Source: Acidimicrobiia bacterium | Lineage (GTDB): Bacteria; Actinomycetota; Acidimicrobiia; IMCC26256; JAMXLJ01 | NCBI GenBank assembly: GCA_035651955.1 | Contig: DASRES010000063.1 | Coordinates: 1-34,912, forward strand | DNA length: 34,912 nucleotides | Direction of reading: 5' to 3' | Shown: positions 1 through 34,912 of the stretch, in pieces | Layout: the number at the start of each line of letters is the position of its first letter | Position numbering within the stretch: the stretch's first letter is position 1 | The notes under the pieces: model-generated | What the model saw: the letters and a program-made list of their open reading frames with translations, nothing else | Databases searched by the model: none | Told to the model about the DNA's origin: nothing | Made by a program: the position numbers and the translations under genes

Positions 1-1
1 C

Positions 2-448
2 GCGGGACCGGTCGAGGCGCAGCTCGCGTCACCACTCGTCGTGCAGGGCGCGCGCGTGAAGACAGCGACCGTCGTCGGCACGACCGTCGTCGCGGCCGCG
101 CTCGGCGGGCTCCTCGTGCGACCGTGGTGCGCGGTCCTCACCGGCGGCGTGACGCTGTTCGTGTTGCTGAGGCCGCGCTGGCGGATCGTGCTCAGCCTGT
201 TCCCGTTCTTCGCGCTCGGCCTGTGCGGGCTGTACGCCGCCGCGAGCCAGATGCACTACAACGTGCCGTCGATCTTCGAGTGGCCGACACAGCTGTGGCG
301 GGTGCGGACGCTCGGGTGGCTCGCGGTGGTGTTCTTCGCGTGCGACGCGATCGTCGAGATCGTGTCGCGCCACGCGGTCCGTGACGACGGGTCGCCGACG
401 AGCTCGCCACAGACGACGACACCCGACACGCCGCCGGCGACCGCCTGA
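2..448 (+). CDS. C-terminal part of a multi-pass membrane protein (5' end outside window)
   Basis: The frame is open to the left edge of the window, so this is probably the tail of a larger gene rather than a 135-residue protein starting at the GTG at 41. It shows about three or four hydrophobic segments: two behind KTATVVGTT, one around RIVLSLFPFFALGLCGLY, and one in TLGWLAVVFFACDAIVEIV. A short Ser/Thr/Pro-rich hydrophilic tail follows. The loop FEWPTQLWRVRTLGW resembles, from memory, the C-terminus of actinobacterial AftD/DUF3367-type arabinofuranosyltransferases. That would fit the surface-glycan setting, but it is a recollection and not a search result. The gene converges on the GT-C gene ending at 485; the 36 bases between them form a hairpin. 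Confidence 0.6.
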   Translation, partial: AGPVEAQLASPLVVQGARVKTATVVGTTVVAAALGGLLVRPWCAVLTGGVTLFVLLRPRWRIVLSLFPFFALGLCGLYAAASQMHYNVPSIFEWPTQLWRVRTLGWLAVVFFACDAIVEIVSRHAVRDDGSPTSSPQTTTPDTPPATA

Positions 449-484
449 CCCGAGGCCGCGGGCGAACGCCCACGGCGGCTCGGG
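449..484. terminator. Hairpin filling the convergent gap
   Basis: CCCGAG at 449-454 pairs with CTCGGG at 479-484. Inner pairing continues (CCGC with GCGG, then further G-C pairs with bulges) to a short loop. The structure begins on the base after one stop codon and ends on the base before the other. There is no T-tract, which is usual for GC-rich actinobacteria, so it is a candidate bidirectional terminator and not a classical one. Confidence 0.5.
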
Positions 485-2107
485 CTACGGCGAGAACCGG
501 TGGAGGTTCTCGCTCTCGAAGACCGTCAGGTCCTCCTGGACGAGGCGCGTCGCGTGCGGCCGCTGCTTCCGGAAGATGTCGACCATGTCGCCGCACTTGG
601 TCCCGAAGGTCTTGTAGCCGTCGGACCAGACGTACCAGATGTTGTGCTCGGGGCCGGCGAGCCGGAGCATCTCCTGGGCGAAGACCGCGGGATCGGCCAG
701 GTTGCCCGCAACACCGGGCACGTGGAACACCTGGTTCCGCTGCTCGTAGTCGACCCAGTTGACGATCTGGGGTGCGGCCATCGTCGGGAACGCGTACTGG
801 CGCAGGGTCGGCGCGACGAGTCGCGACGCGTCGAGCCCGAGCTGGTCGGGGCAGTACACGACGACGTCACCCGTCTTCGCCTCCGCGTTGATCGCCCCCG
901 CGACCTGGCTCGCCTGCGTCCGCAGCCGCGTCGCGTTGTGGTACCCGCCGACGATGCCCGTCGCGACGACGACCGCGAGCACCGCGTACCGTCCGAGGCG
1001 CGAGCCGAGCGCGACGACACCCGCACCGACGATCACCGCGAACAGTCCGAAGATGATCGACGGGTACCGGATCGCGGGCGCGCCGATGCCGACGTACGCG
1101 AGGCACAGCCCGATGACGACGGTCGACAGCGTCGCGAACGCGAGCCAGCGGGCCGGCGGACGGGTCCGCCAGTCGAGGACGGTGTTCACGCGGTCGAACG
1201 CGAAGCCGAAGAGGCCGAGCGTCGCGAGCCCGAGCAGCCCGATGACGAGCGTGTACGCGGCGACGCCGCGCTGGCCGGCGAAGCCGAGCAGCAACCGGTA
1301 CGCGGCCATCGGCGGCGACGTCTTCTCGGCCCACGGCGTCCCGGTGTGGCGCGACTGGTACAGGAACGTCGGCAGCCACGCGACGAACGTCAGCCCGCCG
1401 ACGACGATCGCGCCGGCGACCCGCCACGCGGACGGGCCGAGCACGCCGCGACGGGCGAGGACGACGAGCGCGACGAGCACGGCGCCGATCAGGTAGAAGG
1501 CCCAGTACTGGGTGTACACGAGCCCGGCGGTCACGACCGCGACCGCCGCGAGCCACGGCAGCGTCGGACGCTCGAGCGCGTTCGCGACCGCGAGGTAGCC
1601 GACGAGCGCGAGCAGCGTCTCGAGCTCGTACATCCGGACCTCGGTCGAGTACCGGATCGCGTAGGGCGACGTCGCGACGACGAGCACCGACGCCCACGCG
1701 ATCCACGTCCCGCGGAGCCGGTCGTTCCCGCCGATGCGGCGCCCGACGAACCACGCGGCGGGCAGCGTCAGCAAGCCGATCACGCCCGACAGCGCCCGGG
1801 CCGCGGTGTTGCTCGTCCCGAGCACCTTCATCCAGACGTGCAACATCACGTAGTAGAGCGGCGGCGAGCCGTCGTGGCGGAGCAGCCCGTGCAGCCGGCT
1901 GAGCGGCTGCTTCGCGATGTTGACGGTGAGGGCCTCGTCCTCCCACAGCGGCGAGCGCGTCTTGAACCGCAGGACGACGCTCGCGAGGAGCGCGACGACG
2001 ATGCCGAGCGCGAACAACCGACCGAGCAGGCCGGCGAAGGGCTCGTCGTCGAGATCGAGCGGTGGGGGCGCCGCGTTCAGGAGATCCGGCTCGACCCGGG
2101 TGCCCAT
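485..2107 (-). CDS. GT-C membrane glycosyltransferase (GT39/ArnT-PMT-like)
   Basis: This 540-residue polytopic membrane protein probably moves a sugar from a polyprenyl-phosphate donor to an acceptor on the outer face of the membrane. After the first membrane segment comes the acidic signature SPLWEDEALTV, the place where ArnT/PMT-type GT-C enzymes carry their catalytic acidic residue. It is followed by HDGSPPLYYVMLHVWMK, also typical of the family. Many hydrophobic helices follow, and the last 150 or so residues form a soluble domain (GDVVVYCPDQLGLD onward). The ATG at 2107 lies inside the preceding dehydratase gene (31-base overlap), so translation is probably coupled. The acceptor and sugar cannot be read from sequence. 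A mycobacterial-style mannosyl- or arabinosyltransferase role is equally possible. Confidence 0.8.
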   Translation of the reverse strand: MGTRVEPDLLNAAPPPLDLDDEPFAGLLGRLFALGIVVALLASVVLRFKTRSPLWEDEALTVNIAKQPLSRLHGLLRHDGSPPLYYVMLHVWMKVLGTSNTAARALSGVIGLLTLPAAWFVGRRIGGNDRLRGTWIAWASVLVVATSPYAIRYSTEVRMYELETLLALVGYLAVANALERPTLPWLAAVAVVTAGLVYTQYWAFYLIGAVLVALVVLARRGVLGPSAWRVAGAIVVGGLTFVAWLPTFLYQSRHTGTPWAEKTSPPMAAYRLLLGFAGQRGVAAYTLVIGLLGLATLGLFGFAFDRVNTVLDWRTRPPARWLAFATLSTVVIGLCLAYVGIGAPAIRYPSIIFGLFAVIVGAGVVALGSRLGRYAVLAVVVATGIVGGYHNATRLRTQASQVAGAINAEAKTGDVVVYCPDQLGLDASRLVAPTLRQYAFPTMAAPQIVNWVDYEQRNQVFHVPGVAGNLADPAVFAQEMLRLAGPEHNIWYVWSDGYKTFGTKCGDMVDIFRKQRPHATRLVQEDLTVFESENLHRFSP

Positions 2108-3996
2108 TCGGTCTCCACGAGGTCGACCTCGACCCCGTCACGCACATCGATCTCGGTGGCGAGCACCCGCAGCATGTCGAGCATCTCGCCGTTGGACAGG
2201 GACGGTTGGATCCCGCGGACGACGGCGGGGTCGAGCGCGGGGACGGACGCGTGGCGGATCAGCGGGTGCGGGCCGGGGCGGACGCGCTCGCCGTCGAAGA
2301 AGAGCTGCTCGTGCAGCTTCTCGCCCGGCCGGAGCCCGGTGAACACGATCGGGACGCTGGGCGTGCGGGTCGACGCGAGCTGGCGGGCGACGTCGGCGAT
2401 CTTCACGGGCTGCCCCATGTCGAGGACGAGCACCTCGCCCGAACGGCCGATCGCGCCACCCTGCACGACCAGCTCGACGGCCTCCTCGACCGTCATGAAG
2501 AACCGCGTGACCTCGGGGTGCGTCACCGTGATGGGGCCGCCCCCTTCGAGCTGGCGGCGGAACGCGACGAGCACCGACCCGCGGCTGCCGAGCACGTTGC
2601 CGAACCGGACGCTGAGGAAGACGCCGTCGCCCTGCCGCCCGTAGTGCGCGGTGAGGAGCTCGGTCACGCGCTTCGAGTAGCCGAGCGCGTTGCACGGGTT
2701 CGCGGCCTTGTCCGTCGAGATGTTGACGAACCGCTCGACGCCGACCTCGGCCGCGGCCTCGAGGACCGACAGCGTGCCCCACACGTTCGTCTTCAACGCC
2801 TCGTGCGGGTGTGCCTCGAGGAGTGGCAGGTGCTTGAGCGCGGCGGCGTGGAACACGACTTGGGGCCGCACGTCGCGGAACACCGCCGCGATGCGATGCC
2901 GGTCGCGCACGTCGGCGAGGACGAGGTCGGGCGAGTCGAGGAGCGCGCGGCCCTCGAGCGTGAGCTGCACGTCGTGGAGCCCGCACTCGTCGCGGTCGAT
3001 CATCACGAGGCGGGAGGGGCCGAGGTTCGAGATCTGGCGGCACAGCTCCGAGCCGATCGAGCCGCCCGCACCGGTGACGACGACGCGCTTGCCGTGCAGG
3101 TACTCGGCCACCGCGCCGAGGTCGATCTCGATCCGGCGCCGGCCGAGGAGGTCGGTCTCGGTCGGGACGCGGATGTCGTCGACGGTGACCCGCCCGTCGA
3201 ACAGCTCGCGGACGGACGGCAGCACGCGCACGTCGAGACCTGCGTCGCGCCCGAGCTCCGTCAGCTCACGGAGGAGCGCGCCGTCACCACAGGGGATCGC
3301 GATGACCAGCACCGACGCGTCGTGCTCCTTCGCGGCCCGCCGGATCGCGGTCCGGTCGCCCACGACGTTCACGCCGTGGACCGCCAGGTGGCGCTTGGCG
3401 GGGTCGTCGTCGAGGATCGCGACGGGCAGGAACGGGCTCTCGCCGTCGAAGAGCATCGCCCGGATCGTGCGCTGGCCCCCGTCACCGGCGCCGAACACGA
3501 GCGCCCGGGTGCGGTCGGCGATCCGGGCCCGGCGGTCACGGTCGACCGCTCGGCGCCCCAGGTAGCGGACGGCGCCGAGACCGACGAAGGCGATGATGCC
3601 GGCGGCGAGGACGCTGCTGAGCGGCGCGGGTCGCTGGTCGTCGATGACGAGGTCGACGACGAACAGCACGCCGGTCACGAAGCAGGTGTTGCGCACGACG
3701 GCCGCGACCTCGTCGAAGGACCCGAGGATCCAGCGCCCCCGGTACATCCCCGACCAGTAGCCGAACAGCCACTGCGCGGCCCACGCGAACGGGACGAGCA
3801 CCGCCACCTCGAACCCGTCGAGGCGGGAGACGTTGAAGTCGAGCCGCAGGAGGGCGCCCGCGTAGAGGGCGCCCAACCAGATCGCGGCGTCGACCGCCGG
3901 CCGGGAGGCGAGCGCCCACCGCGCGCGTCGGGATGACCGTGTTCGGGCCGCCTGGACTGTCGACACCGGTGTGGTGACGTCAGCTCGGTCGGACAT
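2077..3996 (-). CDS. Nucleotide-sugar 4,6-dehydratase, PglF/CapD/WbpM-type membrane protein
   Basis: Enzymes of this family convert UDP-GlcNAc to a UDP-4-keto-6-deoxy sugar, the first step to bacillosamine, QuiNAc or FucNAc-type sugars. The 639 residues match the long membrane-bound form. An N-terminal block of about four membrane helices is followed by a CoA-binding-like Rossmann domain (VFGAGDGGQRT near 167), then the SDR domain with VTGAGGSIGSE (307-317) and NISTDKA. Where ordinary SDRs have Tyr-x-x-x-Lys, this one has Leu438-Gly-Tyr-Ser-Lys442; family members often have Met at that position. The ATG at 3996 was chosen because a GGGCGGGGGG tract precedes it; a GTG at 4038 would add 14 residues. 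It leads the two-gene unit with the GT-C gene and lies 114 bases after the aminotransferase gene. Confidence 0.88.
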   Translation of the reverse strand: MSDRADVTTPVSTVQAARTRSSRRARWALASRPAVDAAIWLGALYAGALLRLDFNVSRLDGFEVAVLVPFAWAAQWLFGYWSGMYRGRWILGSFDEVAAVVRNTCFVTGVLFVVDLVIDDQRPAPLSSVLAAGIIAFVGLGAVRYLGRRAVDRDRRARIADRTRALVFGAGDGGQRTIRAMLFDGESPFLPVAILDDDPAKRHLAVHGVNVVGDRTAIRRAAKEHDASVLVIAIPCGDGALLRELTELGRDAGLDVRVLPSVRELFDGRVTVDDIRVPTETDLLGRRRIEIDLGAVAEYLHGKRVVVTGAGGSIGSELCRQISNLGPSRLVMIDRDECGLHDVQLTLEGRALLDSPDLVLADVRDRHRIAAVFRDVRPQVVFHAAALKHLPLLEAHPHEALKTNVWGTLSVLEAAAEVGVERFVNISTDKAANPCNALGYSKRVTELLTAHYGRQGDGVFLSVRFGNVLGSRGSVLVAFRRQLEGGGPITVTHPEVTRFFMTVEEAVELVVQGGAIGRSGEVLVLDMGQPVKIADVARQLASTRTPSVPIVFTGLRPGEKLHEQLFFDGERVRPGPHPLIRHASVPALDPAVVRGIQPSLSNGEMLDMLRVLATEIDVRDGVEVDLVETEWAPGSSRIS

Positions 3997-4046
3997 AGGC
4001 CCCCCGCCCGCTACGCACCGTGAATCAGCATTCTGCACACAGCGGT

Positions 4047-4071
4047 CGCCCGGTGTCCACGGCGCCCGGTG
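4047..4071. repeat. Pair of 9-bp direct repeats upstream of the dehydratase gene
   Basis: CGCCCGGTG occurs at 4047-4055 and again at 4063-4071, 16 bases apart. The pair sits in the 114-base gap (3997-4110) between the aminotransferase stop and the dehydratase start. It could be a protein-binding site for that promoter region or simply chance in GC-rich DNA. No convincing -35/-10 pair was found in this gap. Confidence 0.3.
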
Positions 4072-4110
4072 CGTTCCGAGCCGACGTTCATGTCACGCGC
4101 GGGCGGGAAT

Positions 4111-5283
4111 TCACGCCCTGTTCGCGGCAGTCGTGAGCGCGTCACGCGCCTCGTGGACCGCCGCGACGATGCCGGCGATCCGGTCGACGTCGCGCTCGCG
4201 CAGCGACGGGTACACGGGGAGGCTGAGGACCTCCGCGGCGACCCGATCCGTGACGGGCAGCTGACGATCCGCCCGCGCCGCGTGCGACCGCTGCCGGTGG
4301 ACGGGCGGGTCGAAGTAGCGGCGGGTGTCGACGCCCTCGGCGTGCAGCGCGGCGACGAGGACGTCACGCGACACGCCGAACTCCCGCGCGTCGAGCGCGA
4401 TCGTGACGTCCTTCCACGTCGGGACGTCGCCGTCGGGGACGTCCTGCGCGCGCACCCCGGGCACACCGGCGAGCTGGGCCCGATACCGCGCCGCGAGCGC
4501 GGCCCGCGCCGCGTGGTTCGCGTCGAGGTCCGCGAGCGACTCCAGCGCGACCGCGGCGTGCAGCTCGGACATGCGCGCGTTCAGCCCGACGAAGCGTGTG
4601 TCGTAGTCGCCGGCGTTCGCGTAGTCGCGGCCGATGCGCACGGCGTCGGCGACCTCGTCGCGGTTCGTCGCGACGAGACCACCCTCCCCCGCGACCACCG
4701 GCTTCGTGGGGCTCAGGCTGAACACCTCCGCGTCGCCGAAGCTGCCGACGGGTCGGGAGCCGTGACGCGCGCCGAGCGCGGCCGCGCCGTCGAAGACGAG
4801 CGGGACGGCCGCGGCGCGGGCCAGGCGCTGGACGTCCGTCGGTGCGCACGGCGCGCCGAACACGTGCACGGCCATGAGCGCGCCCGCCCCTTCGAGCAGG
4901 CGCGCGGCGTCCTCGCGATCGAGCTGGAACGACTGGGGGCTGCACTCCGCGAAGCGCACGCCGAGCCCGTTCCACGCGATCGCGTGCACGCTCGCCGAGA
5001 AGGTGAAGCTCGGGACGACGACCGGACCGCGCGGATCGACCGCGCGCAACGCGAGCATCAGGCCGGCCGTGCACGACGACACCGCGACGACGTGCCGCGA
5101 CCCGAGCCGCTCCGCCGCGCGCTCCTCCAGCTCGCGCACGAGCGGGCCGTTCGTGAGCATCCCGCGCTCGTAGGACGGCGCGAGCCGTGCGACGACGCGC
5201 TCCATCGGGGGGACGGGCGGCCGCGCGAACGCGAGCCCGTCCGGGAACGCGGGCGCGCCGCCGAGCAGGGCGAGCGACGTCAC
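4111..5283 (-). CDS. DegT/DnrJ/EryC1/StrS-family sugar aminotransferase
   Basis: PLP-dependent enzymes of this family transaminate keto-sugar nucleotides, here most simply the 4-keto sugar made by the neighbouring dehydratase. The 390-residue length is typical. The internal aldimine lysine is Lys194 in FSLSPTKPVVAGEGG, and the pyridine-nitrogen aspartate is Asp165 in LVFDGAAALGA. The N-terminal ALLGGAPAFPDG and substrate loop (FVGLNARMSELHAAVAL) also fit. The start is the GTG at 5283, which overlaps the carbamoyltransferase stop as GTGA, so the two are translationally coupled. A few members of this fold are dehydratases (ColD, which has His instead of Lys) rather than transaminases, but the lysine here argues for aminotransfer. 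Confidence 0.88.
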   Translation of the reverse strand: MTSLALLGGAPAFPDGLAFARPPVPPMERVVARLAPSYERGMLTNGPLVRELEERAAERLGSRHVVAVSSCTAGLMLALRAVDPRGPVVVPSFTFSASVHAIAWNGLGVRFAECSPQSFQLDREDAARLLEGAGALMAVHVFGAPCAPTDVQRLARAAAVPLVFDGAAALGARHGSRPVGSFGDAEVFSLSPTKPVVAGEGGLVATNRDEVADAVRIGRDYANAGDYDTRFVGLNARMSELHAAVALESLADLDANHAARAALAARYRAQLAGVPGVRAQDVPDGDVPTWKDVTIALDAREFGVSRDVLVAALHAEGVDTRRYFDPPVHRQRSHAARADRQLPVTDRVAAEVLSLPVYPSLRERDVDRIAGIVAAVHEARDALTTAANRA

Positions 5284-6983
5284 TTCTCGACCCGGACGTT
5301 GCCGAGGTACAAGACGTCGAGCCCGCAGGTGAAGAAGGTGCGGATCGCGTCCTGCGGGGTGCACACGATCGGCTCGCCGTTGAGGTTGAAGCTCGTGTTG
5401 AGCACGATCGGTACGCCGGTCTTCTCGTGGAACGCGCGGATGAGCGCGTGGAAGCGCGGGCTCGTCGTGTCGTCGACCGACTGCAAGCGGCCCGTGCCGT
5501 CGACGTGCACGACCGCGGGCACGTCGGGCGCGCGCTCCGGGCGGAACCGCAGCACCCGCTCCATGAACGGAACCTGCGTGCCGGGCTCGCACTCGAACCA
5601 GTCGGCCACGTGCTCCGCGAGCACCGCGGGCGCGAAGGGACGGAAGCTCTCGCGGTACTTGACCGCCGCGTTGACGAGGTCCTTGGCGTCCGCGCTCCGC
5701 GGGTCGGCGAGGATCGAGCGGTTCCCGAGCGCGCGCTGCCCGAACTCCATCCGCCCCTGGAACCACCCGACGAGCCGGCCCGCGACCAGATCGGCCGCGG
5801 CCGCCTCGGACGGGTCGTCGAGGACCGTCGCGTTCGGCAGCTTGAACGACTCGGCGACACGCCGGCACTCGTCGTCGTCGAACGCGGGTCCCCAGTAGTT
5901 GTGCGCGGGCGGGACGGGCGGGCGGGTGCCGGTCCGCAACCCGTGGACGTGGAGCGCGGCGCCGATGGACGTCCCCGAGTCGTCGGGGCAGCTCGTCACG
6001 AAGCATTCGCGGAACGGCGTGAGCTCGGTGACGCGGCCGTTGAAGACGCTGTTCATCGCGCAGCCGCCCGTCAGCACGAGCCGGTCGCTGCCGGTCCGGC
6101 GGTGCAGCGCGGTGAGGATCGCGGTCATCGCGTCCTCGAACACCTGCTGCAGCGCGGCCGCGATCTGCTCGTGGCGCGGGGTGATCTCTTCGGCGCGCGC
6201 GCGCGGCGGCCCGAACGTCGCGACGAAGCGGTCGGAGTACATCCGGCGGTCCCAGAAGTTGAAGTACGCGAACGAGTCGAGCGCGACGGTGAAGTCGCCG
6301 GACTCGTCGACGCGAATGAGGTCGCGCATCGGCGCGAGGTACTCGTTGTCCGCGTCCGCGTACGACGCGAGCGCCATGACCTTCCACTCGTCGGAGTCGG
6401 GCGTGAACCCGAGGTACTGCGTCACCGCGCCGTACACGAGCCCGAGCGAGTGCGGGAAGTTCGTCTCGGAGAGCACCTCGACGTCGGCGCCGCGCACGCG
6501 GGCGAGCATGCCGGTGCGGCGCTCGGCCCGCCCGTCGATCACAGCTGCCGCGCAATCGTCGAACGGCGAGAGCCCGACGGCGTTGGCGAGGTGCGCCAGG
6601 TAGTGGTCGACGTAGGTGATCGGCGGTGCGTCGGGCCACAGGTCCCGGAACGTCGCGGTCGCGCCCGCGCGCTCGCCCGCGAGGTTCAGGACCCGTCCCG
6701 GCACCTGCGTGAGGTGCTCGACCCGCCACCGCCGCGCGTTCACGTAGCCGCTCGGGATCGTCTCGAGGTCGATGACAGGGTTCCACGCGACCGCAATCTC
6801 GTCGACGTCGTGCAACGACGCACCGGCCTCGCGCAGGCACGCGTCGATCGCCCGGACCGGGAACACGCTGCTGCGCTTCACGCGGTCGAGCCGCTCCTCC
6901 GCCACCGCAGCGACGACCTCGCCGTCCTCGACGACGCACGCCGAGCAGATCAGCACGTCGTGGCAGATCCCGAGGATCCTCAT
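5280..6983 (-). CDS. NodU/CmcH-family O-carbamoyltransferase
   Basis: The enzyme transfers a carbamoyl group from carbamoyl phosphate, through carbamoyl-AMP, to a hydroxyl of a sugar or antibiotic. Both domains are present in the 567 residues. The N-terminal Kae1-like domain has AEERLDRVKR (28-37), the metal-binding VDHYLAH with His127 and His131, LTGGCAMN (304-311) and PDDSGTSIGAAL (333-344). The C-terminal YrdC-like domain has the family block from 409 to 455, including GRMEFGQRALGNRS and FRPFAPAVL. The ATG at 6983 has an AAGGAG site 7 bases upstream and overlaps the sugar-transferase stop (ATGA). Placed between the priming transferase and the aminotransferase, it probably carbamoylates a glycan precursor. 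Confidence 0.9.
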   Translation of the reverse strand: MRILGICHDVLICSACVVEDGEVVAAVAEERLDRVKRSSVFPVRAIDACLREAGASLHDVDEIAVAWNPVIDLETIPSGYVNARRWRVEHLTQVPGRVLNLAGERAGATATFRDLWPDAPPITYVDHYLAHLANAVGLSPFDDCAAAVIDGRAERRTGMLARVRGADVEVLSETNFPHSLGLVYGAVTQYLGFTPDSDEWKVMALASYADADNEYLAPMRDLIRVDESGDFTVALDSFAYFNFWDRRMYSDRFVATFGPPRARAEEITPRHEQIAAALQQVFEDAMTAILTALHRRTGSDRLVLTGGCAMNSVFNGRVTELTPFRECFVTSCPDDSGTSIGAALHVHGLRTGTRPPVPPAHNYWGPAFDDDECRRVAESFKLPNATVLDDPSEAAAADLVAGRLVGWFQGRMEFGQRALGNRSILADPRSADAKDLVNAAVKYRESFRPFAPAVLAEHVADWFECEPGTQVPFMERVLRFRPERAPDVPAVVHVDGTGRLQSVDDTTSPRFHALIRAFHEKTGVPIVLNTSFNLNGEPIVCTPQDAIRTFFTCGLDVLYLGNVRVEK

Positions 6984-7627
6984 AGCGCGCTCCTTGCGGT
7001 CTCCTCGGACGCGGGGCCCTCGAAGTTCGGCGTGGTCGCGTGGCCGGGCCGGCTGACGCCCTCCGGGTGGAACAGGACGCCGAAGGTGCGCAGGACGATG
7101 CGCAGATCGAGCAGGAACGACCGGTGATCGACGTACCACACGTCGAGGGCGAACTTCTCGTCCCACGAGAGCGCGTTCCGCCCGCTCACCTGCACCAGGC
7201 CGGTGATGCCGGGCCGCACCTCGTGCCGGCGCATCTGCTCGGGCGTGTAGCGCTCGAGGTACTCCATGAGCAGGGGGCGGGGACCGACGATGCTCATCTC
7301 CCCGCGCAGGACGTTCACGAGCTCGGGCAGCTCGTCGATGCTCGACGTCCGCAGGAACCGCCCGAGGCGCGTCAGCCGGTCGGCGTCGGGCAGGAACTCG
7401 CCCGAGCCGTCGCGCTCGTCGGTCATCGTCCGGAACTTGAGCATCGTGAACGGCTCGCCGTCGCGGCCCGGCCGCCGCTGTCGGAACAGCACGGGCCGTC
7501 CGAGACGCGTGCGCACGACGACCGCCGTCACCGCGACGATCGGCGACGTCGCGACGAGCGCGCCCGCCGCGACGACGACGTCGAACGCGCGCTTCACGCG
7601 ATCGCTGTTTCGATGGCGAGCCGTCAT
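6980..7627 (-). CDS. Priming sugar-phosphate transferase (PglC/WcaJ C-terminal type)
   Basis: This 215-residue monotopic membrane enzyme moves a sugar-1-phosphate from a UDP-sugar onto undecaprenyl phosphate and so starts repeat-unit assembly. It has the reentrant hydrophobic helix at about 13-38, KFRTM at 64-68, the catalytic Asp98-Glu99 in SSIDELPEL, MSIVGPRPLL, and RPGITGLVQVSGRN near 138-151. The size equals the minimal catalytic form (PglC); the long WcaJ-type N-terminal region is absent. Together with the nearby PglF-like dehydratase and DegT aminotransferase it suggests that the first sugar could be an amino-deoxy sugar. It starts with ATG inside the stop of the preceding GT4 gene and ends inside the start of the carbamoyltransferase gene. 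Confidence 0.9.
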   Translation of the reverse strand: MTARHRNSDRVKRAFDVVVAAGALVATSPIVAVTAVVVRTRLGRPVLFRQRRPGRDGEPFTMLKFRTMTDERDGSGEFLPDADRLTRLGRFLRTSSIDELPELVNVLRGEMSIVGPRPLLMEYLERYTPEQMRRHEVRPGITGLVQVSGRNALSWDEKFALDVWYVDHRSFLLDLRIVLRTFGVLFHPEGVSRPGHATTPNFEGPASEETARSAL

Positions 7628-8802
7628 GCCGCGGGCACCGTCGCGTGCCGGCCGTCCAGGAGGCGCTTGTAGGTCTCGAGCGTGACGTCGACGACGCGTT
7701 GCTGGTCGAACTCCCGGTGCGCCTTCTCGCGTCCGGCCGCGCCCATGCGGCGGCGGGCGCCCTCGTCGGCCGCCAGCGTCGCGATCGCGTCGGCCAGCGC
7801 CCGTGCATCGCGCACGGGGAAGAGACGTCCCGTGCGCCCGTCCTCGACGACCTGCCGGCACCCGCGCACGTCGGACGCCACGACCGGAAGTCCCATCGCG
7901 GCGGCTTCCATCGCCGCGCGTGGGAAGCCCTCGCGATGCGACGCGAGCGCGAACACGTCCATCGCGGCGTACACGTGCTCCATGTCGTCGCGGACACCGA
8001 GGAAGCGCGTGCGCGTGCCGCGTGCAACCGGCGCGAGGTCGGCCGGCGTGATCGCATCGGCCTTGACGTCCTCGAACGGCCCCACGACGACGAACACCAC
8101 GTTCGGGGCGCGATCGGCGAGGATCGCCGCGGCGTCGAAGATCTCGCGGTAGCCCTTCTCCCACACCAGCCGGCCGACGACGCCGCACACGACGTCGCCG
8201 GGCTCCGCACCGAGCTCGTCGCGCAGCGCCGCGACCCGTGCGGCGGGCACGCGCGAGGGATCGAACCGGTCGAGATCGATGCCGTTGCCCAGCAGCCGCA
8301 GCCGCGTGGCGGGGATCCGCAACCGGCGCAGGACGTCGAGGTCCTCGGGGTTCTGCACGAGCTCGGCGTCCGAGCACGACGCCGCGACCCGCTCCATGCC
8401 GTAGACGACCGCGCGCTTCGCCCACGGGTCGGCGGGGAGCGCGTAGAGCCCGTGCACGGTGTTCACCACGACGGGGACCCGCGCGGCCCGCGCCGCGATG
8501 CGTCCGTACACGCCCGTCTTCGGGTTGTGGGTGTGCACGATGTCGGGTCGCAGCGTCCGGAACAACCCGTACAGCTCTGCGAGGGCGCGCACGTCGCGGC
8601 GCGGCGTGAACGAGCGCGTCGAGAACTGCAGCGGGTGGAACTCGATCCCCCAGGTGTGCAGGCGGTCGGTCCACGGTCCGGGCGCGGCGGCGGTCACGAC
8701 GTCGTACCCCGCGTCCGCGAAGGCGCGGAGCTGCGGGCCGAGCAGCGTGACGAGGCTGATGTCGCTCGTGGTGAGGTGCAGCACGCGCGGACGTCCCGTC
8801 AC
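7624..8802 (-). CDS. GT4-family (GT-B) glycosyltransferase
   Basis: This 392-residue cytoplasmic glycosyltransferase has the two Rossmann-like halves of the GT-B fold. The N-terminal half begins RVLHLTTSDISLVTLLGPQL and contains DIVHTHNPKTGVYGRIAAR, as in PglA/WbaZ-like enzymes. The C-terminal half has VVGRLVWEKGYREIFDAA, the donor loop FALASHREGFPRAAMEAAAMG with the E-x7-E pattern, and VVASDVRGCRQVV. It probably adds the second sugar to the lipid-linked primer made by the adjacent gene. The GTG start at 8802 overlaps the deacetylase stop as GTGA. Sugar specificity is not readable. Confidence 0.87.
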   Translation of the reverse strand: MTGRPRVLHLTTSDISLVTLLGPQLRAFADAGYDVVTAAAPGPWTDRLHTWGIEFHPLQFSTRSFTPRRDVRALAELYGLFRTLRPDIVHTHNPKTGVYGRIAARAARVPVVVNTVHGLYALPADPWAKRAVVYGMERVAASCSDAELVQNPEDLDVLRRLRIPATRLRLLGNGIDLDRFDPSRVPAARVAALRDELGAEPGDVVCGVVGRLVWEKGYREIFDAAAILADRAPNVVFVVVGPFEDVKADAITPADLAPVARGTRTRFLGVRDDMEHVYAAMDVFALASHREGFPRAAMEAAAMGLPVVASDVRGCRQVVEDGRTGRLFPVRDARALADAIATLAADEGARRRMGAAGREKAHREFDQQRVVDVTLETYKRLLDGRHATVPAA

Positions 8803-9620
8803 GACGCCGCCCTCGCGTAGCGCAGGCGGTTCACCGCGCGGCGGACGTCGTCCTCGAGGCGCATGCCCCCGCGTGCCTTCGCCGCGAAGCCGGCCGTGTC
8901 GTCGGACGCCTGCACGGGCGAGCGCGCCAGCCGGTGGGGATCCGTACGGCCGTACGCGTTCGCGTGCGTGCCGGCGAGCGCGGCCGACGAGAACCGGGCG
9001 CGGACCGCCGCGTCCGCCGCGCGCGACCCCGCCAGCGACTTCGGGTAGGCGAAGTGCCGGGGGCGCACGCCGAGGCGCGCGCCGATGAGCTCGACCGACC
9101 TGTCGAGCTCCTCCACCACGACGGCGTCGGGCACGCGGTCGAGCAGCGCGTGGGTGTGGGTGTGCGAACCGACGGTCACGAGACCGGTCGCGACGGCGTC
9201 GCGCAGCGCGTCCCACGACAGCGGCGGCGCGCCGTAGGGGAAGGGACGTTGCTCCTCGACGAACGCCGTCGCGACGTAGATCGTCGCCGGGATCCGGTGG
9301 CGGGCGAGGACGGGCAGCGCGGTGTCGGCGAAGTCCGCGGTGCCGTCGTCGAAGGTCACGACGACCCGGGCAGGCGGCCCGTCCGCGGGCGGCGTGTCGG
9401 CGCGGAGCGCGGCGAGCGCGTCGTCGAGCGACAGGACCGCGCCACCGTCGGCCAGCGCCGCGATCTGGTCCTCGAAGCGGCCGCGGTCGAGGTCGAGCTG
9501 CAATCCGGAACCGCCGCCGACGCGGTGGTAGCAGAGGACGACGACCCCGGCGCCCGGGGGCCGGATCCGGTCGGCGACCCGGGCCGACGCCTTCAGCGCC
9601 CGCCGTGCGAGTTCCTTCAC
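8799..9620 (-). CDS. Polysaccharide deacetylase (NodB/CE4 fold) with YHRV motif
   Basis: This is a metal-dependent carbohydrate esterase-4 protein that probably removes N-acetyl groups from a glycan or precursor. The 273-residue reading has VVLCYHRVGGG near the start, VVVTFDDGTADF (the catalytic Asp and metal Asp), TVGSHTHTHALLD (the metal histidines), and FAYPKS as the third block. No signal peptide or anchor is visible, so it may act in the cytoplasm or use another route. The GTG at 9620 was preferred over the ATG at 9656 because AGGGAGGG lies just upstream. It leads a five-gene chain of 4-base overlaps down to the aminotransferase. Confidence 0.82.
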   Translation of the reverse strand: MKELARRALKASARVADRIRPPGAGVVVLCYHRVGGGSGLQLDLDRGRFEDQIAALADGGAVLSLDDALAALRADTPPADGPPARVVVTFDDGTADFADTALPVLARHRIPATIYVATAFVEEQRPFPYGAPPLSWDALRDAVATGLVTVGSHTHTHALLDRVPDAVVVEELDRSVELIGARLGVRPRHFAYPKSLAGSRAADAAVRARFSSAALAGTHANAYGRTDPHRLARSPVQASDDTAGFAAKARGGMRLEDDVRRAVNRLRYARAAS

Positions 9621-9674
9621 GTCCCTCCCTGCCGCCGTGCGCACCCGACCTGGCACGGATCGCGCATGCTAACG

Positions 9675-9703
9675 CCGCGCGCCGGCCGTCGTCCGGGGCG
9701 CGG
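9675..9703. terminator. Strong hairpin between the GNAT gene and the second deacetylase gene
   Basis: CCGCGCGCCGG at 9675-9685 pairs with CCGGGGCGCGG at 9693-9703 (10 of 11 positions) around a 7-base loop. It lies 15 bases past the stop of the GNAT gene on the minus strand and ahead of the deacetylase start at 9620. It may end or attenuate the first three-gene unit. No T-tract follows. A TAGCAT box on the minus strand just beyond it could restart transcription. Confidence 0.4.
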
Positions 9704-9717
9704 ACGCCGCGAATGGT

Positions 9718-10704
9718 TCAGAAGAGCTCGATGTCGCCGAGGCTCACGTGCCACTCGCCCGGCGGCGGCATCGAGCGGTCGCACACGTCCCGCCAGGTGA
9801 GGATCGGTCCCTGCCGGGGCAGCCGCACGAAGCCGCCCGCGACCGGGCCGGGCTCGGCGACCCGGATCGCGTACTCCCCGCCCGCCTCGCGCGCCGCCCG
9901 TCGCACGAGCGCGTGCGCGAGCCGTCGATCGCCTCCACGCGCCAGGACGTCGGCGACGACGGTCTCGCGTGCCGCGCCGCGAGCGCGCCGACGCAGGAAC
10001 ACCACGCCCTCACGGACGCCACCGGGCGCGACGACGCACCGGTACGGCAGCAGGTCCCCGCCGTAGCGCCAGGCGAGGAACTCGGGCGACCGGGCCGTCC
10101 GCAGGCCGCGCGACCGTGGCTGCGACGCGAGCAGCTCGCGCAGCTCCGCGGTGCGCGCGGTGACCGCCGACGCGGGCTCCCCCACGTCGCACGGTGCGGA
10201 CCACCGGTCGGCGGCCGTCCGCGAGCGCGCCATCCGGAGGAGCCCGGCGGGAGTGCGCGGCCGCACCGCGACGGGAACCCGCCCGACGACGCGCCACCGC
10301 ATCTTCAGGTAGCCGGGCCGGCTCTGGTCGTTCGGCGTGTTGAACACGAACCCGACCCCCTCGTCGCGCAGCGCGTCGAGCGCGTGCAACGTGAGCCGCG
10401 TGAAGATCCCGCGACCCTGGTAGTCGGGGTGCGTCGCGGTGTCGACGGCGCGCACCGCGTCGACCGTCGAGGCGTCGCGCTCGAAACGCCAGCGCATGAG
10501 CGTCCGGAAGCCCGCGAGCGCGTCGCCGTCGCACGCGACCCACATCGGCGACGGCCCGAACGCGTTCGTCTCGTGCTTCCAGGAGAAGAGCGCGTCGAAG
10601 CGCGCGTCGCGCGGGTCGCGCCCGAGCGACGTCGCGAGCAGCGCGACGATCGCGCCACGGTCGGCGGCCGTCGCCGGGCGGATCACCAGCCCGTCGTCGG
10701 TCAT
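9718..10704 (-). CDS. GNAT-fold N-acyltransferase of the exopolysaccharide-locus type
   Basis: The protein has 328 residues, twice a simple GNAT domain. The first half is a clear GNAT domain: LVIRPATAADRGAIVALL at the start, then AVDTATHPDYQGRGIFTRLT, where the QGRGIF loop binds the acyl-CoA pyrophosphate, and VFNTPNDQSRPGYLKM. The second half (from about 150) looks like a degenerate GNAT or Acetyltransf_9-type domain, including FLAWRYGGDLLPYRCVV. Such two-part acyltransferases are common beside polysaccharide deacetylases and GT4 enzymes. It could acylate the amino sugar made by the dehydratase/aminotransferase pair. The ATG at 10704 overlaps the stop of the upstream GT4 gene (ATGA). Confidence 0.8.
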   Translation of the reverse strand: MTDDGLVIRPATAADRGAIVALLATSLGRDPRDARFDALFSWKHETNAFGPSPMWVACDGDALAGFRTLMRWRFERDASTVDAVRAVDTATHPDYQGRGIFTRLTLHALDALRDEGVGFVFNTPNDQSRPGYLKMRWRVVGRVPVAVRPRTPAGLLRMARSRTAADRWSAPCDVGEPASAVTARTAELRELLASQPRSRGLRTARSPEFLAWRYGGDLLPYRCVVAPGGVREGVVFLRRRARGAARETVVADVLARGGDRRLAHALVRRAAREAGGEYAIRVAEPGPVAGGFVRLPRQGPILTWRDVCDRSMPPPGEWHVSLGDIELF

Positions 10705-11828
10705 GCCGGTGGTCGCAGGACGTCGTCGTACACGCGCTCGATCTCCCGCACCGTCACGCCGATGTCGAACCGCTCGCCTCGCGCCCGCGCCGCCGCGCCC
10801 ATCGACGCGCGCCGCGCCCCGTCGCGCACGAGCTCGTCGATCGCGTCCGCGAGCGCCTTCGGCTCGCGCGGCGGCACGAGGATCCCCTCGATGCCGTCGC
10901 GCACCGCTTCGGGCACCCCACCGACGTGGGTCGCGACGACGGGCAGGCCGAGCGCGAACGCCTCCATCACCGCGACGGGCAGACCCTCGTTCGACGACGC
11001 CAGCGTGAAAACGTCGCACGCCGCGAGCACGCGCACGGCGTCGTCGCGACGGCCGAGCAGCAGCACGCGGTCGCCGAGGCCGAGCCGCGCGTGCAACGCA
11101 CGGGTCTCGTCCTCCAGCTGTCCCTGCCCCACGGCGACGAACCGTACCGGCGAGCCGCGCCGCTCGAGCAGGCGTGCCGCCTCGAGGAGGTTCGGGTAGT
11201 CCTTCTGCGCGCGGAAGTTCGCGATCGTCCCGGCCACGGGCTCGTCCGGGCCGATGCCGAGCTCCGCACGCACGGCGTCGCGCTGCGACCGCTGTGCCGC
11301 GATCGCGTCGACGTCGACGCCGTGGATGATGACGCGCGCCCGACGCCGGAGGTACGGCCACATCGTGTCGCGCACCTCGTCCGACACCGCGATGTCGGCA
11401 GCGTCGAGCGGGAGCGTGAGGCCGTTGAGCACGCGCGTCGGCGTCGCGAAGCTGTGCCAGGTGTTGTGCAGCGTGTAGACGAGCCTCGGTCGCACGCGTC
11501 GCGGCAGGGTGCGCGCGACGAGGCGGGCGATGCCCGCGGGGTACGGCGAGTGCGCGTGCAGCACGTCGACGGGCTCGTCCAGGAGACGCCGGCGCAGACG
11601 CGACGCCCATCGGAGATCGCGCTCGTCGTGCACGCCGTAGCAGCGCGCCGAGACACCGAGCTGTTCGAGCGGCTGGACGAGCGCGTCCTTCCAGGGGAGG
11701 AGGTAGTCCGTCTCGAACGTGAAGCGCTTCCGGTCGTGGACGGCGGCCGCCGCGACGAGCAGTCGCTCGGCACCGCCCGGACCCAGCCCCTTCACGAGCC
11801 ACAGGACCCGGGCGCGCGCTCCCGTCAC
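10701..11828 (-). CDS. GT4-family (GT-B) glycosyltransferase
   Basis: The 375-residue protein opens with RVLWLVKGLGPGGAERLL, the GPGGAE loop that is common in GT4 enzymes. It carries VDVLHAHSPYPAGIARL and later VIIHGVDVDAI. The donor-binding part has AGTIANFRAQKDYPNLLEAA, the E-x7-E segment SSNEGLPVAVMEAFALG, and VVATHVGGVPEAV. It is therefore a retaining cytoplasmic glycosyltransferase for the repeat unit. The GTG at 11828 overlaps the deacetylase stop as GTGA and was chosen for that reason; an in-frame ATG at 11840 would add four residues. The gene ends inside the GNAT start. Confidence 0.87.
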   Translation of the reverse strand: MTGARARVLWLVKGLGPGGAERLLVAAAAVHDRKRFTFETDYLLPWKDALVQPLEQLGVSARCYGVHDERDLRWASRLRRRLLDEPVDVLHAHSPYPAGIARLVARTLPRRVRPRLVYTLHNTWHSFATPTRVLNGLTLPLDAADIAVSDEVRDTMWPYLRRRARVIIHGVDVDAIAAQRSQRDAVRAELGIGPDEPVAGTIANFRAQKDYPNLLEAARLLERRGSPVRFVAVGQGQLEDETRALHARLGLGDRVLLLGRRDDAVRVLAACDVFTLASSNEGLPVAVMEAFALGLPVVATHVGGVPEAVRDGIEGILVPPREPKALADAIDELVRDGARRASMGAAARARGERFDIGVTVREIERVYDDVLRPPA

Positions 11829-12565
11829 GCGCGCACCCACACCGTGCGCTCGACGGGGCCGCTACCGACCAGCGTCGACACGGTCACGCACCGGAGGCCG
11901 CGCGACGCGAGCTCCGCGAGCAGCGCGGCGACGAGGTCGGCACGGTCGTAACGCGGTGGCGGCGCGTCCGTGGCGGTGACGACGAGCGAGTCGTGCAGGA
12001 CGACGATCGAGCCGGGACCCGCGTTCGCGGCGACGCGTTGCACGACCGTGTCGATCGTGGTGTCGGCCCAGTCCTCGGCGTCGAGCGTCCACGTGACGGG
12101 GCGCAACCCGACGAGGCGCGCGGCCGCGACGGTCGTGAGCCGCTGCGCGCCGTGCGGTGGACGGTGCATGCGGACGGGGCGGCCCGTGAGCGCGGAGAGC
12201 CGCCGCCTCCCGGCCCGCAGGTGCCGGTACGCCCCAATCGGCGAGAGCGTCGTCAGGCGGGTGTGGTCGGTGCCGTGCAGCGCGACCTCGTGCCCCTCGG
12301 CGAGCATGCGGTCCAGCAGGCCCGGGTGCGCGACCGCGCGCTCGACGAGCACGAAGAACGTCGCGCGCGCGCCCGCGTGCGCGAGCGCGTCGAGCACCGC
12401 CGGCGTCGACGCCGGGTCGGGGCCGTCGTCGAACGTGAGCGAGACGACCGGGGTGCTCGTGCGCACCCCCCTGAGCGAGGTGAGGGGCGCGAGGACCGGC
12501 CGCGCGCCCCGCCACACGACGCGCCGGACAGGACGCGGGACCCACTCGCGGACGCTCGGCGGCAC
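11825..12565 (-). CDS. Polysaccharide deacetylase (NodB/CE4 fold)
   Basis: This 246-residue CE4 protein carries all five usual blocks: SLTFDDGPDPAST, ALHGTDHTRLT (His-x3-His rather than the common His-Ser-x2-His), RMHRPPHGAQ, TWTLDAEDWAD, and SIVVLHDSL. A short N-terminal basic segment (VREWVPRPVRRVVWRG) precedes the domain, with no strong signal peptide. The start is the GTG at 12565, six bases behind a TACCAT box, which would make it a leaderless transcript. The better Shine-Dalgarno-like sequence lies too far upstream. It is the promoter-proximal gene of the long minus-strand series and overlaps the next GT4 gene by GTGA. Confidence 0.82.
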   Translation of the reverse strand: MPPSVREWVPRPVRRVVWRGARPVLAPLTSLRGVRTSTPVVSLTFDDGPDPASTPAVLDALAHAGARATFFVLVERAVAHPGLLDRMLAEGHEVALHGTDHTRLTTLSPIGAYRHLRAGRRRLSALTGRPVRMHRPPHGAQRLTTVAAARLVGLRPVTWTLDAEDWADTTIDTVVQRVAANAGPGSIVVLHDSLVVTATDAPPPRYDRADLVAALLAELASRGLRCVTVSTLVGSGPVERTVWVRA

Positions 12566-12577
12566 GGCCGGATGGTA
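12566..12577 (-). promoter_or_regulatory. -10 box of a probable leaderless promoter for the deacetylase gene
   Basis: On the minus strand TACCAT (12577-12572) is followed by six bases and then the GTG start. TANNNT at 6-8 bases before the start codon is the standard layout of leaderless genes in actinobacteria. No convincing -35 hexamer is visible. Confidence 0.5.
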
Positions 12578-12640
12578 CGCCCCGCCCTCCTGCGGACCGG
12601 GCCGGGCGCGCACCTGCGGTGCGCGGCGCGTGCCGCGCCG

Positions 12641-12653
12641 TAGTCTCCCGCCC
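12641..12653 (+). promoter_or_regulatory. -10 box of a probable leaderless promoter for the GT2 gene
   Basis: TAGTCT at 12641-12646 is followed by seven bases and the GTG at 12654. No Shine-Dalgarno sequence is present. With the box at 12572-12577 it forms a divergent pair in the 88-base gap between the two operons. Confidence 0.55.
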
Positions 12654-13571
12654 GTGCCGAACGCCACGGACGGCGCCGCCGGGGACGACGCGTCGGACGT
12701 CGCGCTGACCGTCGTCGTCCCCGCCCACGACGCGGCCGCGACGATCGGGGCGCAGCTCGACGCGCTACTCGCACAGACCTGGGACCGCCCGTGGGAGATC
12801 GTCGTCGTGGACAACGGCTCGCGGGACGCGACCCGCGCCGTCGTCGAGCAGTACGCGCGGCGCGACGCGAGGGTGCGCCTCGTCGACGCACCGGAGCGCG
12901 GGAGTGCCGCGTACGCGCGCAACACCGGCATCGCGGCCGCGCGCGCGGAAGCCGTCGCGATGTGCGACGCCGACGACGTCGTCCACGAGGGCTGGGTCGC
13001 GGCGATGGGCGACGCGCTCCGCGAGCACGAGCTCGTGACCGGGCGCATCGACGTGCACCTCCTCAACCCGGAGTGGGTCGTCGCCTCGCGGGGCCTCGCG
13101 GTCGAGCGCGGCCCGATGACGTTCGGCGACCTGTTCGAGTTCGCGAACAGCGGGAACATGGGTGTGCGCAAGCACGTCGTGGAGCGCTTCGGCGCGTTCG
13201 ACCCCGCCTACGCGGCCGGCGAGGACATCGAGCTGTCGTTCCGGCTCTGGCAGGCCGGGATCCGGGTGCACTACGTCGAGGGGGCGCTCCTCCACTACCG
13301 CTACCGCGACACGTTGCCCGCGCTCTGGCGGCAGGCCCGGGCGTACGGACGTGTGCAACCGGCGCTCGTGCGGACGGTCGAGCAGGCCGGGTACGGCGTC
13401 GCTCCCGACCGCGAGTGGCGGCGGTGGCTCTGGCTCGCGCGACACGCCGGGCTCCTCACCGACCGCGCCGGCCGCGCGCGCTGGATCGGCGTCGCGGGAG
13501 GGCGCGTCGGGCGGCTCGAGGGCGCGCTCGATGTCGCGTTCCGACGCCGTCGTGACGCACGTCGTGGTTAA
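12654..13571 (+). CDS. GT2-family glycosyltransferase, first of two paralogues
   Basis: This 305-residue GT-A fold enzyme has ALTVVVPAHDAAATIGAQLD, EIVVVDNGSRDAT (49-60) and the metal-binding CDADD at 104-108. Further on come GNMGVRKHVVERFGAFD, the acidic AGEDIELSFRLWQAG and HYRYRDT. It is clearly related along its length to the GT2 at 14714-15571, sharing the order and wording of most motifs, including GWVxAMGDALREH and LNPxW. The start is the GTG at 12654 behind a TAGTCT box (leaderless). The stop TAA is part of the next -10-like box. It probably uses a nucleotide sugar in the cytoplasm to extend the repeat unit. Confidence 0.85.
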   Translation: MPNATDGAAGDDASDVALTVVVPAHDAAATIGAQLDALLAQTWDRPWEIVVVDNGSRDATRAVVEQYARRDARVRLVDAPERGSAAYARNTGIAAARAEAVAMCDADDVVHEGWVAAMGDALREHELVTGRIDVHLLNPEWVVASRGLAVERGPMTFGDLFEFANSGNMGVRKHVVERFGAFDPAYAAGEDIELSFRLWQAGIRVHYVEGALLHYRYRDTLPALWRQARAYGRVQPALVRTVEQAGYGVAPDREWRRWLWLARHAGLLTDRAGRARWIGVAGGRVGRLEGALDVAFRRRRDARRG

Positions 13572-13582
13572 GGTTCGGCCCG
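13569..13582 (+). promoter_or_regulatory. Possible internal leaderless promoter for the GT4 gene
   Basis: TAAGGT (13569-13574) contains the stop codon of the preceding gene and is followed by eight bases and the ATG at 13583. No Shine-Dalgarno site is visible for this ATG, so a separate leaderless transcript is plausible. Confidence 0.4.
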
Positions 13583-14695
13583 ATGCGAATCCTGTTCGTG
13601 TCCGGCGTCGCGACGGGAGGGTCGGCGCGGAGCACGCGTGAGCTCGCGGCAGGGCTCGCGTCGCGCGGGCACACGGTCGGCGCGCTGTTCGGGACGACGG
13701 AACGGCCGCGCCTCCGCGAGGTGCACCGTCGCTCCGTGAACCTGCGGGTGAAGCTCGACGGCTCGCCGCTGTCGACCCCGGTCGCGTGGGCGGGCGGGTT
13801 CATCGGACGCCGGCCGCGCCACGCGAACGGCGTCGACGGCGTCCAGACGTGGGAGACGATCGTCCCCGAGAACTCGTTCCCGCTCGTCGCACGGGAGTTC
13901 CGCCCCGACGTCGTCGTCGCGAGCAGCATCGACCGGATGTCGTGGCGGAGCATCCGCCCGTCGCTCACGCGGTCGTCGGTCCCCGCGGTGCTCTACATCC
14001 GTGAGCAGAACGGCTTCGGCCATCTCACGATCTCGCACGTCTTCCCCGACCTCCTGGTGACGAACTCCGACGCGCACACGAGCCACGCGCGGTCACTGGG
14101 CTTCGAGGCCGTGACGATCCCGTCCGTCATCACGTTCGACGGCTGCCTCGTCGAGAGCACGCGTCGACGAGTGCTCTACGTGAATCCCACCCCGCTGTAC
14201 GGTCTCGACATCGCGCTGGCGCTCGCGCACGACCGGCCCGACGTTCCGTTCCGGTTCGCGGAGTCGTCGCCCATCGACCCCGCCGAGTGGGACGAGCTCG
14301 AGCGGCAGGTGGCGTCGCTGCCCAACGTCGAGCTGTGCCACTTCGTCAGCGACCCGCGTGTGATGTTCGCGGACGCCCGCCTCCTGCTCGCGCCCTACCG
14401 CACGAACGGGCGGCCGCGCGTCGTCCTCGAGGCGCACGCGAACGGCATCCCCGTGCTCGGGAGCGACCTCCCCACGATCCGGGAGGCGATCGGGCCGGGC
14501 GGGATCGTCGTCGACCCCGATGCGCCGCGCGCGGAGTGGGTCCGCGCGCTCGCGGAGCTCGTCGACTCCCCCGAACGCTACGACGCGTACGTGGAAGCGG
14601 CGCGCGTCCACGCGGCGCGTCCCGAGGTCGATCCCGCGTCGATCGTCGACGCCTTCGAGCGCGAGCTGAGCGCGCTGGTCGCGCGCTGCTCCTGA
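13583..14695 (+). CDS. GT4-like (GT-B) glycosyltransferase with altered E-x7-E motif
   Basis: The 370-residue protein begins MRILFVSGVATGGSARSTRE and has the GT-B layout: FRPDVVVASSIDR in the first half and VLYVNPTPLYGLDIALAL opening the second. The donor loop reads LAPYRTNGRPRVVLEAHANG, so the first Glu of the E-x7-E pattern is Asn while the second is kept. It continues VLGSDLPTIREAIG. A retaining glycosyltransferase is still the best call; the substitution could alter donor choice or activity. It lies between two paralogous GT2 genes, 11 bases after one and 18 before the other, all in the same direction. Confidence 0.78.
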   Translation: MRILFVSGVATGGSARSTRELAAGLASRGHTVGALFGTTERPRLREVHRRSVNLRVKLDGSPLSTPVAWAGGFIGRRPRHANGVDGVQTWETIVPENSFPLVAREFRPDVVVASSIDRMSWRSIRPSLTRSSVPAVLYIREQNGFGHLTISHVFPDLLVTNSDAHTSHARSLGFEAVTIPSVITFDGCLVESTRRRVLYVNPTPLYGLDIALALAHDRPDVPFRFAESSPIDPAEWDELERQVASLPNVELCHFVSDPRVMFADARLLLAPYRTNGRPRVVLEAHANGIPVLGSDLPTIREAIGPGGIVVDPDAPRAEWVRALAELVDSPERYDAYVEAARVHAARPEVDPASIVDAFERELSALVARCS

Positions 14696-14713
14696 CGCCC
14701 GCGCGGTGGCGTG

Positions 14714-15571
14714 ATGGACCTCAGCGTCGTCATCCCGTGCCGCGACGTCGCGGGCACGCTGCCCGAGCAGCTCGACGCGCTGCTCCGACAGCAGTGGGGC
14801 GGCACGTGGGAGATCGTCGTCGTCGACAACCGCTCGACGGACGCCACGGCCGCCGTGGCCCGTTCGTACGCGACGCGTGACGCGCGTGTCCGGCTGGTCG
14901 AGGCACCCGACCGTGCCGGGCTCTGCTACACGCGTGCCGTCGGGATCGACGCCGCCGCGTCCGACGAGGTCGCGGTGTGCGACGGTGACGACGTCGTCTC
15001 CGACGGGTGGGTGCGCGCCATGGGCGACGCGCTGCGCGAGCACGCCGTCGTCACCGGGCCGCTCGAGGTCGACCGCCTGAACCCGCCGTGGCTCGCGGCG
15101 AGCCGGGGCCGACCCAGCCGCACGACGTGCGCGACCTGGTACGGGCTGTTCCCGCTCGTCTCGGGCGGCAACCTCGGGCTGCGCCGCGACGTGTGGCGCG
15201 CGGTCGGCGGGTTCGACGACCGCTACCTCGGAGCCGAGGACGCCGAGTTCTCGTTGCGGCTCCACGAGCACGGCGTGCCCGTCCACTTCGAGCCGGCCGC
15301 GCTCGTGCACTACCGCTACCGGCGCTCCGCACGGGCCCTCTGGCAGCAAGGTCTGACCTACGGCCACGGCCGGCCGTTCGTGCGCCGCCGCGTCCGCGAG
15401 TCGGGGCTCGTGCCGCCGTCGCCCGTCGCCGGATGGCGGTCGTGGGCGTGGCTCGTCGTGCACCTCCCGGACCTCGTCAGTCGTGCCGGACGCGCGCGCT
15501 GGCTCTGGGTCGCCGGGAACCGCGTCGGGCAGGTGCGCGGAAGCGTCGAGGCGCGGACGCTCTTCGTGTGA
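14714..15571 (+). CDS. GT2-family glycosyltransferase, second of two paralogues
   Basis: This 285-residue GT-A enzyme shows MDLSVVIPCRDVAGTLPEQL, EIVVVDNRSTDAT, the CDGDD metal motif at 89-93, GGNLGLRRDVWRAVGGFD, GAEDAEFSLRLHEHG and HYRYRRS. It pairs with the GT2 at 12654 as an apparent duplication; the largest difference lies in the segment after ASRG, the part likely to contact the acceptor. The ATG at 14714 was chosen; a GTG at 14711 adds one residue, and only a weak GGTGG lies ahead. Its stop overlaps the next gene's GTG start (GTGA). Confidence 0.85.
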   Translation: MDLSVVIPCRDVAGTLPEQLDALLRQQWGGTWEIVVVDNRSTDATAAVARSYATRDARVRLVEAPDRAGLCYTRAVGIDAAASDEVAVCDGDDVVSDGWVRAMGDALREHAVVTGPLEVDRLNPPWLAASRGRPSRTTCATWYGLFPLVSGGNLGLRRDVWRAVGGFDDRYLGAEDAEFSLRLHEHGVPVHFEPAALVHYRYRRSARALWQQGLTYGHGRPFVRRRVRESGLVPPSPVAGWRSWAWLVVHLPDLVSRAGRARWLWVAGNRVGQVRGSVEARTLFV

Positions 15572-16704
15572 ACGTCTACTGGTACTGGCCGTTCCTCCGT
15601 CGCGAGGAGCTCGGGCTCGCGTCGGGGGTGGTGGGGCCGGGGGACGAGCTGCTCGTCCACGTGACCGCGCGCGCGACGGATCCGGCGACGTCGTCGGTCC
15701 CGGGGTGCACGGTCGTCGCCGCGCTGCCGAACGTCGCGGAGCGACGCGAGCGGTCCCCGCGGTGGCTCGCGTCCCGCGCGTCGACCTACGTCAGGCGCGC
15801 GCTCATACGCGATCGGACCGTCCGGTTCGGGCGCTTCGACGTGTGCCACGTCATGTACCTCAACCGCTTCACCGACCCGGTCGCGCTGCGGCGGCTCGGC
15901 CGACGGACCGCGCTCGTGTCGAGCGTGCACGACGTCGTGCCGCACCAGCGACGGCTCCCGAAGGCCGCGGAGCGCGCACTGCTGCGTGTGCTGTACGACG
16001 GCGCCGGGACGCTCGTCGTCCACCACGACTTCGTCCGGCGCCGGCTCCTCGAGGAGTTCGCCGTCGACCCCGGCCGGGTCTTCGTCGTGCCACTGCAGGT
16101 CCCCGAGGTCGCGATCGACCCGCGAGAGGGCGTGCCGTCCCCGCCCGCATCCCGCCCGGTCGTGCTGTTCTTCGGCGCGTTCCGGCGGAACAAGGGCGTC
16201 GACGTGCTGCTCGACGCGATCCGGGCGACCACCGGCGAGACGGACGCGACCTTCGTCTTCGCCGGTCGCGGCGCGCCCGACGTCGAGCACCTCGTCGCCT
16301 CGGCGGCCGCGAACGACCCGCGCATCCGCGCGGAGATCGGGTTCGCGACGCTCGAGCGGAAGGAGGAGCTGTTCCGCGCGGCAGACCTGGTCGTGCTGCC
16401 GTACACGTCGTTCGCGTCGCAGAGCGCGGTGCTCCAGGACGCGTACGCGCACGGTGTCCCCGTGGTCGTGTCCGACGTCGGCGCGCTCGGGGACGCGGTC
16501 CGCGAGGACGGGACGGGCGTCGTCGTGCCGCCGGGCGACCGTGTCGCGCTCGCCGGTGCGGTCACGGACGCGCTGGCCGATGACGCGTCGAGGCGCGCGA
16601 TGTCCGCCGCCGCGGCGAGAATCGCGGCGGCCCGTCGACCCGAGGCCGTGGGGCAGGTGCTGCGGCAGGTGTACGTGGACGCGCTGGAGAGGGCATCGCG
16701 ATGA
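15568..16704 (+). CDS. GT4-family (GT-B) glycosyltransferase
   Basis: The 378-residue protein starts at a GTG that overlaps the previous stop as GTGA, giving VNVYWYWPFLRREELGLA. The GT-B features are FDVCHVMYLNRFTDP and SSVHDVVPHQRRLP in the N-terminal half. The C-terminal half has VVLFFGAFRRNKGVDVLLDA, FVFAGRGAPD and the donor loop VVLPYTSFASQSAVLQDAYAHG with VVVSDVGALGD. The loop has SQSAVLQDA instead of a full E-x7-E, a variant seen in many GT4 subfamilies. It is translationally coupled at both ends, to the GT2 before it and the dimethylformamidase-like gene after it (ATGA). Confidence 0.83.
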   Translation: MNVYWYWPFLRREELGLASGVVGPGDELLVHVTARATDPATSSVPGCTVVAALPNVAERRERSPRWLASRASTYVRRALIRDRTVRFGRFDVCHVMYLNRFTDPVALRRLGRRTALVSSVHDVVPHQRRLPKAAERALLRVLYDGAGTLVVHHDFVRRRLLEEFAVDPGRVFVVPLQVPEVAIDPREGVPSPPASRPVVLFFGAFRRNKGVDVLLDAIRATTGETDATFVFAGRGAPDVEHLVASAAANDPRIRAEIGFATLERKEELFRAADLVVLPYTSFASQSAVLQDAYAHGVPVVVSDVGALGDAVREDGTGVVVPPGDRVALAGAVTDALADDASRRAMSAAAARIAAARRPEAVGQVLRQVYVDALERASR

Positions 16705-19316
16705 GGAGGGTCGTCACCCTCGGCCCGCTGGGCGTGCTCGTCGCCGCGACGAGCGTCGGCGTGTCGAGCCTCGCGGCCGCGCCGCCACTGCACCGTGGGA
16801 CGGCGGCGTGCCCGACGACGTCACCCGTCGTGTGCGAGAACCGGCGGCCGGGAACGCCCGAGCGCGACTGGGCCGTCAAGGGGTCCGGCGACCCGACGAT
16901 CCAGGGGTTCGCGACGGACATCAGCGTCGACCACGGGCAGACGGTCCACTTCAAGGTCGACACGCCGGCCCGCCGCTACCACCTCGACATCTTCCGGCTC
17001 GGCTTCTACCGCGGTGACGGGGCCCGGCAGGTCGCGACCGTCCTGCCGTCGGCACCGCTCCCACAACGCCAGCCGCCGTGCACGCGCGAGACGACCGTGC
17101 ACGTGCGTCTCGTCGACTGCGGGAATTGGGCCGAGTCCGCGAGCTGGGCCGTCCCCCGTGATGCCGTGTCCGGCGTGTACTTCGCGCGGCTCGTCCGCGA
17201 CGACACGCGCGGCGCGAGCCAGGTGTTCTTCGTGGTGCGCGACGACGAGCGCCACTCCACGGTGCTGTTCCAGACGTCCGACTCGACGTGGGAGGCGTAC
17301 AACGACTACGGCGGCACCGGCATCTACACGGACCCCCCCACGGCGAAGGTCAGCTACAACCGGCCCTTCACCACCCGCACGGCGGAGGGCGGCCACGCGG
17401 TCGAGAGCTGGGTCCTGTACTCGGAGTACCCGATGATCCGCTGGCTCGAGGCGAACGGCTACGACGTGTCGTACTTCACGAGCGTCGACAGCGACCGGTT
17501 CGGCGCGAAGCTGCGCGACCACCGCGTCGTCCTGTCCGTCGGCCACGACGAGTACTGGTCCGCTGGGCAGCGGGCGAGCTTCGTCGCGGCGCGCGACGCC
17601 GGTGTGAACCTCGCGTTCTTCAGCGGCAACACGAGCTACTGGAAGACGCGCTGGGAGCCGAGCATCGACGGTTCCCACCAGCCGTACCGCACGCTCGTCA
17701 CCTACAAGGAGTCGCTCGCCAACTTCAAGACCGATCCGACCGCTGTTTGGACCGGGCTGTGGCGCGATCCGCGCTTCTCGCCGCCCGCGGACGGGGGGCA
17801 CCCGGAGAACGCGCTCATCGGGACGGAGTACGGCGTGTACGACGTGCCCGCGCTCCCCCTGCGCGTCAGCGCGGACGACGGCCGGCTGCGTCTCTGGCGC
17901 CACACCGGGCTCGACCGGCTGCCGCGGGGTTCGAGCGTCACGCTCGCCGCGCAGACGCTCGGATACGAGTGGGACTGGGACGCGGACGATGCGTCGCGTC
18001 CGCTCGACACGGCGGACCTCTCGAGCACGAGCGGCGCACCCTTCACACACGACGTCACGCTGTATCGCGCGTCGAGCGGCGCGCTCGTGTTCTCCGGGTC
18101 GTCGGTGCAGTGGTCCTGGGGGCTCGACGCGCACCATGACGCGAGCTGGGACGGCCGCGCGGTACCACGGCCGGACCGGCGCATCCGGCAGGCGACGGTG
18201 AACGTGCTCGCGGATCTCGGCGCGCAGCCGGCCTCGCTGCAGCACGGGCTCGTCCGGGCGCGACCGTCGACCGACAGGACTGCGCCGACGACGACGATCA
18301 CGCGCTCGCGCCTGCCGGCACACGTGGCGGTCGGGTCGGCCGTCACGGTCACCGGCACCGCACGCGACGTCGGCGGCGCGGTCGCGACCGTGGAGGTCTC
18401 CGTCGACGGCGGCAGGGCCTGGCACGAGGCCAAGGGCCGGTCGCGCTGGACGTACGTCTTCGTGCCGACGTCGCTCGGGCCCACGACCGTGGCGGCCCGC
18501 GCCGTCGACGACAGCGCGAACCTCGGCGCGCCCGTCTCCGTCGCGGGGCCGGACGTCGTGGCGCGCCCGTGCCCCTGCACGCTGTGGAGCTCGTCGGTCA
18601 CCCCCGCGAGGCCCGACGGCGGGGTGCCCGGGCCGCACGAGCTCGGCGTGAAGTTCAGCGCCGACGCGGACGGCTACGTGCTCGGCATCCGGTTCTACAA
18701 GGCGCGTGACAACACCGGCACGCACGTGGCGACGCTGTGGTCGGCGACGGGCAGGCAGCTCGCGACCACGACCGTGGTGCACGAGAGCGCGTCGGGCTGG
18801 CAGACCGCGACGTTCCCCGCCCCCGTGCCCATCCGCGCGCACGTGACGTACGTCGCCGCGTACCACACGAACGCGGGCCACTTCGCCGAGGACCCGCTGT
18901 ACTTCGACGACTGGTACACGACCGGCGCGCGCGGTCTCGACGTCCCGCCGCTCCACGCCCCGTGGTCACGAGGCCTCGGATGGCCGAACGGTGTGATCAG
19001 ATCGGGTGGTGTCGCGTTCCCGCGGGATGCACCCCCGCCCGACCAGTTCCTCGACGACGCGAACTACTGGGTCGAGCCCGTGTACGCGACGACCGCGCAC
19101 GCCGTCGCGCGAAAGGGACCGACGGGCACCGTCGAGAACCGCAACCCGGCGACGATCGCCGCGTTCGACGCCGTGGAGGGATCTCGTCAGCCGCGCGTGC
19201 ACAGCGGGTTCCTCCGCCACGTCCTCGAGGCGGGCGCCGTCGCGTTCGTCGTGCTCGGTGTGGCCGTCGTGATCGTCGTCCTCACTGCCCGCCGCCGCGT
19301 GCGCGTGCGCGCCTGA
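16701..19316 (+). CDS. Exported dimethylformamidase-like protein with DUF4082 domain and C-terminal membrane anchor
   Basis: The 871 residues open with a signal peptide (cleavage likely after SSLAAA, near 27). Residues about 45-515 resemble the large-subunit domain of N,N-dimethylformamidase: LDIFRLGFYRGDG, VLSVGHDEYWSAGQR (278-291), SGNTSYWKTRWEP and LGYEWDWDADD (420-430). An Ig-like domain follows (about 525-625), then a DUF4082-type beta domain (about 632-790; LGVKFSADADGYVLGIRFYK, DDANYWVEPVY). The end is one hydrophobic helix with the basic tail RRRVRVR. It should therefore sit outside the cell, held by the C-terminal helix. The known enzyme cleaves an amide with a mononuclear iron; the substrate here is unknown and could be part of the glycan. 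Its ATG overlaps the GT4 stop. Confidence 0.8.
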   Translation: MRRVVTLGPLGVLVAATSVGVSSLAAAPPLHRGTAACPTTSPVVCENRRPGTPERDWAVKGSGDPTIQGFATDISVDHGQTVHFKVDTPARRYHLDIFRLGFYRGDGARQVATVLPSAPLPQRQPPCTRETTVHVRLVDCGNWAESASWAVPRDAVSGVYFARLVRDDTRGASQVFFVVRDDERHSTVLFQTSDSTWEAYNDYGGTGIYTDPPTAKVSYNRPFTTRTAEGGHAVESWVLYSEYPMIRWLEANGYDVSYFTSVDSDRFGAKLRDHRVVLSVGHDEYWSAGQRASFVAARDAGVNLAFFSGNTSYWKTRWEPSIDGSHQPYRTLVTYKESLANFKTDPTAVWTGLWRDPRFSPPADGGHPENALIGTEYGVYDVPALPLRVSADDGRLRLWRHTGLDRLPRGSSVTLAAQTLGYEWDWDADDASRPLDTADLSSTSGAPFTHDVTLYRASSGALVFSGSSVQWSWGLDAHHDASWDGRAVPRPDRRIRQATVNVLADLGAQPASLQHGLVRARPSTDRTAPTTTITRSRLPAHVAVGSAVTVTGTARDVGGAVATVEVSVDGGRAWHEAKGRSRWTYVFVPTSLGPTTVAARAVDDSANLGAPVSVAGPDVVARPCPCTLWSSSVTPARPDGGVPGPHELGVKFSADADGYVLGIRFYKARDNTGTHVATLWSATGRQLATTTVVHESASGWQTATFPAPVPIRAHVTYVAAYHTNAGHFAEDPLYFDDWYTTGARGLDVPPLHAPWSRGLGWPNGVIRSGGVAFPRDAPPPDQFLDDANYWVEPVYATTAHAVARKGPTGTVENRNPATIAAFDAVEGSRQPRVHSGFLRHVLEAGAVAFVVLGVAVVIVVLTARRRVRVRA

Positions 19317-19319
19317 CCC

Positions 19320-20177
19320 GTGTCGATCGGCATGCCGACACCGTGGCGTGACCTCTCCGACGACCCGAACGCGCGCCCCGTGCTGCGCGCGCGACACGAG
19401 GCCGTCGTCCACGCGGTCCGCAGCCCCTTGCGCGACCGCACCGAGCGGATCGTCGAGCTGTGCCGCGACGCGCGTGTGCTCGACGTCGGCTGCGTCGACC
19501 ACCGCGCCGAGCTCCACGCGGGCCCGAACTGGCTCCACCGGCGGATCACGGAGGTCGCGTCGTCGTGCGTCGGGATCGACGTCGAGGCGGACGGTGTGGC
19601 GGCGATGCAGGCCGCAGGGTTCGACGCGCAGGTGCACGACGTGTGCGGGGACCCGGCGCCGCTCGTGGCGCGCGGTCCGTTCGACGTCGTCGTCGCGGGC
19701 GAGGTCCTCGAGCATCTCGCGTCGCCACAGGCGCTGTTCGAGCTCGCGGGCGCAGTGCTCGGGCCCGGCGGCCGGCTGGTCGTCACGACGCCCAACCCGT
19801 ACGCGCCGCACCGCGTCCGGGCCGGCCAGCTCGGGGTCTCGTTCGAGAACGCGGACCACGTCGTGTACGCGTTCCCTTCCGGGATCGTCGAGCTCGGTGC
19901 GCGCGCCGGGCTCGAGCTCGAGGAGTACCGGACCGTGTTCGTGCGACCGCTGAGGACCGAGTTGCGGCGCGCGATCGTCCGCCTCGCCCTCGACGCGCGC
20001 GACCGCATCCGCGGGAAGCGGCGCGAGCACACCGACGACCCCGACGCGGAGATCCTTCCCGCGCTCATGACGTACGTGAACCCGCTCGAGCTCGCGTTCG
20101 TCGCGACGACGCGGTCGTCGCGTCTCCTCGGCGAGACGGCGTTCTACGTCTTGCGCAAGGGTGCGGTCTCCCCGTAG
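19320..20177 (+). CDS. SAM-dependent class I methyltransferase
   Basis: This 285-residue protein carries the SAM-binding motif ARVLDVGCVDHRAEL, the acidic strand CVGIDVEADGV, FDVVVAGEVLEHLASPQALF (motif III region) and GGRLVVTTPNPYAPHR. This is the Methyltransf_11/23 pattern found in glycan O-methyltransferases. The start is the GTG at 19320, four bases after the previous stop; an ATG at 19332 is the alternative. The last 34 bases overlap, tail to tail, the end of the fusion gene on the other strand. It probably methylates a sugar of the polysaccharide, though a lipid or small-molecule substrate cannot be excluded. Confidence 0.8.
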   Translation: MSIGMPTPWRDLSDDPNARPVLRARHEAVVHAVRSPLRDRTERIVELCRDARVLDVGCVDHRAELHAGPNWLHRRITEVASSCVGIDVEADGVAAMQAAGFDAQVHDVCGDPAPLVARGPFDVVVAGEVLEHLASPQALFELAGAVLGPGGRLVVTTPNPYAPHRVRAGQLGVSFENADHVVYAFPSGIVELGARAGLELEEYRTVFVRPLRTELRRAIVRLALDARDRIRGKRREHTDDPDAEILPALMTYVNPLELAFVATTRSSRLLGETAFYVLRKGAVSP

Positions 20178-21604
20178 CGGAGCAACCGCGCGCGCCAGAG
20201 GTGCGCGAGAACCGTCGCCATGCGCGGGAGCTGCCCGGGCCGCACGCGCAGCGGCGCGTGCCAGTCGTACACCTTGCGCCACGACAGCCCGCTGAAGTGG
20301 CGGAACGTCGTGCGGAACGACTCCGGCATCTCGACCCAACCCAGCCCGGCGTCCTGCAGCCCCATGAAGAACGCGCCGCCGACGTCGTAGCCGATCTTCC
20401 CGCCGTACGCGTCAGGGGCCACGACGTCGAGGTACGCGAAGCTGGCGTCGACGCGCCCGCGCACCTTCTCGACGTCGACGAGCATGAGCCACGGCGCCGG
20501 GCGCGGGCCGAGCGTGCGCTTCGCACCCGTGTGCGGGTGCACGAACCGGCCCCGGGGCGGGAGCATCTGCGAGCAGACGAGCGCGCAGTCGTTGTCCTGC
20601 GCGGCACGCACCATGTCGTCGAGCCAGCCCGGCTCGAAGAACTCGATGTCCGAGTCGCAGAACACCGCGTAGCGGGTCCGGCAGTTGCGCAACCACCGGT
20701 CGAGCCACTCCGCGTGCATCCGGCCGTCCGGCGCGACCTCGAGCGTCAACCAGCCCCGCTGCTCGAACTCGCGCAGCATCTCGAGCGACCCGTCGGTCGA
20801 GCCGCAGTCACCGACGACGAGCTCGAAGGGACGGCCCGCGTAGTGGCGCATCGTGCGGATGCACAGCTCCGTCGCCGGCTTCGTGTTGATGCTGGCGACG
20901 TGCACGGTGACGTCGGGTTGCGCGGCACGGTCGTCGTGGCGTCCGTCTCGCACCGGTGCAGCGACGTCGCCGAGCGCACGCCGGATCCCGTGCGCGGCGC
21001 GTGCGGCGCCGTCGGCGACCGCGCCGAGACCCGTCAGCACGCGTTCGCTGCGTGAGAGGCGAAGCTCCCGGATGCGCTCGGGATCCGCGTGCCGCTCCAG
21101 CGCGTCGCGCCACTGGGCCGGGGTGATGGACGGGTCGAGGAAGCCGAGCTGCTGCGCGAGATAGCGCCAGTCCTGCGCGAAGCGCGGGAACGCCAGGAAC
21201 GTGTGCGGCAGGTCGAAACGCGTGATCGCGGCCATGAGCTCGTAGAGCTCGACACCGAGCGCGGCACGCTGCGCGGTGGCATGCGTGCGACGGATGGGCG
21301 AGTCGACGCGGTGCAGGAACGCGCCGTAGCGCGTCGCCCGCAGCCGGCTCGCGCTCGCGGTGTCGAGCGCGCGGACGGGCACGATCACGTGCTCGACGTC
21401 GACCGCCTGCACGTCGAGGACTGTGGCGAGCCGGTGCGCGAGGCCGGGATCGGCGACGATCCGCGGCGACCGGGGCGACTCGATGGGCGGGACGGGACGA
21501 TCGCCGTCACGCCCGGTGTCGAACCCGAGCTCGGTCAGGACGTCGAGCAGCAGCGACGTCCCCGCGCGCCCCGCACCGGCAATGACGACCTTCGCGTCAC
21601 TCAC
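20144..21604 (-). CDS. Fusion: sulfotransferase-like P-loop domain plus GT2 glycosyltransferase
   Basis: The 486-residue protein has two parts. Residues 1-190 begin VVIAGAGRAGTSLLLDVL, a phosphosulfate-binding-loop pattern (compare RSGTT in sulfotransferases). They also contain VIVPVRALDTASASR with Arg78 and Ser86, eight apart, as in the 3'-phosphate site of PAPS-dependent enzymes. Residues 231-486 are a GT2 domain: DVTVHVASINTKPATELC, LVVGDCGSTDGSLEML and the metal motif CDSDIEF with Asp317 and Asp319. A linker near 190-230 joins them. The GTG at 21604 overlaps the Wzt stop by 8 bases. One chain could thus both sulfate and glycosylate, or the first domain could be a relic that binds nucleotide. 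The sulfotransferase assignment rests on motifs only. Confidence 0.72.
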   Translation of the reverse strand: MSDAKVVIAGAGRAGTSLLLDVLTELGFDTGRDGDRPVPPIESPRSPRIVADPGLAHRLATVLDVQAVDVEHVIVPVRALDTASASRLRATRYGAFLHRVDSPIRRTHATAQRAALGVELYELMAAITRFDLPHTFLAFPRFAQDWRYLAQQLGFLDPSITPAQWRDALERHADPERIRELRLSRSERVLTGLGAVADGAARAAHGIRRALGDVAAPVRDGRHDDRAAQPDVTVHVASINTKPATELCIRTMRHYAGRPFELVVGDCGSTDGSLEMLREFEQRGWLTLEVAPDGRMHAEWLDRWLRNCRTRYAVFCDSDIEFFEPGWLDDMVRAAQDNDCALVCSQMLPPRGRFVHPHTGAKRTLGPRPAPWLMLVDVEKVRGRVDASFAYLDVVAPDAYGGKIGYDVGGAFFMGLQDAGLGWVEMPESFRTTFRHFSGLSWRKVYDWHAPLRVRPGQLPRMATVLAHLWRARLLRYGETAPLRKT

Positions 21605-22802
21605 CTTGCTCTGCCCTCCCCCAGTGCGCCTCGACGTAGACGGGCGACAGGCGGACGATCGCGCGCGGCGTCGGGTCGAGCTGGCGCACGCCCGACACCA
21701 GGAGCGGCGCGATCGGCTGCCACGGCGTGTACTCGATGCGGGTCTCGATCTGGTACGCGCCGAACCACAGGAAGTACTGCCCGGGCGGGAGCGGGAGCCG
21801 GGGCAGGCACAGGCGGAGCTTCGTCGTGCCGGGCGGGAGCATCGTCTCGTGGCGCACCACGAAGATCGGCGTCGGCGCGCCTTCGCTGACGCCGAGATAC
21901 AGGTTCACCGCGCGCTCGACGTCGGTCGAGACGGTCAGGTTGACGATGCACGGCTCGTTCACGAGCACGGCGCGACCGTCCGGGCCCTCCGCGCGCACCG
22001 CGTCGACACGGACGAGGCCGTGCACGTCCGCGTGCTCCGCCGCGCTGGCCTCGATCTCCGCCCGATACGCGCCGAGCACGTCGCCGACGGGACCGTCGGC
22101 GCGGACGATGCCGTCCGACAACCAGATGCCGCGGCTCGCGGTCGCCTCGACCGCGGCGAGGTCGTGCGAGACGAGCATCAGCGTCGTGCCGCTCTGGATC
22201 ACGTCGCGCATGCGGTCGAGGCACTTCTGCTGGAACGACGTGTCGCCGACCGCGAGCACCTCGTCGACGATGAGGACGCTCGGCTCGAGGAAGGCGGCGA
22301 CCGCGAAGCCGAGCCGCATCCGCATGCCGCTCGAGTAGAACTTCACCTGCCGTTCGACGGCGTCCTCGAGCTCCGCGAACGCGATGATCTCGTCGAGCCG
22401 TGACGCGACCTGCTTGCGGCTCAGCCCGAGCAACGTGCCGTAGATCATCACGTTCTCGCGCCCGGTCAGCTCGGGATGGATGCCCGACATCACCTCGATG
22501 AGCGCGCCGACACGGCCGCCGGTCGCGATTCGCCCCGTGTGCGGGAACATCACGCCGCTCACGATCTTGAGCAGCGTCGACTTGCCGGCTCCGTTCGCAC
22601 CGATGATCGCGACGGCCTCGCCCGGCTCGACGTCGAACGAGACGTCGCGCAACACCCACCGCCACGGGTTCGCGGCGACCGGCCCCCGCAGCCGCGCCGT
22701 CGCGCGCTGCACGTGGTCGCGCAGCAGCCGGCGCCCGCGGTCGGCCCGGAACCGCTTCCACAGCCGCTCGACGCGGACCGTCCCGTCAGGACACGTCGGC
22801 AA
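21597..22802 (-). CDS. wzt: Polysaccharide ABC exporter ATPase with carbohydrate-binding tail (Wzt-like)
   Basis: This is the ATPase of an ABC-2 polysaccharide exporter. Walker A is GANGAGKST (68-76), the ABC signature is FYSSGMRMR (YSSGM at 156-160), Walker B is SVLIVDEVLAVGD (from 175), and the switch histidine is His213 in VSHDL. Residues from about 250 to 401 form the extra beta-rich domain that in Wzt proteins recognises the capped end of the glycan. The only start that fits is a TTG at 22802, inside the last codons of the permease gene (17-base overlap). The protein keeps the long N-terminal segment (KRFRADRGRRLLRDH) common in this family. Confidence 0.9.
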   Translation of the reverse strand: MPTCPDGTVRVERLWKRFRADRGRRLLRDHVQRATARLRGPVAANPWRWVLRDVSFDVEPGEAVAIIGANGAGKSTLLKIVSGVMFPHTGRIATGGRVGALIEVMSGIHPELTGRENVMIYGTLLGLSRKQVASRLDEIIAFAELEDAVERQVKFYSSGMRMRLGFAVAAFLEPSVLIVDEVLAVGDTSFQQKCLDRMRDVIQSGTTLMLVSHDLAAVEATASRGIWLSDGIVRADGPVGDVLGAYRAEIEASAAEHADVHGLVRVDAVRAEGPDGRAVLVNEPCIVNLTVSTDVERAVNLYLGVSEGAPTPIFVVRHETMLPPGTTKLRLCLPRLPLPPGQYFLWFGAYQIETRIEYTPWQPIAPLLVSGVRQLDPTPRAIVRLSPVYVEAHWGRAEQGE

Positions 22803-23718
22803 AGCCCGTTTCCAACCGCTTGAAGAGCATGTACGTACCGAGGAGGTACAGCGCGCACGACAGCGTCTCGATCACGAGGTACGGCGTGTGCGGCGCGCGC
22901 CCGTACAGCACCGACTCGCGCAGGCCGTCGATGATCCCGCCGAGCGGGTTCACCGCGACGTACGGAGCACGCAGACCGACGGGGAACTCGCGCAGCCCGT
23001 AGACGACAGGCGTCACGAACAGCCCGAGCTGCAGGACCAGCGGCAGCGCGTGCCGCAGGTCGCGCAGGTACACGGTGATGCTGCCGGTGAACAACGCCGA
23101 CGCGACGGTGAACGCGACGAGCAGGACGACGAGCGGCAGCGCCCAGTACGACGTCGCGCTCGGGCCGCGCCCCTCGAACAGGAAGAGGAACACCAGCGCG
23201 AAGGTCGCGCACACGGCACCGACGCCCGCGGTCACGACCTCCGCGAGCGGGAACACCTCACGGGGCGCGTAGACCTTGTTCAGGAGCGGCTGGTTGACGA
23301 GGCTCGTGCCCGCGGTCGACACCGCGTTCGAGTAGAAGGTCCACGGCACGAGCCCGATGTACGAGAACAGCGGGTACGGGACGCCGCCGGTGTTCACGTT
23401 GCCGACGCGCTCGAACAGGAACGTGAAGACGATCATCAGCGTGAAGGGCGCGAGGAGTGCCCACGCGATGCCGAGGATCTCCTGGTTGTACGTCGAGCGG
23501 AGCTCACGGACCGCGAGGCTCCACACGACGTGGCGCGACCGCCAGAGGTCGCGCAGCGCCGTGCCGAGCCGGAGCGCGCGCCGGTAGCGCAGCTCGGGCG
23601 GGGGCGCCGCGGGGATGTCGGCCGCGCTGCGCACGACCGTCGTGGGCTCGTCGCGGCGCGCACCGTCGCGCGACCGTGCCTCGGATGCGTCCCGCGGCGA
23701 GGGGACAGAGACGCTCAC
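22786..23718 (-). CDS. wzm: Polysaccharide ABC exporter permease (Wzm-like, ABC-2 type)
   Basis: The 310-residue protein has a soluble N-terminal stretch of about 50 residues and then the ABC-2 permease core: LAVRELRSTYNQEILGIAWAL (amphipathic coupling helix and first membrane segment), then FTLMIVFTFLFERVG, VPYPLFSYIGLVPWTFYSNAV and YAPREVFPLAEV. At least five further hydrophobic stretches follow. It partners the overlapping Wzt gene. The GTG at 23718 has GGAGG eight bases upstream. No flippase gene is seen nearby, so this pair is the only complete exporter in the polysaccharide part of the window. Confidence 0.9.
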   Translation of the reverse strand: MSVSVPSPRDASEARSRDGARRDEPTTVVRSAADIPAAPPPELRYRRALRLGTALRDLWRSRHVVWSLAVRELRSTYNQEILGIAWALLAPFTLMIVFTFLFERVGNVNTGGVPYPLFSYIGLVPWTFYSNAVSTAGTSLVNQPLLNKVYAPREVFPLAEVVTAGVGAVCATFALVFLFLFEGRGPSATSYWALPLVVLLVAFTVASALFTGSITVYLRDLRHALPLVLQLGLFVTPVVYGLREFPVGLRAPYVAVNPLGGIIDGLRESVLYGRAPHTPYLVIETLSCALYLLGTYMLFKRLETGFADVS

Positions 23719-23735
23719 CTGTCACGTCCTCCGAT

Positions 23736-23762
23736 CGCCACGGTCGCCACGGTCGCCACGGT
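23736..23762. repeat. Three perfect tandem copies of a 9-bp unit upstream of the permease gene
   Basis: CGCCACGGT is repeated at 23736-23744, 23745-23753 and 23754-23762, starting 17 bases before the permease start. It lies in the 151-base gap (23719-23869) that otherwise holds only a palindrome near the upstream gene's stop. Copy number could vary by slippage. It may be a regulatory array or simple repeat. Confidence 0.6.
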
Positions 23763-23830
23763 CCGGCCCGGTCGTCCTCCCGTCGCACGCGCCACGGACG
23801 CGGCAGTCTGCCACGCACGGTGTCCGCCCC

Positions 23831-23844
23831 GCGCCTGCAGGCGC
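23831..23844. terminator. 14-bp perfect palindrome after the membrane protein gene
   Basis: GCGCCTGCAGGCGC is a perfect 14-base palindrome starting 26 bases beyond the stop of the minus-strand membrane gene. It can fold as a 5-bp stem with a TGCA loop. A weak terminator or a dimer-binding site are both possible. Confidence 0.3.
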
Positions 23845-23869
23845 ACTCGGGTCGGTCCTCCGTCGACGC

Positions 23870-25660
23870 TCACCCGCTCGGGACGCACGGCCGCGTCACG
23901 GCCTCGACGATCCGCGAGGGCGCGCGCGTCGGCGCGTCGTAGGGCTGGGACCCGATCGGGCGCGTCCCCGGGCGGGCCTCCCCCATCGACAGCTTGACGC
24001 AGTAGTGCAACCGGCGCTCCCGCGCGCTCGGCTTGCGCTTCGCCGACGTCGCGCTGTTCGGCGCGCGCACGGTGCTCGGCGCGCCGCCGAAGTGGTAGCT
24101 GTTCCACTCGAAGCCGCCGTCGATCTGCAACGGCGTGTACCCGCGGTGCGTGAGCGCGGTGGCCGCGCGCCAGCGGGCGCCGTCGAAGGACGCCGAGTCC
24201 GCGGTGTACGCGAGCCCCACGACGAGCAGGGCGACGAGCGCGACGCCCGACCACGCCGCCACGGCCGTCGTCGTCACGAAGCGCCCTCCGCGGGCCGCAC
24301 CGACGTCCTCCGAGGAGGCGCGTGCGCCCTCGGTTCGGGCCGCGCGGCCCGCGTGCAGCACGAGGAGCGCGACGAGCGGGACGACGGGCAGCGCGTACCG
24401 GTCGTACATCGGGAGATCGGTGACGAGGGCGACCGCGTACGCCAGCGCGAAGCCGAGGACGGTCGTGCCGAACACGAGAACGGCGGGTCCGGGCGGCGCG
24501 AGGTCGCGGCGGCGCAGCCGTCGTCCCCCCTCCATCAGGGCGGGCACGAGCGCGAGGACCAGCAGGATCGCGGCGAGCGACCCGACCAGGACCATCAGGT
24601 CGAACACCGCCCGCGGGACGACGTTCGGGCGCGTGCCGGTCATGACGTCCGTCGTGAGCACACCGTCGCGCGAGACGTAGTTGCCGACGAACGGCCGCTT
24701 CGGGACGTGGAAGTAGATCGCCGCGAGGAGGAGCGCGCAGAGCACCGTCAGCCAGCCCGTCAACCGCGCGCTCGACCGCCACGCGCGCCGGACGAGCCGC
24801 GCCGGTCCCGCGAGCACGACGGCCGGCGCGCACAAGAGGCCGACGAGACGCCACAGGTCGGTGCCCTTGATCACCAGGCCCTTGATCGAGTGGCCGTTCG
24901 GGAAGACCGGGGCGAGCGCGAGCGACTCGGGCAGGTTGCGCCACCACACGAACAACGCGATCGCGAGGACGACGAACACCGCGCTCAACACCGCGAGCAC
25001 GCGGAGACGCTTGCGGTCGTGCTCGTGCGCGAGCACCCACGCGGCCGAGACGATCACGGCGACGGGTGCGACGACCGCGTACTGGCGGATCGAGAACGCG
25101 ACGAACCCGAGCGCGACGCTGGCCGCGACGAGGGGGATCGAGACGGGTCGCCGCCGCAGCGCGTCGATGCCGACGACGAGGGCGAGCATCCCGAACGCGA
25201 ACGCGGGCACGTCGGTCATGAAGCTCGCCGCCAGCGGGCCCCAGAGCGGTCCGGCCGCGACCATCACGGCGACGAACGCGCCCACCCACCGAGACCCGAC
25301 CGTCTGACGACCGGCCCGGAGGACCGCGGCGAGCCCGATCAGCCCGAGGACGGCCGTGAACACCTGCATCGCGGTGATGCTGTGGTCGCTCAGCAACGCG
25401 ACGGGCGCGCCGAGGAGGACCTGGCCGATGAGGGTCATCGAGACCCAGTTGTTCAGGCGGACGGTCCCGTGGTCGACGAAGCGGAACTGCACGAGCAGGT
25501 ACGACCAGTCGTCGCTGCGGGGGATGCCGAGCGCGCCGTAGTGCGAGGCGAGCACGAGGGGCACGGCGGCGGCCAGGGCCACGATGGCGGCGCCGACGGC
25601 GATCCACAGCACGGCCGTCGACGCGCCGCGGTCGACTCGCTCCATGCGGGTGATGCCCAT
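23870..25660 (-). CDS. Polytopic membrane protein, probable GT-C glycosyltransferase
   Basis: This 596-residue protein has about 11-13 hydrophobic segments. After the first segment comes GIPRSDDWSYLLVQF; an Asp-Asp in the first outer loop is the catalytic feature of many GT-C enzymes (GT39, GT83 and relatives). A later loop has FHVPKRPFVGNYVSRDG, and LPMYDRYALPVVPLVALL lies near the last helices, as in PMT-like proteins. The C-terminal 90 residues are soluble. The ATG at 25660 has GAGGGAG just upstream and was preferred over much longer readings whose upstream part lacks coding character. It probably adds a sugar on the outer face using a polyprenyl-phosphate donor; the precise family is uncertain. 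Confidence 0.7.
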   Translation of the reverse strand: MGITRMERVDRGASTAVLWIAVGAAIVALAAAVPLVLASHYGALGIPRSDDWSYLLVQFRFVDHGTVRLNNWVSMTLIGQVLLGAPVALLSDHSITAMQVFTAVLGLIGLAAVLRAGRQTVGSRWVGAFVAVMVAAGPLWGPLAASFMTDVPAFAFGMLALVVGIDALRRRPVSIPLVAASVALGFVAFSIRQYAVVAPVAVIVSAAWVLAHEHDRKRLRVLAVLSAVFVVLAIALFVWWRNLPESLALAPVFPNGHSIKGLVIKGTDLWRLVGLLCAPAVVLAGPARLVRRAWRSSARLTGWLTVLCALLLAAIYFHVPKRPFVGNYVSRDGVLTTDVMTGTRPNVVPRAVFDLMVLVGSLAAILLVLALVPALMEGGRRLRRRDLAPPGPAVLVFGTTVLGFALAYAVALVTDLPMYDRYALPVVPLVALLVLHAGRAARTEGARASSEDVGAARGGRFVTTTAVAAWSGVALVALLVVGLAYTADSASFDGARWRAATALTHRGYTPLQIDGGFEWNSYHFGGAPSTVRAPNSATSAKRKPSARERRLHYCVKLSMGEARPGTRPIGSQPYDAPTRAPSRIVEAVTRPCVPSG

Positions 25661-25898
25661 GGCTCCCTCGGCCGGAAGGGACCGGAACGTAGCCGCCGCG
25701 GCCCGCTCGCGCACAGCGGTGGGTAGCGTGCTGCGCCGCGGTCGCGACGCGCCGTGGTGGGGTCGATTTCGGGCGGAACGCCCTGTACCTGCGGATTGTC
25801 GAGCGAGTACATTGCGTCGTTCGAACGTCGTCCGTGCTGCGTGGCGGCACCGCGGACCCGGGGCGCACGCCGAGGAGTGACGGGAGCCGCCAGAACCC
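25661..25898. promoter_or_regulatory. Divergent promoter region between the membrane protein and Wzz/kinase genes
   Basis: These 238 bases separate two divergent operons and include an AT-richer patch. On the minus strand TACGTT (25691-25686) could be the -10 for the membrane protein gene, with a leader of about 25 bases. On the plus strand TACATT at 25808-25813 could serve the Wzz gene. Just behind it, at 25818-25827, lies the perfect palindrome CGTTCGAACG, a possible operator. No good -35 boxes were found. Confidence 0.4.
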
Positions 25899-27923
25899 AT
25901 GAGACCGGTCGAGTACCTGCGACTCGTACGACAACGATGGTGGGTGCTGCCGATCACCGCGATCATCGGGCTGATCGCCGCGTTCGCGACGAAGCCGGCC
26001 GCGCCCAAGCCGATCGTCGTGCCGCCGTCGACGTACAAGGCGACCGCCGTCCTCGTCGCCAAGCCGCTCGGGTCGAGCGAGACGCCCGGCATCGACTACG
26101 ACCGCTTGGCCCTGCTCGCCACGACGGGTGACGTCCCGCAGCGGGTCTCGGCCACGCTCGGCGTCGGGAACCCGACCGCGTTCACCCCCCCGCCCGTCTC
26201 CAAGGACCAGCCGATCGACCCGAACGTCGAGGGCAATCCACGGGGCGTCTTCATGTCCCCGGCCACGGTCGTCGTGACGCCCAACAAGATCACCGGCTCG
26301 CTGACGATCGTCGCGTCGGGGAACTCGCGCTACCAGGCGGCCGCGGTCGCCAACGCGATGGCGACGGAGCTGCAGATCTTCCTCAACCTGCCGAGCAGCA
26401 ACGGGATCGCGACGCCGCTCGTCCACTTCGTGCAGAGCGTGTTCGCGACGGTCGACGCGCAGCGGAAGCCGATCTTCCAGCAGATCCCCACGCTGCACTT
26501 CGAAGCCCTCGCCGCGTTCTTCGCGCGGAACATCAACGAGGCCAAGCGCCTCAACGCGCAGCACGACGCCGCGGTCAACCGGCTGATCTCGCTCGACCGC
26601 CAGCTGTTCGGCTACCTGCAGACGAACAGCACGAGCCCGCTCGTCACCTACCAGCTCGCCTCGACCAACAGCGAGGACGTCATCCCGCCGAAGCTGCCGA
26701 AGGAGGCGGTCGTCAAGGCCGGCCTGCCGCGCTACCTGCTCGGCATGGGCATCGGCATCGCGGTCGGCATCGCGATCATCCTGCTCGCCGAGACGATGCG
26801 CCCGCGCGTGCGCGACCTCCGGAGCGCGGAGGGCACCGCCCGCATGCCCGTGGCGGCCGAGATCTCGGCGGTCCCGATCACCCGCGCCGACCGGTTCCGG
26901 GTCATCGCCGCGGAGGAGCCGTCCTCGTTGCTCGCCGAGGCGTACCGGACGTTGCGGACGTCGATCATCGCGATGTGGCCGCGCCATCCCGTCAACACCA
27001 ACGGGAGCAGCAACGGATCGCAGGGCCACGCCGTCCGGCCCTTGCGCACGCTGCTCGTCACGTCCGCGGGCCCCGGTGAGGGCAAGTCGGTCACCGCGGT
27101 CAACCTCGCGGCGACGTTCGCCGAGACCGGTGCGCGCGTCATCGTCCTCGACGCCGACCCCCGCCGCCCCACCATCCACCGGTACTTCGGCGGCCGCTCG
27201 ACCCCGAACCTCGCCGAGCTCGACACCGACCTCACCGCCGAGGACCTCGAGCACGTGTTGCAGGACAGCACGGTGCCCGGCGTCCGCTTCGCGGCGAGCG
27301 CGCGCGGGAACATGCCTGCGCAGACCGTCGGCGTGGTGAAGGCGGCCACCCGGGTCGCGACGGAGCTCGCGGACGTCGTGATCCTCGACTGCCCGCCGAT
27401 CCTCGTCGCCAACGACGCCGCCGACCTCGCGACGGTCGTCGACGCGACCATCTTCGTCGTCCGCGCGAACCGGACGCGCCGCGAGACCGTCGCCCGGGCC
27501 GCGGGCCTGCTCAGGCGGGTCGAGGCGCGCGTGATCGGTGCGGTCCTCGTCGGCGTCGAGCGGACGACACCGGACGGGTTCTACGGCTACTACGGGTACT
27601 ACGGCTACGAGGACGAGAGCGCCCGCCCCCGCAAGCGGTTCCTCGGCGGCCGCCGGAAGCGTGCACGGGCACGGCAGCGCGACGGTCAGCCGGCACGGGC
27701 GGTGGAGGCGGCCGGGACCCGGACCGAGGGGTCGCCCCATCCGGTCGCGGTCATCGACCTGACCGACGCGCCGACCCACCACGAGCACGGCGCCCGCAGC
27801 GGCACGATCGTCCGTGAGCCGGCGACGCCGCCGTCGACGTCCGCGCCGCGCTCGGACGAGCCTCCCGACGGCGACGGCCCGGACGGCGGTGCCGGACCGG
27901 GGACCGCACCGCCGACGCCGTGA
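25899..27923 (+). CDS. Fused Wzz chain-length regulator and BY-type tyrosine kinase
   Basis: This 674-residue protein joins a membrane chain-length domain and a bacterial tyrosine kinase, so it likely sets polymer length and switches assembly by autophosphorylation. Membrane helices lie at about 16-31 and 279-297 with the outer domain between them. The kinase has Walker A SAGPGEGKS (389-397), Walker A' VIVLDADPRRP (from 414) and Walker B VVILDCPP (493-500). A tyrosine cluster follows at 562-570 (FYGYYGYYGYE, six tyrosines). Unusually, a further 100 residues of basic, then proline-rich, low-complexity sequence follow the cluster. The ATG at 25899 has GGGAG about 13 bases ahead. Its stop overlaps the GTG of the next gene. 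Confidence 0.9.
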   Translation: MRPVEYLRLVRQRWWVLPITAIIGLIAAFATKPAAPKPIVVPPSTYKATAVLVAKPLGSSETPGIDYDRLALLATTGDVPQRVSATLGVGNPTAFTPPPVSKDQPIDPNVEGNPRGVFMSPATVVVTPNKITGSLTIVASGNSRYQAAAVANAMATELQIFLNLPSSNGIATPLVHFVQSVFATVDAQRKPIFQQIPTLHFEALAAFFARNINEAKRLNAQHDAAVNRLISLDRQLFGYLQTNSTSPLVTYQLASTNSEDVIPPKLPKEAVVKAGLPRYLLGMGIGIAVGIAIILLAETMRPRVRDLRSAEGTARMPVAAEISAVPITRADRFRVIAAEEPSSLLAEAYRTLRTSIIAMWPRHPVNTNGSSNGSQGHAVRPLRTLLVTSAGPGEGKSVTAVNLAATFAETGARVIVLDADPRRPTIHRYFGGRSTPNLAELDTDLTAEDLEHVLQDSTVPGVRFAASARGNMPAQTVGVVKAATRVATELADVVILDCPPILVANDAADLATVVDATIFVVRANRTRRETVARAAGLLRRVEARVIGAVLVGVERTTPDGFYGYYGYYGYEDESARPRKRFLGGRRKRARARQRDGQPARAVEAAGTRTEGSPHPVAVIDLTDAPTHHEHGARSGTIVREPATPPSTSAPRSDEPPDGDGPDGGAGPGTAPPTP

Positions 27924-29509
27924 CCGCGGCCGTCACCGCGACGAACGCGTACGAGGCGCCGGTCGGCCGGCCGACGCTCGGCGACGCGCCGACGTGGTGT
28001 CGCTTCATCGTCTTCGTCGGCGTCGCCGCGTACGTGGTGACGCTCGCGATCGGCGTCATCCGCGGATCGTTCTTCCTCCTCGGCGCGTGCGCGCAGGTGC
28101 CGTTGTGGGCGATCGTGACGATGCCGCTCGCGCGGAAGATCGCCCGCAGCGAGCGCGACGCCGGCGTCTACGGCTTCGTGATGGCCGCGTTCGCGGCCAA
28201 GATGCTCGGCGTCCTCGTGCGGCAGGCCGTCGCGTTCGGTGTCTACGGCGGCGTGCTCGACGCCAACACCTACGACAAGGCGGGCCGGCAGCTCGCGCCG
28301 TACTACCGCCACTTCGACTTCAGCCCGAACACCGGCAAGCTCGTCGGGACCGGCTTCCTCAAGGCCCTCACCGGCGTGGTCTACGCGTTCTCGGGCACGT
28401 CGGAGCTCGGTGCCTTCGTCTTCTTCTCGTTCCTGTCGTTCCTCGGGCTGCTCATGCTGTGGCGCGCGTTCCGCCGCGCGGTCCCCGAGGGAGACGGTCG
28501 CCGGTACGGGCTGCTGGTGCTGTTCCTCCCGTCGCTCCTGTACTGGCCCTCGGCGCTCGGCAAGGAGGGCTGGGGCCTCTTCTGCGTCGGGCTGTGCTCG
28601 TACGGCGTCGCGCTGCTGCTCACACGACAGGTCCTCCCGGCGATCCTGTTGCTCGCGGCCGGGCTCGTCGGCGTCACGATGCTGCGCCCGCACGTCGCGC
28701 TCGTCGTCTTCGGCGGGCTCGTGTTCGCGGCGCTCGTCGGGAAGTCGCAGTCGGCGTCACCGTCGGCACCGATCCTGCGCGTCATCGTCTTCGGCGCGCT
28801 GTTCCTCGTCGGCCTCGTGCTCGTCTCGCAGGCCAAGAGCTTCCTCGGCGTCAACAGCCTCGACCAGACGACCGTCGGCAAGAAGCTCGACAAGACGCAG
28901 CAGCTCACCGGGAAGGAAGCGGGCTCGACGTTCTCGCCCGCGCGCATCCACAGCCCGATCGACGTCCCGTGGGCGACGGTCACCGTCCTGTTCCGGCCGC
29001 TCCCCTGGGAGGCGCACAGCGGTCAGGAGATGGCGGCGACGGCCGAGAGCCTCTTCCTCGTCATCCTGACGATCAAGTCGCGCCGCCGCCTCCGCTCCAT
29101 CCCGCGGATGGCGCGCGAGCGGCCATACATCGCGTACTGCATCGGCTTCACGGCGATGTTCATCTTCGCGTTCTCGTCGTTCGCGAACTTCGGCCTGCTC
29201 GCGCGGCAACGAACGCAGACCATGCCACTCGTGCTGACGTTCCTCGCGCTGCCCGAGTTCGTGCCGAAGTGGCGGCAGGAGCAGACGCCGGCCGGTACGC
29301 GAACGATCGACCGCGTCGAGGCCGCGGCGCCCGCCAGCGCGTGGTCGGACAACCCGTACGCGCCGTTCATGCCCGTGCCGAACGGGCGCACGCCCGAGCA
29401 CGCGAACGGCCAAGCCGCGCAACCGCGTGAGTACGACGACCGCGACCCCTACGCGCCGTTCGGGATCACCGCGCGCGACGACCCGTACGCGCGCTTCCGC
29501 GACAGCTAG
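27920..29509 (+). CDS. Polytopic membrane protein, putative Wzy-like polymerase, with repeated tyrosine motif tail
   Basis: I do not recognise a firm family. The 529 residues have roughly ten hydrophobic segments, a loop with ANTYDKAGRQLAPYYRHFDF, and PSLLYWPSALGKEGWGLF. This resembles O-antigen-polymerase-like proteins of exopolysaccharide clusters. Translational coupling (GTGA) to the Wzz/kinase gene supports a role in polymerisation. The soluble C-terminus carries three similar motifs: NPYAPF (478-483), DPYAPF (509-514) and DPYARF (521-526), each with one tyrosine. The stop TAG lies in CTAG, whose other strand is the stop of the converging dehydrogenase gene. Confidence 0.6.
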   Translation: MTAAVTATNAYEAPVGRPTLGDAPTWCRFIVFVGVAAYVVTLAIGVIRGSFFLLGACAQVPLWAIVTMPLARKIARSERDAGVYGFVMAAFAAKMLGVLVRQAVAFGVYGGVLDANTYDKAGRQLAPYYRHFDFSPNTGKLVGTGFLKALTGVVYAFSGTSELGAFVFFSFLSFLGLLMLWRAFRRAVPEGDGRRYGLLVLFLPSLLYWPSALGKEGWGLFCVGLCSYGVALLLTRQVLPAILLLAAGLVGVTMLRPHVALVVFGGLVFAALVGKSQSASPSAPILRVIVFGALFLVGLVLVSQAKSFLGVNSLDQTTVGKKLDKTQQLTGKEAGSTFSPARIHSPIDVPWATVTVLFRPLPWEAHSGQEMAATAESLFLVILTIKSRRRLRSIPRMARERPYIAYCIGFTAMFIFAFSSFANFGLLARQRTQTMPLVLTFLALPEFVPKWRQEQTPAGTRTIDRVEAAAPASAWSDNPYAPFMPVPNGRTPEHANGQAAQPREYDDRDPYAPFGITARDDPYARFRDS

Positions 29510-30807
29510 AGCGTCTCGCCCTCGAACGCGTGCCCGCGCAGATGGGCCTTCGCGTCGAACACGAGCTGCGCATGCGACGCGATCGTGTCGGCGTCGAACT
29601 CGGGATGGTCGACGAGCACGACGACGAGATCCGCGGCGGCGAGCGACTCCGGCGTGTAGTCGACGAGGTCGAACGGGAGCGGCGCGCGCAGGACGGGCGG
29701 GATGTGCGGGTCGCACGCGTGCACATCGGCACCGAGCGCCGCCAGCCGCTCCCCGACCGCGACCGACGGCGACTCCCGCCAGTCGGACGTCCCCGCCTTG
29801 TACGCGACGCCGAGAAGCAGGACCGACGTGCCGCGCACGGCACGGCCGTAGCGATTGAGCAGGCCGGTGATCCGCTGCACGACGTACTCGGGCATGTGCT
29901 CGTTGACCTCGTTGGCCAGCTCGACGAGCCGAAACGGGTGCCCCGAGCGGCGTCGCACGCGCCACGACAGGTACGAGGGGTCGATCGGGAGGCAGTGCCC
30001 GCCGACGCCGGGCCCGGGCGTGAAGCGCAGGTACCCGAACGGCTTGGTCGACGCGGCGTCGATCGCGCTCCAGATGTCGACGTCGAGATCACCCGCGAAC
30101 ATCGCGAGCTCGTTCATCAGCGCGATGTTGACGTGCCGGAACGTGTTCTCGAACAGCTTGACGAGCTCCGCCTCGGCGGTCGAGCCGACGGGGACGACCT
30201 TGTCGACGAGCGCCGAGTAGAACGCCTCGACGCACCGCAACGAGGCGTCGTCGATGCCCGACACGACCTTGGGCGTGTTCTCGAACGTCCACGTCGGGTT
30301 GCCGGGGTCGATGCGCTCGGGCGAGTAGCCGAGCATGAAGTCCTCGCCCGCGCGCAGGCCGGACCGCTCGAGCAGCGGCCGTACGAGCTCCTGGGTCGTC
30401 CCGGGGTACGTCGTCGACTCGAGGATCACGAGCGCGCCCGGCGACAACGCGCCGGCAAGGGTGGTCGCCGCGGCCTCGACGTACGACAGGTCGGGGATGC
30501 CCTCGCGCAGCGGGGTCGGGACCGAGATGACCGCGACGTCGAAGCCCGCGAGGTCCTCGGCGCGGTCGGTGGGGTGGTACCCGGCGCGCAGCGCGGCGGC
30601 GAGCCGCGCGTCGTCGACGTCCTCGACGTAGGAGTGACCGGCGCGCAGCGCGGCCAGCCGATCGGCGTCCGGCTCGAATCCGACGACGCGGAACCCGACC
30701 TCGGCAGCACGCATCGCGACGGGGAGCCCGACGTAGCCCTGCCCGGCGATCACCACGGTCGCGCGGCGCTCGTCGAGACGAGCCTCCAGTGCACCCGGGT
30801 CGGTCAT
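29506..30807 (-). CDS. UDP-N-acetylhexosamine 6-dehydrogenase (WbpA/WecC/TviB family)
   Basis: The 433-residue enzyme oxidises C6 of a UDP-sugar twice with NAD to give a uronic acid. It has the NAD fold VVIAGQGYVGLPVAM (GQGYVG at 22-27), VISVPTPLREG, ILESTTYPGTTQE, AELVKLFENTFRHVN, and the catalytic Cys272 in GPGVGGHCLPIDP. The SLOG-like C-terminal domain has LLLGVAYKAGTSDWRESP. The ESTTYPGTT wording points to the UDP-HexNAc branch rather than UDP-glucose dehydrogenase, but this is a soft criterion. The ATG at 30807 with GTGGAG upstream was chosen over one at 30846. With the epimerase at 31176-32108 it could supply an aminouronic acid such as GalNAcA. Confidence 0.88.
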   Translation of the reverse strand: MTDPGALEARLDERRATVVIAGQGYVGLPVAMRAAEVGFRVVGFEPDADRLAALRAGHSYVEDVDDARLAAALRAGYHPTDRAEDLAGFDVAVISVPTPLREGIPDLSYVEAAATTLAGALSPGALVILESTTYPGTTQELVRPLLERSGLRAGEDFMLGYSPERIDPGNPTWTFENTPKVVSGIDDASLRCVEAFYSALVDKVVPVGSTAEAELVKLFENTFRHVNIALMNELAMFAGDLDVDIWSAIDAASTKPFGYLRFTPGPGVGGHCLPIDPSYLSWRVRRRSGHPFRLVELANEVNEHMPEYVVQRITGLLNRYGRAVRGTSVLLLGVAYKAGTSDWRESPSVAVGERLAALGADVHACDPHIPPVLRAPLPFDLVDYTPESLAAADLVVVLVDHPEFDADTIASHAQLVFDAKAHLRGHAFEGETL

Positions 30808-30899
30808 GCGCTCCACCCACCCCCGCTGACGTGCCGAGCGCGGCACGGTACCACCGAGGGTGTGCGCGCTGCCGCGGGCACACGCACGAATCGCGGCCC

Positions 30900-30914
30900 T
30901 AACATGCCCTCTTC
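30900..30914 (+). promoter_or_regulatory. -10 box close to the small lipoprotein start
   Basis: TAACAT at 30900-30905 is followed by nine bases and the ATG at 30915, close to a leaderless arrangement. It lies in the 107-base divergent gap (30808-30914). On the minus strand TACCGT (30850-30845) could be the -10 for the dehydrogenase gene. Confidence 0.4.
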
Positions 30915-31163
30915 ATGGCTCACTCGCCTGCTCAGTCGCCCGCTCGCTCCCGGCCGTCCGCCCACGGCTCCGCTTCGCCGCGCACGACCGTGCGAGTCGG
31001 GCGGATCGCCGCGGTCGTCGTCGCGGCGGCCGCACTGGGCGCGGGTCTGGCGTCGTGCAGCAGCACGGCCGGGACGACCCCGGCCACGATCACGACGACG
31101 ACGACCGCGCCCGGTCCCGCGATGAGCTTCTTCGCGAACCCGCCCACGAGCAACGGACACTGA
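30915..31163 (+). CDS. Small putative lipoprotein, unknown function
   Basis: The 82-residue protein has a basic N-terminus, a hydrophobic stretch (RIAAVVVAAAALGAGLASC) ending in a lipobox LASC, and a short Ser/Thr-rich mature part of about 35 residues with a run of five threonines. This suggests export and lipid attachment at the cysteine. Support for its reality comes from the -10 box right before the ATG and from a perfect hairpin that includes its stop codon. Its GC3 is high like its neighbours. It sits between two sugar-nucleotide genes on the other strand. I do not recognise a family; it could be a small surface accessory of the polysaccharide system. Confidence 0.5.
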   Translation: MAHSPAQSPARSRPSAHGSASPRTTVRVGRIAAVVVAAAALGAGLASCSSTAGTTPATITTTTTAPGPAMSFFANPPTSNGH

Positions 31164-31178
31164 CGGGTCGCCCCGTCA
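31161..31178. terminator. Perfect hairpin built from two convergent stop codons
   Basis: TGACGGG (31161-31167) and CCCGTCA (31172-31178) are exact reverse complements around the loop TCGC. The outer three bases of each arm are the stop codons of the small lipoprotein gene and of the epimerase gene. It is a likely bidirectional terminator without a T-tract. Confidence 0.55.
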
Positions 31179-32108
31179 CCGCGCGCGCCCCGAGCGGAGC
31201 CAGTCCACGTAGCGACCGAGCCCCTCGGCGAACGACACGTGGGGCTCCCAGCCGAGCGTCCGCCGGGCGGCGGTGGCGTCGGCCTGGCTGACCTTGATGT
31301 CACCGGCCCGCGGATCGGCGAAGACGGGGTCGGGCCGCGTGCCGAGGAGGTCGCCGAGGATCGCGAGCAGGTCGAGCAGCGTGTGGCACTGGCCGGGCGC
31401 GACGTTGAGCACCGCGCCCCGCACGCTCGCCGGCGCGGTCGCGGCGGCGAGGTTCGCGGCGACGACGTCGGACACGTACGTGAAGTCGCGCGCCTGGAGG
31501 CCGTCGCCGTAGACGGTCGGCCGGTCGCCCGCGAGCAGCGCGGCGGCGAAGAGCGGGATGACCGCGGCGTACGCGGCGTCGGGGCGTTGGCGCGGCCCGT
31601 AGACGTTGAAGTAGCGCAGCACGACCGTCTCGAGCGGGAAGAGCTCCGTGAACACACGGCAGTGCCACTCGGCCGCGAGCTTGCTCACCGCGTAGGGCGA
31701 ACGTGGCCGCGCGGGAACGGTCTCCGCGGTCGGCTTGCCGCTCACCCCGCCGTACACGCTGCTGGACGACGCGAGCACGAGGCGCCGAGCGCCCGCGTCG
31801 CGCGCGCCGACGAGGACGTTCAACGTGCCCTCGGTGTTGGCGCGCTGCGTCGCGACCGGGTTGTCGACGGATCGCGAGACGGCGCCAAGCGCGGCGAGAT
31901 GGAACACGACCTCGACGCCGTCGATCGCATCCGCGACGGCACCGGCGTCGAGCACGGAGCCGACGACGAGGCGGGCCTCGTCGTGCACGTTCTCGCGCCG
32001 ACCGGTCGAGAGGTCGTCCAGGACCGCGACGGCGTTCCCCTCGGCGAGGAGGGCATCGACGAGGTGCGAGCCGATGAACCCGGCACCCCCCGTCACGAGC
32101 ACCCTCAC
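31176..32108 (-). CDS. NAD-dependent sugar-nucleotide epimerase (GalE/WbpP/TviC-like SDR)
   Basis: This 310-residue extended SDR has the NAD loop LVTGGAGFIGSHLVDALL, VFHLAALGAVSRSVDNP, the catalytic serines in LASSSSVYGG, the Tyr-x-x-x-Lys pair in SPYAVSKLAAE, and RYFNVYGPRQRPD. These are hallmarks of UDP-hexose or UDP-HexNAc(A) 4-epimerases. The GTG at 32108 has GGGAGG eight bases upstream. With the 6-dehydrogenase 370 bases away it could act in a route like TviB/TviC or WbpP/WbpO. A 4-epimerase of neutral sugars or a dehydratase cannot be ruled out by motif alone. No gene lies in the 67 bases between it and the TetR gene. Confidence 0.85.
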   Translation of the reverse strand: MRVLVTGGAGFIGSHLVDALLAEGNAVAVLDDLSTGRRENVHDEARLVVGSVLDAGAVADAIDGVEVVFHLAALGAVSRSVDNPVATQRANTEGTLNVLVGARDAGARRLVLASSSSVYGGVSGKPTAETVPARPRSPYAVSKLAAEWHCRVFTELFPLETVVLRYFNVYGPRQRPDAAYAAVIPLFAAALLAGDRPTVYGDGLQARDFTYVSDVVAANLAAATAPASVRGAVLNVAPGQCHTLLDLLAILGDLLGTRPDPVFADPRAGDIKVSQADATAARRTLGWEPHVSFAEGLGRYVDWLRSGRAR

Positions 32109-32175
32109 CCCGTCCGCCTCCCGGTCCGTCCCCGCTGCTGGCGATGAAGGCCACGGATCTTCGCACCCCCGCCGC

Positions 32176-32805
32176 TCAGGCGCCTCCTCCGGCGCGCAGG
32201 TGCCCGACGATGACGCGCAGCTGCTCGGCGAAACGGGTGCGGAACTCGTCCGAGTCGGCCGCCACGCCGCACAAGCGCTCGATGTGCTGGGGCATCACCG
32301 CGGGCGCCGCCGTCGCGCCCATCACCGCGACGAGCAGGTACGCGGGATCGATGTCGCCGGCCAGCTCGCCCGCGGCCTGGCGCTCCCGCAGGGCGACGAC
32401 CTCGGGTGCCTCGCCGTCCACGGTCGGCTGCTCCACCGCCGGCCCGCCCGCGGTCAGCCCCTCCCACACGAACATGCGGAGAAGATCGGGCGAGTCCAGG
32501 GTCGCGTCGACGTACGCGGCGACGAACTCTGGCAACGGCAGCTCCCGGCCCTCGATCCCGGCCTCCCGCGCGTGCCAGCGGTCGAGGATCTCGCGGTACA
32601 GGCCCTCCTTGCCGCCGAAGTAGTACGAGATGAGCTGCGCGTTGACGCCGGCGCGCTCGGCGATCCCCCGCACGCGGGCGCCCGCATAGCCCTTCGCCGC
32701 GAACTCGGCCAGCGCCGCCTCGACGATCCGCTCGCGTGTCCGCTCGGCGTCACGACGCCGGGCGTCGGGCTCGGGTGCGCGCCGCGGTGACGACTTCTCC
32801 ATCAT
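32176..32805 (-). CDS. TetR-family transcriptional regulator
   Basis: The 209-residue repressor has an N-terminal helix-turn-helix domain: ERTRERIVEAALAEFAAKGYAGARVRGIAERAGVNAQLISYYFGGKEGLY spans the recognition region (helix GVNAQLISYYF), followed by a ligand-binding domain of TetR_C type. It is divergent from a DrrAB-like exporter and most likely represses it until a drug or metabolite binds. The ATG at 32805 (or 32802) was chosen because the stretch up to an ATG at 32844 has A/T-rich third positions, unlike the rest of the gene. However, a TATCAT box eight bases before 32844 would suit a leaderless start there. Confidence 0.85.
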   Translation of the reverse strand: MMEKSSPRRAPEPDARRRDAERTRERIVEAALAEFAAKGYAGARVRGIAERAGVNAQLISYYFGGKEGLYREILDRWHAREAGIEGRELPLPEFVAAYVDATLDSPDLLRMFVWEGLTAGGPAVEQPTVDGEAPEVVALRERQAAGELAGDIDPAYLLVAVMGATAAPAVMPQHIERLCGVAADSDEFRTRFAEQLRVIVGHLRAGGGA

Positions 32806-32818
32806 GTGAGTAACTTTC

Positions 32819-32860
32819 TCATTCGTTTGCTTGACTTTCGTCATTCGGATGAATGATACT
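32819..32860. promoter_or_regulatory. Divergent promoter with TetR operator
   Basis: On the plus strand TTGACT (32831-32836) and GATACT (32855-32860) are 18 bases apart and form a good promoter for the exporter. The inverted repeat TCATTC-GGAT-GAATGA (32841-32856) fills the spacer and reaches the -10, and another TCATTCG half-site lies at 32819-32825, 22 bases (two helical turns) away. On the minus strand TATCAT (32858-32853) overlaps the same -10. Binding of the regulator here would block both genes. Confidence 0.7.
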
Positions 32861-32900
32861 GCGGCGGTCCACCCCAGCCCGCGACCCGGGAGCCACCACG

Positions 32901-33854
32901 ATGACCGCGATCGTCGAGGCCCGCGGCCTCACCAAGCACTACGGCAAGACGCGCGCCCTCGACGGGCTCGACCTCGTCGCGCACCGCGGCCGCGTCGCCG
33001 CGGTGCTGGGCCCGAACGGCGCCGGCAAGACGACCTTCGTGCGAGCCGTCGCGACGCTCGTACGGCCCGACGGCGGCTCGCTGCACGTCGCCGGGATCGA
33101 CGCCGGCCGTGACCCCGCGGCCGTCCGCCGCGTCATCGGCCTCGCCGGGCAGTACGCCGCGGTCGAGGAGGCGATGACCGGCCGCGAGAACCTCGAGATG
33201 GTGGGCCGCCTGTTCGGCCTCGACCGTCGCGCGGCACGACGCGCCGCGGCGTCGGTCCTCGATCAGCTGGGGCTGAGCGCCGACGCCGACCGTCTCGTAC
33301 GCACGTACTCGGGCGGCATGCGCCGCCGCCTCGACCTCGGTGCGAGCCTCGTCGGCTCGCCTCGGCTCCTGCTGCTGGACGAGCCGACGACCGGCCTCGA
33401 CCCACGGAGCCGCATCGCGCTGTGGGACGCGATCCGCGCGCTCGTCGCCGCGGGCACCGACGTCGTGCTGACGACGCAGTACCTCGACGAGGCCGATCAG
33501 CTCGCGAGCGACATCGTGATCGTCGACCGCGGTCGGGTCATCGCGTCCGGAACGCCGAGCGAGCTGAAGGCACGAGCAGGTCGCGACGTCGTCGAGATCC
33601 ACGTGCGCGACGCCGACTCCGTACCTCGCGTCGCCGACGGGCTCCGTCCGCTCGATCCCGACCCGCGGGTCGACGTCGCGACACGCCGCGTCGCGATCGG
33701 CGTCGACGACGGGACGGCGCGGCTGATGGAGGTCGTCCGGGTGCTCGACCTGCTCGGCGTGGCGGTCGACGACGTCGCGCTGCGACGGCCGACGCTCGAC
33801 GAGGTGTTCCTGACGCTCACCGGCCAGCCCGTCTCGGACGCGGACGCGGCCTGA
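32901..33854 (+). CDS. Drug-efflux ABC transporter ATPase (DrrA-like)
   Basis: This 317-residue ATPase powers a two-gene export pump of the daunorubicin-resistance type. Walker A is GPNGAGKTT (from 37), the Q-loop is GLAGQYAAVEEAMTGRENL, the signature is TYSGGMRRRLDLG, Walker B is LLLLDEPTTGLDP, and the switch region is TTQYLDEADQLA (Gln in place of the usual His). GQYAAVEE and TTQYLDEAD are characteristic of DrrA-type proteins. The C-terminal extension ends with RRPTLDEVFLTLTG, also family-typical. The ATG at 32901 has GGGAG eight bases upstream and was preferred over the ATG at 32853, which lies in the promoter. The permease gene follows after 43 bases. Confidence 0.9.
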   Translation: MTAIVEARGLTKHYGKTRALDGLDLVAHRGRVAAVLGPNGAGKTTFVRAVATLVRPDGGSLHVAGIDAGRDPAAVRRVIGLAGQYAAVEEAMTGRENLEMVGRLFGLDRRAARRAAASVLDQLGLSADADRLVRTYSGGMRRRLDLGASLVGSPRLLLLDEPTTGLDPRSRIALWDAIRALVAAGTDVVLTTQYLDEADQLASDIVIVDRGRVIASGTPSELKARAGRDVVEIHVRDADSVPRVADGLRPLDPDPRVDVATRRVAIGVDDGTARLMEVVRVLDLLGVAVDDVALRRPTLDEVFLTLTGQPVSDADAA

Positions 33855-33897
33855 ACCGACCGGCGACCCCGCAACGACCAGAGGAAGGAAGAACACG

Positions 33898-34731
33898 ATG
33901 ACCGCAACCGTCACCGCCCCGCCCGAGCTGCGCGACGAGCGCCGGGCGCGACCCGACGCCGGTCTCCTCTCGAGCAGCGTTGCGGTCGCGCGGCGGACCG
34001 TGCGAAGGTTCGTGCGGACGCCGCAGCTGCTCGTGATGAGCACCGTCCAGGGCGCGCTGTTCCTCCTGATCTTCCGCTACGTGTTCGGCGGCGCGATCAG
34101 CACCGGCGGCGTTCCCTACGTCGACTTCCTCGTCCCGGGGTTCGTCACGACGACGATCCTGTTCGCGGGCAGCGGCGCCACGGCGGGCGTGGCGGAGGAC
34201 GCCGAGCACGGCTTCTCGGACCGGTTGCGCTCGCTGCCGATCCCGCGCTCGGCCGCGGTGCTCGGCCGCGCGCTCGCGGACACCGCGTTGCTGGCGTGGA
34301 GCCTCGCGGTCACGACCGCGATCGGGTTCGCGGTCGGGTTCCGGCTGCACACGGACGTGCCCCACGCGCTCCTCGCATTCGGCCTGTGCATCGTGTTCGG
34401 GTTCGCGTTCGAGTGGATGTTCGTCACGATGGGGCTCGTGTCCGGCAGCGCGCAGGCGGCACAGGGCATGGCCATGCTCGTCTTCCCGCTGACGTTCGTG
34501 TCGAGCGCGTACGTCCCGGTGTCGACGATGCCGTCCTGGATGCGTCCGATCGCGGACCACCAGCCGATCACCGTCATGGTCGACGCGGTCCGGTGCCTGG
34601 TCGGCGGCCGGCGCGTCGAGGCGCTGCTGCACCACTCGGCCGGCCACGACGTCGTCGTCTCGTTGCTGTGGAGCGCCGTGATCGTGGCCGTCTTCGCGCC
34701 GCTCGCGATCGCGCGGTTCGCCCGCCGGTAG
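33898..34731 (+). CDS. Drug-efflux ABC-2 permease (DrrB-like)
   Basis: The 277-residue membrane partner of the ATPase has about six hydrophobic segments. Family-like parts are VARRTVRRFVRTPQLLVMS before the first segment, VPYVDFLVPGFVTTTILF, the coupling region AEHGFSDRLRSLPIPRSAAVLGRA (read as several short blocks), and FPLTFVSSAYVPVSTMPSWM before the last helices. The start is certain: a strong GAGGAAGGAAG lies 6 bases before the ATG. It forms an operon with the ATPase under the TetR-controlled promoter. It should export a hydrophobic compound, but the substrate is unknown. There is no visible functional link with the polysaccharide genes. Confidence 0.9.
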   Translation: MTATVTAPPELRDERRARPDAGLLSSSVAVARRTVRRFVRTPQLLVMSTVQGALFLLIFRYVFGGAISTGGVPYVDFLVPGFVTTTILFAGSGATAGVAEDAEHGFSDRLRSLPIPRSAAVLGRALADTALLAWSLAVTTAIGFAVGFRLHTDVPHALLAFGLCIVFGFAFEWMFVTMGLVSGSAQAAQGMAMLVFPLTFVSSAYVPVSTMPSWMRPIADHQPITVMVDAVRCLVGGRRVEALLHHSAGHDVVVSLLWSAVIVAVFAPLAIARFARR

Positions 34732-34758
34732 CGAGTGGGATGGGAGACGGACGCGAAC

Positions 34759-34790
34759 CGAGCCGGCGCCCGGATCACGCGCCGGGCTCG
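34759..34790. terminator. Hairpin at the convergent end of the exporter and LuxR genes
   Basis: CGAGCCGGCGC (34759-34769) pairs with GCGCCGGGCTCG (34779-34790) with one bulged base, around a nine-base loop. The loop holds the stop codon of the LuxR gene, and the second arm is coding. It begins 27 bases past the permease stop. It is a candidate terminator for the exporter operon, and for the LuxR gene in the other direction. Confidence 0.45.
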
Positions 34791-34912
34791 CGCGCGAACT
34801 CCGGATCCGTCGCGACGAGACGCACCAGCTCCGCACGCGAGCGGATCCCGAGCGTCTGGTAGACCCGCACGAGGTGCTGCTCGACGGTGCGCGGGCTCAG
34901 GAACAGCGCGGC
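34775..34912 (-). CDS. LuxR-family regulator, C-terminal helix-turn-helix (5' end outside window)
   Basis: Only the last 45 residues are in the window. They read as the second half of a LuxR/GerE DNA-binding domain: LFLSPRTVEQHLVRVYQTLG, then IRSRAELVRLVATD and a short tail, with stop TGA at 34777-34775. SPRTVEQHL is the recognition helix in the common form S-x-R-T-V-x-x-H-L. The full protein could be a response regulator, a LAL/MalT-type regulator or another architecture; the N-terminal part is needed to tell. It converges on the exporter permease gene, with 43 bases between stops. Confidence 0.85.
   Translation of the reverse strand, partial: AALFLSPRTVEQHLVRVYQTLGIRSRAELVRLVATDPEFAREPGA

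Follow-up and report, generated by a model that had tools for sequence, protein, structure and literature searches.

The window analyzed here is the whole 34,912-nucleotide stretch of DNA from an Acidimicrobiia bacterium, which we take to be a soil or water actinobacterium. At the center of our analysis is a gene that joins a sulfotransferase-fold domain and a GT2 glycosyltransferase in one reading frame free of internal stops (Table 1). Its start lies inside the 3′ end of wzt, which in turn overlaps wzm. Because of these overlaps (8 nt and 17 nt), the three genes probably form one operon, supporting an earlier note on this DNA in which the fusion gene was described as encoded against a Wzt/Wzm exporter. 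At its other end, the fusion gene overlaps a convergent methyltransferase gene (19320-20177) by 34 nt. Elsewhere in the window, positions 4111 to 12550 hold decoration genes (a carbamoyltransferase, a DegT aminotransferase, a GNAT acetyltransferase, and two polysaccharide deacetylases), and an 871-amino-acid protein with an N,N-dimethylformamidase beta-subunit-like C domain, Big_7, and DUF4082 is encoded inside the polysaccharide locus (16701-19316). Beside Wzm/Wzt, the region 25899-29509 encodes a protein with a ParA-type ATPase and an N-terminal region that reads as chain-length-regulator-like (no Pfam match there), and then a 529-amino-acid membrane-like protein without a Pfam match. Together with Wzm/Wzt, these genes possibly place two export pathways in one locus.

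Table 1. Features of the fusion gene and of the adjoining exporter genes (window positions)
Feature	Position	Strand	Details
Fusion gene, sulfotransferase-fold domain plus GT2 glycosyltransferase	20144..21604	(-)	486 aa, GTG start
Residues 1-190, sulfotransferase-fold domain	21035..21604	(-)	Family without its own Pfam/NCBIfam model
P-loop GAGRAGTS, residues 10-17, 5′-phosphosulfate site, kept	21554..21577	(-)	Family alignment
Residues 32-46, AGxE region of unfused relatives	21467..21511	(-)	Recognizable AGxE absent
Ala51	21452..21454	(-)	Lys (I[VI]KxP) in 80/80 unfused relatives; alignment with LKSP Lys of Sulfotransfer_3
R78...S86, 3′-phosphate site, kept	21347..21373	(-)	80/80 in family; colinear with R/S of Sulfotransfer_3
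Asp101-Ser102 in place of near-invariant Gly-Gly	21299..21304	(-)	Unfused G 79/80 and 77/80
Interdomain helix and linker, residues 191-228	20921..21034	(-)	Fast evolving
GT2 domain, residues 229-440	20285..20920	(-)	PF00535; structural matches WrtF, TarP, SpsA
DSD motif of GT2 domain, residues 317-319	20648..20656	(-)	
wzt, ABC-transporter ATPase, conserved C-terminal extension	21597..22802	(-)	8-nt overlap with fusion gene
wzm, ABC-2 membrane subunit	22786..23718	(-)	17-nt overlap with wzt

The C-terminal half has the hallmarks of the GT2 family, namely, a GT-A fold, the DSD sequence as its DxD motif, and a PF00535 match above the cut-off (residues 234-348; 43.4 bits versus a cut-off of 23.3; E = 4.4e-11), and the intact GT2 domain described earlier is thus confirmed. 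In the predicted structure of the fused protein (pLDDT 87, pTM 0.63), residues 229 to 440 form a clear GT-A domain whose structural matches are WrtF, TarP, and SpsA (Z ∼15 to 17.4). The pLDDT is low at residues 213 to 226, and how the two domains sit relative to each other is not reliable in this model. The window GT2 shares PF00535, the DSD motif, and its structure with WrtF, TarP, and SpsA and differs from them by the fused sulfotransferase-fold domain.

The N-terminal half alone matched no Pfam or NCBIfam family, and phmmer against PDB sequences returned only chance-level matches. A single-sequence scan of genome contigs gave no match to its family; an alignment was needed as the query, and this yielded 137 loci from the Actinomycetota, Verrucomicrobiota, Pseudomonadota, Planctomycetota, Acidobacteriota, Chloroflexota, and Bacteroidota. 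As the scan took the P-loop and the FPRF motif for its patterns, the loci were not selected for the Lys, Glu, or GG loop discussed below. Sulfotransfer_3 (PF13469; gathering cut-off, 27 bits) matches 13 of 17 unfused members, with 22.8 bits for the first member and a best E value of 3.5e-5, still below the cut-off, while the window protein itself gave no match to this model. Eight family members searched against NCBIfam had no meaningful match. The family of the N-terminal half is widespread in bacteria, and no Pfam or NCBIfam model scores above its cut-off on it. A profile of the 17 relatives, like the phmmer search, retrieved no sulfotransferase chain from the PDB, so for this family solved structures lie beyond the reach of sequence searches alone. 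By tblastn, one family member found a single hypothetical protein in plasmids, and another found no match in phages. The genes neighboring family members include GT2 and ABC-2 exporter genes; a tally of the neighbors of distant loci with actinobacterial queries was discarded as too insensitive (19 of 61 loci).

Structure prediction, applied to an unfused relative from L026 (model pLDDT 83), placed sulfotransferases at the head of the Foldseek matches, and sulfotransferases filled all 50 VIA rows (Z 9.1 to 11.4). The best match was human TPST1 with bound PAP (Z 11.4; root mean square deviation, 3.8 over 176 residues). In residues 1 to 172 of the fused model, strands and helices follow one another as they do in this relative, on which the structure searches were run. 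The N-terminal half is therefore predicted to adopt the fold of PAPS-dependent sulfotransferases, as modeled in the unfused relative, and the sulfotransferase-like assignment of the earlier note gains support at the level of the fold.

The same fusion occurs in both genomes of the genus, i.e., in the window and in a sister genome (G027) whose protein is ∼70% identical. As this sister comes from a separate assembly, an assembly error, a misassembly, or a chance frameshift was ruled out, and the single protein joining both domains is real. Of 58 genomes of the order that were searched, 19 encode the N-terminal family, and 13 of 19 neighborhoods contain a GT2 homologue (fused sister included). 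In the other neighborhoods examined, the two halves are separate genes within a polysaccharide locus that is largely syntenic among relatives. In five loci (L024, L025, L026, L030, and L031), the stop of the upstream gene shares 1 to 4 nt with the start of the GT2 gene; the fusion thus joined neighbors that already overlapped and were probably translationally coupled. The survey of related loci therefore yielded both a second copy of the fusion and the conserved gene pair that preceded it. Other domain combinations occur in the family as well. A 959-amino-acid Verrucomicrobiia protein (L141:3983-6859) combines a family member with Rhamno_transf (PF11316), Methyltransf_24, and Sulfotransfer_1 domains, representing a second, independent fusion to a glycosyltransferase; it resembles the window protein in this respect but differs in its rhamnosyltransferase-like GT family and in its methyltransferase and Sulfotransfer_1 domains. 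Family members are fused to methyltransferase domains in Rhizobium lusitanum (L117:730-2418) and Rhodopseudomonas rhenobacensis (L151:3986-6544), and one from Opitutia (L092:3992-5035) carries C-terminal EF-hand motifs.

To interpret the N-terminal half at the level of residues, we compared the two fused sequences (n = 2 only) with 80 nonredundant unfused members, defined as those outside the genus of the window, a few of which carry other domains, such as L141. In sulfotransferases generally, the 5′-phosphosulfate is bound by a Lys or Arg and the 3′-phosphate by a Ser, and the base is a Glu or His (PMC11625862); the catalytic residues of TPST1/TPST2 are R79/R78, E100/E99, K159/K158, and S286/S285 (PMC5562738). 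GAGRAGTS conforms to the GxxRxGT pattern of the 5′-phosphosulfate loop and R78/S86 to the R-x7-S pattern of the 3′-phosphate site. Neither motif is there by chance: among the unfused members, the P-loop Arg is present in 79/80 (the exception lacks a normal N terminus), the P-loop Thr in 80/80, and the counterparts of R78 and S86 in 80/80 each. The unfused members also have a Lys (80/80), the Glu of an AGxE motif (80/80), and a GG loop (79/80 and 77/80). The fused proteins retain the P-loop, R78, S86, and R87, but both carry Ala in place of the Lys and Asp-Ser in place of GG, and neither has a recognizable AGxE. L141 keeps the Lys and Glu, like all sequences from outside the genus. Over 25 near-invariant columns, the fused copies break 6 and 7, compared with a mean of 0.44 in the rest; the next worst, with 5 breaks, is the copy without a normal N terminus.

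The weight of these losses depends on the alignments. The Lys change reads as unambiguous in the family alignment, while the loss of the AGxE Glu hinges on the alignment chosen, one of which puts the nearby E42 at this position. A global profile alignment of the family with Sulfotransfer_3 (102 rows; its score is low and it was used for colinearity only) lined up the P-loop, the LKSP Lys, the R, and the S in the same order, and hhalign of the 17 relatives with three Sulfotransfer_3 proteins aligned the P-loop only. From order, spacing, and this low-scoring alignment, we infer that the family Lys corresponds to the KSP Lys of Sulfotransfer_3 and to K158 of TPST2, i.e., to the catalytic Lys replaced by Ala51 in both fused copies. 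The unfused relatives are thus colinear with Sulfotransfer_3 proteins (including mycobacterial STF9, 2z6v), though they stay below its gathering score. They also share the order P-loop Arg, Glu, Lys, and R-x7-S with human TPST1/2, to which they are only ∼14% identical and compared with which their domain is smaller; the substrate of the family is very unlikely to be a protein, unlike that of TPST. Taken together, these replacements suggest that the fused domain probably no longer adds sulfate.

The two halves of the fused protein also differ in their rates. On a shared tree, the ratio of sulfotransferase-domain to GT2 distances was 1.83 for the fused pair, 1.21 between fused and unfused sequences, and 0.97 for unfused pairs, showing that the sulfotransferase half evolves relatively faster in the fused pair. 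The domain is nevertheless under purifying selection and not decaying, as its dN/dS is ∼0.19, similar to that of the GT2 core (0.21) and far below that of the linker (0.82; dS is near saturation, making these ratios rough), and the two species share 90% identity in its P-loop region, compared with 32% in the linker. Loss of catalytic residues combined with continued selection fits a noncatalytic role that was kept.

We consider it reasonably probable that the GT2 half works while the sulfotransferase half serves as a noncatalytic binding or docking module. A conserved overlapping gene pair in Acidimicrobiia polysaccharide loci, encoding a small sulfotransferase-fold protein and a GT2, has become a single reading frame in this genus; the unfused pair probably consists of a real sulfotransferase beside a glycosyltransferase. 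The GT2 half would be a working enzyme that adds sugar to a glycan made at the cytoplasmic face. Because its donor motifs are kept while the Lys, the AGxE Glu (depending on the alignment), and the GG loop are lost, the fused sulfotransferase half is predicted to bind PAPS, PAP, or glycan but not to transfer sulfate, and it may have been kept as a module of the GT2 with a binding, docking, or regulatory role. Counting against this explanation, other bases serve some sulfotransferases. More specifically, the N-terminal half might be a pseudo-sulfotransferase whose binding of PAPS or PAP serves to regulate or position the glycosyltransferase, such that glycan assembly would answer to the sulfur or PAP state of the cell. 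This is a tentative idea that we hold to be rather unlikely; if true, the domain would represent a pseudoenzyme module derived from a former modifying enzyme.

Alternatively, the fused protein could be a working bifunctional enzyme: with its active site rearranged, the N-terminal domain would still sulfate the sugar added or extended by the GT2 half, and export by Wzm/Wzt would follow. The retained fold and donor pocket and the purifying selection on the domain are in line with this, and E42 could serve as a base. An APS kinase is encoded in the genome, which makes a supply of PAPS probable in this organism. Unfused relatives are found near other sulfotransferase genes, with one to three extra sulfotransferases in several of their loci. 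However, an Ala stands where all 80 unfused members have Lys, AGxE and GG are gone from both fused copies, and the sulfotransferase half is the relatively faster-evolving one. Moreover, neither the window nor the 20-kb region around the sister copy (10 kb on either side) yielded another sulfotransferase; the four Sulfotransfer_3 proteins of the genome are encoded elsewhere, none of them on the contig of the window. A loss of all locus sulfotransferases by the fused genus is only suggestive, because extra sulfotransferases are also missing from the loci of some relatives whose domain is intact. On balance, we regard the bifunctional enzyme as doubtful. The link between sulfation and export put forward in the earlier note accordingly stays plausible for the ancestral gene pair and is unlikely for the fused protein.

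The same note took the tail of Wzt for a carbohydrate-binding domain of the kind that would read a sulfated cap. Its C-terminal extension is real, conserved, and ∼150 amino acids long, but Pfam Wzt_C gave no match at E values up to 1 in six Wzt orthologues. As good alignments of the extension span both lineages whose sulfotransferase domain is intact and lineages in which it is degenerate, nothing ties it to a sulfated cap.

A further alternative is that the whole family does not act in sulfation but performs another job in glycan assembly (chain-length control, handling of the acceptor, or transfer of another group), which the fused copy would continue. We know of no assayed member of the N-terminal family. 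Consistent with such a role, our searches found no member with known activity, and the window protein and its relatives are unnamed by NCBIfam and fall below the Pfam cut-off. By analogy, the wbsalmo O-antigen cluster of Aeromonas salmonicida encodes a 216-amino-acid protein with a sulfotransferase domain (ORF19) after Wzt, and sulfate on this O-antigen is unreported (PMC4483657); ORF19 adjoins Wzt like the window gene but stands alone, and the two are likened by domain and position. Against this alternative, the unfused members keep R, E, K, R, and S in sulfotransferase order. In addition, at L125:1969-5572 a stand-alone family member shares a few bases with a sulfatase gene on one side and has a Sulfotransfer_1 gene on the other, and at L119 a family member lies near a TPR-Sulfotransfer_3 gene. 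We thus find this alternative quite improbable. Finally, a decaying relic without function would account for the lost residues and the raised relative rate, but the low dN/dS and the conserved P-loop region make it highly implausible.

The fusion gene bears on how sulfation is recognized in genomes. Sulfation should not be read from a P-loop and an R/S pair by themselves, as the fused copies keep both and lose residues that do not vary among the relatives sampled. The family is present in many bacterial phyla and yet remains below threshold in Pfam and unnamed in NCBIfam; polysaccharide sulfation outside cyanobacteria may therefore be undercounted. In the cyanobacterium Synechocystis 6803, the synechan (xss) cluster encodes sulfotransferases and glycosyltransferases together for an exopolysaccharide (PMC8205485). 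Unlike the window locus, it uses a Wzx/Wzy pathway and separate sulfotransferase genes, and its sulfate has been demonstrated. The gene pair and its fusion offer a natural test of the coupling between sulfation and sugar transfer, as well as of whether a sulfotransferase can turn into a noncatalytic partner of a glycosyltransferase. As a minor observation from the survey, two records titled Bifidobacterium breve (L075 and L079) hold acidimicrobial loci, and their titles look wrong; the family protein of L075 is 96% identical to that of IMCC26256.
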